Source: Desulfovibrio intestinalis
GTDB taxonomy: Bacteria > Desulfobacterota > Desulfovibrionia > Desulfovibrionales > Desulfovibrionaceae
Length of the DNA stretch: 64,000 bases
Reading direction: 5' to 3'
Assembly (NCBI RefSeq): GCF_014202345.1
Contig: NZ_JACHGO010000001.1
Coordinates: 372,001-436,000, forward strand
A program made the position numbers and the translations under genes. Below the pieces are notes generated by a model, which was given only the letters and a program-made list of their open reading frames with translations, ran no database searches and was not told the DNA's origin. This document shows positions 1 to 64,000 of this stretch, piece by piece; the first letter of the stretch is position 1, and every line of letters begins with the position of its first letter.

Positions 1-2
1 CA

Positions 3-200
3 GTGCTGTCCAGCCTGGACGGAGCCGATCAGTGGACTTGCTCGCCCAACAGCGTGGCGGAAGTGCCTGAAACAGACGAACTCTATGATAGAAGAAAAGA
101 CCCCTTCCAACTCAAGAACGTGCTGGATAAGCACCCCGAAGTTGGCAAGGAGATGCTCCTGCGATTGAAAGAATTCATGGGCGAATTGATGACCTCTTAA
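3..200 (+). CDS. Probable sulfatase, C-terminal fragment
   Basis: Only the last 65 or so codons of this gene are inside the window; its start lies upstream. The visible tail reads DELYDRRKDPFQLKNV followed by a lysine- and glutamate-rich helix. This resembles the C-terminal end of type I sulfatases, where a line like ELYDLxxDPxExxN closes the substrate pocket. The catalytic Cys/Ser-formylglycine region is not present, so the family call rests on this short motif alone. A strong terminator follows directly, so this is the last gene of its transcript. Another alkaline-phosphatase-fold hydrolase would fit almost as well. Confidence 0.5.
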   Translation: MLSSLDGADQWTCSPNSVAEVPETDELYDRRKDPFQLKNVLDKHPEVGKEMLLRLKEFMGELMTS

Positions 201-211
201 CTGGCAGGCTT

Positions 212-258
212 AGAAGGCCCAAGATTTTCGGTACGATTGTCTTGGGCCTTCTGGTCTG
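212..258 (+). terminator. Rho-independent terminator after the sulfatase fragment
   Basis: AGAAGGCCCAAGA (212-224) pairs perfectly with TCTTGGGCCTTCT (240-252), giving a 13-bp stem and a 15-nt loop. It lies 12 bp past the stop codon. The downstream T tract is weak (TCTGATTTTG). Confidence 0.8.
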
Positions 259-341
259 ATTTTGCCGAATACCGTTGTAAGTTTTCGGCAACGTCATCAG
301 GTGCCGATAGTTTGATCTGATGCAGAAAAATGGAGATTGAT

Positions 342-653
342 ATGTATACGATGCTTACCAGTGAATCGGTTGAAGCTGCTATTGCTGCCACCAATAGCGG
401 TATTTTGCTTTGTTCAAAAAAACTCTGCTCACATTGCAAGAATATGGAAAAGGTCGTTGAGAAATTCAAGGCGCAGTTTCCTGACGTCATGTTCTTGAAA
501 GTAGATAGCGAAGAATCGCCCGAAGCCATGACTGCCCTTGGCGCGGAAAGAGTGCCCACAGTCATTGTTATCAAAGACGGCAAGGCTGTGGCTCGCAAGC
601 CTGGGCTCATGAATCCTCGTGAACTGGCCGCATTCTACAGTAGCGCAAAGTAG
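342..653 (+). CDS. Thioredoxin-family protein with CSHC active site
   Basis: This is a 103-aa single-domain thioredoxin fold that would exchange disulfides with client proteins in the cytoplasm. The redox motif is C29-S-H-C32 in place of the usual CGPC. The cis-proline loop (RVPT) and the following IKDGK beta turn are intact. An upstream ATG at 330 is in frame, but the ATG at 342 is preferred because GGAG (332-335) lies 6 bases before it. The thioredoxin reductase gene begins 9 bp downstream, so the two form a redox pair in one transcript. The SH dipeptide should make it more oxidising than thioredoxin. That is inferred from known dipeptide effects in the family. Confidence 0.88.
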   Translation: MYTMLTSESVEAAIAATNSGILLCSKKLCSHCKNMEKVVEKFKAQFPDVMFLKVDSEESPEAMTALGAERVPTVIVIKDGKAVARKPGLMNPRELAAFYSSAK

Positions 654-662
654 GGTGCTGGC

Positions 663-1586
663 ATGAAAGACATCCTACACTATGATATCGCCGTCATCGG
701 CGGCGGCATGGCCGGTATGACCGCTGGCGTCTATGCGGCGCGCGCCAACAGAAGTTGCGTTATACTTGAGAGCAACATCACCGGAGGTTTGACCAATTCC
801 ACGTATCTTGTAGAGAATTTTCCCTCGTATACCTCGATTCACGGCATGGAGCTCATGCAGAAATGCCGTGATCAGGTGGACAGCCTTGGGGTTGCTGTTG
901 AAGAAGTTTGCGAAATTCAAAGCGTGGATCTTGAGGCTCCATACAAACGCATTGAAACCGAAGAGGCAGTTTATCTTGCCAAAAGTGTTATCCTTGCCAC
1001 AGGTAGAAAGCCCGTGTTGCTGGACGTGCCCACGGAGTGCGAACAGGTTCACTATTGTGCCATCTGTGACGGGGCACCCTACGCAGGCAAGAAAATTCTT
1101 CTGGTGGGTGGAGGCAACAGCGCTTTTGATGAAGGTCTGTACCTGAAGCATCTTGGCGTTGCGCAGATAACCATAGTTGAGGAAATGAACCGCCTGTTTG
1201 CCGCCCAAGCCGCTCAGGACGCTTTGCTTGGTTGTGATAACGTCCGTTGCGTTCTTGGCACGAAGGTGAAGGATCTTGCGGTGGTCAATGGAGTATTAAC
1301 TGGCGCTGTTCTGGAAAACTGCGCGTCGGGCGAGTGTGCTGTGGTTGAAGCTGATGGCGTGTTTGTTTTTCTGGGCCAGATTCCGAATAATGAGCTTTTT
1401 AAGGATGCCATCAGGGTCAATGAAGCAGGGTATGTTCTTGCCGATGCTGACATGCAGACGAATATTCCTGGAGTATTCTCTGCTGGCGATATTAATGTTA
1501 AACAGTTTCGTCAACTTACTACGGCAGCAGCTGACGGCACCATAGCGGCGCTTATGGCGGACAGGTATGTTAGATCGCTAGGGTGA
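663..1586 (+). CDS. trxB: Thioredoxin reductase-like flavoprotein
   Basis: This 307-aa protein has the two-dinucleotide-fold layout of low-Mr thioredoxin reductases. There is an FAD-binding GGGMAGMTAGVYAAR near residue 12 and a redox pair in the YCAICDG segment (usually CATC). A second nucleotide-binding motif, LLVGGGNSAFDEGLYL, lies near residue 160. The C-terminal FAD motif GVFSAGDI is followed by the conserved run of alanines. It would reduce the neighbouring CSHC thioredoxin. The usual HRRxxFRA segment, where the arginines bind the NADPH 2'-phosphate, is replaced by EEMNRLFAAQAAQ. The physiological electron donor may therefore not be NADPH. The assignment to the reductase family is firm and the donor is open. 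Confidence 0.9.
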   Translation: MKDILHYDIAVIGGGMAGMTAGVYAARANRSCVILESNITGGLTNSTYLVENFPSYTSIHGMELMQKCRDQVDSLGVAVEEVCEIQSVDLEAPYKRIETEEAVYLAKSVILATGRKPVLLDVPTECEQVHYCAICDGAPYAGKKILLVGGGNSAFDEGLYLKHLGVAQITIVEEMNRLFAAQAAQDALLGCDNVRCVLGTKVKDLAVVNGVLTGAVLENCASGECAVVEADGVFVFLGQIPNNELFKDAIRVNEAGYVLADADMQTNIPGVFSAGDINVKQFRQLTTAAADGTIAALMADRYVRSLG

Positions 1587-1629
1587 CTGGAGTAGTTTAT
1601 CCGTTTCATAACATGCCGGAAAACAGCTT

Positions 1630-1917
1630 ATGAAGATCATCATTTGGGATACCAATGCGCAACGTATTGCATGTATTGACAGAAACTTGCGCATCGCAAT
1701 GCAACAGCTTGGCCAGCGCGGGCTGGTCTCAAGTATGTCTGAGCCGCCGCTCATCGGGCGCATGGGCTTGATAGGAAAAACCCCTGTGCTTGAAATTGGC
1801 GGCTTTTACTGGTCGTTAAAAGCGGGAAGCGCCATAAGTGTGGAAGAATGCCTTAATCTGCTGCGCAAGCTGCATGAAGGCGGGAAGATTGATGAGGGAG
1901 GGCATTTGCAGGAGTGA
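1630..1917 (+). CDS. Thioredoxin_3-like protein lacking the CxxC cysteines
   Basis: This 95-aa protein has the beta-alpha-beta start MKIIIWDTNAQRIACIDR, a helix with AMQQLG, and a later GLIGKTPVLEIGG segment. This layout resembles the small redox-active disulfide proteins of the thioredoxin_3 family, which usually start MKIxIxGxGCxxCxx. The two positions expected to be cysteines read Ala and Ile, and the only cysteines are elsewhere (IACID, ECLNLL). The TP loop with its cis-proline is kept. It follows the reductase gene by 43 bp with GGAAAA upstream of the ATG and is probably cotranscribed. Its role is unknown; binding or regulating the redox pair is a guess. Confidence 0.6.
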   Translation: MKIIIWDTNAQRIACIDRNLRIAMQQLGQRGLVSSMSEPPLIGRMGLIGKTPVLEIGGFYWSLKAGSAISVEECLNLLRKLHEGGKIDEGGHLQE

Positions 1918-2052
1918 CCGTGCGGAGCCGCGTAAGTACCCCCGTTAGGGCAAGGTGCGCACAGCAAAAGCGTTGGTGTATTTGGCGACGGGTAAGGATA
2001 AAAGCCTGCTTGGTGCAGATTTGGTGCAACTGGATATAAAAGGGCATGAAAA

Positions 2053-2079
2053 AAGGGCTTACGCTTTGCGTAAGCCCTT
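2053..2079 (-). terminator. Orphaned tRNA-Asn terminator on the chromosomal flank
   Basis: A 12-bp stem (AAGGGCTTACGC with GCGTAAGCCCTT, 3-nt loop) is followed on the minus strand by a run of T (TTTTTTC). It sits just outside the partial tRNA copy. Before integration it would have lain directly after the tRNA-Asn gene, so it is probably that gene's original terminator. It could also terminate the redox operon on the plus strand. Confidence 0.65.
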
Positions 2080-2086
2080 ACTTTCT

Positions 2087-2135
2087 TTTGGCTCCCCGAG
2101 ACGGACTTGAACCGCCAACCTAGTGATTAACAGTC
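2087..2135. other. attL: 49-bp tRNA-Asn 3' fragment
   Basis: These 49 bases are identical to 30902-30950. They cover the 3' part of tRNA-Asn from the anticodon loop to the encoded CCA. Identity ends abruptly at 2135/2136, next to the anticodon loop. The intact tRNA is at the other end of the element, so this copy is the displaced target half at the integrase-proximal end. Confidence 0.93.
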
Positions 2136-2240
2136 GTGCGGTTTTTGTTTCTTTTATTTTCATCTTATTGTATAATGTTGAAAATTCAGATAGTTAGTTT
2201 TGCATTAAGTCGCAGTGAATACCCATTGTTTTCTTTTCGC

Positions 2241-2261
2241 GTGGTAGCCCGGTGGTAGCCC
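2241..2261 (+). repeat. Integrase arm-type direct repeat near attL
   Basis: Two GTGGTAGCCC units are separated by one G. The same 21 bp occurs at 30836-30856 near attR in the same orientation. Both copies lie just inside the element, 105 bp and 45 bp from the 49-bp repeats, as expected for integrase or excisionase arm sites. Confidence 0.65.
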
Positions 2262-2288
2262 GGAAAATTTAGCAGGAGATGCCTGAAA

Positions 2289-3509
2289 ATGAAGCTGACA
2301 AAAAGAGCTGTTGAGGCGCTGCAAGTCACAGGCAAGCGATATGGCGTTTTTGATAGAGATGTAACAGGCTTTGCTGTAAGGGTTGGAGCCTCCGGCGATA
2401 AATCTTTTTATTTGGTCTACAGGGCAGGGAAAGGGCGGGCGGCCACAAAACGGTGGCTTCGTCTAGGAACATTTCCGACGATGTCAGTTGAACAAGCCCG
2501 TGACATTGCCAAACAAAAAGCCGCGCAAGTTGCGCTTGGGGAGGATCCGGCAGAGCAGGTAAGTGAGTATAAAGTTGCCCCAACAATAAAAACAGCTTTT
2601 ATCTCTTTTTTTGAACAGCATGATACAAAGATCAAATCGAGCACCTCCGCAGCTTACCACCGGATAGCAGAGCAATATATTTTCCCCGCTATAGGGAGCA
2701 TCAAGGTCGCAGCCGTTCAGTATCGACAAGTTGCGTCCCTCCACTATGCGATGAAGGATACGCCGTACCAGGCGAATAGGATGGCGGCGCTGCTATCCAA
2801 ATTCTTTGGCTGGTGTGAAAAAAACGGATATCGGGAGCGCGGTAGCAATCCCGTTGTCGGCCTCGAGAAGTATGAAGAGCAAAAGCGTCAAGCCTTCATG
2901 GGGCGAGAGGAACTTGAAGCCTTGGGCAATGCCTTCCGCATCATGGAAACCCAAGGATATACAAACCCCAAAACGGGAAAGGTTACGACCTTTGATCCGA
3001 GCATTGCTGCAGCTCTCAAGGTGATGCTTTTTACGGGTGCGCGCTGCATGGAAGTACTTACGCTCAAGTGGGAGTATATCGACATCGACCGGAGCATTGC
3101 TAATTTGCCTGATTCAAAGACAGGGGCGAAGTCTTTGCACCTTCCTCCACCTGCTCTGGCCGTGCTGGCTGCTCTTCCGCGTATAAACGAATATTGTTTT
3201 CCGGGTAGAAGAGGAACGGGCCATATCGTGAACGTCAAAGATACATGGAGGCGACTTCTCGACACAGCCCGGCTCACAGGTTGGCGCATCCACGATTTAC
3301 GCCACGCCTACGCCAGTTATGCCGCATGCTCCGGCAAGAGTTTGCCTGTTATCGGAGCTATCCTTGGCCATACCCAGGCGGCGACAACAGCACGCTACGC
3401 TCACCTTGCGGATAATCCTGTCGCCGTTGCCGCAGCCGAAACCGCTGCGCAGATTCAGAAGGATTTTAGTGGGGGCAAAGTCTTGCCCTTCAAAAAGGCA
3501 GCTGAGTAA
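2289..3509 (+). CDS. Tyrosine integrase of the DUF4102 / P4-like group
   Basis: This 406-aa site-specific recombinase should integrate and excise the element at tRNA-Asn. Residues 1-90 form the DUF4102 arm-binding domain (LTKRAVEAL ... GVFDRDVTGFAVRV ... LGTFPTMSVEQAR). A SAM-like core-binding domain follows. The C-terminal catalytic domain carries the first arginine in TGARCMEVL, the H-x-x-R box HDLRHAYAS, and the LGHTQAATTARYAHL box with the nucleophilic tyrosine. All catalytic positions appear intact. The ATG at 2289 follows AGCAGGAG at 2271-2278. The gene lies between attL and BrnT and points inward. An AlpA-like gene near the other end (28770-28988) is the best candidate for its excisionase. 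Confidence 0.95.
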   Translation: MKLTKRAVEALQVTGKRYGVFDRDVTGFAVRVGASGDKSFYLVYRAGKGRAATKRWLRLGTFPTMSVEQARDIAKQKAAQVALGEDPAEQVSEYKVAPTIKTAFISFFEQHDTKIKSSTSAAYHRIAEQYIFPAIGSIKVAAVQYRQVASLHYAMKDTPYQANRMAALLSKFFGWCEKNGYRERGSNPVVGLEKYEEQKRQAFMGREELEALGNAFRIMETQGYTNPKTGKVTTFDPSIAAALKVMLFTGARCMEVLTLKWEYIDIDRSIANLPDSKTGAKSLHLPPPALAVLAALPRINEYCFPGRRGTGHIVNVKDTWRRLLDTARLTGWRIHDLRHAYASYAACSGKSLPVIGAILGHTQAATTARYAHLADNPVAVAAAETAAQIQKDFSGGKVLPFKKAAE

Positions 3510-3527
3510 GTGCAGAGCATACTTTTA

Positions 3528-3555
3528 TTGACATACAACAAAGTGTAGTTACAAT
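3528..3555 (+). promoter_or_regulatory. Consensus-like sigma-70 promoter of brnTA
   Basis: TTGACA (3528-3533), a 16-bp spacer, then TACAAT (3550-3555). It is the best promoter match I noticed in the element. The predicted transcription start, about 3562, falls inside the annotated brnT start region. BrnA-type antitoxins usually repress this promoter. Confidence 0.65.
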
Positions 3556-3855
3556 ATGGTCAAGCAGCACTGGATAGACCATGCGATTTTTAAGTGGGAT
3601 GAAGCCAAAGCGGAAAGCAATCGGCGCAAGCACGGAGTGGGCTTCGAACAGGCCGTCAGCGCCTTTGACGATCCTTGCGCCTTGGTGCGATACGATGCGG
3701 CTCACAGTCAGGAGGAAGACCGCTTTCATCTCCTAGGTATGGTGGGCACTACGCTGGTACTGCTGGTGGTATTCACCGAGCAAGACGTTATCCGTATTAT
3801 ATCCGCCCGTAAGGCCACGCGGCAGGAGGTAAGGTACTATGAACGGCACCGATAA
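3556..3855 (+). CDS. brnT: BrnT-family ribonuclease toxin
   Basis: This 99-aa protein carries the DUF497/BrnT signature: FKWDEAKAESNRRKHGVGFEQA near the N-terminus, a DPCAL turn, EDRFHLLG, and the closing VIRIISARKATRQEVRYYE segment. BrnT toxins are RelE-fold ribonucleases that cut mRNA and halt growth until neutralised by BrnA. The gene overlaps brnA by 17 bp, with toxin first, the usual order for this pair. The ATG at 3556 touches the -10 box of the only visible promoter and has no Shine-Dalgarno sequence. Real translation may start a few codons later, just before the conserved FKWDEAKA, or from a different transcript. Confidence 0.9.
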   Translation: MVKQHWIDHAIFKWDEAKAESNRRKHGVGFEQAVSAFDDPCALVRYDAAHSQEEDRFHLLGMVGTTLVLLVVFTEQDVIRIISARKATRQEVRYYERHR

Positions 3856-4129
3856 GGTCACGGCGAAGCGTGTAACTTCCAGTCCTGACGCCCAATCCTT
3901 GACTGATAGAGAACTGGCGGGTTTTGTGCGCCTCGCTGACGTGCGGGGGGAAACTTTGGTCGAGCGCCTGCGTACCCTCAAGAAGCGGGCTGCCAAGCAA
4001 TCCCTGACTGTGCGATATGATGCGGACCTTGTTGAATATTACAGGGGCAAGGGCAAAGGATACCAGCAGGCCATGAACGATGCCCTGCGTGTGTGCATGG
4101 AAGCGGAAAAGGGAACCTTGCAACCATAA
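3839..4129 (+). CDS. brnA: BrnA-family antitoxin
   Basis: This 96-aa protein has the BrnA pattern: a variable N-terminus that would contact BrnT, then SLTVRYDADLVEYYRGKGKGYQQAMNDALR, a ribbon-helix-helix DNA-binding tail. It should bind and inactivate BrnT and repress the shared promoter. AGGAGG upstream of the ATG gives it a better ribosome site than the toxin, which is usual where antitoxin must be made in excess. It overlaps the toxin 3' end by 17 bp. The pair probably stabilises the integrated element. Confidence 0.88.
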   Translation: MNGTDKVTAKRVTSSPDAQSLTDRELAGFVRLADVRGETLVERLRTLKKRAAKQSLTVRYDADLVEYYRGKGKGYQQAMNDALRVCMEAEKGTLQP

Positions 4130-4192
4130 TCATTTTTTGTCAGTATTTGTACATGCTTCTGTTAAAAAAGCGAACTTTGAAATGTATGTGAA

Positions 4193-4224
4193 CAGGGCCG
4201 GAACCCCAAAAGGTTCCCGCCCTG
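4193..4224. terminator. Hairpin between brnA and the micro-protein operon
   Basis: CAGGG and GGAACC pair with GGTTCC and CCCTG around a CCAAAA loop, with one bulge. It lies between two convergent transcripts: brnA ends at 4129 and the minus-strand operon ends at 4242. No strong T run follows on either strand, so termination is inferred from position. Confidence 0.45.
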
Positions 4225-4241
4225 CAATTAAACTATAGCAC

Positions 4242-4403
4242 CTACACACCCTCGCTTTCAGGCAAAGCTAACCTTTCCGGTTCATCCACGGCATCGAGGC
4301 TGCCGTTTTTCCGGCTTTCCAGCTCTATTGATACCGCCGCAGCAGTGAATACTCCTGCGATTCCGGCCAGTATGCCGCCTATAAATGTCCATCTACTACT
4401 CAT
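4242..4403 (-). CDS. 53-aa small single-pass membrane protein
   Basis: MSSRWTFIGG starts a protein with one hydrophobic segment (FIGGILAGIAGVFTAAAV) and a polar, acidic tail ending LPESEGV. The ATG at 4403 has AAGGAG 7 bases upstream, one of the best ribosome sites in the element. Longer in-frame starts lack one. A GC-rich hairpin (4438-4455) lies in its leader. It is the last gene of the minus-strand run that starts with the AAA ATPase. I do not recognise a family; a short membrane peptide of this type could act on the envelope, but nothing shows that. Confidence 0.55.
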   Translation of the reverse strand: MSSRWTFIGGILAGIAGVFTAAAVSIELESRKNGSLDAVDEPERLALPESEGV

Positions 4404-4437
4404 GGTTATTCTCCTTTTCAGTTGTGCAATTGCAGAA

Positions 4438-4455
4438 GGCGGGATCGCTCCCGCC
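4438..4455 (-). promoter_or_regulatory. Leader hairpin before the 53-aa gene
   Basis: GGCGGGA pairs with TCCCGCC around a TCGC loop, 35 nt before the start codon at 4403. Similar GC-rich leader hairpins precede the AAA, nuclease and ERF genes of the same element. Confidence 0.4.
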
Positions 4456-4482
4456 CACTGTTCGTTTGTCACTTTGAATAGT

Positions 4483-4554
4483 TTAGTTGTCCCAATTTTC
4501 CTTGATGACCTGCAACACAGCAATGGCAACAGGTATCCATGCCAGTGGGTTCAT
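4483..4554 (-). CDS. 23-aa hydrophobic micro-protein
   Basis: The frame MNPLAWIPVAIAVLQVIKEN ends in WDN and a stop. It has an almost perfect ribosome site, AAGGAGG, 6 bases before the ATG. The peptide is a single hydrophobic stretch with a charged C-terminus, the usual look of small inner-membrane peptides. It lies 106 bp downstream of the vWA gene and 79 bp before the 53-aa gene, on the same strand. No family is recognised. Translation is supported only by the strength of the ribosome site and the clean start and stop. Confidence 0.45.
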   Translation of the reverse strand: MNPLAWIPVAIAVLQVIKENWDN

Positions 4555-4660
4555 ATTAGCCTCCTTATGTGTCAGCAGCGCGGAATGCGTCGCTGGTTGA
4601 AATTGATAATGGTTGAAATGGGCCGTGCCGGGCTCCAACGGCAAAAGTCCAGTGGTACCA

Positions 4661-6364
4661 TCATGATGCCCATCCTTTCAGCAGAGCATCCTGAAGCATA
4701 TCAAACATAGTAGGTGCCAAATCAGGCAGATCGTTGATAACCCGACTGGTCTGTGGCAACAGCTGGCCTATATGATCGTCACGTATCCCAAGGCCATACA
4801 CCTCAAAACCAAGCCGTTGCGCGACGCTCACGACATGGGTTGCTGCGTGTGTGCTATCAGGTATTCCGTCTGTAATGATGAGGATGATTTTCCTTTGCTC
4901 CTTAAGGAACAGCATTGTCTGCATAACCCACCACAAAGCCGCAGCCAGAGGGGTTCCGCCTGAAGCATTGATGTCAAGGCTGTCCGGCACCTTTTGACCA
5001 TGCCGCATAATGGGGAATACAGAATTTGTGGAAGCCATCGCAGGAAAAGCCGTGACCGCTGGATTTACACCTTTGATATTTTCCAGCGCTTTTGCCACAG
5101 CAAAGCACGCCTGCCTTGCCAGAGCTATCGGCGTTCCGCTCATACTGCCGCTGACGTCCAGCAGAATATGCACAGCAGTGTTGAGGCCCGCCTGTTCTGC
5201 CTCCCTGCGGAAGATACGTGGATTACCCGTCTGCAGCCGATGGAGTGAGCCGGGGTGTAAGGCCCCGCGCCGGCCGACGCTGCACCGCCTTTGTGTCCGA
5301 GCCTGTAAAAGCCCCTGAAGACGGGTTCGCAAGGCAATGCTGGCCTGAAGGGCTTTAAGCTTTTGCGGTTCTGGCAGCACTCCCGAAGGTCGAAACCCTT
5401 CCACCGCCACCGTAACGCTCTCAAAGGCTGATTCTGCCTGGCAAAGGGTAAGCGCCGTTGAAAGAAGCTCACCCAGGTTTTGAGGCAGGTCTTGGGCTTC
5501 GGCATGGAACAGGGCTGTAAGCTGGGTTTTGGCCTTGCTGGGGGATATGGGCGGCTGCGCTTGAGATGCGCAAGCGGACGTGGGGATTTGCTCCGGTTGA
5601 GGGGCAGAGCCGTTGTGGGCGGCACTATACCTGTGGCCCTCATGCGGCCCTGAGGCGTGGTTTTTGCGCCGTATTTCGGTGGTATTGGGCTTGTTTCCTC
5701 CTTTTTGCACGTTGTTTTCGTCGCTTTCTGTCTGCTGTTGCGGCTCCCACTGCCGAATGCTCTGTGCCAATTGACGAGCATAGGCGATAGCTGAAGCTGT
5801 GCCCGGGCAATGGATGTAAACCTTGGCCAGAATTGCATCCAGCACTTCCCTAACGCCGGGGAAGTTTTGGCGTAACACCTCTGCTGTTGCTATGCGTGGA
5901 ATGTTCACTTCTTCCACATCCCAGGCCCGTACGGTCAACAGCACATAGTCCAAAACAGCAAGGGCCGGGGAATCATCCCCGGCCCTTGGCTGTGCCTGCT
6001 CCACAAAGAATCGTCGTATCAGCCAGTTCAGATTTTGTCGGCAGCCAGGGAAAATGCCAGACAGCTTCCTTTCAACACGCCAGTCTTCAAGGCAGTTGAA
6101 CAAATTGAAGGTCACAGGATCAAGGTTTGCAGTTTTCAATACGCTAAAATCAGTGTGCCGGATATGAGCTGCCTCATGGTCTGTGAAGCCGTTGGCCAGT
6201 GCCAGCAATTCAGGCTCACAATCCATGGGCAATGATGGCAGATGGATAACCTTACCGTTGGTGCAGGCCTCCTTGCCGCTGATACGAACCTGCACTCCAT
6301 AACGGTCACCAAGGATGGACGCCAGCAGGGGCAGGCAGTTGAGAATATCTTTTGTACGTATCAC
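4661..6364 (-). CDS. CobT-like vWA protein with HEAAH motif
   Basis: This 567-aa protein combines an N-terminal region with a zinc-protease-like FTDHEAAHIRHTDF motif near residue 75, a polar low-complexity middle (about 215-300, Gln/Pro/Ser-rich), and a C-terminal von Willebrand A domain with the MIDAS loop DVSGSMSG near residue 405. The layout matches CobT-like proteins that work with MoxR/CobS-type AAA ATPases in mobile elements. Insertion of cobalt into a corrin is unlikely here. A GTG at 6364 is preferred as the start: it lies 4 bp after the DUF3150 stop and begins MIRTKDILN, where the conserved region starts. It is third in the AAA-DUF3150-vWA operon. Its substrate is unknown. Confidence 0.8.
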   Translation of the reverse strand: MIRTKDILNCLPLLASILGDRYGVQVRISGKEACTNGKVIHLPSLPMDCEPELLALANGFTDHEAAHIRHTDFSVLKTANLDPVTFNLFNCLEDWRVERKLSGIFPGCRQNLNWLIRRFFVEQAQPRAGDDSPALAVLDYVLLTVRAWDVEEVNIPRIATAEVLRQNFPGVREVLDAILAKVYIHCPGTASAIAYARQLAQSIRQWEPQQQTESDENNVQKGGNKPNTTEIRRKNHASGPHEGHRYSAAHNGSAPQPEQIPTSACASQAQPPISPSKAKTQLTALFHAEAQDLPQNLGELLSTALTLCQAESAFESVTVAVEGFRPSGVLPEPQKLKALQASIALRTRLQGLLQARTQRRCSVGRRGALHPGSLHRLQTGNPRIFRREAEQAGLNTAVHILLDVSGSMSGTPIALARQACFAVAKALENIKGVNPAVTAFPAMASTNSVFPIMRHGQKVPDSLDINASGGTPLAAALWWVMQTMLFLKEQRKIILIITDGIPDSTHAATHVVSVAQRLGFEVYGLGIRDDHIGQLLPQTSRVINDLPDLAPTMFDMLQDALLKGWAS

Positions 6365-6368
6365 GGCA

Positions 6369-7406
6369 TCACCACAGGCCCAGGCTAGGAATAGCAGGAT
6401 GAGGCAGCGTGTTGTCTGCCACGGGGATGTCCGGCAGTATGGGAGCGTCATCCATATCCTCATTAACTACATCGTCTATCTGCATTGCGTTGTCCTCCTG
6501 CGCAGCCGTGCTGTCCGGCCCAGCCAGCAAGGCGTCCAGCACAAAGGCCGGGCCGTAGCCCTCAATAACTTTTTGGGCGTGGCCAACAAGGGCAGTACTG
6601 TCCTTGAGCAGGCAGACCAACCCCTGCAACAGCAGCAGGTCTGTGCCGGTGATGTTGCCCTTCTTGGGCATGCGTAGCAGTGCGGCCTGCACGATATCTG
6701 CCACCGGAGCCACGTGCGGCTCTACGAAAGACAGACCCGTGAGCTTGGCATGCAGAGTTCGCAACGGCGAAAGCGCTTTGTGGGTCACTTCCGTCTTGCC
6801 GTGGTACACTCTGCGCCAGATGTCTTCGGCAGACTTGGCCACTTCGCCGAAGAGTGTGCCGCCCAGACCCTGCACCTCTTCTGCCAGACCGGCTTCCAGC
6901 ACGGCTGTGTTATCTGTATGTTGCGCCAGCGGGGACACCTTGTACAACTGCCAGCGGAAATCCATGCGGGCACGCACATAGTCCGGCCCCACAATGGAGT
7001 TACGGATAATTTCACCCCATTGATGATGCTTTTCTATCCAGGCCTGCACATTCTGATCATAGCCTGCCAGAAAGGCTTCTTTTTCTTTCTGGAAGTCGTT
7101 GCGTATATTGCAAAGCTCTTGCACAATTTCACCGGCTTTTTCTTCAGGGATGGCCCAGCCGGACATGAAGCGTACTCCGTGCCGATCGAGATAGTTGAAG
7201 ACGCGAGCCTTGAGCGTACCGAACACCTTGAGGTTTTCCGGGTCAGCAATGCGCTTTGATCCCAGAGATGCCAGGTCTTCAGGGGGCAGTTCCGCACCGC
7301 CCAGGTCTTCCTGGCTCATCTTGCACCGGGCTGACCACAGGCTGACATTGAGGTTGAGGGCCAGCAAATTATCCAGAATGCGAATGTCAGAAACAAGCGG
7401 TGTCAT
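6369..7406 (-). CDS. DUF3150-family protein
   Basis: This 345-aa acidic, mostly helical protein has no catalytic motif that I recognise. The N-terminal LVSDIRILDNLLALNLNVSLWSAR stretch and the central Phe/Trp-rich helices (MDFRWQLYKVSP) fit DUF3150 proteins, known only as neighbours of CobS-like ATPases and vWA proteins on plasmids and integrative elements. The C-terminal 60 residues are acidic and proline-rich. It starts 9 bp after the AAA gene with AGGAGG before the ATG, and the vWA gene follows by 4 bp, so the three are translationally coupled and probably form one complex. The family call is by pattern and neighbourhood. Confidence 0.7.
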   Translation of the reverse strand: MTPLVSDIRILDNLLALNLNVSLWSARCKMSQEDLGGAELPPEDLASLGSKRIADPENLKVFGTLKARVFNYLDRHGVRFMSGWAIPEEKAGEIVQELCNIRNDFQKEKEAFLAGYDQNVQAWIEKHHQWGEIIRNSIVGPDYVRARMDFRWQLYKVSPLAQHTDNTAVLEAGLAEEVQGLGGTLFGEVAKSAEDIWRRVYHGKTEVTHKALSPLRTLHAKLTGLSFVEPHVAPVADIVQAALLRMPKKGNITGTDLLLLQGLVCLLKDSTALVGHAQKVIEGYGPAFVLDALLAGPDSTAAQEDNAMQIDDVVNEDMDDAPILPDIPVADNTLPHPAIPSLGLW

Positions 7407-7415
7407 AAGAGCCTC

Positions 7416-8876
7416 CTAAAATGAGCTTTTTGTAGTGTTGAGGACGTAGCCTTCGGTGAGCTTTTTGGCTGCACGCGTTTCAAGCTCCAGCACGGAATTG
7501 TTGCCCGCACAATTTTCAGCAGGGATAGAGTGTTGTTGCCCGGCAGTGTCCGGCTTGCCCCAATGAAGCATAAGGCCTTCAGGTCTGGCCTCGCCAATCC
7601 AGAACTTTCCGCTCTGTTTTTTACCGAGAGAGGTATGAGCTACCTCCAAATGAACACGCGGCTTTGCCACCGTGGGAGTGTTTCTCAAATGGCTGCGCAT
7701 GAAGCGCAGGGCTTGTTCACCTTGCAGGCTTTCTGTTTCAGTCGTTTTGGTTTTAAGGGCTTCAGCTTCCACCTGTTGCGGGAACATGCGTTGGGCCAGC
7801 TCGTGGAGCATGGCGCGTGTTTCACGGCTGGCGCGGTATGCCAGAGCACGATCAAGGGCGTAGGTGACAGGCTGTATGCCCTGATGAGCCAAAGGCTGGA
7901 AACGCACGGTCAGATCTCCCCAGCGCAGCAAACTGCGCGTAGAGAAGGTAACTTCAATAGTGTTAGTCAGATTGCCGGTTGAAGCTTCGCCCATGAACAG
8001 TTTGCGGATTTCATTGGCATACTCCACCATGGTGGCACAAAGCGCTTCGGGCAGAGAGGGGTAGCGCTGGGACAGCAGCCTTTTCTCTACAACTGCATCG
8101 GGGTAGCCCACTTCGCAGATAGTGAAGCGGTCCAGCCAGGCGAGGTTCTGCCGTTGCGTGCCCTGGTACAGGCCCGTGTCGTCGCCAGCGCCATTGGTAT
8201 TGGCCGTGGCTACGAAACGGAACATGGGGTGCGGGGTGATGATTTCGCCCCCATTTTCCGCTATGCACAGAGGGGAGCCATCCAAGACGCTGTTCAGCCC
8301 GGCGGCGATTTCTGGCGAAGTTAAGTCGATTTCATTCAGGAGCAGAATTGCTCCGTGGCGCATGGCCAGTGCCAACGGGCCGTACTCAAAGACCATGTTG
8401 CCGTCCTTGACCGTCAGGTGCCCCACCAGATCGGCAAATTCCAGCCGCCCGTGTCCTGTCACCTCAAAGACGGGGTAGTTAAGCCTAGCTGCCAGTTGCT
8501 TGATGCAGCTTGTTTTGCCGCAGCCTGTGGGGCCAAAGACGTACAGCGGTTCCTGCAGTCCCTGCAGGTTGCGGTAGCCGTTAGCGGCTTTACCGCTTAC
8601 GGATAGCGACAGTGGTTGCGTTGATGAATTACCGTGTAACCAATTGCTGTCTTCATCCGTACGGCTCGCAGACTCACCTACGGCTGAAGCGAGAAACCAG
8701 ACCACAATATCCCGACTGGACTCGTGGAATATGTAGTCGAAGTCTATTGCCGGGGTGTATGCAGATGCTGCCGCGTAGCCCTTGACTGTGGTGCCGGATG
8801 ATTTGCCGCTGAAAACCTGCCCGGCGTCAAGGTCGGTAGGCTGGAGGCTCGCGAGGTCGTTGGAAACACTTTTCAT
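7416..8876 (-). CDS. MoxR/CobS-like AAA+ ATPase
   Basis: This 486-aa ATPase has Walker A FGPTGCGKTS near residue 154, Walker B AILLLNEID, and the sensor segment FRFVATANTNGAGDDTGLY followed by a LDRF arginine-finger region. This order is typical of the CobS branch of the MoxR group. The first 130 residues and the last 130 are element-specific and may bind the DUF3150 and vWA partners. The ATG at 8876 has GGAGCG upstream. A leader hairpin lies between the gene and the divergent parDE operon. Homologues in SXT/R391- and IncA/C-type elements, as I recall them, sit beside annealing-protein and exonuclease genes, as here. A recombination-linked remodelling role is an inference. Confidence 0.85.
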   Translation of the reverse strand: MKSVSNDLASLQPTDLDAGQVFSGKSSGTTVKGYAAASAYTPAIDFDYIFHESSRDIVVWFLASAVGESASRTDEDSNWLHGNSSTQPLSLSVSGKAANGYRNLQGLQEPLYVFGPTGCGKTSCIKQLAARLNYPVFEVTGHGRLEFADLVGHLTVKDGNMVFEYGPLALAMRHGAILLLNEIDLTSPEIAAGLNSVLDGSPLCIAENGGEIITPHPMFRFVATANTNGAGDDTGLYQGTQRQNLAWLDRFTICEVGYPDAVVEKRLLSQRYPSLPEALCATMVEYANEIRKLFMGEASTGNLTNTIEVTFSTRSLLRWGDLTVRFQPLAHQGIQPVTYALDRALAYRASRETRAMLHELAQRMFPQQVEAEALKTKTTETESLQGEQALRFMRSHLRNTPTVAKPRVHLEVAHTSLGKKQSGKFWIGEARPEGLMLHWGKPDTAGQQHSIPAENCAGNNSVLELETRAAKKLTEGYVLNTTKSSF

Positions 8877-8898
8877 ATTCGCTCCTGAAACGCGAACA

Positions 8899-8930
8899 GC
8901 CTCCCTTTGACGGGAGGCCGCTCACTCGGT
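8899..8930 (-). promoter_or_regulatory. Leader hairpin plus ACCGAGTGAG motif (AAA gene)
   Basis: On the minus strand ACCGAGTGAG is followed after 2 nt by a perfect 7-bp stem GCCTCCC/GGGAGGC, ending 22 nt before the AAA start codon. The same 10-mer and a hairpin at the same spacing occur before the nuclease gene (10815-10845). Confidence 0.5.
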
Positions 8931-8959
8931 TATTATGGTTGAAACAACGGAGGACAACC

Positions 8960-9217
8960 ATGTCCATGACACAAGTACAACTGGATCAGACCAGACTGGC
9001 CCGACTTGATGACATTGCCGTAGCGCAATCAACCTCGCGTGAAGCCATTATTAACGAGGCATTGGACAGCTATCTGAATGATGTCAGCTTACTACATGCA
9101 GAGGTAAAGGCCGGGCGGGATTCGTTTACAAATGGTAAAGCCGTTCCCAATGAAGAGGTAGAACGCTACTTTTCTGCCAAACGTGCAGATCTTAAGAGGA
9201 TGGTTGTCCGCAAGTGA
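8960..9217 (+). CDS. ParD-like ribbon-helix-helix antitoxin
   Basis: This 85-aa protein begins MSMTQVQLDQTRLARLDDIA, a ribbon-helix-helix DNA-binding fold, with the helix pair SREAIINEALDSYL. Its C-terminal half (GRDSFTNGKAVPNEEVERYF) is the flexible toxin-binding tail seen in ParD/RelB-type antitoxins. The ATG at 8960 has GGAGG 6 bases upstream; an earlier in-frame ATG lacks a ribosome site. It overlaps the toxin gene by 4 bp. It would bind its own promoter in the 80-bp divergent gap with the AAA operon. Confidence 0.82.
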   Translation: MSMTQVQLDQTRLARLDDIAVAQSTSREAIINEALDSYLNDVSLLHAEVKAGRDSFTNGKAVPNEEVERYFSAKRADLKRMVVRK

Positions 9218-9630
9218 AGGTTGTATGGTCCCCCCACGCTATGCAACGACGTGAAGAGATTTTCGATTACATTGCTACGGACAGTAGTGATGCAGCCCTG
9301 TGGTTAGATACAAAATTTTCGCAGGCTGCGGAGCAACTTGCTGATTTCCCTTTATCAGGCCGAAAAAGTCCGGTGGATGGCGTCCGCATGCTGATTGTGC
9401 ATACGAATTACCAAATGCTTTATGAAATTGAAGGGAATGAGGGATTCACCATTCCGCCAGAAGTTATCTCTTGCATGACAAACTTTAGCGAAAAGCCCTA
9501 TCCCGCTCCCCCAAGCGCAATCTGCTGCGCAAACCCATGCCAGCAGATTGTTTTTAAAGACACCGCCTGTTTTGATTCGGCACAGGGGCACGTCAGAATA
9601 ATACCCCATAGCAATTCTCCTTTATATTAA
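9214..9630 (+). CDS. ParE/RelE-type toxin with an aberrant C-terminus
   Basis: Residues 1-75 (MKVVWSPHAMQRREEIFDYI ... DFPLSGRKSP ... MLIVHTNYQMLYEIEGN) are a typical ParE/RelE-fold toxin up to the penultimate beta strand. Family members normally end after about 95 residues with a strand of the type VxILxVLHxARxxP. Here the frame continues for 63 unrelated residues (EGFTIPPEVISCMTN onward). The last strand is therefore missing or replaced, and the toxin is probably inactive or altered. It starts at a GTG overlapping the antitoxin stop. The replaced 3' part is antisense to a small minus-strand frame (9355-9609), which suggests a rearrangement joined two unrelated sequences here. Confidence 0.7.
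   Translation: MKVVWSPHAMQRREEIFDYIATDSSDAALWLDTKFSQAAEQLADFPLSGRKSPVDGVRMLIVHTNYQMLYEIEGNEGFTIPPEVISCMTNFSEKPYPAPPSAICCANPCQQIVFKDTACFDSAQGHVRIIPHSNSPLY
9355..9609 (-). CDS. 84-aa small protein, MGYYSDV-type start
   Basis: This frame is antisense to the 3' end of the ParE-like gene but has a strong ribosome site (AAAGGAG, 7 bases before the ATG) and follows the nuclease gene by 12 bp on the same strand. It begins MGYYSDVPLC, an opening common among small plasmid and phage proteins of unknown function. After about 45 residues it runs into sequence that is the complement of parE. The N-terminal part is probably a real gene start and the rest an accidental read-through after a rearrangement. 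Confidence 0.4.
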   Translation of the reverse strand: MGYYSDVPLCRIKTGGVFKNNLLAWVCAADCAWGSGIGLFAKVCHARDNFWRNGESLIPFNFIKHLVIRMHNQHADAIHRTFSA

Positions 9631-10791
9631 ATTTATTGGCGAAATTGACAGGCGCTCGGAAGATGCACCGACACTCTCACAGCGGGCCAGCAGGGCGTCC
9701 ACGTCGATGTCGTCCAGATGCTCAAAGCGGAAGATGTCGGTCAGTTCTTCATGCAGGACGTCACGATTAAGTGTGCTACGCCCTGATGTAGTTGAAACGC
9801 GAAAGCGGTACTTGCCGGTATCCACCCAGTCCCGTGTGCCAGCCTGACGATGAACAAGTTTGAGCACTGTCTCCATTTCTTTGATTTCGTTATCCAAAGC
9901 CGTGCGCTGCTCCTTAAGGGACGCCAGCTTTTCCAGTGCTGGCTCCCATTGCGGCATCTGCACACCCTGTGGGAATTTGGGGCAGTCGGTGTTGTATTCG
10001 CAGTACGAGCACAATGGGTAAAAGCCTTGAGCGCAATCTACCTGCGCCAGGGACAATTGCCCTGTTCGAAATGCTGTGAGCTCACTCCAAAGCTGAATCG
10101 CATGGGTAAGAGTCGTGTCCAGCATGGTCTGATTGAAGCCATAGGGGCCGAACGCCCTTACCTCTTTCATGGAAAGGCAGAGCAACCATGCCTCCATACT
10201 TGCCTCGGTAGCAGTTGTGGGCAGATGCAGGCCAAGATGGGCAAGGCAAAGTTGCGGAAAGGTCATTTTGTCATGCAGAAGCGTACCGTCTTCAGCACGC
10301 AGGCTGAATACAGGCTTGTCCCAAGATTGGGCCAGCAGACCTATTTGCCCGTGTAGTTGCAGCAGGTGGGAATCATGCGGCGAAGTAGGCAACTTATCGG
10401 TGCTTTTTACTTCCAGAATGCGTATGGCATTGACGGGCGCACCCCAGACCAGCACAAAGTCCAGATGCGCCTTGATGGGCACGCCCTGATGTTGCCAGTT
10501 GATCTCAAGCTGGGGCAGCACATGCAGGCCCAGCGATGCCAGAGCTTGCCCAACCCCGGATTCAAACCAATGCCCGCGCTGCAGGGTCAGAAGGCGCTCC
10601 AGGTTATTTGTGGTGGACAGCACCTTTTTGGCCAGTGCAGCTCGTGGGCATTCCCAGTGCTGGCCAATGTCGCTCATGCCAATGTAACTGGAGCGGTCGC
10701 CCAGATGGGCCAGTGTGTCTTTGTGGGCCACGGCTTGCAGGCCTTGCCTAATTAACGCACGTAATCCTTCCGTGCGGTCTTTCTGTTCCAT
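9622..10791 (-). CDS. PD-(D/E)XK nuclease with predicted 4Fe-4S cluster
   Basis: This 389-aa protein has the RecB/Cas4-like nuclease core: LDFVLVW followed by ILEVKST gives the D...ExK active site near residues 125-145. A cysteine in HWECPRAALAKK and a C-terminal cluster, PLCSYCEYNTDCP, supply four cysteines in the 1+3 spacing of Fe-S nucleases such as Cas4 and AddB. A coiled-coil segment (EKLASLKEQRTALDNEIKEME) follows. It would resect DNA ends to make single strands for the neighbouring ERF annealing protein. The ATG at 10791 has GGAGG 6 bases upstream; the longer frame lacks a ribosome site. A leader hairpin with the ACCGAGTGAG motif precedes it. Confidence 0.82.
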   Translation of the reverse strand: MEQKDRTEGLRALIRQGLQAVAHKDTLAHLGDRSSYIGMSDIGQHWECPRAALAKKVLSTTNNLERLLTLQRGHWFESGVGQALASLGLHVLPQLEINWQHQGVPIKAHLDFVLVWGAPVNAIRILEVKSTDKLPTSPHDSHLLQLHGQIGLLAQSWDKPVFSLRAEDGTLLHDKMTFPQLCLAHLGLHLPTTATEASMEAWLLCLSMKEVRAFGPYGFNQTMLDTTLTHAIQLWSELTAFRTGQLSLAQVDCAQGFYPLCSYCEYNTDCPKFPQGVQMPQWEPALEKLASLKEQRTALDNEIKEMETVLKLVHRQAGTRDWVDTGKYRFRVSTTSGRSTLNRDVLHEELTDIFRFEHLDDIDVDALLARCESVGASSERLSISPINLI

Positions 10792-10814
10792 GCTCTGCCT
10801 CCATAAAAGCGAAA

Positions 10815-10845
10815 GGGCCGCCATCAGGCAGCCCTCTCACTCGGT
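10815..10845 (-). promoter_or_regulatory. Leader hairpin plus ACCGAGTGAG motif (nuclease gene)
   Basis: GGGC-GCC pairs with GGC-GCCC (one internal mismatch, ATCA loop). On the minus strand the 10-mer ACCGAGTGAG precedes it by one base and the nuclease start codon follows by 23 nt. It parallels 8899-8930. Confidence 0.5.
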
Positions 10846-10858
10846 ATTTTGATTTTTA

Positions 10859-11560
10859 CTATGCAGCCTCAGCGTATTTCCACCAGATTTTGCGCTGCGC
10901 ATTCCAGCGGAAGCCCGCGCCGGTAAGCAATTCTTTTTTGGCCTGCATGTTGCCGGTAGCGATGATGCAGGGCCGCCCATCTTGAGCCGTTATCTGCTGG
11001 TAGGTGACACCTTCCAGCGGTGGGAGATTTTCAAGGCTTGCTGACGGACGATTTGAGGGGGTCGAAATGTTGTTTGCGGTGGATGGGTCGCGTTGACGCG
11101 ATTTTTGCGATTCAGGGGCTATTACAGGCAATTTAGGCCGTGTAGGCGATTTTTTGCCGTTTTTAGCCCCTTCGCCATCATCATCTTCCGTGACCATGCC
11201 CAACATGGCGGTTAGAGCGTAGCGGCGGGCGTATGTCATTGCCGATCCCATGCCCTGCGGGTCGGCCTTGGGCAAAGGAATCACGGCAAGAGAGCTTTGC
11301 CACTGACCAGACTCTGCATGCGTCAGCTTGGTAACCAGCCCCAAGGAATTGGGCTGCTCCACAGGCACGGGGTACTGGCACAACCAGATGCCGTTTTCGA
11401 TGAGCGCGTCCCGGCAGGCGTCCATAACGCTGTTGAGGCTGGCGTACCAGCTTTGGGTGAAGGGATTTTCCGCGTCTTTTGTAGCAGGTTGAACGGTTCT
11501 CTGTACGCAGAGCAGGGCCTTAGCCAGGTCGGTGATACTTTCGGATTGATATTGGTTCAT
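10859..11560 (-). CDS. ERF-family single-strand annealing recombinase
   Basis: This 233-aa protein has the ERF core: SITDLAKALLCVQ at the start, a central strand-rich region, and the diagnostic GMGSAMTYARRYALTAMLGM motif near residue 110. ERF proteins anneal complementary single strands during phage and plasmid recombination. After the ERF domain there is a disordered Ser/Pro/Lys-rich linker (about 130-175). A C-terminal segment, ITAQDGRPCIIATGN...FRWNAQRKIWWKYAEAA, may bind DNA or a partner. The ATG at 11560 follows GGAGGATGC. The Fe-S nuclease gene is next on the same strand, so the pair looks like a two-component resection and annealing system. Confidence 0.88.
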   Translation of the reverse strand: MNQYQSESITDLAKALLCVQRTVQPATKDAENPFTQSWYASLNSVMDACRDALIENGIWLCQYPVPVEQPNSLGLVTKLTHAESGQWQSSLAVIPLPKADPQGMGSAMTYARRYALTAMLGMVTEDDDGEGAKNGKKSPTRPKLPVIAPESQKSRQRDPSTANNISTPSNRPSASLENLPPLEGVTYQQITAQDGRPCIIATGNMQAKKELLTGAGFRWNAQRKIWWKYAEAA

Positions 11561-11590
11561 ATGAGCATCCTCCGTCGATAGCAAAATGAC

Positions 11591-11625
11591 AAAGCCCCGC
11601 CCAGCGTAGTGCTGGACAGGGCTTT
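11591..11625 (-). promoter_or_regulatory. Leader hairpin before the ERF gene
   Basis: AAAGCCC with GGGCTTT, and CCAGC with GCTGG inside, form a two-part stem 31 nt before the ERF start codon. It lacks the ACCGAGTGAG motif of the other leaders. The 195 bp between it and the IS at 11821 hold no gene that I can see. Confidence 0.45.
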
Positions 11626-11820
11626 ATGGGTGATTTTAAACATTACTCTGGTGTTCTTGTAAGAGTAATATATTCTTAAGGTTTTATGAATAACATTATC
11701 CTATATTCCATCCTTATGCTCCTATACCACACTAAATTTTCAATGGAATACTTTTCGGGGGGAGGGTCATAATTGCGCCTTTTTAATATATAAACCGCCG
11801 GCAAAATTTCGACGTCTAAG

Positions 11821-12659
11821 TTAGATAGTGTCATCAAATTAAAAATAACCTGCTATAGTCTCTTCACAGACACCTTGGAGGGACTATGCAAGCGCACCGC
11901 ATGCATGACATTTCAGATAAAGTTTGGGAGCTTTTAAAGCCGCTTCTTCCTGGAAGCGAAGGGAGTGTTGGTCGCCCTGCCGGCGATAACAGGCTGTTTA
12001 TTAATGCTGTTTTTTGGATGCTGCGCACTGGCGCTCCTTGGCGAGATTTGCCGCCAGACTATGGAGATTGGAAAAACACCCATCGCCGTTTTTGTCGCTG
12101 GCGAGACAGAGGTGTTTGGGAGGGGCTCCTTGAAGCGCTTATTGTCGAACCGGACTATGAGTGGCTGATGATTGACGCGAGCCACTGCAAGGTGCATCCG
12201 CACGCAGCAGGAGCTATCGGTGGCAACTAGGCCATGAGCCGTACAAAAGGGGGCTCAACACCAAGATACACTTGGCCGTGGATGCGCATGGTATGCCGGT
12301 CAGAGTTATTATTACAGAAGGTACCAGAGCTGATTGCAAGGAAGCCTGTGCTTTGATTGACGGATTGAACGCAGAAGCACTTTTGGCTGATCGAGGATAT
12401 GACACAGACGAAATAGTCGAAATGGCTGTAAAGGCTGATATGGAGCCTATCATTCCGTCCAAGAAAAACCGTAAAGTCCAACGCAATTATGATAAATACG
12501 TCTACAAACTCCGGCATCTTGTCGAGAATGCTTTTTTACACTTGAAGCGTTGGCGCGGAATCGCAACACGATATACAAAGAGGAGCAGTTCCTTTCTTGC
12601 CGCTGTCCAAATCAGGTGCATTTTATTATGGGCTAAAATAATTTGACGACACCATCTAA
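11821..12659 (+). mobile_element. IS5-family insertion sequence (IS427-like), inactivated
   Basis: Terminal inverted repeats TTAGATAGTGTCATCAAATT (left) and TTAGATGGTGTCGTCAAATT (right, complement) match at 18 of 20 positions. About 840 bp between them encode one transposase split over two frames. The size, ends and split frame fit the IS427 group of IS5. A TA duplication at the edges is possible but cannot be told from the repeat itself. It lies between the ERF operon and the defence operon. Confidence 0.88.
11886..12646 (+). pseudogene. IS5-family DDE transposase, amber stop plus frameshift
   Basis: The first frame (114 codons) starts MQAHRMHDISDKVWELLKPL and runs to the first catalytic aspartate in MIDASH. 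It ends at a TAG (12228-12230) where family members have a glutamine in the GGNQ motif. Beyond it the same frame continues AMSRTKGG to 12254. The -1 frame then carries LNTKIHLAVDAHG, the second aspartate in LLADRGYDTD and the final glutamate in ENAFLHLKRW. The A AAA GGG run (12245-12251) is where programmed -1 shifting is normal for this group. The TAG is an extra nonsense change, so full-length transposase needs both read-through and shifting. Confidence 0.85.
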
Positions 12660-12700
12660 TATGTGGATGCTTATAAGTGCCACAAAACGTATTAAGGTAC

Positions 12701-12741
12701 AATGGTAATCCCCCCATTTTTAGGAGCGATTACAGGTAGAG
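12701..12741 (+). repeat. Dispersed 40-bp repeat, copy 1
   Basis: AATGG..A..CCC, then TTTTAGGAG and GGTAGAG about 15 bases later, match 28531-28569 in the same orientation and spacing. The TCC/GGA parts can pair as a small hairpin. No gene is visible in 12660-12811 apart from this. Confidence 0.45.
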
Positions 12742-12811
12742 CCTAAGACACCTGTGCGAGCTTCATGGCGCTCCTCTGAGCCGATGCGATAGACATGCTT
12801 TCCCCATGACT

Positions 12812-13276
12812 TCATGGTTGTTCTTCTGCACTTGAGCGTTTTTGATCTTTGTCCCTTAACGTTGGAGCGCTACGAATTTGAAATACAAGCCCATCTAATG
12901 CTGCGTTATTACAAAGCTGACACTCCCATATCACCACAACATTCCATCCGAGATCCTGCAGTAGCTTGATATTTCTATCATCTCGTTGTCGGTTTGCCCG
13001 TATTTTGTCTTTCCAAAATTTGACATTCGATTTAGGGATTCTGGCTAATTTGCATTGCTCGTCTGGATGGCCGTGCCAAAAGCAGCCATGGATAAATAGA
13101 ACCGTCCGAAACCTTGGGAAAACAAGGTCTGGTTTTCCTGGCAGCTTGTTGTCGTGAAGCCGATATCGCAGCCCATGTTTGTGCAAGAAAGAGCGCACCT
13201 TCATTTCTGGCTTGGTGTCCTTTTGCTTTACAGCAGCCATCACTCGGCTTCGTTCTTCTTTGCTGATATTGTCCAA
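12812..13276 (-). CDS. vsr: Vsr-type T:G mismatch endonuclease
   Basis: This 154-aa protein matches very-short-patch repair nucleases along its whole length: RSRVMAAVKQKDTKPEMKVRSFLHKHGLRYRLH, the catalytic aspartate in KLPGKPDLVFP, FIHGCFWHGH with zinc and active-site residues, and NVVVIWECQL. Vsr nicks next to T:G mismatches that arise by deamination of 5-methylcytosine, and usually partners a Dcm enzyme. It starts at a TTG directly after the stop of the 194-aa gene, with GGAGAAGGG upstream, so it is coupled to the operon. In MORC-type restriction systems Vsr-fold proteins have also been proposed as the cutting subunit, so repair and restriction are both open. Confidence 0.92.
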   Translation of the reverse strand: MDNISKEERSRVMAAVKQKDTKPEMKVRSFLHKHGLRYRLHDNKLPGKPDLVFPRFRTVLFIHGCFWHGHPDEQCKLARIPKSNVKFWKDKIRANRQRDDRNIKLLQDLGWNVVVIWECQLCNNAALDGLVFQIRSAPTLRDKDQKRSSAEEQP

Positions 13277-13861
13277 TCACCCTTCTCCATAGATGTACGG
13301 TTTCGCATTGCACATCGAAAGCGCCTTTTCCAAATGGCGCAAATCGGAAGGAGACACCTTCTGGTGCCTAGCGAACAACATCAAAACAATCCTTATTGAG
13401 GCATTGGAGCTTTCGGAGAACGGTTTGGAGGCAACATAAAGCAACGCTTTGCGTAAAGCGGTTTCCCATTTTAGAACTGTGCCATCCGCCACAACCACAA
13501 AACTGGCGTCGGCAGGGGACTTGAATAGTAAAATCTGACTTTTTGCCTCTTGTTCCACAAAGAGTGCTTGAATCCCTATCTTTTCCAAAATTATTGGCCC
13601 AAGATCGTCTGGGCGTTCCTCTTGTGTTTTATCTTTTGAATATCGATTGAGAATCGCGTCTTTAATATATGTGCGGACCTCGGCTTTTTTCATGTACTGA
13701 GACAATCTTCCTCCTACATTTGACATGGTGACCAGTTGCGCGAGGAAATTGCCGTTGTCTGTCCTAGAACGTGCGAGGTAATTAACTCGGTCAGCCTCTT
13801 GAAAGACGCATTCTTTTATCTCTTTAGCAATATCATCAGGAACCTTTTTGCTCATGACCAA
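13277..13861 (-). CDS. Unknown 194-aa defence-operon protein
   Basis: I do not recognise this protein. It is mostly helical in the first 90 residues (DDIAKEIKECVFQEADRVNYLARSR cannot be assigned to a family). A strand-rich middle follows (FVEQEAKSQILLFKSPADASFVVVADGTVLKW), then a helical end (IRIVLMLFARHQKVSPSDLRHLEKAL). There is no Walker, nuclease or membrane motif. It overlaps the helicase gene by 10 bp and directly abuts vsr, so it is made with them and is likely a structural or specificity part of the same system. It is a good candidate for an undescribed subunit. Confidence 0.75.
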   Translation of the reverse strand: MVMSKKVPDDIAKEIKECVFQEADRVNYLARSRTDNGNFLAQLVTMSNVGGRLSQYMKKAEVRTYIKDAILNRYSKDKTQEERPDDLGPIILEKIGIQALFVEQEAKSQILLFKSPADASFVVVADGTVLKWETALRKALLYVASKPFSESSNASIRIVLMLFARHQKVSPSDLRHLEKALSMCNAKPYIYGEG

Positions 13862-15549
13862 GCCTCCGTGTCAGGAAAAGCCAGACGTTCAGCGTCGTCT
13901 TGGTCCTGCAGGCTGGCCACATCATCAAGCCATGCATCCACGAACTTCTGCGCTTTTTCATTGCTAAACGTCACCACCCCGTTCCGCAGGAAAACCGTCT
14001 CAACTTCACCTGGCTTGGGGTCGGCCTTGGCCTCCTTGTCAAGCTCCTTGACCGCCGCCAATCGTCTTATATCCGTGACAAAGTCCAGTACAATGACTTT
14101 TTCTTTTCCTGGTGAGATCCTGAGCCCTCTACCGAGTTGTTGCACGAATATCCTTCTGGAGTGGGTAGCCCTTAAGAACACAAGGATATTCACGTCAGGC
14201 ACGTCAATACCTTCATTCAGGACATCGACCGCCGTAACCGCTTTGATTTTTCCAGATGAGAAATTCAACAGAACCTGTCGCCGTTTAACCTTGTCATCAA
14301 CAGACATGTTGGCTGCTGGAATGCCCGAGGACACCAGTTTCCCCGCGAATGTGTCCGCATGGTTTTTTGAGGGTGAAAATATCGCGATCCGTGGACGTTC
14401 CATGGATGCGGTCAACTCAAGAAGCTTGGCGATAACAGCGTCATCCCTCTGTGGCAGGAAAAGTCGCTTGTTAAGGTCTCGGATGGACAACGAGGTGCGA
14501 GCCAGTTTCGGAACTTGTCCCCAATCGATGTTGTCACACATCATCCGATAATCGACTTTGGCAAGGAACCCCATCCTCATGCCATCGACCAACGACACCT
14601 TTTCAATCGGCTCGCCAAAAATAGACTCAATCGATGTACCGTCGCCACGCCAGGGAGTGGCCGTCATGCCAATAAGAAGTTTTGGGGAAAGATGCTCAAT
14701 GCATGACGAAAAAGCGTTTGCCAAAGCGTGGTGGGCCTCGTCTACGATAATGAGATCAAAAGCGGTTGGCTCGATTCCTCCAAGATACCCAAACAGCGTC
14801 TGATACAGCCCGAAGTTGATTCCGTCGGAAGGAACAGGGGGCTCTCCATCCATAAATATTCTCGTTGGTATGTTTTTGGAAATCTGCGCCCAGAAAGATC
14901 GTTGGAGTTGAAAAGCCAAGTCTGTAGCGTGACATAGGACTAGTATCTTTTTTAGGCCAGTCGAATAAAGAAGGTCGGCGACCGATGAGGCGATGACGGT
15001 TTTTCCGAGTCCGGTCGCGACAACGAATAGCGCTTTTCTACGGCCACTGTGAAAACCCTTTACAACCGAGTCGACTATCTTTGACTGATATTCACGAGGC
15101 GACCTCTTTTCTTCACTGTATTCAGGCCATTTTGCAACAAGATCTGTCAGAAATTTTCCGTTCCAAAGCCTAACATCATACCCCTGTCTGTTGAGGTCAT
15201 CTCTTCTATCATACGCTGATTTTGTAAAGTCCCCATTTGTGGCAACGACTACCACTTTGGCTTTGTAGTAGGCTTGACCCTTGACGGCTTGATCGACAGC
15301 GGACTTGCCAACATAAGAGTACGAATTGACCGCTTTGACTTGTATGAGGTATGAATCGTCAATGCCTTTCGTGGGGTTCGCTCTCACTGCTAAGACGTCA
15401 GCCCCTTTGTCTCCACTCTCACCAACATATTGGATATTTTTCCAACCGCAGTGCAGCAATAACCTGGAGACTGCGAGCTCAAGAGCTCTCCAGTCTCCTC
15501 CCGCCATTACAGCCTCAGTCAGGAAAGTCGCATTCTGTGGTTCACTCAT
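13852..15549 (-). CDS. Mrr-like nuclease fused to SF2 DEAH helicase
   Basis: This 565-aa protein has two parts. Residues 15-140 are an Mrr-type restriction nuclease domain: E24, then GDKGAD (D51) and LIQVKAV (Q70, K72) give the E...D...QxK site. Residues 150-500 are a superfamily II motor: PREYQ (Q motif), ATGLGKT (178-184), DEAH (270-273), MTATPWRGD, and the motif VI-type segment QQLGRGLR. Such fusions cut DNA while translocating on it. It overlaps the GHKL gene by 4 bp and the 194-aa gene by 10 bp. In the operon it is the most obvious restriction effector, as the GHKL protein and methyltransferase carry no nuclease motif. Confidence 0.9.
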   Translation of the reverse strand: MSEPQNATFLTEAVMAGGDWRALELAVSRLLLHCGWKNIQYVGESGDKGADVLAVRANPTKGIDDSYLIQVKAVNSYSYVGKSAVDQAVKGQAYYKAKVVVVATNGDFTKSAYDRRDDLNRQGYDVRLWNGKFLTDLVAKWPEYSEEKRSPREYQSKIVDSVVKGFHSGRRKALFVVATGLGKTVIASSVADLLYSTGLKKILVLCHATDLAFQLQRSFWAQISKNIPTRIFMDGEPPVPSDGINFGLYQTLFGYLGGIEPTAFDLIIVDEAHHALANAFSSCIEHLSPKLLIGMTATPWRGDGTSIESIFGEPIEKVSLVDGMRMGFLAKVDYRMMCDNIDWGQVPKLARTSLSIRDLNKRLFLPQRDDAVIAKLLELTASMERPRIAIFSPSKNHADTFAGKLVSSGIPAANMSVDDKVKRRQVLLNFSSGKIKAVTAVDVLNEGIDVPDVNILVFLRATHSRRIFVQQLGRGLRISPGKEKVIVLDFVTDIRRLAAVKELDKEAKADPKPGEVETVFLRNGVVTFSNEKAQKFVDAWLDDVASLQDQDDAERLAFPDTEAWS

Positions 15550-17918
15550 TCCAGGAGTCCTTCCAACAGAGACAGTGTGTTCGCGTGCCTCAAAAGTTCT
15601 TGTTTGCTCTGCGTTCTTCCGCCCTGAAGAAGCAAAATAACATCGGAAAAATAGGACAGGACCCGTTCAAGGGAGTTTTTCCGCAACCGTTCACGCATCG
15701 CCTCATTACCAATCTTTAGGTCGGCAAAAGGCTGCGCGAAAAGCTTGTTGTCCATAAACTCTTCCGGAAATTCGGCTATCAGCCGTTTTATAGTCGTGTC
15801 GCAAACAAACGCCAGGGACTGAATCGATTCTTCACTGGAGTCTTGATAGGCACCGAGCAGATTTGGAGCCTCATCAAGCAGGCGTTTTGCCAGTTCTTCC
15901 TCTTCAGCTTCAACAGACTGAATAACTTCTTTTACCTTGGCAAATCGATGCCCGAGCAAAGAAGGCAGCTTTTCGCGTATTGACAAAACAATCGAATGCG
16001 CCCGTTCTTGTAGAGCTTGGGGATTGATCCGTTCTTCAAGCAAATGATTGTCAACGAGCCCAATAAACGCCGCTTGAATAGACACGCCAGGATCACGGAG
16101 CGCAAACTTTTCTGCCAAGCCCTGCAGCAACAATTGCTTAGGGGAAAGTGGATACTCGGATAGAATTGGATGAGTCGGATCGAAAAAGAAATCAACCTCG
16201 ATTCCATCCTGATAAAGGTGACATGGCACTCTGCTTCCTTGGATTTTGATTTGGCTGTCACGCACTCTCCAGGCGGTTATTTCCATTCCGGGAGTTGTGT
16301 CGTAAGAGTATTTTCCTGACAATGATTCCTCTTTGTCAGAATGCTGAATCAAGAGATCTCTATCAGAAGTCGCCGGAACGGGAGCCACAGTAGGTGCTGG
16401 CAGTGCTGGAGTACTGACAGAGGGGGCAGCATGAGAGCCAGTTCCAGATTGAGCGCCGGGCAAATAGCTAGAAATGTCATCTGACGGAGTCTCTCCAGAA
16501 TTTACCGGAGTCAATCCTTTACCGCCATCCCCCCGTTCTCTGTCTGATTCCTGAGCGACCTTGTACCACTTATCATCGGTTTCGTACTCCAAGTCCCCGG
16601 AAAAGAAACGCTTGGCGAATTCTCTCGCCAATGAATTAGGAACCGCGAGATTTTTTGTGCCAGGGTCTGTTCTTCTGTATGCGTTAACCAATCTACCGAG
16701 AGGAGACTCGTTGTCCCCATCGTATCCCAAAGCTTGCCTTTTCTTGGGAAGAATCGGTCCAGCGCCTCGAACGGCTTCCCGTGTGAGTCGCCATGCTCTG
16801 TCTGTGATATCAAACCCATTCTTTTGATACGTCGGGATCAGGTAATCAACATGGAGCTCGCCAACGATTCTCCCGCCAACAGTCGATCCTAGTTCGACTG
16901 GGTATTCAGACGTGTCAGTTCCTGTATCCGGATTTTCATAGCCGAAAAGGGATTTGTCGGAAACCAATATTTTCCGTCCGTTACGAACAAAATCCACACC
17001 AAAATCAGATGGGTCGGCATACCGCTGAATACCAATCCAACCCTTAAGCCGACGGGCACGTTTGACTATGTGTGTCGGAAAAACACCACCTTTACTAATC
17101 GATACATCGAGATCAGCGGCTTCGTCTTCGGTCAGGTAGCGATTTTTCAGAGAGTCGAAGTATGTCTCTCCGAGGTCTCGGTTTATTCTTTGGATCGCCT
17201 CTACTCGAACCCCTTTACGAACCACAAACCTTGAATCGCTCCAAACGCAATGTGGACGGGGGGAAAGCTGCTTTCCCTGTACAAATATTGAAACCTTTTT
17301 CCTGCTGAGTATCGGTGTGTAAATTGTCTCCAACTGTCTTCTTATCGCGCTTTCCTTTTTCCTTATTTCCGCGAAAACACCGTCCTTCAAGCTCTTGACA
17401 ATTATTTTAGTGCCGGATTCGTCAGGCGTTTTTTTGGGTTCCCTAACAACAGGAGCGGAAAAGGTTTGTTCCTTTATCAATTGTTCAAAACTGATTTTAA
17501 TTCCAACCCATTCAGTTCCATCTGGAGTCGCCGAAAGGAAAAGGGTTTCATCTCCAAGTCGGGCAGTGGCGATATTGAAACCCATTCCAAATAGTCCAAG
17601 GTTGTGGATGGGATCGTTGCTTGAATACCCCGCCTTGGCAGCTTTCTGGAGGACTTCGAGTTCCATGCCGAGACCGTTGTCCTGAACGACAATTTCTCTA
17701 TCATAAGCGGCGACAGAATCACTGGACCAATGGATATCGACCCTGGGGCCATTTATAACTTTCCCCTTGTTTTCGGCCTCAGAAAAAGCGTCCAGCGAAT
17801 TGTCGGTCAGTTCCGCCAAGCATTGCCAAGCGGCAAACGGAATGTCACCCAACGTTCTAAGGATTTTCGGGGTGGGTGTGATGTCGACGACTTGCGTTAT
17901 TAGCGACTCTGATTTCAT
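15546..17918 (-). CDS. MORC/MutL-like GHKL ATPase of an R-M system
   Basis: This 790-aa protein carries a full GHKL ATPase module at the N-terminus: N-box LAELTDNSLDAF (E36, D39, N40), G1 VQDNGLGM (D80), G2 GLFGMGFN (108-115) and a later GTKIIVKS. An S5-like fold should follow. The C-terminal half has a Ser/Pro/Thr/Gly-rich linker (about 460-530) and a helical end, with no endonuclease motif. It resembles the MutL-like ATPases that occur with DNA methyltransferases and helicases in bacteria and are thought to be ancestors of eukaryotic MORC proteins. These are expected to clamp DNA in an ATP-dependent way. It overlaps the methyltransferase gene (ATGA) and the helicase gene by 4 bp each. Confidence 0.85.
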   Translation of the reverse strand: MKSESLITQVVDITPTPKILRTLGDIPFAAWQCLAELTDNSLDAFSEAENKGKVINGPRVDIHWSSDSVAAYDREIVVQDNGLGMELEVLQKAAKAGYSSNDPIHNLGLFGMGFNIATARLGDETLFLSATPDGTEWVGIKISFEQLIKEQTFSAPVVREPKKTPDESGTKIIVKSLKDGVFAEIRKKESAIRRQLETIYTPILSRKKVSIFVQGKQLSPRPHCVWSDSRFVVRKGVRVEAIQRINRDLGETYFDSLKNRYLTEDEAADLDVSISKGGVFPTHIVKRARRLKGWIGIQRYADPSDFGVDFVRNGRKILVSDKSLFGYENPDTGTDTSEYPVELGSTVGGRIVGELHVDYLIPTYQKNGFDITDRAWRLTREAVRGAGPILPKKRQALGYDGDNESPLGRLVNAYRRTDPGTKNLAVPNSLAREFAKRFFSGDLEYETDDKWYKVAQESDRERGDGGKGLTPVNSGETPSDDISSYLPGAQSGTGSHAAPSVSTPALPAPTVAPVPATSDRDLLIQHSDKEESLSGKYSYDTTPGMEITAWRVRDSQIKIQGSRVPCHLYQDGIEVDFFFDPTHPILSEYPLSPKQLLLQGLAEKFALRDPGVSIQAAFIGLVDNHLLEERINPQALQERAHSIVLSIREKLPSLLGHRFAKVKEVIQSVEAEEEELAKRLLDEAPNLLGAYQDSSEESIQSLAFVCDTTIKRLIAEFPEEFMDNKLFAQPFADLKIGNEAMRERLRKNSLERVLSYFSDVILLLQGGRTQSKQELLRHANTLSLLEGLLE

Positions 17919-18961
17919 TTCACGCCCTCCAGATATTTGGCGATAGCTCTTGCAACTTTATTTCCCAGAATCGGCGGTACGGCGTTGCCAATTTGCATGA
18001 TGTTAGACGTGGCCGAATGGGGAAAATCAAAATTGTCGGGAAACGTCTGCAACCTGGCACACTCGCGGACAGTCAACCGTCTATCAAGAGAGTAGTGAAA
18101 CTGCACACGGGACTTCGCGTTCGCCCTGATTGTGTATGAAGGCGAATCGGCTGGTGTGGTCTCGTCTCCTTGGCCATTTCCTTTTTTTGCTCTTGACGCT
18201 CTGAAATATTGCGACTGGTTTGGAATTGAATCGTCCGATATCCCTTCAAGATCTTCTATCGCCCAGCGAGTCGTCCTGTAGTGTTCCTCGGTGTGAGTTC
18301 TCTTAGGCATGACCGGAAACCCCTGCAAATCGTCTCTGACCGCCACAATGAAAAGTCTCGTCCTCCTCTGGGGAACGCCATAATCTGGAGCAAAAAGAGT
18401 CCAAACCTCGACCCTGTATCCGGCCGAAGCGATGTCCTGTTTTATCGTATTTAACACATCTCCTTGTTTCATATTGGCGAGACCTGGAACATTTTCACCG
18501 ATGACGACAAGGGGTCTGTGAACCTCCATGTATTGAATCAGTGCTTGGTACAACCTTCCACGGGTGGACTTCAGCCCATGACGTGGCCCGCACGTGGCGA
18601 AATCCTGGCAAGGGAATCCCCCTATCAAAACTTCGGCGGCCGGAACTTCAATAGGGTTATAGCTGGATAGGTCCCGAACTTCTGCGTGATCAGAAATATT
18701 CTTGAGGTATGTCTGAACGCACTTGTCATCATGGTCATAAGCGGCGAGAAGTTTGAATGGAAGCTTGGGGACTTTGGTGCCCTTGTACGAAAAGCCCCCG
18801 AGAAACCCCAAGTCAAGCCCTCCGCATCCGCAAAAAAACGAAACCACGGACCTTTCTCGCATAGACGAGAGCGTTTCTTCCCCTGGTTGAGGTATGGAAG
18901 GGCTTCTTTTCTTATCTAGCAGCATCACTGGTTCCTGTTCATATAACTCAACTGTTTCCAT
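17915..18961 (-). CDS. C5-cytosine DNA methyltransferase
   Basis: This 348-aa enzyme has the ordered C5-methylase motifs: I FFCGCGGLDLGF (42-53), IV GGFPCQDFA with catalytic C118, VI ENVPG (156-160), VIII PQRRTRLFIVAVR, and IX/X RECARLQTFP and QIGNAVPP. The segment before VRECARLQ is the target-recognition region and sets an unknown site. It would mark host DNA and protect it from the nuclease-helicase encoded downstream. It is the first intact gene of the operon. The ATG at 18961 lies 5 bp after the stop of a gene remnant (18967-19001) and has only a weak ribosome site, so it was probably coupled to that lost gene. Confidence 0.95.
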   Translation of the reverse strand: METVELYEQEPVMLLDKKRSPSIPQPGEETLSSMRERSVVSFFCGCGGLDLGFLGGFSYKGTKVPKLPFKLLAAYDHDDKCVQTYLKNISDHAEVRDLSSYNPIEVPAAEVLIGGFPCQDFATCGPRHGLKSTRGRLYQALIQYMEVHRPLVVIGENVPGLANMKQGDVLNTIKQDIASAGYRVEVWTLFAPDYGVPQRRTRLFIVAVRDDLQGFPVMPKRTHTEEHYRTTRWAIEDLEGISDDSIPNQSQYFRASRAKKGNGQGDETTPADSPSYTIRANAKSRVQFHYSLDRRLTVRECARLQTFPDNFDFPHSATSNIMQIGNAVPPILGNKVARAIAKYLEGVK

Positions 18962-18966
18962 TTGTT

Positions 18967-19001
18967 TTATCCGCCGCAGCGCCAGCCTTCATCCAGTAAG
19001 G
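18967..19001 (-). pseudogene. C-terminal 10-codon stub of the lost upstream gene
   Basis: Between the IS3 end and the methyltransferase start there remains one reading frame, LLDEGWRCGG and a stop, 5 bp before the next ATG. With the stub at 20272-20538 it suggests that one or more genes of the operon were removed when the IS inserted. Confidence 0.5.
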
Positions 19002-19085
19002 TGGTCCCTGTTGTTCGGACAGGTTTTAGCGGTTCCTTAGCTTGTCTTTCTTCTTCTTCTTCTTCTTCTTCTGCCTTTTCCCTTA

Positions 19086-19934
19086 TCAGGCTGCCTTTAC
19101 AAGCCCCTGTTCGTAGTAAGTGTCCGGAGGCAAGCCGCCTAAGCGGCTGTGAGGCCGGAGCCGATTGTAAAAGTCGATCCACCTGCCGATTCCGGCACGA
19201 GCTTCGGAGCCGGTTTCAAAAGCGTGCAGATACACACATTCATACTTGAGCGAGCGCCAGAGGCGTTCGATGAAGACGTTGTCCAGCCAGCGGCCACGGC
19301 CATCCATGGAAATGCGGATACCGTTCTCCTGCAAGACATTGGTAAACGCGAAGCTGGTGAATTGGCTGCCTTGGTCGGTGTTGAAGATATCGGGCTTGCC
19401 GTGTTTCGCCAAGGCTTCTTCCAGGGCCGCGACACAAAAATCCGCATCCATGGTGTTGGAAAGTTTCCAGGACAGCACCTTTTTACTGTGCCAGTCCATA
19501 ACGGCCACCAGGTACAAAAATCTTTTGCGCATGGGGATGTACGTGATATCCGCGCACCAGACTTGATTGGGTCTGGTGATGGACAATCTCCGCAAGAGAT
19601 ACGGGTAGCGCGTATGCTCTGGATGAGGAATACTGTTTTTGGGCTTCTGGTACACCGCCATCAGCCCCATCAGGCGCATAAGACGCCGAACGCGTTTTCT
19701 GCCCACGCCATAGCCCAGCAGTACCAGATAATCACGCATCTGGCGCACTCCCAGGAACGGCCATTCGGTAAAGGCTCTGTCGATTTCCTGCATAAGAGCA
19801 AGAGTCAGGGCCGATTCGCCTTTGGGCACATAATACAGGCCGGAACGGGCTATTTTGAGCAGAGCGCATTGACGAACCATACTGAGCTGCGCATGGCTGG
19901 AATCAACCATGCTTTGCCTGCGGGAGACGCTCAC
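19086..19934 (-). CDS. IS3-family transposase OrfB (rve integrase core)
   Basis: This 282-aa protein has the helix-turn-helix HTH_21-like start (QCALLKIARSGLYY). The DDE integrase core follows: aspartate in VWCADITYIP, aspartate in FNTDQGSQFTS, glutamate in FIERLWRSLKYE. The C-terminus ends FYNRLRPHSRLGGLPPDTYYEQ. The frame is complete and starts at a GTG overlapping the orfA stop by 4 bp. Normal IS3 elements make the active enzyme as an OrfAB fusion, and orfA here is frameshifted, so this copy may not transpose. Confidence 0.93.
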   Translation of the reverse strand: MSVSRRQSMVDSSHAQLSMVRQCALLKIARSGLYYVPKGESALTLALMQEIDRAFTEWPFLGVRQMRDYLVLLGYGVGRKRVRRLMRLMGLMAVYQKPKNSIPHPEHTRYPYLLRRLSITRPNQVWCADITYIPMRKRFLYLVAVMDWHSKKVLSWKLSNTMDADFCVAALEEALAKHGKPDIFNTDQGSQFTSFAFTNVLQENGIRISMDGRGRWLDNVFIERLWRSLKYECVYLHAFETGSEARAGIGRWIDFYNRLRPHSRLGGLPPDTYYEQGLVKAA

Positions 19935-20214
19935 CGCTTCCCCCAGACTTCTGCTAAAAAATCTCGTTCCACGGTGAGTTGACCGATTTTGGCATGAAGT
20001 ACCTGGAGTTGTTTTTCCTTCCTGGCCTCTTCGGTCTTGATTTCACCTGTAAAAATACCGGCTGCCGACGCCTTGAGCTGCTTCACCCATTTGTGGATGA
20101 GGTCTGATGGACGCCAAACTCGGCGCTGAGTTCGGCAACGGTTTTCTCACCGGAAAGGGCAGCCAAAGCCACCCTGGCCTTGAACGCCGGGGCATGATTT
20201 TTTCTCTTGGACAT
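19931..20214 (-). pseudogene. IS3-family OrfA, one-base deletion
   Basis: From the ATG at 20214 the frame reads MSKRKNHAPAFKARVALAAL and continues to VHQTSSTNG and a stop near 20091. Adding one base near 20101 restores the expected IHKWVKQLKASAAGIF and runs cleanly to the TGA at 19931, with the leucine-rich LQVLHAKIGQLTVERDFL segment. The helix-turn-helix half is intact, and the coiled-coil half is out of frame. Confidence 0.85.
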
Positions 20215-20271
20215 GGGTGCTCTCCTTTGATGACTGAGTAGCTATCATACCTGTCCAAATTTGGGGGAGCA

Positions 20272-20538
20272 CTTCTTTAGAGGCAACGCAAGAAGAGACG
20301 TTAAAGTGTCTTGAGGGTCCTCCCCCTTTTTCAGAGGGCGGAAATATATTTTTTGAGCCACGCCAATATCACTAGCGGCTTGTGCGAGGTTGCGTTGCTT
20401 GTCACCCATCTGGAGGCGCTTGACGGTGGCTCTGGGCGTCCCATAGGCCAGAAGAAAGGAGAATATGAAGTCTTCCCGCGCTTCGGTCACAATTTTTTCC
20501 AAAGCAGTGATGATTCTTGCCTGATTAAGAGCCGCCAT
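20272..20538 (-). pseudogene. N-terminal stub of a restriction/methylase gene cut by IS3
   Basis: The ATG at 20538 has GGAGG upstream and opens MAALNQARIITALEKIVTEA. The next stretch, EDFIFSFLLAYGTPRATVKR, and then IYFRPLKKGEDP resemble the N-terminal region of large adenine-specific methyltransferase/type II restriction proteins, which begin with a helical AYGxPKxTxxRL segment. After about 88 codons it runs into the IS end. Such proteins are usually several hundred residues long, so most of the gene is gone. The family call is tentative. Its orientation shows it was upstream of the methyltransferase in the same operon. Confidence 0.6.
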
Positions 20539-20606
20539 TAGTCCTCCAGCCTACACCGTGTATTTAGAGCTTGTGTAGTTTTGAAAGTCAAATCGTCACA
20601 ATTTTT

Positions 20607-21422
20607 CTATTGCTTTGGTATAATCACTTCAATCGCAGTCCGCATTTTTTCAAGTGCTATTATCAGTCCCTGTTTTTCTTCATCTGTAAGCTCAGTCTTT
20701 ATTTTTGAATGCATTTTTTCGTAAGATACGTTGAGGTCTTCCGTCATTCTTTCGATTTTACGGATATGTGCATTAACAAAACGGTTTCCGGTTTTCTTGT
20801 TTCCTTGAGATTTTTCAGAAGATTTTCTAGGTGCGTTCTCTGGCTTTTCAAGCATATGACACAGCTTGTTATACGTCTTTTTCTGAATATCAGCATCCTT
20901 ACGGCGAGCGACCTTCAACAGGCGCTCGCGGGTCATATAGGGCTTTGTTCTGGCGTCATTCCGAATTTTTTCAGGGAGTGACGCAATTTTTAATATTTCA
21001 CTCGTGGTACTTTTTTTCTTGCCAATTATTCTCGCAATGTCATCATTTGAGCAATTTTTTTGCTTTTGCAAGGCTGCTACAGATTCAGCAAACTCAATGG
21101 CTGTCAAGTCAGACCGAAGGATGTTTTCCATCAAGGCCAGGGTCAAGAGATCACCTTCAACATACTTGCCTTCTATTACTTCCTTTCCCAACTGATTGTG
21201 CGCCCGTACTCGCCTTTCTCCAGAGATGATTATCAGCTTGTCCTCATGGCAGGTAAACGTGATATTTTGCAAAAGGCCATTTGCTTCAATGTCTGCTGCA
21301 AGTGCCTTGATCTCACCTTCATCAAAGTATTTTCTAGGTTGCTCTGGGGTAGGTTGCAACTCGTTTATATTTATTGGGTATACCTTGCCAATTTCGTATT
21401 TTCTATTCAGAGGTTCGGACAT
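20607..21422 (-). CDS. ParB-like partition protein
   Basis: This 271-aa protein has the ParB/Spo0J fold: NINELQPTPEQPRKYFDEGEIKAL, the CTP-binding GERRVRA motif near residue 70, ENILRSDLTAIEFA, and the helix-turn-helix SNDDIARIIGKKKSTTSEILKIASLP that reads parS. The C-terminal region is lysine-rich and helical. No ParA is present nearby, so it is either a lone segregation factor or a DNA-binding regulator. GGGAGG precedes the ATG at 21422. A 36-bp palindrome lies 33 bp upstream of the start and overlaps the likely transcription start, which points to autoregulation or a parS-type site. Confidence 0.87.
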   Translation of the reverse strand: MSEPLNRKYEIGKVYPININELQPTPEQPRKYFDEGEIKALAADIEANGLLQNITFTCHEDKLIIISGERRVRAHNQLGKEVIEGKYVEGDLLTLALMENILRSDLTAIEFAESVAALQKQKNCSNDDIARIIGKKKSTTSEILKIASLPEKIRNDARTKPYMTRERLLKVARRKDADIQKKTYNKLCHMLEKPENAPRKSSEKSQGNKKTGNRFVNAHIRKIERMTEDLNVSYEKMHSKIKTELTDEEKQGLIIALEKMRTAIEVIIPKQ

Positions 21423-21454
21423 ATATCCTCCCTCGATTTTAAATTAATTTAGCA

Positions 21455-21490
21455 TACTACAGCAGTTCGGTCCACCGAACTGCTGTAGTA
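21455..21490. promoter_or_regulatory. 36-bp perfect palindrome upstream of parB (operator or parS)
   Basis: TACTACAGCAGTTCGGT and its exact complement flank a 2-bp centre (17-bp arms). It sits 33 bp before the ParB start codon and just after the predicted promoter. Its length and symmetry suit dimeric ParB binding. There is no T run, and a terminator role seems less likely. Confidence 0.6.
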
Positions 21491-21492
21491 AT

Positions 21493-21520
21493 ATCTTAAA
21501 TTTGACTCTAATAATGACAA
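21493..21520 (-). promoter_or_regulatory. Probable parB promoter
   Basis: On the minus strand TTGTCA (complement at 21515-21520), a 16-bp spacer and TAAGAT (complement at 21493-21498). The palindrome covers the predicted start site. Confidence 0.4.
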
Positions 21521-21614
21521 TCGTCAACCTGAAATGCCAAATTGCATATTACTGGACACTGGTGGGAATGCGAGTCAAAAATGGCTGGAGAGCAATGACG
21601 TCGTATTATGAGTT

Positions 21615-21869
21615 CTATGCGCTCAATTTTTGTCTGAGCCATGTCATAAAACTTGTGCGCTCATAGGCAATTTTTTTTCCAACTCTTACTCGGACAGATG
21701 GTCCCATCCCCATGGCATCGGCATTTGACATAGTCTTAGCGGACAGAAGTCCCCCCATACATTTTGACGCGGCATCTCGCGTGAACACTGGTGGAAGTTC
21801 TTTTTCCAAGGCGTCGAAAAAACGATCTGTGCCGTAGAGATTGGTAATGTGAGAACGATATGGCCGCAT
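21615..21869 (-). CDS. 84-aa basic protein of the replication block
   Basis: The protein starts MRPYRSHITNLYGTDRFFDALE and ends FMTWLRQKLSA, with a glycine-rich middle and a VRVRVGKKIAYERTSF strand pair. The pattern, short helices followed by a basic hairpin and a final Trp-containing helix, is reminiscent of small helix-turn-helix excisionase/AlpA-like proteins. I cannot place it in a family. GAGG lies 7 bases before the ATG at 21869. It is encoded between the primase and parB on the same strand, so a role in replication control is possible. Confidence 0.6.
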   Translation of the reverse strand: MRPYRSHITNLYGTDRFFDALEKELPPVFTRDAASKCMGGLLSAKTMSNADAMGMGPSVRVRVGKKIAYERTSFMTWLRQKLSA

Positions 21870-21969
21870 GTGGCTACCTCATCGGGCTAAATTGTGTAGT
21901 GTTGGGCATACTATATAGAGATGGGCAGTAGGAATTTAATTTTCCTACTACCCTCTGTATTTGAATTTC

Positions 21970-22003
21970 CGCACACTCGCACAGCTCGCACACTACGCAC
22001 ACG
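21970..22003 (-). repeat. Iteron-like CGCACA repeats downstream of the primase gene
   Basis: Four CGCACA units recur at 8-9-bp spacing; on the minus strand they read as TGTGCG-type repeats. The same TGTGCGAG unit occurs in the opposite orientation just upstream of the primase gene at 25065-25094. Confidence 0.55.
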
Positions 22004-22017
22004 GCATTTTTTCAATT

Positions 22018-24936
22018 TCAAAAATCATTATCGTCAACGGTCTGATACACAATTGAAAGCTTTTCCCCTAAAGGCAAAGGACTCTCAATAATACCAGCCG
22101 CAGATTCACCGTACAAATTGTCTCTGATAATAGCGAACCCCCTTGGCCGATTATCGTTACAACCTTGCCAGAACTGCTCTCGCACTTCACCGTCCTTGGT
22201 CAGAATCAACAGCCCTTTCTCTTTCAGATTAGTGACAAGAGATTTATACTGAAAATCCTTACAGATCACGGCTACTGTGTATGTACGGGGGATAAAAAAG
22301 CAGTCTTGGTTATCTGCAGCAAGCCTCTTGATTGGGTAGGTGTCGCCAACTTTCCCGTAGAACTCAGCACGGGCCAGAGACAGGAGCTTCTCTGTTGCTT
22401 TTTCAATCTCAAAGTCTACCGCACCATTTCTGTCCCGGAGCCACCAGTCAAAGCAATGCTTCATAGCGGCCATTGCTTCTCCAGTCGACCAGGGCAGTAT
22501 GTTGAGACGTATGGCGATTTCACCTACACCAGCCAGGAAGGCAAAATGATTGGTTACTCGCTTAGATTGTGACGACAAGGTGATGCGGTCAAATCCGTCA
22601 AGGAACTGATCCATATGCTCACTGACCGCATCACAAATTTTATCCTGGTCGTCTTTGATGTGCTGGATCATAGCCCGTAATGGGGCGCCCCGGTATTCTT
22701 TACTGTTTTGTACCAGCATGTCGGAAAATTCTCCGGCAGGCATGCCATTAGGTATGATCGTGAAAGTACCGTGACCAGCACCACCGTCTGCGAGGATGCT
22801 AACAACGCGCACCTCATGACCTGCCATGGCTTTATTCCTATAACCCTGATCAGCACGATCAGATATGGACACTTCGCCTGAAGACAGAAATGTCAAATTC
22901 CACGTCGGTACACGACGGCTGACACCGGTCTTTGAAGAACGTGATTTGCCTTGGCCATTGGCAAGCATATAGGCTGCCTGGGCCACCACATCAGGGTCAC
23001 ATTGGTTGATTTCATCAAGCAAAAGGCAGTTGTCGTTATGTTGTTCCGCTATGCCTTCGAGTCCGTTGTCTGTTGTTCGCCATGACTTAAGCTCACCGCC
23101 AGTGACAGAGCCCGCAATATAAAGGCTCGTCGTCTTGCCGCTGGAAGAATTGCCATAAAGATGAATGCCAAAACCTGAATGTCTCATGAGCGTCAACAAG
23201 GGGCCGGACAGGGCCGCAATAATCGTCACCTGCAAAAGGGGGTTGCTCTCGCAATACCTCCCCACATGCTCTTTCCATTCTTCGAGTGTTCCCTTTGACT
23301 CAAACAGCTTGGACGCCACAGGGAAGCGGGAGCATAGATACTCGCATTGGCCGTGCTGAGTTCCCAGATCAAAAGGTACAAATTTATTGGCCTTTTCAAC
23401 CCAACCATTTTTCTCAACAATCAAAGCCCGCTGCTTTGGGATTGCCTTGTTGAGGTACTGTATAAGCCGCTGGCGGGGCAGTCTGCCTGGTTCCAGTAGC
23501 AAACCTGCTTCCGACAGGAGCGCAAGAGCTTCTTCACCTGAACCATTTAAGGATGTGAAGGGTACTAGGCACTGATGGAGTATGTCGTCAGGATCGCGCA
23601 CTTCAATAATTTTTGACCAACCACAACTTTCAGCGTCACGAGCAGAAGCCTTTACTTCAAGTGATGAAGAGATTTTTTCATAAGTGGTTTTGTCGCTGGC
23701 ATCTGGATAAAACACAAGCCCTTCGTCCAGTACGGCAAAGGCATCAACTTCGAGAGTCGCAGCGAGCTTTCGCCGATAAATATCCATAGGGCATTTTACC
23801 CGGCAGTCGCCTGAACAAGGGAATACTTTTTGGACCTCTTTGCAGGTGATGATGGGATAATTGCGGGCATTATCCAGCTTCTTTTGTGTTTCTTCTTCAT
23901 TATAGCGGTGCGGATCAAGCTGACTGTATATGTGGAACAGCTTTTGCCCCATCGCTCCACAGTGAGCCATAATCTTGGCGAGCACAAACCATTGGGGCTC
24001 TGTAACCTCACCCGCATGCTGGGCACAGAAGGTCACAAATTTACATTCTGTTTCAAGGCTTGCAATCTGACTATTGGCATTGCGCCTGTCGCTGGAAAGA
24101 CAAACAAACTTTTTGGCTTGTAGGTAAACTTCTTCCAGCATGGGAGCGCACGTGATACCATTCCGGCTTCCTTCCCCTTCAATATGCCGATCTTTCTTGA
24201 CGAGTTCCTCAAAAAAGGAAGCCCCATTGTGCATGATCTCGTCACATGTCACCGGCACCTTGTAATTGCCGTCAGCCCGTTGAATGTGGGGCAGGCGTAT
24301 GAGCTGGCCTTTGCCTCCCTTGAATCCGTTTGGGTCGATACAAAGGTCTTCAGGGGCCAATTTATGGCGATCTTTGAGCGCACCAAAGACAGTACCATCC
24401 CAGAGCTCCTTATGGGCAAAAAGATTCAGAATGGAATCAAGGGTACGCCTGTAAATGGCAGGCAACTCAATATCACCAGCTTCTGAACCTATAAGCTCTC
24501 GTGGGATAACCACATGGAAGCCCTTGCCGCCACTGGCGTAATAATGCAACTGGTTGGGGTTCACGTCATATTTTTGGGTAAGCAGCCTGCTGAAAATGCG
24601 AACAGCTTCAAGCGCCTTACCAATATCACCCACCTTGCCCAAAGAAATGCCATCGTTATCAAACAGCTCTTTCTTGGCATCGAAGTCTAACACCATGTCA
24701 CCGTAGCGCATGGGCTGAGCTTTGCCTTTTTCAAAAGGGTGACTGAATTCGTAAATAGAAATGGCTGTATAGCCGTCAGCTACTGCTTCTCTGATGCCTT
24801 CTTCTGAGGCAGGGTATTCTCTCCATTGCCGAGGCATTTCCGCAAAGTCTGCGTGTTCCTGATCAGCATGGCCCGCGTAGACTATCCGTTCTTCCTTTTG
24901 TCCTGTTGGCGTTGAGGAACCATTCAAGCTTTCCAT
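22018..24936 (-). CDS. AEP-type primase fused to a DUF927 ATPase
   Basis: This 972-aa replication protein has an archaeo-eukaryotic primase domain in its first 350 residues: VLDFDAK gives the metal-binding D84-x-D86 and ASGGKGFHVVIP the nucleotide-binding S-x-H motif (135-141). A cysteine cluster near residue 380 (TCKEVQKVFPCSGDCRVKCP) may bind zinc or Fe-S. The C-terminal part is a DUF927-like motor: Walker A YGNSSSGKTT, Walker B CLLLDEIN, and a sensor region ending FLSSGEVSI. It would prime and unwind plasmid-type DNA. The ATG at 24936 has GGAG 5 bases upstream. Repeats on both sides of the gene suggest that it acts at a local origin. Confidence 0.85.
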   Translation of the reverse strand: MESLNGSSTPTGQKEERIVYAGHADQEHADFAEMPRQWREYPASEEGIREAVADGYTAISIYEFSHPFEKGKAQPMRYGDMVLDFDAKKELFDNDGISLGKVGDIGKALEAVRIFSRLLTQKYDVNPNQLHYYASGGKGFHVVIPRELIGSEAGDIELPAIYRRTLDSILNLFAHKELWDGTVFGALKDRHKLAPEDLCIDPNGFKGGKGQLIRLPHIQRADGNYKVPVTCDEIMHNGASFFEELVKKDRHIEGEGSRNGITCAPMLEEVYLQAKKFVCLSSDRRNANSQIASLETECKFVTFCAQHAGEVTEPQWFVLAKIMAHCGAMGQKLFHIYSQLDPHRYNEEETQKKLDNARNYPIITCKEVQKVFPCSGDCRVKCPMDIYRRKLAATLEVDAFAVLDEGLVFYPDASDKTTYEKISSSLEVKASARDAESCGWSKIIEVRDPDDILHQCLVPFTSLNGSGEEALALLSEAGLLLEPGRLPRQRLIQYLNKAIPKQRALIVEKNGWVEKANKFVPFDLGTQHGQCEYLCSRFPVASKLFESKGTLEEWKEHVGRYCESNPLLQVTIIAALSGPLLTLMRHSGFGIHLYGNSSSGKTTSLYIAGSVTGGELKSWRTTDNGLEGIAEQHNDNCLLLDEINQCDPDVVAQAAYMLANGQGKSRSSKTGVSRRVPTWNLTFLSSGEVSISDRADQGYRNKAMAGHEVRVVSILADGGAGHGTFTIIPNGMPAGEFSDMLVQNSKEYRGAPLRAMIQHIKDDQDKICDAVSEHMDQFLDGFDRITLSSQSKRVTNHFAFLAGVGEIAIRLNILPWSTGEAMAAMKHCFDWWLRDRNGAVDFEIEKATEKLLSLARAEFYGKVGDTYPIKRLAADNQDCFFIPRTYTVAVICKDFQYKSLVTNLKEKGLLILTKDGEVREQFWQGCNDNRPRGFAIIRDNLYGESAAGIIESPLPLGEKLSIVYQTVDDNDF

Positions 24937-25064
24937 GACAACTCCTGATAAGTATGCGTGCGATAGTCGTTCAGGGCCAGAATGGTCTGCATCGGGCTAT
25001 TACACATATACTAATCAGCAGAAATGTATTTTTTAATTTTGTTTTTGAGGAAGCGTGTTTTTAC

Positions 25065-25094
25065 GCTGTGCGAGGTGTGCGAGGTGTGCGAAAG
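25065..25094 (+). repeat. Three 9-bp iteron-like repeats upstream of the primase gene
   Basis: TGTGCGAGG occurs twice in tandem followed by TGTGCGAAA, inside 24937-25367, a 430-bp stretch with no gene. The unit matches the repeats at 21970-22003 in inverted orientation. Confidence 0.6.
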
Positions 25095-25361
25095 CCAATA
25101 CACCTGAAAAGGTGGGGTGGGGAACAAAAATTTTGCACAGCGCTGTGTGGAATATTAGCATCGCCTTGTGCGGCTACAACTTCTGGAATGTTTTCATTCA
25201 GCCCAACTACAGGGGCCAAGGTGTTCACGCTCATGGAGGCATAGGCATCTTGTAACTCATCCCCCACAAATCAAATTGCATTTAACGCCTTTTTGCCCTC
25301 CCCATGTAAAATGGATACTAGCTTAACATGCTGAAATGCTTATCAACGACTTTTTTCGGAT

Positions 25362-25512
25362 CCTGCATGCAGGCTATTTTGCAGGGTAAATGCAGGCAAC
25401 AATGCAGGAACGTTTCATTATAATGCAGGCCAAATGCGAGAGAGGTGCAGGCTTGACATCTAACTTCGCACTCAACGCAGAAGGCGCTTGCAGGCCGATG
25501 CAGGAATGCAGG
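25362..25512 (+). repeat. Iteron-like array: nine TGCAGG units (candidate oriV)
   Basis: TGCAGG begins at 25368, 25380, 25391, 25403, 25424, 25446, 25489, 25499 and 25507, all in the same orientation, with a CCTGCATGCAGG palindrome at the start. Four of them share AATGCAGG and spacings of 11-12 bp recur. It occupies a 745-bp region without genes between the primase and the RepA-like genes. Confidence 0.65.
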
Positions 25513-25582
25513 TTGCTGCTTCCGACGGGACACTGCGTCAGGCCAAGCAATATGCGCAATACTGTTGTGTTAAAGACAAAAA

Positions 25583-25614
25583 AATAGCGCGTGACCCGAA
25601 AGCCACGCGCTATT
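25583..25614 (-). terminator. Rho-independent terminator of the RepA-like gene
   Basis: AATAGCGCGTG pairs perfectly with CACGCGCTATT (10-nt loop) and is followed on the minus strand by seven T. It lies 19 bp past the frame-restored stop at 25633. Confidence 0.88.
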
Positions 25615-25681
25615 AAGAATAGGCGGACAGAACTAATTTTTTACGCGATATCCCTGTTGGGAGCCGAAGTTTCCGTTGGGT

Positions 25682-28231
25682 TCAAGAAGTCCGCGTTCCT
25701 CTAAGCTTTTTTGTGAGGTTACGGGCTTTTCTGTCACTACAACCCAGTTCCTGCGCGATATCAGCGGTTTTAACCGTTCCTGCAATCTTGGCCATGTCGT
25801 ATACCGACTTTTCGTCGGAAGACAGTTGGTCAAGGATCGCTATATCCTCAGACTTAGGCGCATTAATTGAGGGGGCGTCTTGAACTATAAGATCAACCTT
25901 CGGCTTAGAGCAGACTTGGGCAAACTCAATTTCCTTCCCATCTGCTCCGGTAGCGGCCAGGAACTGCCACTCTGAAGCCCCAAACGACAAGTGCAGCCAA
26001 AAGGATTTCTTATCAAGAACTGGAGCAGGCTTGCTCGCGTCAAACCGTATCCCCACAGTCAACCCATCCTGTGCCGCTTTAGTTTGGGCTATTTTCGGTG
26101 CGACACTATTATTCAGTATTTCTGAGCTACTTACGAGAGTAATGACCGTTCTGGCCAGGGTGGTGTAGAGATGGCTGCCTCTTGCTTGAACACCATGCTG
26201 GGGAGTTCCTACATCGGTCGTTTTGTGGTGAACAAGCACCACACACAGCCCATGGCTTTGCAACATTTTGACCCAATCGAGCAAGGTTTCAGCCGCCTTT
26301 CCGTGATGTACGCCGTCGCCCATCAAGGCTGTGAGGTTGTCCAAAACAACGACGCGGCATTTATTTTTTAGGAGGTAGGTGGCTAAACCTTCGCGAAATA
26401 CTGCATCCGTCAAAGAAAAGGTATTGCAAAAACCTGGGAGGTGAGGATCGAACCTCGACAGCCCAAAAAAACGGGTGCCGCATACTTCGGTAAGGCCGTG
26501 CTGCTGTTGGTTGGCGCAAAATTCATCATAGGGCGTTTCTGCGTCAATATAGGCAACATTGCCAGCGCTAACCCCATTTCCACTAAATAAAGGCCATGTC
26601 GTGTTGCCATAGATGCCCCCACGGCAAACAGACATCGCAAACTGAGTTTTTCCAGACCCCTTAGGCCCCACGAGCGCAACAAGGCTACCTGGGCGTATGA
26701 TGTGGTAAAGCGATACTATATCTAAGCTGTGTGCAAGCGGAGGTGTCAGAGCGGGATCCGCAGTTGGGAGCGAGTATGATTGCCCCGTTGGCGATACTTT
26801 GCTGGTTTTGTGGGATCCTTTGAAAATGTTCAAGCTTTGCCCCCATGCCACGAATTCATCGTAGGAAACGCCCTGCTTGACCACCTGTTCCATCAGCCAC
26901 GTGGGACGCTCAACGGTATCAAGCCATACCGATTTATGCAGCAGTTCTTCCTCGGCATCTGTGATGCCTTCCACATGGCCTATTAGGTCACGACCTGGCT
27001 GGGAATGCAGAAGAAAGCCAGAGTAGATACGGAAACTCTTAGCCTGTGCACCCGCACTGTAATCCTTGTACAATTTGACCAGCGCCATGCATTTTTTTGT
27101 CGGAGCATGGATAAACACAACCTCATGACCATAAAAATAATTCCAGGGAAGCACGGAAAGGTCAGTGCCCAAATGGGCCGTCACAATGAATTTTTCGGGG
27201 TCGTAACCTCGCGCTTCGCCAAGCATACGCTCAAGGGCAAGGGCTGTGCGCATGTCTTGGCAAAAAATAATTTTGGCAAACTGGTGCTTGTCCATGAGGT
27301 GCTGATTGAGGAAGTGGGCTGTCGGCTTGTATTTTCCCACGCAAAGAACCCCATGACCAACCGTGGCAGGCAGACAGAAATCACTTCCATTCAACTGATA
27401 GCGCAGGATGGCTCCGATTCTCTGCCCGGCATTGCCGTAGATGTACCTTGTCTCCATCAACTCAGCGCAAGCCGATCCAGTCGGAAGCCCAGGCAGATGA
27501 AGAGTGTCTGGCACGTCTTCGATTGGCCGCGATCCACCATTCAATTCAACAGCGTGTCTATCACTGGAAAGCTTAGAAAGGTTATCAAAGCTCATGCTCA
27601 GGATATTGGCCAGAGTCGCCAAGGCGTCCATGTGGGACAAGCTATAAACAATGCCAAGCAGCTTCGCCCATGTCCTGCCTGTGGTTCTGCCGTGGTTAAG
27701 GGCCCACCTCAGTTCGTTATCTGGCCCAAGCTCGCCAGAAACCGTCATGCTCTCACGGCCATGGCTTTCCTTGATATTCAAAAGCGCATGAAGATTGGCA
27801 TTGCTGCCGGAAGCGAACTGGCAAGATGCCTCCCGCTCAAGAAGAGCTTCAAAAACAGCTGCCTTGATCAGGTCGTCATCCGGGGCATAGGTATTCGTGA
27901 CATTAGACATACTGAACGCCCTGTTAAAGGCAGAAGAGAACGAATCCTTTCCTGCCAGGGCAATGCCCTTTTCAGTTGTATGGGCCTGCTTGCGAGCAGG
28001 CCAATTGTCGATGAATCTTTCCAAATACGCGCGAGTGTAAGGCGCCGGAGTAAGTGAGGCTGGATAGCCGTGGCAACAACGGCTTGAAGGCGCAACCCTT
28101 GCCGTAGTATCAATAGTCATTTTGGGCACTGAGGCAGGAACATTGTAGTGGCAATCGAGTTGGCAAACCCTTCTGACTGGTTGGCCGGTCTCCACTGCTT
28201 CGTTAATCATCTCTCGATAATAAGGGGGCAT
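25682..28231 (-). CDS. RepA-like RecA-fold ATPase with TOPRIM-like N-half
   Basis: This 849-aa protein has an N-terminal region of unknown function. A segment around residue 320 (AKIIFCQDMRTALALERMLG) is reminiscent of a TOPRIM fold. The C-terminal half is a RepA/AAA_25-type hexameric ATPase: Walker A ALVGPKGSGKTQ, an acidic YIDAET motif, Walker B RVVVLDNLTAL, and VVLVHHKTT. The end, TADIAQELGCSDRKARNL, is a winged-helix start. The ATG at 28231 has GGAG 7 bases upstream; the longer frame lacks one. After a run of six A the frame ends early (RGTRTS), whereas the +1 frame continues the winged helix to 25633. With the primase it forms a plasmid-type replication pair. Confidence 0.8.
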   Translation of the reverse strand: MPPYYREMINEAVETGQPVRRVCQLDCHYNVPASVPKMTIDTTARVAPSSRCCHGYPASLTPAPYTRAYLERFIDNWPARKQAHTTEKGIALAGKDSFSSAFNRAFSMSNVTNTYAPDDDLIKAAVFEALLEREASCQFASGSNANLHALLNIKESHGRESMTVSGELGPDNELRWALNHGRTTGRTWAKLLGIVYSLSHMDALATLANILSMSFDNLSKLSSDRHAVELNGGSRPIEDVPDTLHLPGLPTGSACAELMETRYIYGNAGQRIGAILRYQLNGSDFCLPATVGHGVLCVGKYKPTAHFLNQHLMDKHQFAKIIFCQDMRTALALERMLGEARGYDPEKFIVTAHLGTDLSVLPWNYFYGHEVVFIHAPTKKCMALVKLYKDYSAGAQAKSFRIYSGFLLHSQPGRDLIGHVEGITDAEEELLHKSVWLDTVERPTWLMEQVVKQGVSYDEFVAWGQSLNIFKGSHKTSKVSPTGQSYSLPTADPALTPPLAHSLDIVSLYHIIRPGSLVALVGPKGSGKTQFAMSVCRGGIYGNTTWPLFSGNGVSAGNVAYIDAETPYDEFCANQQQHGLTEVCGTRFFGLSRFDPHLPGFCNTFSLTDAVFREGLATYLLKNKCRVVVLDNLTALMGDGVHHGKAAETLLDWVKMLQSHGLCVVLVHHKTTDVGTPQHGVQARGSHLYTTLARTVITLVSSSEILNNSVAPKIAQTKAAQDGLTVGIRFDASKPAPVLDKKSFWLHLSFGASEWQFLAATGADGKEIEFAQVCSKPKVDLIVQDAPSINAPKSEDIAILDQLSSDEKSVYDMAKIAGTVKTADIAQELGCSDRKARNLTKKLRGTRTS

Positions 28232-28243
28232 TTTTTTCTCCGT

Positions 28244-28280
28244 GAGCATGAGAAGCAGGCAACGCCTGCTTCTCATGCTC
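28244..28280 (-). promoter_or_regulatory. 17-bp perfect hairpin before the RepA-like gene
   Basis: GAGCATGAGAAGCAGGC and its exact complement flank an AAC loop. It ends 12 nt before the start codon and begins 6 bp after the stop of the 76-aa gene. No T run follows on the minus strand, so it may control translation or RNA processing, not terminate. Confidence 0.6.
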
Positions 28281-28286
28281 TTAGGT

Positions 28287-28517
28287 CTAGGATTTTTTAG
28301 GGTAAACACAAGCGGTAAGTACGGGTTTCCAGTTCAACTGCCACTCGATATAGTCAATTTTGGCCATATCTTCCGGAGGGAGCTGAAGCGCCTCATGAAT
28401 TTCTTCTCTGAAGCTGAAAATTGCGTTACGTGTATCATGATCCATCATTTTCGGATTATAGCTTTGAGCACTAGCGGTGTTCATGCTAAGCGGTGCTGTA
28501 GGTTTTTCATTTGACAT
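28287..28517 (-). CDS. 76-aa protein upstream of the RepA-like gene
   Basis: The protein reads MSNEKPTAPLSMNTASAQSY and continues into a helical segment (NAIFSFREEIHEALQLPPEDMAKIDYIEWQLNWK). It has no motif that I recognise. An in-frame ATG 9 codons earlier exists; the one at 28517 has GGA 9 bases upstream and is only modestly better. It is 55 bp upstream of the RepA-like gene on the same strand, separated by the perfect hairpin, so the two may be cotranscribed. It could be a replication control protein; nothing in the sequence shows it. Confidence 0.55.
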   Translation of the reverse strand: MSNEKPTAPLSMNTASAQSYNPKMMDHDTRNAIFSFREEIHEALQLPPEDMAKIDYIEWQLNWKPVLTACVYPKKS

Positions 28518-28530
28518 ATGAATTTTCCAA

Positions 28531-28569
28531 AATGGCACTCCCAACTTTTAGGAGTGGTTATGGGTAGAG
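28531..28569 (+). repeat. Dispersed 40-bp repeat, copy 2
   Basis: It matches 12701-12741 in orientation and spacing (AATGG, CCC, TTTTAGGAG, GGTAGAG). It covers the region just upstream of the 76-aa gene. The rest of 28570-28769 holds no gene that I can see. Confidence 0.45.
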
Positions 28570-28769
28570 TTTTAGCAAAAAGCGAACAACACATCTGTCA
28601 GGAGCCGAGGCCTCATTAGCAACCACGGGGACTACGCGACACTGCCGCATCGTCCTTTTCAAAGTTCTCTATTCAATTATCAAAGAACTTGGGTTTGATT
28701 CTTTCGACCCTAGCCTGTTTTATTAATTACTCTCATCCCGCCCTTCGCCGAGGATAGAGGGCAGACGAC

Positions 28770-28988
28770 CTAGTTGATGGGATCAATTTGACGCGCCAGC
28801 ATATATTTGACGATCTCAGCCTCAGAATAACGGACAAGACGAGCGCCAACCTTTACATATGGTAGGCCAGTCCTATTGAACCGCTGCTTCTGAAGGGTGC
28901 TTCTGCTTATGCCAGTACGCTCTTCAACCTGCTTTTCTGTGAGCCAACGATTTGGGCTGGGTTGGATATTTGCCACAGACACTTTCAT
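28770..28988 (-). CDS. AlpA-like helix-turn-helix regulator or excisionase
   Basis: This 72-aa protein has NRWLTEKQVEERTGISRSTL followed by QKQRFNRTGLPYVKVGARLVRYSEAEIVKYML. That is the MerR-like helix-turn-helix with the LPY-K-G-RLVRY wing typical of AlpA and Xis proteins. AAGGAGG stands 2 bases before the ATG at 28988 and 8 bases before an in-frame GTG at 28982, so the GTG may be the true start. It is the only Xis-type gene in the element and lies 1.9 kb from attR. It probably directs excision with the integrase or switches the replication genes. Confidence 0.82.
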   Translation of the reverse strand: MKVSVANIQPSPNRWLTEKQVEERTGISRSTLQKQRFNRTGLPYVKVGARLVRYSEAEIVKYMLARQIDPIN

Positions 28989-29024
28989 CACCTCCTTTTC
29001 AAGATGTTGTTTGCATAGTAGCAT

Positions 29025-29333
29025 CTGGTGCTTGCTAAAGCACTGTCATTTTACTTTCATTGGGATGGATGTTTGGATTTTTTTTTCATTTTATTACAGT
29101 ATGTTATATAAATATAAACTTACAGTGAACTTACCTTCTCCCCTCCTGGAGCTTTAGCGCGCGGATGCGCTCCAAGGAAGAATGCATTTATCATTTCTGA
29201 TGGCGTGTACCTGAGGATTTCAACGGCAAGGGGAACTTGTCGAGACTATACTGCCACGCATTTACTTATTTGATTGCCTAGGTTTTTGATAATTATAGTG
29301 ATCTGTTACATCAAAAAACTTGGAGCTAGCGCG
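29025..29333. other. 309-bp AT-rich intergenic region
   Basis: No gene is visible. It is AT-rich, holds a run of eight or nine T and a TATATAAATATAA tract near 29104. A TGGAGC/GCTCCA inverted repeat is at about 29148-29174. It probably carries the promoters of the two divergent genes on either side. Confidence 0.4.
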
Positions 29334-30668
29334 ATGGGATATGCAAAATTTCTATTGGGGAAGCAGATTTGCGAAAAATTGAACATTCCATTGCTGAGGT
29401 TGGCGGAACTTTGCCACGCAGGAAAGTTGGCAGCCTATCATTTTGATGACGGGCGTCAGATTTTGGCTTCGAGTCAGTGCAACACAAGATTCAAGTATCC
29501 TGACAATACAATCTTCACGATAATTCCATCCAATGCCAACGCCATCATTGCAATCAGTACAAAAGCAGCTGAAGACTTTAGCGTATATGTCGATAGAAAA
29601 GTTAATTCTCCCGTTGAGCAAGATATTGATTTGCATTCCGGGAATGACTCCAAAGGAAAATATTTGTACAACGTTTTGATAGCAATGGATGAACAACGTT
29701 TGAAAAATATCAAAGGTATGAGGATGAAGTTTGATGATGGTGAATATATCGTTTATTGCAATGATCTGCGGAATAGTCCATTTCAACCTGATGTTATCCA
29801 TGTATATAAAAATGAGAAGATATTTTTTGAACTGAATAAACAGGAATGTGAGATTGCTCTTGAATATCTTGAGTTAACTTTGCACAATAATTGTAATGTT
29901 TTGAATAAAGAATATTGTGGTGGAATAAAAAGGTGTATAACAAATCTATGCATAAAAAAAGAGCAAGACAGTTTTGGAAGCATTAAATATATTTTATATG
30001 AGTATAATATAGATATAATACAGATAGTATTTGAGAAAAATGTTCTCAATAGAGAATGTAAAAAATTTATAAATGTTGATAAAAATTGTAAATATACTTA
30101 TGCACATCAATATCAGTACACTAGTGATTATTTTAATAAGGAAGATTTATCGTACTCAAATCCATTAAGTCATGAGGAAGATTTTTTTATTTTCAATTTT
30201 GATGAATACAAGAAGCGTTTCCATTTTTTTGATGATGAAGAGAAATCTCGGAAAGAGTTTTTCAATTACATAGAGAAGCTGATGTTTGATGAAAATGAGA
30301 TTCGTAATGTTCTCGAATATGAAATAGAGAAAAAATTTATCTCTGATGACCCCAAACAGTACATGTTAGATCGGTGTAAAAGATTGCAAGAAATTTATAT
30401 AAATGATGAAGACAATCTAAAAGTGATTAAGGCGTATATGCTGGCGATTGAGGGCCTTAGGTGGGCAGAGATAGATCAAGAAGTGTGGAAGCATAGCAAA
30501 GACGAAGATAATAGCAGAACCTTTGTAAGCCGAAAACTAAAGCGTTTTAGGAAGATATCCGAGGATAATAAGATCCCTTTTATTGCAGCGAAGCTATGGA
30601 AAGATAATAAGGAATCAATTGTAAAAAATATGCTCGAACAGCTAGCCACTTTTTACGCAGGGGAATGA
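29334..30668 (+). CDS. AT-rich 444-aa orphan gene at the tRNA end
   Basis: I do not recognise this protein. It starts MGYAKFLLGKQICEKLNIPL, a helix pair resembling a small helix-turn-helix, followed by a strand-rich middle and long helices rich in Lys, Glu, Asn and Ile. Near the C-terminus LRWAEIDQEVWKHSKDED then RTFVSRKLKRFRK may be a second DNA-binding helix-turn-helix. Codon use is strongly AT-rich (AAT, ATA, GAT) and unlike every neighbour, so it was probably acquired separately. The ATG at 29334 has GGAGC 7 bases upstream; an earlier start lacks one. Its place beside attR is a common site for accessory defence genes, but no function can be read from the sequence. Confidence 0.7.
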   Translation: MGYAKFLLGKQICEKLNIPLLRLAELCHAGKLAAYHFDDGRQILASSQCNTRFKYPDNTIFTIIPSNANAIIAISTKAAEDFSVYVDRKVNSPVEQDIDLHSGNDSKGKYLYNVLIAMDEQRLKNIKGMRMKFDDGEYIVYCNDLRNSPFQPDVIHVYKNEKIFFELNKQECEIALEYLELTLHNNCNVLNKEYCGGIKRCITNLCIKKEQDSFGSIKYILYEYNIDIIQIVFEKNVLNRECKKFINVDKNCKYTYAHQYQYTSDYFNKEDLSYSNPLSHEEDFFIFNFDEYKKRFHFFDDEEKSRKEFFNYIEKLMFDENEIRNVLEYEIEKKFISDDPKQYMLDRCKRLQEIYINDEDNLKVIKAYMLAIEGLRWAEIDQEVWKHSKDEDNSRTFVSRKLKRFRKISEDNKIPFIAAKLWKDNKESIVKNMLEQLATFYAGE

Positions 30669-30835
30669 TGTTGGCCTTTAGATTGCCAGGAAAATCTTTT
30701 AGTGGGGAGGGCAGTTCTTTCTGGGGGGATTACCCTGGAATGGCTGTGGAGCAGGTTGAAAGTGTCAAAAAACGACCTAGGGAGGAATGCGTATCCTTGG
30801 CTTGGGTGGTAGACCCATATATTTTATTTTCGGTG

Positions 30836-30856
30836 GTGGTAGCCCGGTGGTAGCCC
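30836..30856 (+). repeat. Integrase arm-type direct repeat near attR
   Basis: Identical to 2241-2261 (two GTGGTAGCCC units one base apart). A degenerate unit, GGTGGTAGACCC, is at about 30805. A short frame (30665-30853) ends here but has no support as a gene. Confidence 0.65.
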
Positions 30857-30864
30857 AACAGAAA

Positions 30865-30895
30865 AAGCCCTTACAGTGATTAGCTGTAAGGGCTT
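30865..30895 (-). terminator. Terminator supplied by the element to tRNA-Asn
   Basis: AAGCCCTTACAG pairs with CTGTAAGGGCTT (7-nt loop) and is followed on the minus strand by TTTTTC. It stands 9 bp past the tRNA 3' end but inside the element, so the element replaced the displaced chromosomal terminator (2053-2079) with a similar one. Confidence 0.8.
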
Positions 30896-30901
30896 GATTT
30901 C

Positions 30902-30950
30902 TTTGGCTCCCCGAGACGGACTTGAACCGCCAACCTAGTGATTAACAGTC
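30902..30950. other. attR: 49-bp repeat inside intact tRNA-Asn
   Basis: It is identical to 2087-2135. Here it forms the 3' part of the complete tRNA gene, from the anticodon loop onward, with three extra T beyond the CCA. Confidence 0.93.
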
Positions 30951-30979
30951 ACCCGCTCTGCCAATTGAGCTATCGGGGA
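30904..30979 (-). tRNA. tRNA-Asn (anticodon GTT)
   Basis: The 76-nt gene on the minus strand starts TCCCCGA and ends TCGGGGA-G-CCA, so the acceptor stem is perfect and CCA is encoded. The anticodon loop is CTGTTAA with GTT, and the T arm GGCGGTTCAAGTCCGTC is standard. It is the integration target of the element. Confidence 0.97.
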
Positions 30980-31048
30980 TCGTTCAGGCAAGAAAGTGTT
31001 TACGGAAAATCCCGGGTAAGGTCAAGCAAAAAATGTAAATAATTTGAA

Positions 31049-31678
31049 TCATATTTTTATAAGGCGCGTCAGCTTCTTTTCATACCGTTCAGCTTCGCTA
31101 TAAATACAACCGCAATAGGGCTGGCGGTACAGCTCCATTTCCTTGGATCTATCAATGCCTTCCTGCCAGTCTTCGCGAAAATCCCTGTACACGAAATCAG
31201 GCCCGGTGCCGTCTGCGCACGCCAGGCGTTCTCCTGCCTGCCTGATGACCTCGTGAGGCTGATAGCGTGAATAGAGCAGGCTGCTGCTCACAAAAGCGAA
31301 GCCAAGCCGTCTGGCTGTGGCAAATGCCGCCTCAATGCGGCTTGAGCAGCAATACGTGCAACGTTGGGGCGCGGTATCTCGTCCTGCTACGGCGCGCAAC
31401 CAGGATGTGATGTTCCAGCTGGCGTCATCATACAAAATGGGAATGCCCAGCCTTTCGGCGCATTCGCTCGCCGCATCCCTTCTGCGCAGGTATTCGGACA
31501 GGGGATGTATGTTGGGATTCATATACCAGGCTGTGACAGCAAAACCCTCATCAAGCAGCCGCGTGATCGGCATGACAGCGCAAGGGCCGCAACAAACGTG
31601 CAGCAGCAGGCTGCGCGCATCGCATTTGGGAGTAAATTCGTTCATATAGAGTTCGGGGGCGGCAGAGGGCATAGGCAC
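31049..31678 (-). CDS. queH: Epoxyqueuosine reductase QueH
   Basis: This 209-aa protein reduces epoxyqueuosine to queuosine in tRNA, a non-homologous alternative to QueG. It carries the QueH signatures LLLHVCCGPCAVMP, a second pair in QRCTYCCSSR, and YCGCIYSE near the C-terminus; these cysteines bind a 4Fe-4S cluster and metal. The TAWYMNPNIHPLSEY segment is also typical. Two in-frame ATGs (31678 and 31645) both lack a clear ribosome site; the longer is given. A perfect 12-bp hairpin separates it from the RNase gene. The length is normal for the family. Confidence 0.92.
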   Translation of the reverse strand: MPMPSAAPELYMNEFTPKCDARSLLLHVCCGPCAVMPITRLLDEGFAVTAWYMNPNIHPLSEYLRRRDAASECAERLGIPILYDDASWNITSWLRAVAGRDTAPQRCTYCCSSRIEAAFATARRLGFAFVSSSLLYSRYQPHEVIRQAGERLACADGTGPDFVYRDFREDWQEGIDRSKEMELYRQPYCGCIYSEAERYEKKLTRLIKI

Positions 31679-31697
31679 AGGAAGGTGAGCTTCAGCA

Positions 31698-31726
31698 GCC
31701 TCCGGAAAGGCGGGCTTTCCGGAGGC
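31698..31726. terminator. Perfect hairpin between the RNase gene and queH
   Basis: GCCTCCGGAAAG and its complement with a 5-nt loop, 19 bp past the RNase stop. There is no T run, so it may process or partly terminate the transcript before queH. Confidence 0.5.
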
Positions 31727-31744
31727 TATAATTTGCGCGGTCTG

Positions 31745-34681
31745 TTAAGGTCGCACGGATATTTCCAGACATTTGCTGTAGGCCTGCTCCATTTCACGCA
31801 AACTGTCGCGCTTATGGTTGAGCAGATACAGGGCGAGCTCAGGCGAGGCGCTATAGATGCACTTTTCTTTGCTTTCTGCGCGCATCATGCGGCGTAGTTC
31901 CCGCAAAACCTGAAGGGCCTGCCATTCAAGATTGCGGCGCTGGCCCGTGCCGCCGCATGCGGGGCAGGGTTCCATCGTGATGGCCAGTGCCGACGAACCT
32001 GTGCGCTGGCGCACCAGTTCCAAAAGGCCAAATGAACTCATGCGGCCCACATCGTGCCGGGCGCGATCATTTTTCATGATGGTGCGCAGGGTTTTTTCCA
32101 CTTCAATAACGTGCTTTTTGTCGCGCATTTCAATGAAGTCGATGACAACCTGCCCGCCGATATCGCGTAGCTTGAGGTGTCGGGCGATAGCTTCAGCGGC
32201 TTCCATATTTGTTTTATGGGCCATAGCTTCAAAGTTGCCCTTGCCGGAAATTTTGCCAGAGTTGATGTCAATGGCCATAAGAGCTTCGGTCTGGTCAAAG
32301 ACCAGCCGCCCGCCTGACGGCAGCAAGACTTCACGGGTGTAGATCTGGTCCAGCTGGCGGCGCAGGTTGAAGCGTTCCCACATGGAAGTGCGCGCATCGC
32401 TGTGCAGACGCACCAGATCGCTTTTGCGGGGGAACAGCAGATTGACGGTTTCGCGAATGCTCTGGGCCACGTCTTCGTTGTCCACCCATATTTCGCCCAC
32501 ATCTTCCGTCAGATAGTCACGCACCGCGCGTTCGGACAGTCCCGGCTCCTGGTAGATAAGGGAAGGGGCCGTAACTTCAGTGGCTTTTTTGCGTATATCG
32601 CGCCAGACGCGCTTCAAATACTGCAGGTCGTTCTTGAGCGTCGTTTTGGTGGTGCCTGCGCTGACCGTGCGTACTATGACGCCCAGACCCTGGCCGGGAT
32701 CAATACCGTTCATCATCTCGCGCAGGCGGGTGCGTTCTTCATCGTCGTCCACCTTGCGCGAAACCCCAATCTGTTCCTGTCCGGGGGTGAGCACAAGAAA
32801 ACGCCCGGCAAGGGACAGCCATGTGGTCAAAAACGCGCCCTTGCTGCCCGTGGGCTCCTTTACAACCTGTACAAGCACTTCCTGTCCGGCTTTAAGCACC
32901 TTCTGGATTGGCGGAAATTTTTTGCCCTTGGCGGGCTCATGATGCGTCAGCCAGTACTCGGGATGAATTTCGTCAATCTGCAAGAAACCGTTCTTGCCAG
33001 CACCGTAGCTGACAAAAGCGGCCTGAAGATTTGTGTCGATATTATGGATGACGCCCTTATAGATATTACCCTTGATCTTGCGCTGGTGCAGCATATCCAG
33101 ATAATATTCCAGCAACTGTCCGTCTTCTGTCAGAGCCACTTCGACCTGTTCGCCCGGCAGAACGCTGATGAACATGCGCCGACGTCCAGAGCCTGTCTCA
33201 GACTTTACCTTTCCCGCTACAGCTGCAGGAGCAGTTTTGTTGCTGGCAGGCCTGACAGCTTCGGACTTTCCTTTTTCTGAAGTATCGGCTGGCGATGGCG
33301 AGCGGGCCTGATCCGCTTCAGCCGTGGTCTGGCTCTGGCCGTTTTGTGCCACGGCGTCCTTTACATCGTCATCCGCAGCGTTGTCGGCAGATTGCATTTC
33401 GGCGGTATCGCCATTCTGCTCTTTTCTGCGGTTGCGCCCGCGTCCACCGCGGCGTCCGCGTCTATTCTTGCGGCGCGGGGCATCGCCGGAACCTTCAGTG
33501 TGTCCGTCTGCATCCTGCGAATCGGTCGTAGCTACAAGCGCAAGGGTTTCAGAGCCTGTAATGGCAAGAGATTCACGGCTGGTGATAGCCAGCTTTTCAC
33601 CGGAAGCCAGAGCCAGTACCTCACTACTTGAGGTGGCTGTGGCAGTGAGCGAAAAAATCTGGTCTTCAAAAGCAGTTACAGGACTGACTGCCCGTGCGGC
33701 CTGAGAGGGCTTCTGACCCGCATTGGCAGGAGAATCGGGTACATTCTGGGGCTGGGCTGCATTAGCTGAGGCGGGGGAAGCAGGGGAAATTTTATTTTCA
33801 ATATGTGCAGCAGGCTTTCCGGTGGAGCTTTGAGCAGCCGTTTTTTTGCGGGGGGCTGCGGTGCGCGCTCTGGTAGAAGGGCGGGGCTTGGGCGCGCCAG
33901 AAGACCTAGTGTCAGTTCCGGGGCCGCCAGCAGCGGTTTTGCCCAGTTCTGCGCTGGCAGGCTTGCCAGCAGCGCTCTTGGATGCATCGGGCTTGATGGC
34001 TTCTGTTTTGGCAACATCGGGCCTAGCCGGAGCTTTGGACTCATCGGCCTTGGGGGAGCGGCTCTTGGCGGCAACGCTCACGCCGGCAGGAGTTTTTTCC
34101 TGGGCGGCTGCCACCGAAGCTGTCTTGGCGCTTGCTTTTGCAGGGGCTGCGGTATCCTTGCCCGTTTTGGCCGTTGGCTTTCTACCGCGAGCGGCGGCTG
34201 GCTTGGCGGTATTTTTTTTGCCAGAGTCAGCAGTAACAGATGTTGAAGCATCGGCCTTGGGGGCAGAGGTCTTTTCCGCGCTTTTGGCTGTGGCTTTGTC
34301 CGCACTGGCAGTGGCAGGCTCTGCTGATTTTGCAGGTTTTACCGCTGCACCGGACACACTGCCTGGCTTTTCGGCCTTGGCTGTATCAGGCGTTGCGCTT
34401 TTTTTACTGGCAACTGCTTTGCCTGCTGGCCTTCTGGTAGCTTTGGCCGTGGTAGCTTTGGGCGCGGAGTCCGCACTGGCGGATGAAGAGGAATCCTTGG
34501 GAGATGTATTGGAAGCAGGGGAGGAGGGAGGCGAAGTTTTTTCCGCCTTTTTGGCAGATGCTGCGGGGGCAGTAGCTGTCTTTCCTCTGGCAGGGGTGCG
34601 TGTTTTGGGTTTTGAGGGTTTCGGGCTTGTTTCGCCTGAATTTTTGGTCTCTGTCACGGGGGTTTCTTGGTCTTTGGTCAT
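31745..34681 (-). CDS. Ribonuclease E/G with long N-terminal low-complexity extension
   Basis: The 978-aa enzyme would start mRNA decay and process stable RNA. The catalytic part begins near residue 500: S1-like KGNIYKGVIHNIDTNLQAAF (about 535), the metal-binding aspartates in LMAIDINSGK (about 802) and VVIDFIEM, and the Zn-link CPACGGTG (about 906). Residues 1-490 are extremely rich in Ala, Lys, Pro, Ser and Thr and include an arginine-rich stretch, RRKNRRGRRGGRGRNRRK, likely to bind RNA. In E. coli the disordered scaffold is at the C-terminus; here it is N-terminal. AAGGA lies 5 bases before the ATG at 34681. The next gene upstream is separated by 330 bp. Confidence 0.92.
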   Translation of the reverse strand: MTKDQETPVTETKNSGETSPKPSKPKTRTPARGKTATAPAASAKKAEKTSPPSSPASNTSPKDSSSSASADSAPKATTAKATRRPAGKAVASKKSATPDTAKAEKPGSVSGAAVKPAKSAEPATASADKATAKSAEKTSAPKADASTSVTADSGKKNTAKPAAARGRKPTAKTGKDTAAPAKASAKTASVAAAQEKTPAGVSVAAKSRSPKADESKAPARPDVAKTEAIKPDASKSAAGKPASAELGKTAAGGPGTDTRSSGAPKPRPSTRARTAAPRKKTAAQSSTGKPAAHIENKISPASPASANAAQPQNVPDSPANAGQKPSQAARAVSPVTAFEDQIFSLTATATSSSEVLALASGEKLAITSRESLAITGSETLALVATTDSQDADGHTEGSGDAPRRKNRRGRRGGRGRNRRKEQNGDTAEMQSADNAADDDVKDAVAQNGQSQTTAEADQARSPSPADTSEKGKSEAVRPASNKTAPAAVAGKVKSETGSGRRRMFISVLPGEQVEVALTEDGQLLEYYLDMLHQRKIKGNIYKGVIHNIDTNLQAAFVSYGAGKNGFLQIDEIHPEYWLTHHEPAKGKKFPPIQKVLKAGQEVLVQVVKEPTGSKGAFLTTWLSLAGRFLVLTPGQEQIGVSRKVDDDEERTRLREMMNGIDPGQGLGVIVRTVSAGTTKTTLKNDLQYLKRVWRDIRKKATEVTAPSLIYQEPGLSERAVRDYLTEDVGEIWVDNEDVAQSIRETVNLLFPRKSDLVRLHSDARTSMWERFNLRRQLDQIYTREVLLPSGGRLVFDQTEALMAIDINSGKISGKGNFEAMAHKTNMEAAEAIARHLKLRDIGGQVVIDFIEMRDKKHVIEVEKTLRTIMKNDRARHDVGRMSSFGLLELVRQRTGSSALAITMEPCPACGGTGQRRNLEWQALQVLRELRRMMRAESKEKCIYSASPELALYLLNHKRDSLREMEQAYSKCLEISVRP

Positions 34682-34942
34682 GAACATCCTTTGTCTGCGG
34701 GGCGGGTTCGCCTCCACGAAAAATTTCAGCAGCATGCCTGAATTTCATGAGAAATTTACCGCAGCAGCACCGTGTGGCGCGCTTTTGCAGTAGGCATACT
34801 AGTCTGCTTGTTGGAGAGTACGTTTTTTTGAAAAATATGCAAGCTTTCCTGTGGAATGCGGGGGATGCAGGGCCGTCCGCACATGGCTAATACAAATATT
34901 TTTTTAGTTATTTCAAATACACTGCGCAGACTTTATTTGTCA

Positions 34943-34980
34943 TAAAAAATACCGCCCGGTTTTGAATTCGGGCGGCATTT
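34943..34980 (-). terminator. Terminator of the phosphoesterase gene
   Basis: ACCGCCCG pairs with CGGGCGGC, followed on the minus strand by TATTTTTTATG. It is 36 bp past the stop at 35016. The remaining 34682-34942 stretch shows no gene and probably carries the RNase E/G promoter and leader. Confidence 0.8.
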
Positions 34981-35015
34981 TTATATTCATGCTGGGGGGC
35001 AGGCGAGTCTGCCCT

Positions 35016-35705
35016 CTAATCTTCTTCAAGAACCTTGAGTTCTGCGGATAACTGGCCGGAGTTATAGCGCAAAAGTACATAACCGCCCTGAGCCAGAGCG
35101 CCGGGGTTAACAACAATGGTGCGCCCTACGCGGTCTACAGCCCGTGCTTCATGAATGTGACCGCACAGGCAGATGTCCGGCTGGGCTTCTTCAAGAAATT
35201 CGCGCACTGCTGTGGAGCCGACATGTATATCGCCGGGAATAACGTCGCAAGCTGTGTCCCTGGGCGGATTATGCGAGACAAGCACGCTGTGCGGATAGGT
35301 CCGCGCCTTTTGCCAGCAGCCTTCAAGCCATGCGGCGAAAGTTGACTCTGGAAATTCGCTGGGCGTGCCGAAAGGTGTGAAGGTCGAAGCGCCAACACCA
35401 AAAATAGCCGTATCCGGCGTAAGTTCGCGTGTGACGGTATGCAGGTTCCAGCCCTTTTCACTAAGCCACTGGTCTACTTCCGGGCGGTCCATATTGCCTA
35501 TCTGTGCAAGAATCATAGAATTATGGCTGCGCAAGGAGTCCATCACCAGCTCTGCCTGTTTGACGCTGCCCGTCACCGTGAGGTCGCCGGTGACGATGAT
35601 GCCGTCAGCCTGGCCCAGTTCAGGAATTTGGGCAAAACGTTCAGTTTCGTCGTGGATGTCGCCCACAGCGATCCAGAGGTAGTCCTGAGTGTCAGAGCTT
35701 GGCAT
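35016..35705 (-). CDS. Metallophosphoesterase
   Basis: This 229-aa protein has the calcineurin-like order: AVGDIHD (D-x-H), IVTGDLT (GD), IGNMD (GN-D), LVSHNPP, CGHIHEAR and NPGAL. These motifs bind two metal ions. The substrate cannot be told; small relatives include YfcE-type phosphodiesterases and nucleotide phosphatases. AAAGGA stands about 10 bases before the ATG at 35705; a longer frame up to 35750 has no ribosome site. It diverges from the cyclo-ligase gene with a 72-bp gap. Confidence 0.87.
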   Translation of the reverse strand: MPSSDTQDYLWIAVGDIHDETERFAQIPELGQADGIIVTGDLTVTGSVKQAELVMDSLRSHNSMILAQIGNMDRPEVDQWLSEKGWNLHTVTRELTPDTAIFGVGASTFTPFGTPSEFPESTFAAWLEGCWQKARTYPHSVLVSHNPPRDTACDVIPGDIHVGSTAVREFLEEAQPDICLCGHIHEARAVDRVGRTIVVNPGALAQGGYVLLRYNSGQLSAELKVLEED

Positions 35706-35777
35706 GGCAGTGTGTCCTTTGTTATAGTAACGCTTCAATGATGCTGCCATACTTCAGTACATAAGGAAAGGCCCGGC

Positions 35778-36473
35778 ATGAGTGAAAAAAACACGGTACA
35801 AGGCGATTGCATGTCCGTACCGCCCGCCTCGCCGGGATCGCCGGGCGAACTGGCCGAACGCAAGCAAGCGCTGCGTGAACGCATGAGCACGCTGCGGCGT
35901 GAACAGCCCGCCCATCTTGCGGAAAAGCGTGCCGAGGCAGCGCAAAAGAATCTGCTTATGGCTGACTGTTGGCGCAGGGCGTCTTCGGTGGCGCTCTATG
36001 TTGGCATCAAGGACGAGATGGACACCAGCCTGCTGCTTGATGCCGCGTGGAACGAAGGGCGCACGCTCTGGCTGCCGCGTGTGCGGCGCGGGCAACCCGG
36101 TATTATGGATTTTGTGGCTTGCTCCAGCCGTGAACAGCTGCGGCCCGGGCCCTTTGGCCTGCTTGAGCCTGATACAGATTTGCCGGGCGTTGGCCCGGAA
36201 GATGTGGCCGCCGGGGCAGCGCACGCGGCCTCTTCTGGCAGCGGTAATGTATTTGCCCCCCAGCTGATGATTTTGCCTGGCCTGGCTTTTGACCTTACAG
36301 GCGGGCGCCTTGGTTACGGCGGCGGTTATTATGACCGCTTTTTAGAGGCCGGGCTTGACTGCCCCCGTCTAGGGTTTTGTTTTGATTTTCAGCTTGTTCC
36401 TTCTCTTCCTCTGGCCCCCTGGGACCAGCGGGTTCACCATTTATGCACTGAAGAGCGTATGCTGTGTCTATAA
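35778..36473 (+). CDS. 5-formyltetrahydrofolate cyclo-ligase
   Basis: This 231-aa ATP-dependent enzyme turns 5-formyl-THF into 5,10-methenyl-THF and returns folate to the C1 pool. The diagnostic C-terminal box is intact: LPGLAFDLTGGRLGYGGGYYDRFL. The N-terminal K-x-x-LR helix (ERKQALRERMSTLRR) is also present. A short Ala/Ser/Gly insertion (residues 137-155) separates two strands. GGAAAGG precedes the ATG. It overlaps the next gene by 10 bp, so the two are coupled. Confidence 0.9.
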   Translation: MSEKNTVQGDCMSVPPASPGSPGELAERKQALRERMSTLRREQPAHLAEKRAEAAQKNLLMADCWRRASSVALYVGIKDEMDTSLLLDAAWNEGRTLWLPRVRRGQPGIMDFVACSSREQLRPGPFGLLEPDTDLPGVGPEDVAAGAAHAASSGSGNVFAPQLMILPGLAFDLTGGRLGYGGGYYDRFLEAGLDCPRLGFCFDFQLVPSLPLAPWDQRVHHLCTEERMLCL

Positions 36474-37222
36474 GCTATATACCCTTTGTGTTTCCCGGTC
36501 TGGATTCTGTGCGCTGCATCTTTCAGACCCGCCCTGGCGGTGTTTGTCACGGAGAATACGGCGGCGGCAATATTTCTTTCAGCGTGGGGGATGATGCGGC
36601 GCTCGTCACGGCCAATCGCGAAAACATGCTGGCAAGTCTGCAACCTCAGGGCTTGTGCCAATGGGCTGAATTGTTGCAGGTGCACGGCGATGTAATGGCC
36701 TTTGAGCCCGCTCCGGTAGCCTGCAATGCAACAACGCAGGAAGAGGGCGACGGCATGGCCACGGCAGAGCCCGGTATGGGGCTGCTCATAAAGACGGCGG
36801 ATTGCCAGCCCATTTTGCTTGCCCACAAAAGCGGCAAATATGTGGCGGCCATGCACGCGGGCTGGCGTGGCAACCGTTGTGATTTTCCCCTGTCGGGCGT
36901 GGTGCGTTTTTGTGAGCGCTATGACATCAAACCGCAGGACGTGTTTGCTGTCCGGGGGCCGAGCCTTGGCCCCGGCAAAGCGGAATTTGTCAATTTTGAC
37001 AGGGAATGGGGGGCACAGTTCAGCCCCTGGTTCGATGCAAGCAATAATACTATGGACCTCTGGGGATTAACCCGTCATCAGCTTGTGCAGGCCGGAATTC
37101 CAGTGCGCAATATTTTTGGCCTCGACCTCTGCACGGCCAGCAATAACTACCAGTTTTTCTCGTACCGCTGCGCCAAAGCTTCCGGTCGCCAGGCCAGCAT
37201 CATCTGGATTCAGAAAAACTGA
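36464..37222 (+). CDS. pgeF: YfiH/PgeF-type purine nucleoside phosphorylase (laccase domain)
   Basis: This 252-aa protein of the multicopper-oxidase-like DUF152 family has its metal-binding triad: histidine in LLQVHGD, cysteine in TADCQP and histidine in MHAGWRGN. Family members act on purine nucleosides and can correct peptidoglycan composition. The likely start is a GTG at 36464 inside the cyclo-ligase 3' end. The C-terminal LCTASNNYQFFSYRCAK is also characteristic. A strong terminator follows, so the operon is two genes. Confidence 0.88.
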   Translation: MSISYIPFVFPGLDSVRCIFQTRPGGVCHGEYGGGNISFSVGDDAALVTANRENMLASLQPQGLCQWAELLQVHGDVMAFEPAPVACNATTQEEGDGMATAEPGMGLLIKTADCQPILLAHKSGKYVAAMHAGWRGNRCDFPLSGVVRFCERYDIKPQDVFAVRGPSLGPGKAEFVNFDREWGAQFSPWFDASNNTMDLWGLTRHQLVQAGIPVRNIFGLDLCTASNNYQFFSYRCAKASGRQASIIWIQKN

Positions 37223-37259
37223 AGGTCGCTTTAGACAGCTCTGATAATTGGGGTGTCGG

Positions 37260-37326
37260 ACGGTTCTTTTCATTTTAGTGGAGCGTTCTTGCCGCACTTC
37301 ACCGCAATGAAAAGAACCGTTTTTTT
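37260..37326 (+). terminator. Rho-independent terminator after pgeF
   Basis: ACGGTTCTTTTCATT pairs with AATGAAAAGAACCGT and a seven-T run follows. The loop is 31 nt long and can fold further. Confidence 0.9.
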
Positions 37327-37343
37327 GCTATCGGCAATACTAG

Positions 37344-38966
37344 TTATTCAGAGTGATTTTTGCCAGCGGGTTGAGTGGCCTCATGCAATCTCCTGCGTTT
37401 GAGGCCAGACAACAGTTGAACTGCCACTTCCGGAGCATAATAGGATTCGGCGAGGGCTGCCGTGTGCACAATATGGCGGTCTTCAAGCAGGCCTTTAAGT
37501 ACAGCATCCAGTAGTTCGGGCAGCAATTCCCCGCCCAGGTCTCCCGCCGCCTTCAGCAAAAGGTCCATACTTTCTGGGCTGGGTGACAGATTCCAGGACA
37601 TATGTGCCAGCTCCAGAGCCGTGTCCGGGCAGAGATCAGGTGTCTGCTTCCAGAATCCGGTGTCCATACTTCTGCCCAGCGCGTAAAAAATATGGGCCAG
37701 CACCAGAAACATATCCGCTTCGTTGTGAGCTGCTGCCAATAGCGGCAGGATATGTTTGTGACGTATCAGCTGCGCCTTGGGCATGTTTTCCACCGCTCGT
37801 GCAACCGCAATTTGGGCCAGGGGCACGTTATTTTCGGCCAGATGGGCCATGCCAAGTTTAAGACCGGCAAGAAGCCTGTCGCCAGCATCACACGCGGCCT
37901 GATACAACTCTTTGGCTTGGCCGATGCGGCCCTGCCGCAGGTTCATGTCTGCAAGAGTGCGCAACGCATCTGCCGCGCTGCTTGTCGGCTGATTCTTGTC
38001 GCCTGGCTGCGCCAGCACGGCAACCTGTTTCAAACTCTGCATTGCTGGTAAGGCATGCCCGCCGAACCGCAGGCAGCGCAGGCAATGCGCCTTGGCTTCG
38101 CCATACTGGCGTTCTGTGGCGCTAGGCCGCGCCGTGCGCGCGCTATTGTTTTCAAGAGCAGACAGCATTTGGGCCGCACGAATCTCTGAAGTATGTTTTT
38201 GGCGACAAATGCTTTGCCCTGCCTGAGCGATGGGCGCGTAGGTTTCTGGCCGCTCCAGAATGCGCTTCACCAAGGGGAGGAGCGTTTGCGGCGTGTAACA
38301 GACAAGGTGCTGTCCGTCGGTAAAATGCTGCTGCGTGCCAGCACCCCAGGCTTCGGTAAGTAGCAGGCTGCCTGAGGCAAGCCCCTGAAAAATTCGCAGG
38401 GTGAGTCCGTCAAAAAGGTTTTCGTTCAGGACTATTCGGGATTCTGAAAAAATATCAAGCATTTCTCTGTTGCTGACGTCCTGACGGATGTGCACGTCAT
38501 AGTTTTGCAACAGCAGGTTGAGGATGTTGTATCTTTTGGGTCGTTGCGGGGTATTGGTACCTACAAAGGAGATATCGTATTTTTTTTGCGGTGGTGGAGA
38601 CCGGAACTCCGCCTTCTGAGCACAGAGAGGCAGCCATAAAGCCTTGATTCCAGCTTTGCGCAGGGTTGAGACCGTTTCTAGCTGATCGACGAAAACATCG
38701 TCGAAGGCCTTGCAGATATGTTCGAGCCAGAAAGCGTTGATGCTTGAGTCAATGCAGTATGCCGCCAGACGGGTTTGGCATTGATGCAGGTCAGAAGGAA
38801 GTTTTTTGCCTCCAAAAAGTTCCACCAGCACGATGTCCACTTGAGAGTCTAAGCTGGCGAGGGTTTGTGTGAGGTTTTTCTCCCTGTAAGGCGAAAGATC
38901 AATGAGCGTGTGCCCCAGGCTTTGAAGGCCTTCTTTCAGGAAAAATCCGTCATACGCAATGTTCAT
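37344..38966 (-). CDS. CgeB-like glycosyltransferase with TPR-like C-half
   Basis: This 540-aa protein has an N-terminal GT-B half: MNIAYDGFF, a KYDISFVGTN strand, IVLNENLFDGLTLRIFQGLASGSLLLTE and the DGQHLVCY segment, as in CgeB-like and surface-polysaccharide or maf-type transferases. From about residue 290 the rest is helical with repeats of the tetratricopeptide kind (RTLADMNLRQGRIGQAKELYQAACDAG and following). Sugar donor and acceptor are unknown. The ATG at 38966 has AGGG 8 bases upstream. It diverges from the riboswitch operon. Confidence 0.72.
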   Translation of the reverse strand: MNIAYDGFFLKEGLQSLGHTLIDLSPYREKNLTQTLASLDSQVDIVLVELFGGKKLPSDLHQCQTRLAAYCIDSSINAFWLEHICKAFDDVFVDQLETVSTLRKAGIKALWLPLCAQKAEFRSPPPQKKYDISFVGTNTPQRPKRYNILNLLLQNYDVHIRQDVSNREMLDIFSESRIVLNENLFDGLTLRIFQGLASGSLLLTEAWGAGTQQHFTDGQHLVCYTPQTLLPLVKRILERPETYAPIAQAGQSICRQKHTSEIRAAQMLSALENNSARTARPSATERQYGEAKAHCLRCLRFGGHALPAMQSLKQVAVLAQPGDKNQPTSSAADALRTLADMNLRQGRIGQAKELYQAACDAGDRLLAGLKLGMAHLAENNVPLAQIAVARAVENMPKAQLIRHKHILPLLAAAHNEADMFLVLAHIFYALGRSMDTGFWKQTPDLCPDTALELAHMSWNLSPSPESMDLLLKAAGDLGGELLPELLDAVLKGLLEDRHIVHTAALAESYYAPEVAVQLLSGLKRRRLHEATQPAGKNHSE

Positions 38967-39107
38967 ATACATCCCTTCGAGATTTGTAAAAATCTCCCGC
39001 ATGTTAGCCCGGCAAAAGCGCAAAAACAATAGTGGTGTGGTGCTTTTTGTCCGGTTCTTTTGCATATGTTTGCCCGGCATTGACAGGCCTGCCGCCCCCG
39101 CCTACAG

Positions 39108-39264
39108 TAGGCGCGGCAATGGTAGCCGGGTTGCCCGGCTTGAAAAGGGAATCCCGTGAGATGCGGGAGCGGACCCGCCGCCGTAAGGCTCATGAACCTC
39201 GCACCATACAGCGCCACTGGAAACGGGAAGGCCGGTGAAAGGGAGCCAAGCCGGAAGACCTGCC
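39108..39264 (+). ncRNA. Cobalamin riboswitch
   Basis: The leader holds the B12-box layout: AAAAGGGAATCCCGTGAGAT, then GCGGACCCGCCGCCGTAA, CCACTGG, CGGGAAGGCCGG, and finally AGCCAAGCCGGAAGACCTGCC in shorter form (GCCAAGCC and GAAGACCTGCC). These match the conserved core and its P1 closing segment. It lies upstream of btuC and is followed by an intrinsic terminator. Cobalamin should lower expression of the uptake operon. Confidence 0.93.
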
Positions 39265-39357
39265 TTGCCCCACGGCCCCACTATTTTGTGACGGGCCGGG
39301 GTTGCGGCCTGAGCCGCCACGGCAACGGGATTTTGCCGGCAGGATTGAGGAAATACG

Positions 39358-39410
39358 GGCCTCTTCCTTCATGAAACAGCTAGTGTTTTGTGGCGGAAGA
39401 GGCCTTTTTT
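39358..39410 (+). terminator. Riboswitch expression-platform terminator
   Basis: GGCCTCTTCC (39358-39367) pairs with GGAAGAGGCC (39395-39404), followed by six T. It ends about 40 bp before the btuC start, so it can stop transcription before the operon when cobalamin is bound. Confidence 0.85.
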
Positions 39411-39449
39411 ATGCCCATGCGGTTCACGCTGGGTCTGCAAAGGGCGGGC

Positions 39450-40544
39450 ATGACCGCGATACCATATTCCTCCTCCCCTTCCGTACATACTTCTGCACGC
39501 CTGTGGCCCGCGTTTGCGGTTCTGGCGCTGCTGTGGCTTGTTTCCTTGCCGCTGGCCTGCCTGCCGGGGCCGGTTTCACTATCGGCAGGGCAGGTTTTTC
39601 ACGCTTTGGCCGCGCAATTGGGGCTGGCCGCACCGCCGCAGGAGACGGCACTTATGCTGGTAGTGGGGCAGATTCGTCTTGCCCGCGTGTGCCTTGCAGC
39701 CTTGTGCGGTGGAGCCTTGGCGGTAGCGGGCGTGGCTTTGCAGGGGGTGTTGCGCAATCCTTTGGCTGATCCCTTTACGCTGGGTATTTCTGCCGGAGCG
39801 GCCTGTGGCGCGAGCATGGCTCTCGCCCTTGGGGGAATCATCGGCGCGGCGTTAAGCGGCCCGTTGTCGGCACTGCATATTTCATTGCCGGGGTCGGCGG
39901 CTCTTGTGGCTCCCGCTGCCTTGCTGGGCGCACTGCTGGCACTGGCAGGAGCCTTGTGGCTCGGCAGGGGCGACGGCGGATTCAGGCGTGAGAGCGTCAT
40001 ACTTGCGGGCATTGCCGTGGCAGCTTTTCTTGGCGCGCTGGTGGCCCTGATCAAGGCGCTCAATGAAGAGTCTGTAACCAGCATAGTTTTTTGGATTATG
40101 GGGTCTTTTCAGGGGCGTGGCTGGGACAGTCTGCCCTTGTTGCTGGCAACCCTTGTGCCCGGTCTTGCGGCGGTTGTTTGGGGGTGGCGGGCGCTGGACG
40201 TGCTGACCTTGGGCGACGAGCAGGCTGCCCAGCTTGGTCTGCATGTGGGGCGGGCGCGGCTTTGGCTGCTGGCCGGGGCAAGCTGCATGACGGCGGGTTG
40301 CGTGGCCATAGCCGGAGTTATCGGCTTTGTGGGTCTGGTTGTGCCTCATGTGCTGCGCCTTGTGCTGGGCTGCGGTCACGGCCCTCTGCTGGCTGGAGCA
40401 TTTTTTGGCGGTGGGGTGCTGCTTGTTTGGGCCGACGTGCTGGCCCGCTGTGTGCTGGATGGGGGGCAGGAATTGCCCGTGGGTGTGGTGACGGCTCTTC
40501 TGGGCGGTCCGTTTTTTGCCCTGCTGGTGCGGAGGCGGCCATGA
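39450..40544 (+). CDS. btuC: Corrinoid/cobalamin ABC permease (BtuC-like)
   Basis: This 364-aa FecCD/BtuC-family permease has about ten membrane segments. It carries GQIRLARVCLAALCGGALAVAGVALQGVLRNPLADPFTLG in pieces: the QIRLAR start, LAVAGVALQG and NPLADPFTLGISAGA, all typical. The C-terminal EAM-like loop that contacts the ATPase lies near GFVGLVVPHVLR. The start at 39450 is preferred because earlier ATG/GTG codons fall in the terminator hairpin; 39411 is possible. The riboswitch upstream makes cobalamin or a corrinoid precursor the likely cargo. Confidence 0.88.
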   Translation: MTAIPYSSSPSVHTSARLWPAFAVLALLWLVSLPLACLPGPVSLSAGQVFHALAAQLGLAAPPQETALMLVVGQIRLARVCLAALCGGALAVAGVALQGVLRNPLADPFTLGISAGAACGASMALALGGIIGAALSGPLSALHISLPGSAALVAPAALLGALLALAGALWLGRGDGGFRRESVILAGIAVAAFLGALVALIKALNEESVTSIVFWIMGSFQGRGWDSLPLLLATLVPGLAAVVWGWRALDVLTLGDEQAAQLGLHVGRARLWLLAGASCMTAGCVAIAGVIGFVGLVVPHVLRLVLGCGHGPLLAGAFFGGGVLLVWADVLARCVLDGGQELPVGVVTALLGGPFFALLVRRRP

Positions 40545-40813
40545 TGCGGTTTTTGCTTATGCCGCTGCTTGCGTGCCATCAGCCAAGCTACCCGCTAGGC
40601 CATAGGGCACGCTATCTGCCATGGGATCAGTCATGCTATCAGCTAGGCCATCAGCCCGCGTATCAGACTACTGCTCGGGCTGCTGTTCGGGCTGATTGCC
40701 GGATAGATGGCCGGATAGATCGTCGGGCAGGTCATGCCGCAGCGCAGACCGCACAACAGTTCATGACGTGCCTCAGAGTCTTTTTCGCAGAGCAGTTCAG
40801 GGGGCGGCGTTGA
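40541..40813 (+). CDS. Possible coupled 90-aa frame between btuC and btuD
   Basis: An ATG overlapping the btuC stop opens a frame MMRFLLMPLLACHQPSYPLG and continues with Arg/His/Gln-rich sequence. The DNA contains short repeats (CTAGGCCAT twice, GCCGGATAGAT twice). There is no known family, and the composition is unlike the neighbours. It may be translated through coupling, or it may be a repeat-rich spacer. It occupies the whole 300-bp gap before the btuD start. Confidence 0.3.
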   Translation: MMRFLLMPLLACHQPSYPLGHRARYLPWDQSCYQLGHQPAYQTTARAAVRADCRIDGRIDRRAGHAAAQTAQQFMTCLRVFFAEQFRGRR

Positions 40814-40845
40814 TCGGCTTTTCTGCCACGACATCCCAGCCGTCC

Positions 40846-41688
40846 ATGCTGGAGGTGCGCAACCTGTGTTGCGGCTATAAAGGGCGGCCAGTATTGCAGG
40901 ACGTGAGTTTTGCGGCTCGCGGCGGCGAGTGCCTGGCCTTGCTCGGCCCCAATGGCAGCGGCAAGACCACGCTTTTGCGCAGCCTTTCTGGCGTGCTGCA
41001 GGCGAAGGAAGGGGATATTTTTCTTCAGGGCAGGGCGCTCACGGCCTTAAAGCCGCGTCAACGTGCGCGGCTGGCGGCTGTTGTGCCGCAGGGCGGTGAA
41101 TATCCGCGTGAGCTTACAGCGCGGCAGATGGTGCTGCTTGGGCGGTACCCGCATCTTTCGTGGTTGGGCTGTTACGGCAGCAGGGATCATGCTGCGGTGG
41201 ATGAAGCTTTGGAAGCCTGTGGGGCTACCATGCTGGCTCCACGCCGTCTTGCGGAACTGTCGGGCGGCGAATTGCAACGGGTGCTGCTGGCCCGCGCACT
41301 GGCGCAGGAAAGCCCGCTTCTGTTGCTGGACGAACTGGCTGCCGGGCTGGACATGGCACGCATGGCCGGACTTTTTGACCTGCTGGAACGCCGCCGCGCT
41401 GCCGGGGCTTGTGTGCTCATGGCCGTGCATGACTGTAATCTGGCTGCCATCTATGCCACAAGGCTGCTGGGTCTCAAGGCGGGAAGGCTTGTTTTTGATG
41501 GTTCTGTGGATGCGGTTTTCACCGAGGAGAAGCTCAGTGCCCTTTACGATATCCCGATCGGCGTTTTGCAGCACCCGCTCTGGGGCTTGCCACAAGCCCT
41601 TCTGGCCCGCGCGCACGGGCCCCGCAGTCATGCTGCTGGCCTTGGTGCTGCTCCTGATTCCGGTTCTGACGCTGGAGTCGACGACTAA
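40846..41688 (+). CDS. btuD: Corrinoid ABC transporter ATPase (BtuD-like)
   Basis: This 280-aa ABC ATPase has Walker A LLGPNGSGKTT, the signature LSGGELQRVLLARAL, Walker B LLLLDELAAGLD and the switch histidine in AVHDCNL. It belongs with FecE/BtuD-type importers. MLEVRNLCCGYKG at 40846 is the natural start of the domain; longer in-frame starts exist but have low-complexity sequence. The last 20 residues are Ala/Gly-rich. The next gene overlaps it by 59 bp in another frame. Confidence 0.88.
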   Translation: MLEVRNLCCGYKGRPVLQDVSFAARGGECLALLGPNGSGKTTLLRSLSGVLQAKEGDIFLQGRALTALKPRQRARLAAVVPQGGEYPRELTARQMVLLGRYPHLSWLGCYGSRDHAAVDEALEACGATMLAPRRLAELSGGELQRVLLARALAQESPLLLLDELAAGLDMARMAGLFDLLERRRAAGACVLMAVHDCNLAAIYATRLLGLKAGRLVFDGSVDAVFTEEKLSALYDIPIGVLQHPLWGLPQALLARAHGPRSHAAGLGAAPDSGSDAGVDD

Positions 41689-42613
41689 GGCTCTGGCCGC
41701 CGAATCTGCGGGAAGCTCATCTCCCACCCAGGCTGGTGTTGATAGGCACCCGGTCTCAAGCGCGCCGGAATCAGCAGGTTCATCACATTTTTCTCCAGTC
41801 ACTGTTCGGGATGATACTGGGTATGAGATGCAACTGAAAGCTCCAGCCAAGCGCATCATAGCGTTGTACGGGGCTTTCAACGAACTTTTGCTGGCCCTGG
41901 GCGCTGGCGACAGTCTGGCGGCTCGCACCGTGGCTGATGCCGACATTCCCGGTTTGGCGCATTTGCCTGCCATTGGCACCCATATGCGCCCCAATGCCGA
42001 GCTCATCGTGCAGCAGTCGCCCGATCTGGTTATTCAGCTTGCCGGGCGTAACGAAGCGCTGTTGCAGACAGAAGCCTTGCGCGGCCTTGGTCTCAATGTG
42101 CTTATTTTTGAAATGAATTCTTTTGAGCAGATGTTTGGCGTGATGGAGAAGCTTGGTCAACTCACCGGGCGTGAAGCCGAAGCTTCCAAACTGATCGGCG
42201 CATGGCAGAAAAGGCTTGCCGACCTTGAAGCGCACTACGCGAATCAGGAGCCTGTAAGTGTTTTTTATGAGGTGCGTTACCCCAATCTGCTTGCCGCAGG
42301 GCGGGGCGGAATAGTGGATGACATCATGGCTCACGCGGGCGCGCGAAATGTTGTCACAGACGAAAAAAAGCTGGTGCGGTTCAATGAAGAAGCTTTGCTG
42401 GCCGCTGACCCCGATGCCTATCTTGTGCAGCGCGGCCCGATGAATCCTGACCCGCAACCCTTGGACCAGCGGCCGCACTACAAGAACTTGCGTGCGGTGC
42501 GTGATGGCCGGGTGCTGACAGTGGATGAAGATTTTTTTGCCCGTCCGGGCCCGCGTTCTGTGGATGCCGCCGAAGCGCTGGGGCGCTTTCTGCATCCTCA
42601 GGCGGCGCGCTGA
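41630..42613 (+). CDS. btuF: Corrinoid-binding periplasmic protein (BtuF-like)
   Basis: This 327-aa protein has a signal-peptide-like start (MLLALVLLLIPVLTLE, then ALAAES), a Ser/Pro-rich stretch, and a BtuF/FepB-like domain: VTVRDDTGYEMQLKAPAKRIIALYG, ARTVADADIPGLAHLPAIG, PDLVIQLAG and later GIVDDIMAHAGARNVV. It would bind corrinoid outside the membrane and hand it to BtuCD. The ATG lies inside the btuD 3' end with an overlap of 59 bp. A lipobox is not visible, so it is probably soluble. Confidence 0.87.
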   Translation: MLLALVLLLIPVLTLESTTKALAAESAGSSSPTQAGVDRHPVSSAPESAGSSHFSPVTVRDDTGYEMQLKAPAKRIIALYGAFNELLLALGAGDSLAARTVADADIPGLAHLPAIGTHMRPNAELIVQQSPDLVIQLAGRNEALLQTEALRGLGLNVLIFEMNSFEQMFGVMEKLGQLTGREAEASKLIGAWQKRLADLEAHYANQEPVSVFYEVRYPNLLAAGRGGIVDDIMAHAGARNVVTDEKKLVRFNEEALLAADPDAYLVQRGPMNPDPQPLDQRPHYKNLRAVRDGRVLTVDEDFFARPGPRSVDAAEALGRFLHPQAAR

Positions 42614-42660
42614 TTTTTACAGTAACCTGATATTCTGGCGACAGGACAAGAGAGTAGAGC

Positions 42661-43368
42661 ATGACAGGAGTTTTGTACGGCGTGGGCGTTGGGCCTGGCG
42701 CTCCGGATTTGCTGACGCTGCGGGCAGTGAATGTTCTTGGCAAGGTGGACGTGATACTGGCGGCGGCTTCGCCTCGCAATGACTATTCCGCCGCACTGGA
42801 AACGGCCCGGCCTCATCTGCGGCCCGACGTGCGCATGTTGCGTCTGGAATTTCCAATGACACGGGACCGTGCCGTGTTGCACGAGGCCTGGCGCGTGGCT
42901 GCCGAAGAAACGCAGAAGGTGCTGGAGAACGGTGAAAACGCCGCTTTTCTGACCATTGGCGACCCGCTGGTTTACAGCACCTTTGGCTACCTTATGCAGA
43001 CTCTCAAGCAACGCGCGCCGCACCTGCCGGTTGAAATCATTTCCGGTATTACTTCCATTCAGGCCGCTGCCGCCCGCACAGGAACAATACTGTGTGAGAA
43101 CAGTGAAAGCCTGCGTATCATCCCCGGCATCAACAGCCGCGAGGAGCTTGAAAAAGCGCTCGATGGCGCTGATACCGCCGTTATTCTCAAAGCCTACCGC
43201 AACCTTCCGGCCATAGTGGATGCCCTGCGCGCCACAGACCGCCTGGACTCCTGTATGCTGGCAAGCCATGTGGAACAGCCTGCCGAGCGGCTGCGTCAGG
43301 GCATAGACCTTGAAGAAGGCACGCCGCCCTACATGTCCTTGGTCATAAGCAGGAAGCCCAAAAAATAG
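42661..43368 (+). CDS. cbiL: Precorrin-2/cobalt-factor II C20-methyltransferase
   Basis: This 235-aa SAM-dependent enzyme methylates C20 of the corrin ring precursor. The tetrapyrrole methylase motifs are present: GVGVGPGAPDLLTLRA at the N-terminus, LTIGDPLVYSTFGYLM in the middle, and ISGITSIQAAAARTG before the last domain. It lies 47 bp after btuF, so uptake and biosynthesis are under one riboswitch. The anaerobic (CbiL) substrate is inferred from the strict-anaerobe context; CobI would be the aerobic name. Confidence 0.9.
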   Translation: MTGVLYGVGVGPGAPDLLTLRAVNVLGKVDVILAAASPRNDYSAALETARPHLRPDVRMLRLEFPMTRDRAVLHEAWRVAAEETQKVLENGENAAFLTIGDPLVYSTFGYLMQTLKQRAPHLPVEIISGITSIQAAAARTGTILCENSESLRIIPGINSREELEKALDGADTAVILKAYRNLPAIVDALRATDRLDSCMLASHVEQPAERLRQGIDLEEGTPPYMSLVISRKPKK

Positions 43369-43752
43369 GGGCGATTTTTCTAAGGAAACGCTGATTTATT
43401 CCGTTTGGCGGCGTTGCTTCATTTTTTTGAAACAGCCAAGGTCGGAAGAGTCCACTCCTGCTTCAAAAAAAATCGCGCCTTGCCAAATGAAATAACTGCG
43501 CGTTTCCAGGAGACTCTTTAATCAGTGCTTCCCTAAACTGATTTTTAGTCAGTTTTGTTGCAGTGGCGATTTTTGCTTTAAAGTGGGTTCATTGGACAGA
43601 TGAACTCTCAAAGTTCACGATGCACTTATTACGCCATCTAAGTGCGACAGAAAAAGCAAAAGCCAGCAATCCCAAGTTACAAAGGGATGCTGGCTTTTAA
43701 TATAATTTATGCGGGCAGGCTTACGAGCCGCCGCTCAATCAGCTAGTTATAA
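43369..43752. other. 384-bp intergenic region with bidirectional terminator
   Basis: No gene is visible. AAAGCCAGCAATCCC pairs with GGGATGCTGGCTTT (about 43658-43697), with T runs on both sides, and should end hypE and possibly cbiL transcripts. An imperfect long inverted repeat (43380-43505) and a TGAACT...AGTTCA repeat near 43600 are also present. Confidence 0.6.
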
Positions 43753-44757
43753 TCAGCAAATTCGCGGCAATTGCGCCCCTTCAAGCATACCCAGCAGGCG
43801 GCGGCCACCGATGCGGGTTTGCAGGCTCACCTGCGCCTTGCCTTCTGTGACTGTGCCCACGCGCGTGGCTTCTTTGCCATAGGGTGAGCGGCGCATGGCC
43901 TCAAGGGCGGCCTCGGCCTTATCTTCGGGCACAATGCAGATGCATTTGCCTTCATTGGCCAGATAGAGCGGGTCCAGGCCCAAAAATGAGCAGCCGTTCC
44001 TTACGGCTTCGTGAACAGGTATGGCTGTTTCTTCCAAAAGAATGCCCACCTGCGATTGTTCGGCAATTTCATTGAGTGTGGTGGCAAGACCGCCACGCGT
44101 GGGGTCGCGCAGCACATGCACCTCTTCGGCGGACTGAAGAATGTCTTCAATCATATGGTTGAGCGGGGCGGAATCCGATGCCACGTCCGTGAGGAATGAC
44201 AATCCTTCACGGCTGCCCATTACGGTAAGCCCGTGATCGCCCATAGCGCCGCTTACCAGCACGGCATCACCGGGGCGTGCGCTGTGCCCGGAGGGCACGG
44301 GGTTGGCAAAAACTTCACCTATACCAGTAGTATTGATGAAAATTTTATCGCAGGCCCCACGGGGTACAACCTTGGTGTCTCCAGTGACAATATGCACCCC
44401 GGCTTCGCGGGCGGCTGCGGCCATGTCGGCAGTGATGCGTTCCAGCGTTTCCAGAGAAAGGCCTTCTTCAAGAATAAAGGCGCAACTCAGGTAGCGGGGG
44501 CGTGCGCCCAGCATGGCCACGTCGTTGACCGTACCGTGTACGGCCAGACTGCCGATGCTGCCGCCAGGAAAAATAAGTGGCGTCACCGTGTACGAGTCTG
44601 TGCTCATGGCCAGCGGGCCGTGAATGTCCGTCAGCAGGGCGGCATCGTCCATCCGCTCCAGCAGGGGGTTGGCGAAATGGCGAAAAAAACACTGGGATAT
44701 CAGACGCTGCGAGGCGCGGCCACCGCTGCCCGCATCCAGAAGAAGACAGTCTTCCAT
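43753..44757 (-). CDS. hypE: Hydrogenase maturation protein HypE
   Basis: This 334-aa protein makes the thiocyanate ligand that becomes CN on the iron of [NiFe] hydrogenase. The protein ends LPRIC, so the C-terminal cysteine that is carbamoylated and dehydrated is present. ATP-binding motifs of the PurM/HypE fold are clear: DAGSGGRASQRLI, STDSYTVTPLIFPGGSIG, GDTKVVPRGACD and RDPTRGGLATTLNEIA. The ATG overlaps the hypD stop (TAATG), so the two are coupled. Confidence 0.97.
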   Translation of the reverse strand: MEDCLLLDAGSGGRASQRLISQCFFRHFANPLLERMDDAALLTDIHGPLAMSTDSYTVTPLIFPGGSIGSLAVHGTVNDVAMLGARPRYLSCAFILEEGLSLETLERITADMAAAAREAGVHIVTGDTKVVPRGACDKIFINTTGIGEVFANPVPSGHSARPGDAVLVSGAMGDHGLTVMGSREGLSFLTDVASDSAPLNHMIEDILQSAEEVHVLRDPTRGGLATTLNEIAEQSQVGILLEETAIPVHEAVRNGCSFLGLDPLYLANEGKCICIVPEDKAEAALEAMRRSPYGKEATRVGTVTEGKAQVSLQTRIGGRRLLGMLEGAQLPRIC

Positions 44758-45848
44758 TATCGCTCCGAATATTTGAAGTAGGCGGCGCAACTGCCCTCGG
44801 TCGACACCATGCACGGCCCCACAGGGGTTGCAGGCGTGCATTTTTTACCAAACAGGGGACAGTCGGGCGGAGCCATGCGGCCCTTGAGTACGTCCCCGCA
44901 GCGACAGCCGGGCAGGGGCGGAACGTCGGGCAGCGTGAGATCAAGGCGAACCATCGCGTTCATGTCTTCGTATTCCGGCCTGAGTGTCAGACCGCTTTGC
45001 GGAATGCTGCCGATGCCGCGCCAAAGGGCGTCCGCTGGCATAAAAAACTGTTCCAGCAGGGCGCGTGCGCGCGGGTTGCCCGCATCGCCCACTGCCCGGG
45101 GGTAGGCATTGACCACCGCCGGGGCATTGTCACGAATTTGTTCGGCCATCATGCACAGGGCCAGAAGAATGTCGGCAGGCTGAAAGCCTCCTACCACGCC
45201 GGGAACGTGATAGTCCTTGGCAAGAAAACCGTAAGGCTCCAGCCCAAGGATGGTGGACACATGGCCGGGCAGTAAAAAGGCCTCTACAGCACACTGGCTG
45301 TCATCCAGCAGGGTGCGCAAAGCCGGGGGCACCAGTTTGTGCAATGAAAGCACGCAGAAATTCTCAAGCTTGCGCTGGCGGGCCGTCAGCAGGGTGGCGG
45401 CCACGGTGGGGGCAGTGGTTTCAAAACCAATGCCCAGAAACACTACGATATCGCCGGGGTTATTGGCCGCAAGGGTAAGGGCGTCCAGCGGGGAATACAC
45501 AATCTCAACACGGGCCCCTTGGGCCTGGGCGTGCTTGAGGCTGCGGCCGCCGGGGCCAGGCACACGCAGCAAATCGCCAAACGTGGCTATGATAACGTTG
45601 TCGCGTCCTGCCAGATCAAGAAAAGCGGCCACTTCTGCGTCATGCGTGACACAGACGGGACAGCCCGGCCCGGAAAGGTGGGCCACCGTATCAGGCAGCA
45701 GGGAGCGCAGGCCGCTTTGAAAAATGGCAACCGTATGTGTGCCGCATACTTCCATAAATCGCATGGAGCGCCCGTCTAGCGCCCTGTTGAGGCGGTCCAG
45801 CAGGCTGCGGCAGAGCTGGGGATCCTGAAAGGCTTGTTCCAGTTGCAT
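44757..45848 (-). CDS. hypD: Hydrogenase maturation protein HypD
   Basis: This 363-aa Fe-S protein is the scaffold on which the Fe(CN)2CO group is built with HypC. Signatures: MEVCGTHTVAIF, LSGPGCPVCVT, GFETTAPTVAATLL, and a C-terminal cysteine set in CRCGDVLKG, CPLFGKKC and GPCMVSTEGSCAAYF for the 4Fe-4S cluster. It is upstream of hypE in a two-gene run; hypC is not in the window. The hydrogenases it serves are elsewhere. Confidence 0.97.
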   Translation of the reverse strand: MQLEQAFQDPQLCRSLLDRLNRALDGRSMRFMEVCGTHTVAIFQSGLRSLLPDTVAHLSGPGCPVCVTHDAEVAAFLDLAGRDNVIIATFGDLLRVPGPGGRSLKHAQAQGARVEIVYSPLDALTLAANNPGDIVVFLGIGFETTAPTVAATLLTARQRKLENFCVLSLHKLVPPALRTLLDDSQCAVEAFLLPGHVSTILGLEPYGFLAKDYHVPGVVGGFQPADILLALCMMAEQIRDNAPAVVNAYPRAVGDAGNPRARALLEQFFMPADALWRGIGSIPQSGLTLRPEYEDMNAMVRLDLTLPDVPPLPGCRCGDVLKGRMAPPDCPLFGKKCTPATPVGPCMVSTEGSCAAYFKYSER

Positions 45849-46635
45849 GATGCTCCCTTTATTGCAGTGTGCGTTTCAAGGCTGGCAAGGCGTCATACTG
45901 TGTTCTGTTAAATCTACTCAACTAGAGCAGATTAACTTTGAAAATGTATATTTTCAAAGTTCAATACACGCTCGTTACGGCGTTTAATCGCGCAAATAAA
46001 TAGCGGTGCTGTCTTCATCCGTAGCTTCTTGCGCCGCAACGGCTGAAGCTGCGTTGCGCCTCCACGGCGGGCGTCTGCTTACGCAGACACCTGAGTATTT
46101 CAAAGTTGAAATGCTCTAATCCGTCTCAATTTCAGCAGCTTTTACACCCACCTGCCAGTGAGGCTATGTAGATGTAAAATTAGAGCATTTTAACATTGAA
46201 AAAGTTTAAATGCTCTGACACTGCACAAGATTGCAGCGTGCCGCAACGGGCGTGGATTCTACTGAAAATCGTATCTTTTGGCAGATCAACGTTGAAATGC
46301 ATTGTATTCCAACGTTGATCTGCTCAAGTGCAGTTCTTGTTGTACGCCCATTGTTCTGCGCTGCCCCGACTTTAGAGCATTTTTTGCAATGCCTTAGGGG
46401 CTGCGCAGTAAACGCTTGCCACAACGGGCATGTCTCAGCCTTTGAGGATGTGTGCCCTCAAAAGTTACCTGCCCTGTGTGGCAATGCCCGCAACTGACCA
46501 GGAACCTGCTGCCGGAGTATGAGCCAAGTTGGCGTTTACCCCAAAGGCAGGCGTTGTTCAGCCGTGCTGTTTTATTACAAAACTTGCGCCAGGGTAAGCT
46601 GATATTATTAGAAAATTTATCTCACTGCCTGCTGT
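45849..46635. other. 787-bp intergenic region rich in inverted repeats
   Basis: No credible gene. It holds several repeats: AACTTTGAAAAT with its complement around GTAT (45934-45961), a TTTCAAAGTTGAAATGCTCT unit (46098-46117), AGAGCATTT with AAATGCTCT (46184-46215), and AGATCAACGTTG with its complement (46283-46321). Related units occur near 48350 and 57830. It probably includes the hypD promoter. Confidence 0.5.
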
Positions 46636-47691
46636 TTAGGGCAGGGGGGCCAGCATATCCAGCCCCGTTCCCACGGGCAGACCGCACATAAGGTTGGCAT
46701 TGGCCAGAGCCTGCCCCGAAGCGCCGCGGCACAGATTGTCAATGGCAGACAAAATGGTGAGCCTGCCTGTGCGGGGGTCTACCACAAGACCAAGATCGCA
46801 GAACATGCTGCCGCGCACATAGCGTGTTTCGGGCAAAGATCCCTTGGGCAACACGCGTATCCAGGGGCTGTGCGCCCAGGTGGCCATAAAGGCTTCGCGT
46901 ACTTGATCCAGCGTTGTGGCAGGGTTCTTCAGTTTTGTATAAATGGTGGACAAAATACCCCGGTTGAGCGGCAAAATATGGGTGTTGAAAGAAAGGCGCA
47001 CCTCGTGACCAGCCAGGAGAGAGACCTCCTGCTCGATTTCCGGCGTGTGCCTGTGCGTGGGCAGGCCGTAAGCGCGGAAATTATCCGACACTTCGCAGAA
47101 AAGCGTTCCCAAAGCGGCCTTGCGGCCCGCACCTGTAGCACCGGACTTGGCGTCCACCACAATATCGTCTGTTTCAACAAGCCCGTTCTTTATTGCCGCG
47201 TAGAGGCCCAGAATCACCGATGTGGGATAGCAGCCGGGGTTGGCGATAAGGCTGGCGCGCGACACTTCCGCAGCATAGAGTTCCGGCAGGCCATAGACGG
47301 CTCTGGGCAGGATGTCTTTGTGCGTGTGTTCGTGCCTGTACCATTCAGTATAGATTTCAGGGTCACGCAGGCGAAAATCGGCAGAAAGGTCCACAACTTT
47401 GGTTCCGGCCTTCAGCAAGGGCGCGGCCATGTCCATAGCTGTACCCGCAGGCACGGCAAGAAAAACCACATCACATTCTTTGGCAGCCTGTTCTGCATCA
47501 AAGACGCTTATGACAACATCCGAACCGGGCATGTGTTCCAGAAATGGGTAGTATTCGCCAAGGCGTTTGCCAGCCTCGGCCCGCGAACAGGCCATGCTTA
47601 GGCGCATAGACGGATGGCTGACCAAAAGCCGCGCCAGTTCCATGCCCGCATACCCCGTAATACCCACCAGACCAGCTTTGAATGTCTTCAT
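46636..47691 (-). CDS. argC: N-acetyl-gamma-glutamyl-phosphate reductase
   Basis: This 351-aa enzyme makes N-acetylglutamate semialdehyde in arginine synthesis. It has the NAD(P)-binding AGLVGITGYAGMELARLL, the catalytic cysteine in ANPGCYPTSVIL, and the C-terminal VRGSMFCDLGLVVD. The length is standard for the long ArgC type. AAGGATTGGGG precedes the ATG at 47691. Other arg genes are not nearby. Confidence 0.95.
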   Translation of the reverse strand: MKTFKAGLVGITGYAGMELARLLVSHPSMRLSMACSRAEAGKRLGEYYPFLEHMPGSDVVISVFDAEQAAKECDVVFLAVPAGTAMDMAAPLLKAGTKVVDLSADFRLRDPEIYTEWYRHEHTHKDILPRAVYGLPELYAAEVSRASLIANPGCYPTSVILGLYAAIKNGLVETDDIVVDAKSGATGAGRKAALGTLFCEVSDNFRAYGLPTHRHTPEIEQEVSLLAGHEVRLSFNTHILPLNRGILSTIYTKLKNPATTLDQVREAFMATWAHSPWIRVLPKGSLPETRYVRGSMFCDLGLVVDPRTGRLTILSAIDNLCRGASGQALANANLMCGLPVGTGLDMLAPLP

Positions 47692-47816
47692 GCCCCAATC
47701 CTTCTTGCACGCCGTCAAGGCATCTGAAAATTGTACACAACGCCCGCCGCTTGTAAGACAGACGCGCCTTTTGATTACATGTTCGCCGCCAGCGCCCGTG
47801 GGCGCATGCGCGAAAT

Positions 47817-48140
47817 TTATGCGGGCTTCTGATCCTTGCCGGACAGGCATTCACAGTTGGGCCCGCATTTCATGACAAACTTCATGCGCAGTTCAAACAG
47901 AATGCTTTCAAGCAGCTTGCGCTCCTGATCGTCAAGGCAGTTCTGTGTCTTCATGTGCAGCATCTCAAGCACGTCAATACTGTGCTTGGCCATAGGCAGG
48001 CTGGTTTCCATACTTCCGGTTTCCGGGTTGGGAACTTCACCCAAGTGCACCAGAGCGGAAGAAGCAAGAGAAAGAATAAACGTAGAAAACGTCACTTCAG
48101 GCATAGGCCCGGATGAGCATCCGCAGGAATTCTGGCTCAT
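47817..48140 (-). CDS. DUF1844-family protein
   Basis: This 107-aa protein begins MSQNSCGCSSG and has the DUF1844 pattern: VTFSTFILSLASSALVHLGEVP, then AKHSIDVLEMLHMKTQNCLDDQERKLLESILFELRMKF. Its function is unknown. The cysteines at both ends (CGC; CGPNCEC) could bind a metal. The ATG at 48140 is preferred because the conserved region follows directly. It lies between argC and an aminotransferase gene, with gaps on both sides. Confidence 0.8.
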   Translation of the reverse strand: MSQNSCGCSSGPMPEVTFSTFILSLASSALVHLGEVPNPETGSMETSLPMAKHSIDVLEMLHMKTQNCLDDQERKLLESILFELRMKFVMKCGPNCECLSGKDQKPA

Positions 48141-48471
48141 GGTGACCTCGTGGCGCGGGGCGCCTGGCTTGTCAGGCACGGCAGGCCGCACCAGGTAAGT
48201 GGTAAGGACAAGTTACAGAGCATCTCACACCTGAAATGCTTTGGGTATTTGTCCTCAAATCGTTGCTGCAAACCAGGCGCAAGCTGCCTTGGCCAACGTT
48301 AAGCAACGTATTTCGATAGCACTGCTCTGGAGCCGATTAGCTCTGAAATACTTTACATTTCAAAGCTGTCATTCTGCCCAAAGTACAACTTTCGGCAGAA
48401 TATACACTTGTTGCGGCACGCTGTGCGCTTGCGCAACGTTAGAGCATGTGGGCTTTTTTACGTTAAATGCC
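48141..48471. other. 331-bp intergenic region
   Basis: No gene is visible. It includes weak inverted repeats of the same kind as the 45849-46635 region (GAAATACTTTACATTTCAAAG near 48345) and an ATTCTGCC/GGCAGAAT pair around 48370-48403 that can form a hairpin after the aminotransferase gene. Confidence 0.4.
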
Positions 48472-49659
48472 CTAACTGTTGTACACAAGGGGCAGAGGTT
48501 CGCCCGGTTCGCCCGCAAGAGCGGCGCGGTAGGCGGCCAAACCCTGTTCAATGTAATCACGTGAGCCACAATATCCGCCCACGGAGCACAGGCAGTCATT
48601 AAGCGCGTAAATACCGGCAACCACATCGGCCCAGTCTACCCAGCCCATGTGCCCAACGCGCGCCATGCGGCCCTTGAAGTGGTCCTGCCCGCCTGCCATC
48701 GACACGCCGTGTTTTTCCTGCGCCATGCGCAGAACTTCAACGCCGTCAACGCCGTCAGGCAGCATCACACTGGTGATGCCCCAGGCAAAGTCTTTTTTGG
48801 CAAATAGCTCCAGCCCCATAGCCGTAAGGCTGGCGCGGGTCAGCATGGTCAGCGCCCATTGCTTGGCATAAAGAGCTCTAAGGCCGTTCTCAAGCAGCAT
48901 ATCCAGGCTTTCCTTGAGCCCAAGGATAAGCCCCACGGGGGAAGTGAAGAGCGTCTGGCCCTTGTGAACGTACTCCCGTTCCTTGATCAAATTGAAATAG
49001 AAACAGCCCGGCGTCTGTTTTTCGGCGCATGCCCACGCCCTTTCGGACAGGGCCAGCAGGGCGAGGCCAGGAGGCAGCATAAGGCCTTTTTGCGAGCCAG
49101 TGAGCAGGCAGTCCACGCCCCAGGCGTCCATCGGGCAGGGGGAAAGCCCCACTGCGGATATGCCGTCCACCAGCAGCAGCGTTTCGCTGTTGCGCGTGAT
49201 GCGGGCCACTTCTTCCACAGGATGCAGCACGCCCGTAGACGTTTCAGAAAGCTGAATAAGCACGCCAGCGATGGACGGATCAGCCTTCAGGGCCGCTTCC
49301 ACAGCCTGCGGTGCGACAGCTTTACCCCAGGGCACAACAATGGATTCTACCTCAAGGCCGTGCGAAAGGGCAATTTCACGCCACCGCTGGCCGAACTTGC
49401 CGCCCTCAATCACCAGCACTTTCTGGCCGGGGGCAAAGAGATTGTAAACAGCCGCCGTCATTGCGCCCGTACCGGAACAGGACAAGGGCAACACTGTGCT
49501 GGTAGTGCCAAAAAGCGTTTTCAGGCTTACCTGTACCTGCGCCATGATCTCTTTGAATTCACCCTTGCGGTGATGGATCATGTCCCTGGCCAGAACCAGG
49601 CGCACGCGCTCCGGCAGAGGCGTGGGGCCGGGAGTGAGCAGGCGAAACTTGTTGAGCAT
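48472..49659 (-). CDS. Class V aminotransferase (serine/alanine-glyoxylate type)
   Basis: This 395-aa PLP enzyme has the N-terminal LLTPGPTPLPERV common to alanine-glyoxylate, serine-glyoxylate and phosphonate-type aminotransferases. SCSGTGAMTAAVYNL binds the cofactor phosphate, VDGISAVGLSPCPMD carries the pyridine-binding aspartate, and the Schiff-base lysine is in TGSQKGLMLPPGL. The exact substrate pair is not clear; such enzymes are sometimes annotated as soluble hydrogenase small subunit. GAGG precedes the ATG. Confidence 0.85.
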   Translation of the reverse strand: MLNKFRLLTPGPTPLPERVRLVLARDMIHHRKGEFKEIMAQVQVSLKTLFGTTSTVLPLSCSGTGAMTAAVYNLFAPGQKVLVIEGGKFGQRWREIALSHGLEVESIVVPWGKAVAPQAVEAALKADPSIAGVLIQLSETSTGVLHPVEEVARITRNSETLLLVDGISAVGLSPCPMDAWGVDCLLTGSQKGLMLPPGLALLALSERAWACAEKQTPGCFYFNLIKEREYVHKGQTLFTSPVGLILGLKESLDMLLENGLRALYAKQWALTMLTRASLTAMGLELFAKKDFAWGITSVMLPDGVDGVEVLRMAQEKHGVSMAGGQDHFKGRMARVGHMGWVDWADVVAGIYALNDCLCSVGGYCGSRDYIEQGLAAYRAALAGEPGEPLPLVYNS

Positions 49660-49921
49660 GTGGCTGTTCCTCGTGGTTTATGCGCCGGATGATGCGTAGT
49701 CCTGTCGCGCCGTAGTGTGCGGTTGCCGTCTTATCCATCGGGGCATGGCGTCAAAAATATTGCAGTCATGCAGTTTGCGCCCGTGCGCTTCCGGCGTCAA
49801 GCTTTTGGGGCGTATACGTCGGTTTTGCGGCGTCTTGCATACAGGCTTCAAAAGTTGTTTGCAGCATGTTTATCACCTTGCGGCGGCTTAAAAGCTCCGC
49901 CGCAAGATGTGACACCACACT

Positions 49922-51457
49922 TTACTGCTGCGTGCTCATGGCCCGCACAGCTTCAAACGGCAGCTTCAGGCCTTCCATCTGTTCCGCAAGGCTACGGTCT
50001 CCCTGCTTTGCAGTGAAGGTAAGCAACATACCGGGATTGTCCAGCATGGCAATGAGGTCAAGCACAAGAACCGTCCGTCCGGGTGTGCTCTGAATATCAA
50101 GCTTGCCCGGTTTGGCCGCAAAAGCTTGCAGGCTTTGGCGAATGGCCTTGTTCTGCGGGGTTTCCTTGATGCCGGGCAAAGCGGCAAGGGCTTCAAGCGT
50201 GGCCACTGCCTGCGGCACGCTGGGAGAAATGTTCAGGCCCAGCCATGCGGTAGCGCCTTCATCCTTGTAGTTCAGGGTAAAGTCACTGAAACTCTGGGTA
50301 AGAAGGTCTTCCGCCATACGAGCGCCGGGCTTTTCGCTCATGTTCAGGGAGCACTCAAGCTGCCCCATGCCCACGGATTGTATTGTGGCTTTTTTATGGC
50401 TGACAGCGCCCTTGGTTTGGGACTCAAAAGCCATATCCATATTGAGGGGGGGCAGGGTCAGTTCCAGCAGCGCATACAGCAGGCTGGAGGGGGCAGTAAG
50501 GCCAGTAATGCTGCTGCGGGTGTGCGAGGGCGCATTGGAAAGCCATTCAAACTGGGCATCCTTGACCTGCACGGCGCCTGTTTCCACAGCAAAGTTCATG
50601 TCTGTAGTTTGGAATTTGCGCAGTAAGGGCGGTTCTGCATTCAACATGCTTTCTACAAGCGGCATAAGCTGCTGCTGGGCTTCCGGCGATTCAGGATCTT
50701 CACTGAGGATCACAAGCTGCCGCATGAGATTTTCTTCAGGCAAAAAGATGCCTTCTTGACGAAGATGCCCGATGGCCAGCCCCTGCGCGCCGCCGACCCG
50801 AACAGCAAGATCATCGATAGCAAGGCTTGCAATGGCGTGTTCCTGCCAACCTGCCATGTGCATTTCTTTAAAACTTACCTTGATTGGACCGTTGGCGTCG
50901 ATAACCTCCGCATTGACAAAGTAGGCGCGGGTATTGTCCGCCCCCATGCTGTATGTGGCGGTCACCATGTCGATGGGTTCGTTTTTGTCAAGAGCCTGGG
51001 CCACCACAAAGGGCTTGGCGCGAATAACGTCGATTTCTTCCCGCTGCACAGTGACCCTGCTGTTGGGAGTGGTCATCGTGACGTTACGCACGACCACATT
51101 TTCAGCAATATCCACAAGGTTGTTGCCGTCAAGAACCATGTCGCGCAGGGGTGTGAGAACCAGCAACATGCGCACTGGCAACCGGAATGAAGCTTCGGAA
51201 ACAAGCCACGTTTCCGGTCCCCTTGCCTGTTCGCCGCGCAGTGACAGGCCACGGATGGAAACCTCACGCGTGAAAGGCGAAAAATCCACCTGATCTGCGG
51301 TGGCTGTGTAGGCCTTGCCCTGCGGGTCAATGGACATGTTGCCAAGCCCGCTGAGAAGCTGTTCCTTTATGGATGAGCGCAGTCCGAAACCCAGCGCTGT
51401 CAGGCCGACAGCAATAATAACTGCCAGTAGTATCAGAGTTTTCAGCAGTTTTTTCAT
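49922..51457 (-). CDS. Membrane-anchored periplasmic protein, AsmA/DUF945-like
   Basis: This 511-aa protein starts MKKLLKTLILLAVIIAVGLT, one membrane anchor, followed by a large strand-rich region without cysteine pairs or catalytic motifs. Segments such as VDFSPFTREVSIRGLSLRG and VVRNVTMTTPNSRVTVQ resemble the repetitive beta strands of AsmA or YdgA-like proteins. The function is unknown; lipid transport or envelope integrity would fit AsmA. It starts about 100 bp after nadB and is probably separate from NAD synthesis. Confidence 0.6.
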   Translation of the reverse strand: MKKLLKTLILLAVIIAVGLTALGFGLRSSIKEQLLSGLGNMSIDPQGKAYTATADQVDFSPFTREVSIRGLSLRGEQARGPETWLVSEASFRLPVRMLLVLTPLRDMVLDGNNLVDIAENVVVRNVTMTTPNSRVTVQREEIDVIRAKPFVVAQALDKNEPIDMVTATYSMGADNTRAYFVNAEVIDANGPIKVSFKEMHMAGWQEHAIASLAIDDLAVRVGGAQGLAIGHLRQEGIFLPEENLMRQLVILSEDPESPEAQQQLMPLVESMLNAEPPLLRKFQTTDMNFAVETGAVQVKDAQFEWLSNAPSHTRSSITGLTAPSSLLYALLELTLPPLNMDMAFESQTKGAVSHKKATIQSVGMGQLECSLNMSEKPGARMAEDLLTQSFSDFTLNYKDEGATAWLGLNISPSVPQAVATLEALAALPGIKETPQNKAIRQSLQAFAAKPGKLDIQSTPGRTVLVLDLIAMLDNPGMLLTFTAKQGDRSLAEQMEGLKLPFEAVRAMSTQQ

Positions 51458-51558
51458 TACAGGTTTATTCCTTCGTTGGTTGGTATGGCGTACGGTGTAT
51501 CGCATGCTTTGCGCTGGGCACGCATGCCAGAAATGGCCCCGCTATGAGCAGGCCGCCG

Positions 51559-53193
51559 TCAATCCACCCTGTGGTGGCAGCCCAGGCTGGTGCGGTTACG
51601 CATGGCTGCCTGGGTAATGACATAGGCGGTTTGCGAACCGTGGAAAAGGTCCACCAGACGCCGCGAAATGCGTGTGTGCTTGTAAAAATCGTGAATATGC
51701 CGCACGAGGTCGCGCATGTCTTCAAAGGCTCTGCGCAGGCGGGCATCAGTGCGTGAGATGCCCACGTAGTTCCACATGGTGTTGCGGATATTGGTCCAAT
51801 CCTGGGCAACCAGGGCCGGGTCGTCACGGCGTTCGTCGCCTTCATGCAGCCAGTCAGGGATGGAGGCGATGAGATTCTGGGGCAGGCCGTCTTCGGCATT
51901 GAGGCGGTGGGCAAGATCCTTGCCGCAGCTGACGCCCCACACCAGGGCCTCAAGCAGGGACGTGCTGGCAAGGCGGTTGGCTCCGTGCAGGCCCGTGCAG
52001 GCGCATTCACCAATGGCATAAAGCCCGCGCATGGACGTGCGCCCGTGTACGTCGGTGAGAACGCCGCCGCAAAAGTAATGCGCGGCAGGCACAACAGGTA
52101 TGGGCTCCCGGCGTATATCGATGCCAGCTTCAAGGCATTTCTGGAAAACAGTGGGAAAGCGCGTGGGCAAATCCTGTTGCACGCCGCTCACATCCAGGAA
52201 AAGGCAGGGCGCGCCATTGTGCAGCATTTCGTCCATCATGGCCTGTGAAACAACGTCTCTCGGGGCCAGGTCGGCGCGCGGATCGTAGTCTTTCATGAAT
52301 GCCTGCCCCTTGTGGTTGAGCAGGCGCGCGCCTTCACCTCGCATAGCTTCGGTAATGAGGGAGCGGCGGGTGCTGCGTTCCTCATACAGGGCAGTGGGGT
52401 GAAACTGCATGAATTCCAGGTTGGCCAGGGATACGCCAGCGCGAAAGGCCATAGACACGCCCGTGCCCACGCAGCCCTGCGCATTGGTGGAATGCAGGAA
52501 CACCTGCCCTACGCCGCCGGTAGCCAGCACTGTCCAGTCGGCCAGAATCGTTTCAGGTTCGCCGCTTTCTTCGTTGAGCACATATGCGCCGAGGCAGCGG
52601 TTGTCCACTTCGTAGCGGAGTTGCGAACCCTTGGCGTGGTGATGGCTGGTAAGGAGGTCAATGGCGGCGCGCCGATGCAGGCGCGTGATGCGTGGGTGGG
52701 CCAGAACCTGAGCCGTCAGGCCGTCCATCATAGCACGCCCCGAATAATCACGGCAATGCAGGATGCGCGGGGCAGAGTGCCCGCCTTCACGGGTCAGGTT
52801 AAAACTGCCGTCCTCATTACGGTCAAAGGGCACCTTGGCGCGCTCTATGAGCACATTGTCAACGCACGTTGGCCCCTGATCGCATAGAAAACGCACAGCC
52901 TTGCCATAGTTATAGTTATGGCCTGCTACAAATATATCCTTTTCAAGGGCCTGAGCATCATCATTCGGCCCGGCCTCGTGCTTGCCGGAGCCATTGATAT
53001 CTCCGTTGGCGTCAGGATCGGCACGGTAGATGATGCCCCCTTGCGCCAGTTCGGAGTTGCCGTCAGCCAACTGGGTTCCGGCATTGATAATAAGCACTTC
53101 ATAACCGGCGTCGGCCAGGGTCAGGGCGGCGGTGCATCCGGCAATGCCCGAACCGATAATCAATACGGGCACATGACGGCGACTGACATTCAC
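51559..53193 (-). CDS. nadB: L-aspartate oxidase
   Basis: This 544-aa flavoprotein oxidises aspartate to iminoaspartate in de novo NAD synthesis. The FAD motif VLIIGSGIAGCTAALTLADAG, the SELAQGGI segment, the active-site REGGHSAPRI, and GLYAIGECACTGLHGANRLASTSLLEALVWG are all conserved. In an anaerobe the electron acceptor would be fumarate or quinone. It starts at a GTG 10 bp after nadA. It is the last gene of nadCAB. Confidence 0.96.
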   Translation of the reverse strand: MNVSRRHVPVLIIGSGIAGCTAALTLADAGYEVLIINAGTQLADGNSELAQGGIIYRADPDANGDINGSGKHEAGPNDDAQALEKDIFVAGHNYNYGKAVRFLCDQGPTCVDNVLIERAKVPFDRNEDGSFNLTREGGHSAPRILHCRDYSGRAMMDGLTAQVLAHPRITRLHRRAAIDLLTSHHHAKGSQLRYEVDNRCLGAYVLNEESGEPETILADWTVLATGGVGQVFLHSTNAQGCVGTGVSMAFRAGVSLANLEFMQFHPTALYEERSTRRSLITEAMRGEGARLLNHKGQAFMKDYDPRADLAPRDVVSQAMMDEMLHNGAPCLFLDVSGVQQDLPTRFPTVFQKCLEAGIDIRREPIPVVPAAHYFCGGVLTDVHGRTSMRGLYAIGECACTGLHGANRLASTSLLEALVWGVSCGKDLAHRLNAEDGLPQNLIASIPDWLHEGDERRDDPALVAQDWTNIRNTMWNYVGISRTDARLRRAFEDMRDLVRHIHDFYKHTRISRRLVDLFHGSQTAYVITQAAMRNRTSLGCHHRVD

Positions 53194-53203
53194 TGTGCTA
53201 ACC

Positions 53204-54250
53204 TCATTGGCCGCATACTTCCAGCATGCGGGTTAACGAGAGACGGGCGGGGGGGCAGAGTTCCTCCTCGATCGCCAGAGGGATGGCTTTTTGCGAAACA
53301 ATTTCAGTAAGTATAGTCCAAAGTTTCTTTTCCGTCACCTTGGCCATGTTGCCGCAAACGGCGTGGCCCAAGGGGATGATGCGGCACTGGTCCTTGAAGC
53401 GGTCGGCAAGACGGTGCACAAGGTGGTTCTCCGTGCCAACAATAAGGGTCGTGCCCGGAGCTTCGGCGGCTATACGGGCCGCGTCCTTGATAAGGAAGGA
53501 TGTGGAGCCTGCGCCGTCACAGACGGAAATGACTTCTTCACGGCATTCTGGATGGGCAATGACGCGGCAGCCGGGGTGGGCGGCGCGCATTTCGCGCACA
53601 TCATCGGGGTCAAAGCGGGCATGGATGGCGCAGCAGCCCGGCCAGAGTAGCAGCTTTTTGTCCAGAGGCAGGGTTTCAGGATCAACCAAGCCCTTGGAGC
53701 CAATGCGCAGCACATGACGGTCTTGCGGGGGAATGCCCAAAGCCGTCGCCGTGTTGTTGCCAAGGTGCCTGTCGGGCAGAAAAAGCACGCCGTCTCCCTG
53801 CTTCATGGCCCATTGCAGCATGACGCCCGCATTGGCCGAGGTACAGACGGCTCCGCCGTATTCTCCCACCACAGCCTTGAGGGCCAGATCCGTATTGGCG
53901 TAGGCCAAAGGAATAACCTTGCGGCCACGTTCGTAAAGCTGTTCAAGAACCTTGCGGGCCAGGGGCGCTGGCGTCATTTGTGACATAAGGCAGTCTGCGT
54001 CCATGCTTGGCAGGTAGACGGCCTGCCCCGGCTTGGCCAGCAGAGCGGCAGATTCGCCCATAAAGTAGACGCCGCAAAATACTATGTAGTCTGCGTTTAC
54101 CTGCGGCACACGGCGAGCCAGTTCCAGTGAATCTCCGGCGATGTCGCAGTGCTGCACCACGGCATCGTTCTGGTAGTGGTGCCCCATGATGCAGAGCTTG
54201 TCGCCCAATTGTCGCTTGATAGCCTGAATTTCGGCACTGATATTTTGCAT
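53204..54250 (-). CDS. nadA: Quinolinate synthase
   Basis: This 348-aa Fe-S enzyme condenses iminoaspartate with dihydroxyacetone phosphate. Diagnostic segments are GHHYQNDAVVQHCDIAGDS, VFCGVYFMGESA (first cluster cysteine), LWPGCCAIHARF and GHAVCGNMAKVTEKKL (further cysteines). The iron ligands all appear to be present. It is preceded by nadC (42 bp) and followed by nadB (10 bp), so the order is nadC-nadA-nadB in one operon. Confidence 0.96.
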   Translation of the reverse strand: MQNISAEIQAIKRQLGDKLCIMGHHYQNDAVVQHCDIAGDSLELARRVPQVNADYIVFCGVYFMGESAALLAKPGQAVYLPSMDADCLMSQMTPAPLARKVLEQLYERGRKVIPLAYANTDLALKAVVGEYGGAVCTSANAGVMLQWAMKQGDGVLFLPDRHLGNNTATALGIPPQDRHVLRIGSKGLVDPETLPLDKKLLLWPGCCAIHARFDPDDVREMRAAHPGCRVIAHPECREEVISVCDGAGSTSFLIKDAARIAAEAPGTTLIVGTENHLVHRLADRFKDQCRIIPLGHAVCGNMAKVTEKKLWTILTEIVSQKAIPLAIEEELCPPARLSLTRMLEVCGQ

Positions 54251-54292
54251 GGTCTTGTTCCCTGTACTGAAAAGGTGCTGACCCTGGCGGTT

Positions 54293-55180
54293 TCAGGCCG
54301 GCAGCAGGGTCATGCTGAAGTCTGCCGCAACGGCAGAATGGGTAAGCCGCCCCACAGAAATGAAGTCAGGCCTGCGTGGAGCAGTAAGGGCAAGTTCACG
54401 AATGTTTTCCAGACGTACGCCGCCGCTCACCTCTGTTTCAATGCCTTCTGGCACCAGGGCCAGGGCTTGGCTCAGAAGCGGACCGTCCATATTGTCCATC
54501 ATAATACGGTCGGCGCCTGCGGCAATGCCTTCACGCACATGATCGAGGGTGCGGCATTCCACTTCAATGGGCGGGCAGGGGGTGTAGCGGGCGCGCAAGG
54601 CCGCCACCGCAGCGGTGATAGAACCTGCGGCGTCGATGTGGTTGTCCTTGAGCATGAGCATTTCCGCAAGATTTTTGCGGTGATTGCAGGCTCCGCCTGC
54701 CTGTACGGCGTATTTTTCGGGCCAGCGCATACCGGGAGTGGTTTTACGCGTGTCGAGCAGGCGCACTCCCGTGCCTTCCAGTTCGCGCACGTAGCACGCT
54801 GTAAGGTTGGCTATACCAGAAAGGTGGGTTATAAAATTGAGGATAACGCGCTCGGCTTTGAGCATGGCCACGGCTGGTGCAGTGATGCGGGCCACCTCTG
54901 TCATGGCGGGTACCGGGGCAGCTTCGGCGGCCAGGGCCTGCCACTTGAAGGGTGAGCCCAGAGCCCGGAACACCGGGCCAATAACGGGAAGGCCCACCAC
55001 CAGAGTGTCCTGTTTGGCGCGTATGGCGGCATGCAGGTACGCGTTGGGAGTAAAAAGGCCCAAGGCGGTCAGTTCTGGGCCGTCTTCTTCCAGGGCGAGA
55101 TCGATGCATTTTTGAAGAAGCCGCTGTCCTTCCGGTGAAAAAAAAGCGGCCCAGGGCGTATACATTGCGCTTGTCCCCAT
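54293..55180 (-). CDS. nadC: Nicotinate-nucleotide pyrophosphorylase
   Basis: This 295-aa quinolinate phosphoribosyltransferase converts quinolinate to nicotinate mononucleotide. Conserved segments include LLDTRKTTPGMRWPEKYAVQAGGACNHR in pieces (RKTTPG, KYAVQAGG), MLKDNHI and the EVECRTLDH catalytic strand, and EVSGGVRLENIRELA. Two starts are possible, 55180 and 55165; neither has a strong ribosome site. It is the first gene of the nad operon. Confidence 0.95.
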   Translation of the reverse strand: MGTSAMYTPWAAFFSPEGQRLLQKCIDLALEEDGPELTALGLFTPNAYLHAAIRAKQDTLVVGLPVIGPVFRALGSPFKWQALAAEAAPVPAMTEVARITAPAVAMLKAERVILNFITHLSGIANLTACYVRELEGTGVRLLDTRKTTPGMRWPEKYAVQAGGACNHRKNLAEMLMLKDNHIDAAGSITAAVAALRARYTPCPPIEVECRTLDHVREGIAAGADRIMMDNMDGPLLSQALALVPEGIETEVSGGVRLENIRELALTAPRRPDFISVGRLTHSAVAADFSMTLLPA

Positions 55181-55422
55181 TTCTTACGCATGCTAAGTGA
55201 AAGGGCGCCCGCCGTGGCCAGACGCCACATACGGCGTGATGGCCCTCACACGGCGGATTGCGCCGTTGTGCGGGTTATTTGAAGTAGATAGAATGCCCAG
55301 TGCGTCGCGTCAAGCCGCGTGAACCTAGAGAGCATTTTCACATGTGCGTCTTACCGTCTGAAAGGCGCAGTTTACGGCATTATTGCTCCTTCGGGACGTA
55401 TTTTTTGGATGAAAGGCGCGCT

Positions 55423-57045
55423 ATGGCAGATTACAAAGACAAGCAGCACACTGGAGCCGAAGAAGGCATGGAGCGGGAAGAAACCCGTGGAATTCAGCCT
55501 GCGGCTTCACTGACGGACCCGCAGTCAAGCGCGTTCGTAAAATCCGCAACCGTGAACGCCGTCTCGTGCAAAAATGACCGTACCGAAGCTGCAAGCACGG
55601 GCAGCGGGTATGCTGAAGATTACGCCGACGCCATATCTGATGCCAGTTCTGGCGTCGAACGCGACTTGGACGCGGTGCCCCCTGTATCTAATCCCATAAA
55701 GGCCGGAACTCCCACGGCGCATCCTGCCTCAAGTTCTTCTGATTCCATTGACGAGGAATACGATCCCGAACTTATGGATCAGGAGTTCATCCATCCGGCC
55801 GACATGGCCGACCATCTTGAGAATATGAGCCTTGAAAGGCAGGTGAGCACTCTTGTTCGCATGCCCAAGGAAGACGCCGCCGAAGCCCTGGCTGAACTTG
55901 ACGGCAATATGGCCGTCGATGTGCTGGAAAATCTGGATACGGACGTTGCCGCCCAGATCATTGCCGAGATGTCCCCGGACGACGCAGCCGACGTTCTGGA
56001 CGAGCTGGACGAGGACCACCGCGACGCTCTGCTGGAAAAGCTGACCCGCGAAGATTCCGACGAACTGCGCAGCCTGCTCAATTTCGACCCGGATTCCGCT
56101 GGCGGTGTCATGAACACCGAGCTCATCCTGCTGGAAGGCAACCAGACTGTGGATGAGGCCATTGCGCATATTCGCGCTGAGATGTCTGAAAAAGAAAGCC
56201 CTTATTACGGCTATGTGGTAGATTCGCACGACGTGCTTGTAGGCGTGCTTTCCTTGCGCGACCTTATGCTGGCCCGCCCCGGCACTATTGTGGGCGACGC
56301 GGTATCCGGGCAAAGCGTTATCAGCGTTACCTACGATACTGACAGACGTGAAGTGGCCAGCCTGCTCTCGCACTACAATTTCATGGCCATGCCTGTTGTG
56401 GACAATGACGGGCATATCATGGGTGTTATCACCTATGACGATATTATGGACATCATGCACGAAGAGGCCAGCGCTGACATGCTGGGCATGGTGGGCGCTG
56501 ACCCGGAAGAAAGCGTGGACACGCCCTGGAAAGAAAGCGTGCGCAAGCGCCTGCCCTGGCTCTTTGTGAACATGTTCAACTCGGCCCTGTCAGCTTCGGT
56601 AGTGTATATGTTCGAGGGCAGCATAGCCGAAATGGCCGTGCTGGCCGTGCTCATGCCTATGGTGGCCAATCAGGCGGGCAATACGGGGCAGCAGGCTCTG
56701 GCCGTTATGATTCGCCAGTTGGCCACAGACCGTTTTGACCAGAAAAAAGCCTGGATGGCCGTTGTGCGCGAAGGCAAGATTGGCCTTGTCACTGGTGTCG
56801 TTATGGCTATTACAGCCTTTATCGGCGCGTGGATGTTCACGGGTGTGGCGGCCATTGGCGCTGTTATGGGCGGGGCGCTCATGTGCGATATGCTGCTGGG
56901 GGCCATCTCTGGCGGTTCTATACCTCTTATTTTTCGCGCCCTTGGGCGTGACCCCGCGCATGCTTCCAGTATTTTTCTCACCACAATCACAGACGGCGCA
57001 GGCTTTTTCATTTTTCTCGGGCTGGCATCACTCTTTTTATTGTAG
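55423..57045 (+). CDS. mgtE: Magnesium transporter MgtE
   Basis: This 540-aa protein has the MgtE order: an N-domain of repeated helices (PKEDAAEALAELDGNMAVDVLENL), two CBS domains (about residues 215-335) and five C-terminal membrane segments starting near PWLFVNMFNSAL. The channel motif lies in PMVANQAGNTGQQAL. The first 110 residues are an extra polar, acidic, low-complexity extension not usual for the family. AAAGG precedes the ATG at 55423; the longer frame to 55300 has no ribosome site. It diverges from nadC. Confidence 0.92.
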   Translation: MADYKDKQHTGAEEGMEREETRGIQPAASLTDPQSSAFVKSATVNAVSCKNDRTEAASTGSGYAEDYADAISDASSGVERDLDAVPPVSNPIKAGTPTAHPASSSSDSIDEEYDPELMDQEFIHPADMADHLENMSLERQVSTLVRMPKEDAAEALAELDGNMAVDVLENLDTDVAAQIIAEMSPDDAADVLDELDEDHRDALLEKLTREDSDELRSLLNFDPDSAGGVMNTELILLEGNQTVDEAIAHIRAEMSEKESPYYGYVVDSHDVLVGVLSLRDLMLARPGTIVGDAVSGQSVISVTYDTDRREVASLLSHYNFMAMPVVDNDGHIMGVITYDDIMDIMHEEASADMLGMVGADPEESVDTPWKESVRKRLPWLFVNMFNSALSASVVYMFEGSIAEMAVLAVLMPMVANQAGNTGQQALAVMIRQLATDRFDQKKAWMAVVREGKIGLVTGVVMAITAFIGAWMFTGVAAIGAVMGGALMCDMLLGAISGGSIPLIFRALGRDPAHASSIFLTTITDGAGFFIFLGLASLFLL

Positions 57046-57132
57046 CTCTGCACAACCTGAATCGCCCGTTGCAGGCAGTCTGTCTTTATGCTGGCAGGCG
57101 GCAATTGCGAAGCCGGGAGACTGGACAGGCAT

Positions 57133-57819
57133 ATGGCACAGGCGCAACATGAAATTTGCCGCATTTTGCTGGTAGATGACCACAAACTGCTGATGGAAGG
57201 CGTGCGCAGCCTGCTGGCTCCCTACGCTCATCTGCGGGTAGTGGGTATGGCGCTTTCAGGTGGAGAAGCCGTGGCTCTGGCCGCATCCTTGGCTCCGCAC
57301 CTTATGGTTCTGGACTTGGGCATGCCCGGCATGAACGGTGTTGAAACAGCTCGCGCCGTGCTCGAAGTACGCCCTGGAACACGCATTCTTATTTATACCG
57401 GGCATGAGGATCAGCGCTGGCTGCCGGAACTTCTTGATATCGGCATCATGGGCCATGTGCGCAAATCTGAACAGCCGGGTGTGCTTTTGCGCGCCATTGA
57501 AAGTGTGCGCCAGGGTGAAATATTCCTGAGTTTTTCCGACCCCGGGGGGCGTCTGGCGGCCCTGTTGCGAGAGCGCCGTCAGGCCGCAGATGATTTTGGC
57601 GGCGAAGGGGCTGGCGACCTGAGTGCTCTTTCGCCTCGGGAAAAGGAAATATTCCGCCTTCTGGCAGACGGCCAGAGCATCAAGGCCATTGCTGGCGATC
57701 TGCACATAAGCCCCAAAACCGTTGAAACCCACAAGTATAACCTGCTCACCAAGCTGCAGGCCGGATCTGTGGGGGATCTGGTCAAGATTGCCATCCGCCA
57801 CGGTCTGCTCAAGGTCTGA
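57133..57819 (+). CDS. NarL/LuxR-type response regulator
   Basis: This 228-aa protein has a receiver domain (ILLVDDHKLLMEGV, phosphoacceptor in VLDLGMPGMNG, lysine in RKSEQ) and a C-terminal LuxR helix-turn-helix (LSPREKEIFRLLADGQSIKAIAGDLHISPKTVETHKYNL). It is a transcription factor of a two-component system; no kinase gene is adjacent. The start at 57133 (MAQAQHEICRILLVDD) is preferred, although the longer ATG at 57088 cannot be excluded. Confidence 0.9.
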   Translation: MAQAQHEICRILLVDDHKLLMEGVRSLLAPYAHLRVVGMALSGGEAVALAASLAPHLMVLDLGMPGMNGVETARAVLEVRPGTRILIYTGHEDQRWLPELLDIGIMGHVRKSEQPGVLLRAIESVRQGEIFLSFSDPGGRLAALLRERRQAADDFGGEGAGDLSALSPREKEIFRLLADGQSIKAIAGDLHISPKTVETHKYNLLTKLQAGSVGDLVKIAIRHGLLKV

Positions 57820-58281
57820 CGTATTTTCAAAGTTGAAGGGCTCTGGGCAGTGCCGTCAAAAAGGCCTTTTCAGCTCTTTGTGCTTCGAATTTCTTCTTAT
57901 TATTCCGGTCGAATATCTCCAAAGTACATTCTCTACATAACAGCCCAGTTCTTCTTGATATAACAAGACTTCATCTGGCAATGACTGCCTGGAATTCGCA
58001 ATATATTGTGCCGAGCAGGCCGATTTGCATTGGCTGTTTTTTGCCTTCAATAAGGGCAAATGACGTCGCCGCCGTCAAATTACCTCTTCCACTATTCCCT
58101 CTGATTCCCCGCCGTGCACGGTTTTCAGCCGGGCCTGCAATCCGTGTGTCTGCCTGGGGAAAATCCTTAGAACTTTCTTTCACAAATCAGGATTCTCCCG
58201 ATGGTGTGGGCAGGCTGCCCAGCCTAGTCTTGCCCTAACCGAAAAAACAAATGCGTCGGTCAAGGGCGCAAGGGGGAGACA
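57820..58281. other. 462-bp intergenic region
   Basis: No credible gene. It contains another TTTCAAAGTTGAA unit at about 57825-57840, as in the 45849-46635 region. It probably carries the TauE promoter; an 85-codon frame near 57981 has no ribosome site. Confidence 0.4.
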
Positions 58282-59397
58282 ATGGCCTGTGTTTTTCGTG
58301 AATACCTCAAAAGAGGCGCAAGGGACTATGCGGCAATGCTCGTGCTGTTGCCCGTCATGCTTTTTCTGCTTTTAGCCGCACCAATGGCGGCCTTGGCCCA
58401 GAATGGGGATCAGGTCCAACCCGCTGCACAGAGTTCGGCTCCTGCTTCCAGTTCCGCTGACGTTGTGGCTCCCGCCACAGCTGCTCCGGCGGATGCGGCA
58501 GCCCTTCAGACCGCGCAACCCACTGCACAGGCTGCTGACATGGCCCCGGTGGATAACCATCCCTGGTGGTTCTGGCCCCTTGCTTTGCTGGGGTTCTGCT
58601 TCATTCTTGGCATAATTGCCGTTATGGCCGGGGTAGGCGGCGGCGTGCTTTTTGTGCCGCTGGTTAGCGGCTTCTTCCCCTTCCATCTAGACTTCGTGCG
58701 CGGTGCTGGTCTGCTGGTTGCTCTGGCAGGCGCATTGGCTGCTGGTCCCGGTTTGCTGCGTCGTAATTTCGCAAATTTGCGCCTGGCTCTCCCCGTGGCG
58801 CTGATCGCGTCTGCCTGCGCCATTGTGGGCGCCATGCTGGGGCTGGCCCTGCCCACGCATATCATTCAGACCTGCCTTGGCGGTACCATTTTAGCCATCG
58901 CCGTGCTCTTGTTGCTTTCCAAAAACTCCGTTCGGCCCGTGGTGAACAAGCAGGATGCCATTAGTGTGGCCCTGGGCATGGATGGAGTTTTTCTTGAGCC
59001 CAGCACAGGTGAAGTGGTGGAATGGAAAACCCACCGCACGCTGGCGGGCCTTCTGCTCTTTATTGTTATTGGTATTATGGCGGGTATGTTCGGCCTTGGA
59101 GCCGGATGGGCCAACGTGCCGGTGCTCAACCTGCTCATGGGCGCGCCGCTCAAGGTAAGTGTGGGCACATCCAAGTTCCTTCTTTCCATTACGGATACTT
59201 CCGCTGCCTGGGTTTACCTTAATCAGGGCTGCGTTATTCCCCTTATGGCAATTCCCTCCATTGTGGGTCTCATGCTCGGTTCAGTGGTCGGTGTGCGCCT
59301 GCTTGCCGTGGCCAAGCCCAAATTCATCCGCTACATGGTGATTTTTGTGCTTCTTTTCTCCGGCGTCAAAGCCCTCATGAAGGGCCTGGGCTGGTAG
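58282..59397 (+). CDS. TauE/SafE-family anion permease
   Basis: This 371-aa protein has an N-terminal hydrophobic leader (MLVLLPVMLFLLLAAPMAALA), an Ala/Pro-rich linker, then the TauE/SafE repeats: GVGGGVLFVPLVSGFFPF and later MFGLGAGWANVPVLNLLMGAPLKVSVGTSKFLLS. These carry sulfonate-, sulfite- or sulfoacetate-type anions. GGGGGAGA precedes the ATG. A DUF1634-like membrane gene follows by 34 bp, a common pairing. The link to sulfite fits a sulfate reducer but is not shown by the sequence. Confidence 0.85.
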   Translation: MACVFREYLKRGARDYAAMLVLLPVMLFLLLAAPMAALAQNGDQVQPAAQSSAPASSSADVVAPATAAPADAAALQTAQPTAQAADMAPVDNHPWWFWPLALLGFCFILGIIAVMAGVGGGVLFVPLVSGFFPFHLDFVRGAGLLVALAGALAAGPGLLRRNFANLRLALPVALIASACAIVGAMLGLALPTHIIQTCLGGTILAIAVLLLLSKNSVRPVVNKQDAISVALGMDGVFLEPSTGEVVEWKTHRTLAGLLLFIVIGIMAGMFGLGAGWANVPVLNLLMGAPLKVSVGTSKFLLSITDTSAAWVYLNQGCVIPLMAIPSIVGLMLGSVVGVRLLAVAKPKFIRYMVIFVLLFSGVKALMKGLGW

Positions 59398-59431
59398 TTT
59401 TCGCCCGGACTGGACTTTTTGGGAGGATAGT

Positions 59432-59863
59432 ATGAATACTATGGATGTTAAGAACGAAATCAAGGCTTCACCGGCGCAACTGCGCTATGCTGATACGCTG
59501 TTCTACGGTTCACTCATCGGCTTTGTGACGATGCTGATCACGTATGCGCTCTATGTGTTTGGCGTGCTTGAACCGCAGATTCCCCTTGATGAAATGCCGC
59601 GCCTGTGGACGCACAGCGCTGCCGCCTACCGTGCTGCCGGAAATATTCCTCAGGGCTGGGGCTGGCTTGCTCTCGTAGGTAAAGGCGATATATGCAACTT
59701 TTTGGGCATAGCCTTTCTAGCGGCCCTGACGATCTTCTGCTTTGTGCAGCTTGCCTGGAGCTTGGCCCGGCGCAAGCAGTGGCTCATGATGTGTATTGCC
59801 ATTGCTGAAGTGCTGGTACTGAGTTTGGCTGCGTCCGGCGTTCTGGTAGCTGGGGCGCATTAG
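59432..59863 (+). CDS. DUF1634-like membrane protein
   Basis: This 143-aa protein has three membrane segments (LIGFVTMLITYALYVFGV, FLGIAFLAALTIFCFVQL, MMCIAIAEVLVLSLAASGVL). DUF1634 proteins of this size are commonly encoded beside TauE/SafE permeases, and it lies 34 bp after one. It may be an accessory subunit. GGGAGG stands 5 bases before the ATG. The kinase gene follows after 81 bp. Confidence 0.65.
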   Translation: MNTMDVKNEIKASPAQLRYADTLFYGSLIGFVTMLITYALYVFGVLEPQIPLDEMPRLWTHSAAAYRAAGNIPQGWGWLALVGKGDICNFLGIAFLAALTIFCFVQLAWSLARRKQWLMMCIAIAEVLVLSLAASGVLVAGAH

Positions 59864-59944
59864 CCCGCTCACCAAGGTCTGCGCTGCGGAAACGCACGTC
59901 TGAAGCACCTCAGAGCGCCTTGCGGCGCAGACCTCGGAGGAACC

Positions 59945-61708
59945 ATGTTTGCCGTCATAAAAAACACGTTCGCGCATTTGCTGGAAGTGCCCGAGGCCGT
60001 ATCCCCGGCCCGGTACCGCTCTCTCCGGCGGCTTATGACCATGCTTATGGTGGTGGTGTCTGTAACGCCGCTGCTTTTGCTCTCGGGCATAAGCCATGTG
60101 CAGTATACCAGAACTCTGGAACGCGAGATGGAAAGTCCCATCTATGCGTTGGCCCGCAAGTCTCAAGCGGCGCTGGAGCTTTATCTGGGCGAACGTGAAT
60201 CCACAGTTAGCTTTATCGCCCATGCTTATACTTTTAAGGATCTGGCGGATGAGCGCACTCTCAACAGGGTGTTCCTGTCACTGAGAAGTGAATTTCAGGG
60301 CTTTGTGGATATGGGGCTGGTAAATTCCGAGGGCATGCAGATTTCCTACATAGGGCCGTACAAGCTCAAGGGCGTGGACTATGCGGGCAAGCCCTGGCTG
60401 CGTGAAACAGAGATCAAGAGCCGTTATCTGAGCAATGTTTTTCTGGGGTACCGCGGCTATCCGCATATGGTCATAGCCGTTCACAGAATGGAAGAAAGCG
60501 GCCTTTCGTGGACCTTGCGGGTGGCGGTCGATACTTTGCGCCTGCAACAGGTGCTCTCCGCTGTGGGGCCGGAACAGGATACCGACGTTTTTCTTGTAGA
60601 CAGAGAGGGAGTCTTGCAGACAGACTCCCACCTTTACGGCAAAGCTCTGGATCCCTGCCCCCTGCCCGTACCTCAGGCTACCGCTGAAACAGTTGTGCGC
60701 ACCGTGACCGAACCGTCCGGGCGTAAACTTATGGTTGCCTCGTGCGGGCTGGCTGGCACGGATTTTACGCTGCTGGCGGTCAAACCTGTGGCTGATGCCT
60801 TCCGTCCCTGGACGGCTTTGCGCACCGAGCTGCTGCTTGTTCTTTGCGGTGGTGTGGCCCTTATCGTTCTGGTGTCGCAACTGCTCATGAAGCAACTCGT
60901 CAACAGGCTGCAGGCCAGTGACGAGCGCCGTGTGGCAGTTTTCGCCCAGATGGAGCACAACCAGAAGCTTTCTTCCATTGGCAGACTGGCAGCCGGGGTG
61001 GCCCACGAGGTAAACAACCCGTTGGCGGTCATTTATGAAAAAGCTGGCCTGGCGCGTGATCTCATCAACATGGGCAAGGTGTGCGAAGAGAGCAAGGACA
61101 AGGAAAGGCTTAATTCGTTGCTGGAAGGCATTGAAAGCACAGTAGAAAGGGCGCGTGGCATTACTCACAGGCTGTTGGGCTTCGCCCGGCGAATGGAGGC
61201 CAACAGGCAGAGCCTGCACATTGAAGAAGTCATTACTGAAACGCTGTCTTTTCTTGAGCGTGAAGCCAAAAACAGGGGCGTAAAGTTGGAGATGGATCTG
61301 GCCGCCAACCTGCCCGAAATTGTATCAGATCGTGGTCAATTGCAGCAGATTTTTTTGAATATTGTGGGCAACGCTCTGGATGCTGTGACGGGCTGCCCGC
61401 TTCCCAGCGACACCAAGGACGGGCAGCAACGCTTTGTGAAAGTGCAATGCGTTCCGGCGGGAGAATGCGCGCTTGAAGTGACCGTGCGCGATAATGGCAA
61501 AGGCATGCCTCAGGAAGTGTTGCGACATATCTTTGAGCCGTTCTATTCTACCAAAAAAGATAAGGGCACGGGGCTTGGCATGTTTATCACCTACGGCATT
61601 GTGCGCCGGCTTGGCGGTGAAATCTTCGTGGAGAGCGAAGAAGGCCGCGGCAGCACAGTGCGTGTAACCCTGCCCCTGACCCCGCCCGACGGCTCTGTGG
61701 AGGTATAG
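59945..61708 (+). CDS. dCache sensor histidine kinase
   Basis: This 587-aa membrane kinase has a first membrane segment (MTMLMVVVSVTPLLLLSGI), an extracytoplasmic dCache region (about 60-290) and a second membrane segment (LLLVLCGGVALIVLVSQLL). A HisKA domain follows with H in AAGVAHEVNNPLAVIYE, then a HATPase with NIVGNALDAV (N box), DNGKGMP (G1) and GTGLGMFI (G2). GGAGG precedes the ATG. It is the first of five signalling genes in a row, and the ligand may relate to the TauE cargo upstream. Confidence 0.92.
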   Translation: MFAVIKNTFAHLLEVPEAVSPARYRSLRRLMTMLMVVVSVTPLLLLSGISHVQYTRTLEREMESPIYALARKSQAALELYLGERESTVSFIAHAYTFKDLADERTLNRVFLSLRSEFQGFVDMGLVNSEGMQISYIGPYKLKGVDYAGKPWLRETEIKSRYLSNVFLGYRGYPHMVIAVHRMEESGLSWTLRVAVDTLRLQQVLSAVGPEQDTDVFLVDREGVLQTDSHLYGKALDPCPLPVPQATAETVVRTVTEPSGRKLMVASCGLAGTDFTLLAVKPVADAFRPWTALRTELLLVLCGGVALIVLVSQLLMKQLVNRLQASDERRVAVFAQMEHNQKLSSIGRLAAGVAHEVNNPLAVIYEKAGLARDLINMGKVCEESKDKERLNSLLEGIESTVERARGITHRLLGFARRMEANRQSLHIEEVITETLSFLEREAKNRGVKLEMDLAANLPEIVSDRGQLQQIFLNIVGNALDAVTGCPLPSDTKDGQQRFVKVQCVPAGECALEVTVRDNGKGMPQEVLRHIFEPFYSTKKDKGTGLGMFITYGIVRRLGGEIFVESEEGRGSTVRVTLPLTPPDGSVEV

Positions 61709-61710
61709 AA

Positions 61711-62109
61711 ATGGCGCTGCGCATACTTCTTGCTGATGACGAAAAAGACTTTGTGGAAACCCTTGCGGAAAGACTTGAATTGCGCGGGCACAGCGTGCGT
61801 GTGGTTTTTGACGGCATTGCTGCCCTGAATGCCGCCGCTGAAGATACGCCCGATGTGGTGGTGCTAGATTTGCTTATGCCCGGTCTGCCTGGCGATGAAG
61901 TCTTGCGCCGCCTCAAAAATGTTCAGCCCGGTCTGCCCATAATTCTGCTCACTGGGCATGAAGTTGTGGATGACACGGGCTTGTCCCCAGTTTGCCAGGC
62001 CTATGCCTGCCTTACCAAGCCATTGAGTTTCAACGTATTTCTTGAAACTTTGGAATCCGCCGTTCGCGAAGGCCGCGCGGCCGAGTCCCGCCAAGGAGGC
62101 CGTTCATGA
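61711..62109 (+). CDS. Stand-alone receiver protein (first)
   Basis: This 132-aa protein is a single receiver: ILLADDEKDFVETLAERL, phosphoacceptor D in VVLDLLMPGLPGDE, threonine in LLTGHE and lysine in CLTKPLS. It has no output domain, so it probably passes phosphate on or acts by binding. It starts 2 bp after the kinase stop, and the next gene overlaps it by 4 bp. Confidence 0.9.
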   Translation: MALRILLADDEKDFVETLAERLELRGHSVRVVFDGIAALNAAAEDTPDVVVLDLLMPGLPGDEVLRRLKNVQPGLPIILLTGHEVVDDTGLSPVCQAYACLTKPLSFNVFLETLESAVREGRAAESRQGGRS

Positions 62110-62798
62110 ATACCAGTCAATGCACGGCACGCCTCTTGGCCTCGGCAGTACACGACATGCGCAACGTGCTTGCGGTGATTCGCGAGTCTGCCGGGCTTGC
62201 GCAAGATCTGGCCGCACTGGCAGACGCTTCTGGCAGTGGAAAAACCGGGGGCAATAGTGATGCAGCCGCCGGGCAGCAAAGGCTTGGGTTAGCACTGACC
62301 GAAGTGCAGCGTTCAGTGGGGCAGGGAGCAGCCTTGGCGGAAGCTATGGATTACCTGGCTCAATCTGGCGGTGCGGAAAGCGGCGAGCATGGCGGCCCCT
62401 GCGATCTTGTTCGCGTTAACCGCAGTTTTTGCCTGTTGGCAGCGCGGCAGGCCCGCGCGGCCCAGATAAACCTTGTAAGCGGCGAAAGCGCAGAACCTGT
62501 TTGGGCGGCGGTGCCCCCAATGGATGTGCTGCGCGCCCTGCTTGAAATTTTCGACCTTTGTGCTTCCGTTGGCGGTCAGGTGCAGCTGCGCTTTACCGCC
62601 GGGCGACGGCAGAAGGAAGAAGGCATTGTGGTGGAAGTGCTGGAAGGGGCCAATCGTGAGCTGGCCCTGGCTGCCATGACAGGCAGCCCCATGCTCAGCG
62701 GTATGCGCCCCGGCTGGCGGGCAGCGCTCATGCCGTGGCGTGAACAGGGACCGCGCTTCTTTCTTTCACTTTCCGCCTGCGATTCAGATGCAGCATAA
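62106..62798 (+). CDS. HisKA-like protein lacking an ATPase core
   Basis: This 230-aa protein has the kinase-like phosphoacceptor segment SAVHDMRNVLAVIRESAGL (H16), as in HDxRN-type dimerisation domains. The C-terminal part shows no N, G1 or G2 ATP-binding motif. Positions where a HATPase would be expected read PMDVLRALLEIFDLCASVGG, so a degenerate domain is likely. It could take phosphate from or give phosphate to the neighbouring receivers, as a histidine phosphotransfer protein. It overlaps the first receiver gene by 4 bp. Confidence 0.65.
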   Translation: MNTSQCTARLLASAVHDMRNVLAVIRESAGLAQDLAALADASGSGKTGGNSDAAAGQQRLGLALTEVQRSVGQGAALAEAMDYLAQSGGAESGEHGGPCDLVRVNRSFCLLAARQARAAQINLVSGESAEPVWAAVPPMDVLRALLEIFDLCASVGGQVQLRFTAGRRQKEEGIVVEVLEGANRELALAAMTGSPMLSGMRPGWRAALMPWREQGPRFFLSLSACDSDAA

Positions 62799-62837
62799 CC
62801 TGCTCCGGCATGTGCCAGGGCCTTCAAGGAGAACTCC

Positions 62838-63311
62838 ATGACCAAGGAAGACATCAAGATCCTGCTGGTGGACGATGAAAAACAATTCGTGGACACGCTG
62901 GCCGAGCGTCTTGCCATGCGCGGTTTTGCCGCCAGAGTGGCTTACGACGGGCCTGAAGCACTGCGTGCTGTTGAACATGCCACGGACGTTATCGTGCTCG
63001 ACCTGCGCATGCCCGGCATGGACGGTTTTGAAGTGCTGCGCAATGTGAAGAAAAGCAATCCGCAGGTGCAGGTCATCATCCTGACCGGGCACGGCGGTGA
63101 TGCCGAAGAACAGACCGCCTACCGCATGGGCGCTTACAACTTCCTGCGCAAACCTATGGATATTGACGAACTGCTCAGCAGCATCCGTATGGCTTACCGG
63201 GACAAGCTGGAAAATGCCATGGTGGCAGTGTCATTGGCTGAAGGCGGCGACTTTGATTCCGCCCGCGATGTGCTGAACGAAAAGGATATCCTGCAAGATC
63301 ACGAAAAATAG
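62838..63311 (+). CDS. Stand-alone receiver protein (second)
   Basis: This 157-aa protein is a receiver with extra C-terminal helices: ILLVDDEKQFVDTLAERL, phosphoacceptor in VIVLDLRMPGMDGFE, ILTGHGG, and FLRKPMDIDEL. The tail (LAEGGDFDSARDVLNEKDIL) has no known DNA-binding fold. AAGGAG precedes the ATG by 8 bases. It is similar to the first receiver (DEKxFVxTLAERL), so the two probably arose by duplication. Confidence 0.9.
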   Translation: MTKEDIKILLVDDEKQFVDTLAERLAMRGFAARVAYDGPEALRAVEHATDVIVLDLRMPGMDGFEVLRNVKKSNPQVQVIILTGHGGDAEEQTAYRMGAYNFLRKPMDIDELLSSIRMAYRDKLENAMVAVSLAEGGDFDSARDVLNEKDILQDHEK

Positions 63312-63354
63312 ACAAATGGCGGCGGCCTGATAGGGCCGCTCTATGGGAGCGTCC

Positions 63355-64000
63355 ATGCGCGTGTTGATTGTTGACGACGAACTGGCTTTTGCCGGGCCTT
63401 TGGCTCAGCGCTTGGGCCTGCGCGGCATGGAAACGCGCACGGCCCACGATGCCAACGAAGCCTTGAATATCTTGCACGCGTGGCCTGCTGAGCTGGTGTT
63501 TCTTGACGTGGGCCTGCCCGGCATGGACGGTGTGGCCCTACTCAAGATCATACGCGAAAAGCACCCGCAAACTGACGTGGTCATGCTTTCCGGCGCGGCA
63601 GATATGGGGAAGGCCGTGCAGGCCATGCGACGAGGGGCTTTCAACTGGCTCTCCAAGCCTGTGGACATCGAGCAGGTGCTGGAAGAATGCCACAAGGCGC
63701 GTGAGCGGGCAGCCGTGCGGCAAGAAGCTGCCCGTCTGGCAGAAGCCGCGCGCTGGCGCAGCCTGGGCCGAGTGGCAGAAGGTGTAGCCCACGAAGTGAA
63801 CAACCCGCTGAATATCGTGGTGCAGGCTGCAGGTCTTATTCGCGATTGCCTGGAAGAGCCGGAAGCTGAAGCTCTGCCGGATATTGATGAACTGCGCGGG
63901 GCCGTTAATACCATACGCACGCAAAGCCTGCGCGTGCGCGAGATTACCCGCAAGCTGCTCATGGTTGGGCATGGGTTGGACGCGCGTACTGGTCCGCTGG
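63355..64000 (+). CDS. Receiver-histidine kinase hybrid, 3' truncated by the window
   Basis: The ATG at 63355 has GGGAG 5 bases upstream. The frame reads MRVLIVDDELAFAGPLAQRL (receiver), phosphoacceptor in FLDVGLPGMDGV, LSGAADMGKA and WLSKPVDI, then a HisKA domain with H in VAEGVAHEVNNPLNIVVQ. It is still open at 64000, after about 215 codons, so the ATPase domain would follow. It is the fifth gene of the array and could be a second kinase for the stand-alone receivers. Confidence 0.88.
   Translation, partial: MRVLIVDDELAFAGPLAQRLGLRGMETRTAHDANEALNILHAWPAELVFLDVGLPGMDGVALLKIIREKHPQTDVVMLSGAADMGKAVQAMRRGAFNWLSKPVDIEQVLEECHKARERAAVRQEAARLAEAARWRSLGRVAEGVAHEVNNPLNIVVQAAGLIRDCLEEPEAEALPDIDELRGAVNTIRTQSLRVREITRKLLMVGHGLDARTGPL

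Follow-up and report, generated by a model that had tools for sequence, protein, structure and literature searches.

A candidate replication origin of TGCAGG repeats downstream of an AAA_25 helicase-like gene in an integrated element of Desulfovibrio intestinalis

Iterons of classical theta plasmids are about 17-22 bp long and nearly identical, and the IncQ plasmid RSF1010 brings a RepA helicase, a primase and iterons together. The initiator helicases SaPI Rep and SCC Cch2 use their C-terminal domain to bind short iterons directly downstream of their own gene (PMC7581432). In SCCmec, the helicase Cch2 binds 5-nt direct repeats downstream of its gene and has the primase CCPol-MP as its partner (PMC7581432). 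The iterons of PICIs are located 3' of rep, as two sets around AT-rich DNA, and E. coli PICIs carry an AlpA-type protein (PMC6092414). The PrimPol-PV1 supergroup comprises integrated elements, many of them in tRNA genes, in which primases are fused to DUF927 or RepA-type helicases and a winged helix has been suggested to recognize the origin (PMC5862659). The origin of pRN1 lies just 3' of the gene for a replication protein that ends in a winged helix (PMC4234260), and the PLE satellite combines iterons with a RepA_N protein (PMC7145576).

In this study, we analysed a stretch of DNA of 64,000 nucleotides (the window) in which an initial annotation had proposed a replication origin of the theta-plasmid iteron type, formed by TGCAGG repeats between a primase gene and a RepA-like gene. 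Comparison supports a candidate replication origin at this site, but not one of that type. No initiator of the Rep_3/pSC101 kind was found among the neighbours scanned, those flanking the array being AAA_25 and DUF927 genes; the units share only 6-7 bp, and long near-identical iterons are not present; and the array follows a helicase-type gene on its 3' side, like the iterons of SaPI, PICI and SCC elements.

The locus resembles SaPIs and PICIs in its short direct repeats directly 3' of a presumed initiator gene, its integrase-bearing integrated element and its AlpA-type protein. Unlike in these islands, however, the array adjoins the gene of an AAA_25 protein (RecA fold) and is followed by that of a separate DUF927 primase-helicase, the gap between the unit clusters has 51% GC rather than being AT-rich, and a family-wide core is present. 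No SaPI-type Rep is located beside the array; a DUF927 protein related to 8tch lies on its far side. Because both the AT-rich gap and an array-adjacent SaPI-type Rep are missing, the element was not classed as a PICI. With SCCmec it shares a helicase-type gene followed by short direct repeats, a partner primase and a DUF927 region that matches 5dgk and 8tch, but the array follows the RepA-like gene rather than the DUF927 gene. It differs from PrimPol-PV1 in that the match of its primase domain is below the Pfam cut-off, and the available part of PMC5862659 describes no origin for that supergroup. The pRN1 origin is a stem-loop without iterons, whereas the fold of the window DNA is unremarkable (z 0.30). 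RSF1010 differs as well, since no RepC-type protein is found among the scanned neighbours and the units share 6-7 bp. Neither the core nor an AAA_25 initiator with downstream iterons is described among the open-access titles and abstracts listed.

The integrated element and its replication genes

The locus belongs to a 28.8-kb element (2087-30950) bounded by a 49-bp direct repeat that is the 3' part of tRNA-Asn (Table 1). Its integrase and the direct repeats flanking it in a tRNA gene identify it as an integrative element. Pfam scans of 19 proteins of the element gave no recombinases other than the integrase, an IS transposase and an ERF recombinase, and no capsid or conjugation genes were recognized among these proteins. 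A row of CobT/VWA, DUF3150 and AAA_5/CbbQ_C genes at 4661-8876 forms an unexplained module. The row at 12812-18961 is cargo of defence type, with a Vsr nickase, a 194-aa protein, an Mrr-helicase, a HATPase_c protein and a C5-type methylase (type II). The transposase at 19086-19934, inside the element, has rve/HTH_21 domains, and we take it to be IS3-like. Several related elements are present in the same genome (G000): the primase has homologues at C5 (90%) and C12 (32%), RepA has homologues at C9 and C12, and C3 carries a decayed RepA.

Table 1. Positions of the features of the element and of the candidate origin in the window
Feature	Position	Strand	Remark
49-bp att repeat, copying the 3' part of tRNA-Asn	2087..2135		
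Tyrosine integrase	2289..3509	+	left end of the element
ParB-like protein	20607..21422	-	rival candidate binder of the array
Primase-helicase, DUF927 helicase domain	22018..24936	-	plus sub-threshold archaeo-eukaryotic primase match
Tandem 9-bp GTGCGAGGT repeats	25068..25091	+	primase leader
DnaA-box-like TTTTGCACA	25131..25139	+	consensus match only
Intergenic block, 202 bp	25160..25361		99.5% identical to G046; flanking genes 88%
Conserved core ATTTCAGCATGTTAAGCTAGT	25317..25337	-	family consensus atAataATtTCAgnatgtTaAaCTAGt
CCTGCATGCAGG palindrome	25362..25373		one inverted and the first direct unit; CCTGTATGCAGG in closest relative
TGCAGG array, nine units (CCTGCA on the element's coding strand)	25368..25512	+	candidate element-specific iterons
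Terminator-like hairpin (intrinsic)	25583..25614	-	between repA and the array; one of 2 such sites, against a shuffle mean of 0.9
RepA-like gene, AAA_25 domain	25682..28309	-	relatives have a C-terminal winged helix; in the window the frame changes close to the end
HTH_17/AlpA-like small protein	28770..29024	-	excisionase candidate, near the right end
Second 49-bp att repeat, at the tRNA-Asn gene (30904-30979)	30902..30950		

The setting, with integrase, att repeats, primase-helicase and RepA, is typical of an element that replicates or once did. Its cumulative GC skew has a maximum at 12,445 and a minimum at 27,881, or at 24,945 without the ORF at 29.25-30.7 kb, and the skew range exceeds that of block permutations (fractions 0.001-0.003). 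The unmasked minimum is 2.4 kb away from the array, and the skew agrees loosely with an origin near 25 kb.

The protein called "RepA-like" in the initial annotation is helicase-like, matching Pfam AAA_25 (RecA fold) with an E value of 5e-13, and the neighbour proteins scanned with Pfam include no Rep_3-type match. A sequence search against solved structures gave no match for it, and no relatives were found in the plasmid collection or the viral contigs. A winged helix was detected in the relatives as a Pfam TrmB match (5.3e-6) of one C-terminal fragment. In a two-sequence model of RepA the C-terminus takes the order H-H-H-E-E at a pLDDT of 62-85, within a whole model that is poor (mean pLDDT 30); folded alone, the C-terminal fragment reached a pLDDT of only 53. 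Near the C-terminus (25682-25720) the frame of the window RepA departs from that of its relatives, through either a real mutation or a sequencing error, and the winged helix loses its wing. Since the wing is missing, the window copy may be inactive.

The next-door primase-helicase matches DUF927 at 2e-63 and an archaeo-eukaryotic primase at 0.019, a weak match below the Pfam cut-off. By sequence, its DUF927 region is related to 5dgk ("Active helicase") and to 8tch ("Pathogenicity island protein"), and no relatives of the protein were found in the viral contigs. Five close primases were compared, namely that of the window and four homologues at 87-90%, and the leader of each of the five contains one to three exact units of GTGCGAGGT. 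These 9-bp repeats are a candidate operator or a candidate second part of the origin. The AT-richest DNA (25000-25049, 80% AT) adjoins them rather than the array, and both this stretch and the DnaA-box-like sequence (25131) are more than 200 bp away from the array.

The array, its neighbouring core and their conservation

The units of the array start at 25368, 25380, 25391, 25403, 25424, 25446, 25489, 25499 and 25507 of the + strand, at successive spacings of 12, 11, 12, 21, 22, 43, 10 and 8. These counted positions bear out the initial annotation, which had reported nine same-strand units in 145 bp with a recurring spacing of 11-12 bp: such a spacing occurs three times, and 21, 22 and 43 are near multiples. 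The length of 745 bp given there for the gap between the two genes (24937-25681) is also correct. Within it, the array lies 170 bp past the RepA-like gene and 432 bp upstream of the primase gene, and it consists of two clusters of six and three units separated by 37 bp (19 of 37 G/C by hand count). An opposite-strand copy at 25362-25367 makes, with the first direct unit, the adjacent palindrome noted before. The palindrome is present in the window (CCTGCATGCAGG) but not kept in the closest relative, G046, which has CCTGTATGCAGG there.

The array is the densest 6-mer cluster of the window, with nine copies in 150 bp against five for the next one when array-overlapping 6-mers are set aside. The maxima per 150 bp in 60 order-3 Markov copies of the window were 3-5, compared with the nine observed. 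The word itself is not enriched: 75 copies were counted on both strands of the window versus 63.7 expected (sd 8.1), and 9 of 100 shuffles reached at least 75. Three TGCAGG with gaps of 0-30 gave five matches in the genome (3.44 Mb, 16 contigs), all of them within the array, and the backwards control gave none. A structured RNA at the locus was rejected because all Rfam matches were below threshold, as was a structured DNA because the single-strand fold was nothing unusual (z 0.30).

In the closest relative (G046:C313), eight CCTGCA units are retained, partly at other places and with changed spacers and spacing. The nucleotide identity between the window and this relative is 88.0% in repA and 87.8% over the first 1290 bases of the primase gene, compared with 57.1% in the outer and 89.7% in the inner array. 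A cis-acting DNA is indicated because the word is conserved, the outer spacers change and the neighbouring intergenic block is nearly frozen. Part of that block (25160-25361) is similar to the beginning of a short coding sequence of relatives (MSxNTLxPVVG); past this point the relatives diverge.

Only two of the five close primase loci, those of the window and G046:C313, have a TGCAGG array, and both carry this RepA (79-82% at the amino acid level). At C5 a different ORF of 728 aa is located where repA would stand, and the other two loci have no RepA match beside the primase. The array therefore goes with repA. A tie between array and primase was rejected, as the close primase homologues keep the leader but mostly without the array. 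A TGCAGG triple with gaps of 4-6 is found in 11 of 288 family genomes, but a position beside this repA is established for those of the window genome and G046 alone. Among seven other places, the array of L191 overlaps an ORF of carbamoyltransferase type.

Relatives of RepA were found in 28 of 348 genomes of the class (profile search, E 1e-20). The 3' sides of 22 loci with RepA homologues were compared, leaving out ten profile matches without loci. The pattern TCA-N10-CTAG is present 100-400 bp 3' of the RepA homologue in 16 of the 22 loci, and the remaining six have no core. It was noticed by eye, and the statistical test came afterwards: among all patterns of a 3-mer, a gap of 4-15 and a 4-mer it was the most shared, being found in 11 of 17 non-redundant loci as against 5-7 in 40 shuffle sets. 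The core around it, about 25 bp long, is the most conserved part of the region and was overlooked by the initial annotation. A strict form of the core matched 6 of 345 genomes. Four of these matches are at the 3' regions of RepA genes (window, G046, G001 and G052), and the other two, inside ORFs of 633 and 455 aa, were judged to be chance. The reversed strict pattern had no match in the 345 genomes.

The 177 bp before the core were examined for periodicity in 10 non-redundant relatives, a set that excludes the window and G046. Peaks were observed at lags of 11, 21-22, 32-34, 44 and 53-55, and the summed z at 11, 22, 33 and 44 was 14.7, a value reached by none of 1000 shuffles. The 180 bp after the core showed no periodicity (788 of 1000 shuffles reached the score). 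By the same statistic, G046 alone is marginal (27/1000) and the window alone is not significant (187/1000), because its spacings are 11, 12, 21, 22 and 43. No exact array rising above the level of shuffles was detected at C9, at C12 or at any of 16 further RepA loci. The closest case is G025, in which an 8-mer near TCTCGCCA occurs five times at spacings of 11, 11, 33 and 11, a count that equals the shuffle maximum. Since exact arrays are absent from these relatives, only the summed phasing argues for iterons there. The missing exact arrays spoke against an origin before the core and the phasing were recognized. We read these relatives as probably having phased repeats that are specific to each element and partly degenerate, next to a common core.

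Hexamer arrays in viral contigs, plasmids and phages

TGCAGG as a special, widely used iteron was rejected, as arbitrary hexamers make similar arrays. Exact triples spaced by 11 bp were found in 22 stretches of the viral contigs for TGCAGG, 43 for GGACGT and 64 for TGACGG, and many 6- and 12-bp tandems were among the matches listed in the first TGCAGG scan. TGCAGG and the two arbitrary hexamers alike form arrays phased at 9-12 bp, which are often interrupted by a single gap of about 32-66 bp. Of 36 non-coding viral arrays with at least five units, 14 have a P4-alpha/D5-type primase gene no more than 800 bp away, and all 14 are on the 3' side of the gene. These 14 belong to about six sequence lineages and are therefore not independent events. 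For the other 22 arrays, no primase was detected in this range. The same range around the 36 arrays contains 38 genes, 25 of which were scanned against PHROGs or Pfam; the other 13 were judged only with a custom profile or from their resemblance to scanned genes. A stricter scan covered 244 loci (2.12 Mb) and asked for at least six units of any hexamer. Here, 6 of the 33 non-coding arrays were at most 500 bp from a primase-type gene, versus 1.0% of the sequence, an enrichment that is inflated because the profile was seeded with eight array-adjacent primases, L205 was counted twice and L092 and L093 look like one phage.

Viral arrays are also located beside transposase, antirepressor, DnaB, DnaC and terminase genes or inside an O-like initiator gene. 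An array alone is thus no proof of an origin, because many of them sit elsewhere. The iterons of lambda lie in gene O, and an unrelated viral contig has a TGCAGG array inside the gene of an O-like replication initiator (L126:5829-5973). DUF927 matches were obtained in 63 plasmid and 28 phage records, from which six replicons were chosen, two of them read in part. Arrays lie directly 3' of the DUF927 gene in three of the six, phiAH14b, pMNOD05 and pSR-7, and those of pMNOD05 and pSR-7 overlap small annotated genes. The circular plasmid pMNOD05 has two mirrored hexamer arrays (L342:1639-1749 and 19924-20034), with spacings of 9, 9, 66, 21 and 21, 66, 9, 9.

Proposed origin function and alternative explanations

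We consider that the array is probably (with a probability of about 0.65, judged from sequence comparison) the element-specific half of the element's candidate replication origin, tied to RepA. The best reading of the locus is that element-specific iterons for RepA, placed beside a family-wide core, would make up a variant of the SaPI/SCC layout. We infer that RepA is the binder, that the DNA opens at the core and that the element is excised and replicates. RepA, with its helicase-like RecA fold, would use its C-terminal winged helix to bind the hexamers, these serving as sites phased at 11 bp along a single face of the DNA, and the bound protein would open or mark the neighbouring AT-leaning stretch at the core ATTTCAGCATGTTAAGCTAGT. 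Loading and priming would then fall to the DUF927 primase-helicase of the next gene, and the excised 28.8-kb circle could thus replicate.

A partition site and an operator are the main rivals of this reading. As a partition site (centromere), the phased repeats would be bound by the ParB-like protein and would serve to keep the excised form. The ParB-like gene is 4 kb from the array, and some partition sites are known to contain direct repeats in phase. However, that gene goes with the primase-AlpA module. L196 has the primase and an ORF that by eye looks like the ParB-like protein, but no TGCAGG array or adjacent RepA match, and in L040, L041 and L042, which have RepA and the core, no ParB-like ORF was recognized by eye. 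A role in partition is therefore unlikely in our judgement. We assign a similarly low probability to an operator at which a repressor or an AlpA-type activator would control transcription of the primase gene or of repA. The array is indeed upstream of the primase gene, at 432 bp, and the element encodes an AlpA-like HTH protein, but the 9-bp repeats, which are closer to the primase gene and occur as one to three exact units at each of the five primases compared, are better candidates for such a site. In addition, a terminator-like hairpin lies between repA and the array, and no sigma-70-like promoter was found in 24900-25700, although shuffles give only 1.1.

It is very improbable that the TGCAGG cluster is a relic or a local expansion without function. 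The RepA of the window copy is altered near its C-terminus and the outer units are within fast-changing DNA, as would be expected of a relic, but eight units persist in G046 despite the changed outer spacers, and the neighbouring block is 99.5% identical. The least probable explanation is that array and core together are a site of recombination or dimer resolution rather than of initiation. Although the core is short, directional, non-coding and similarly placed among loci, the att repeats are elsewhere, no inverted half-sites were seen by eye in the listed cores, and the recombinases among the 19 scanned proteins are only those named above.

Taken as an origin, the locus may represent a replicon family in which AAA_25 winged-helix initiators would read element-specific, 11-bp-phased repeats 3' of their own gene, beside a core (atAataATtTCAgnatgtTaAaCTAGt) that would be the common start for the partner primase-helicase. 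We give this wider proposal even odds. No description of such a family was found in the open-access literature searched. In such a family, a new repeat word together with a kept core would let co-resident elements avoid cross-replication.

If the proposal is true, the origins of many cryptic integrated elements would be findable 3' of the helicase gene, as phased repeats with a core. The logic of SaPI and SCC, in which an initiator helicase reads its own downstream iterons, would extend to a different helicase fold. The elements would also offer a natural system for the co-evolution of a DNA-binding domain and its repeats, as several related ones share one genome. Genetic tools for sulfate reducers are few, and the minimal replicon predicted here may be a possible vector for these bacteria.
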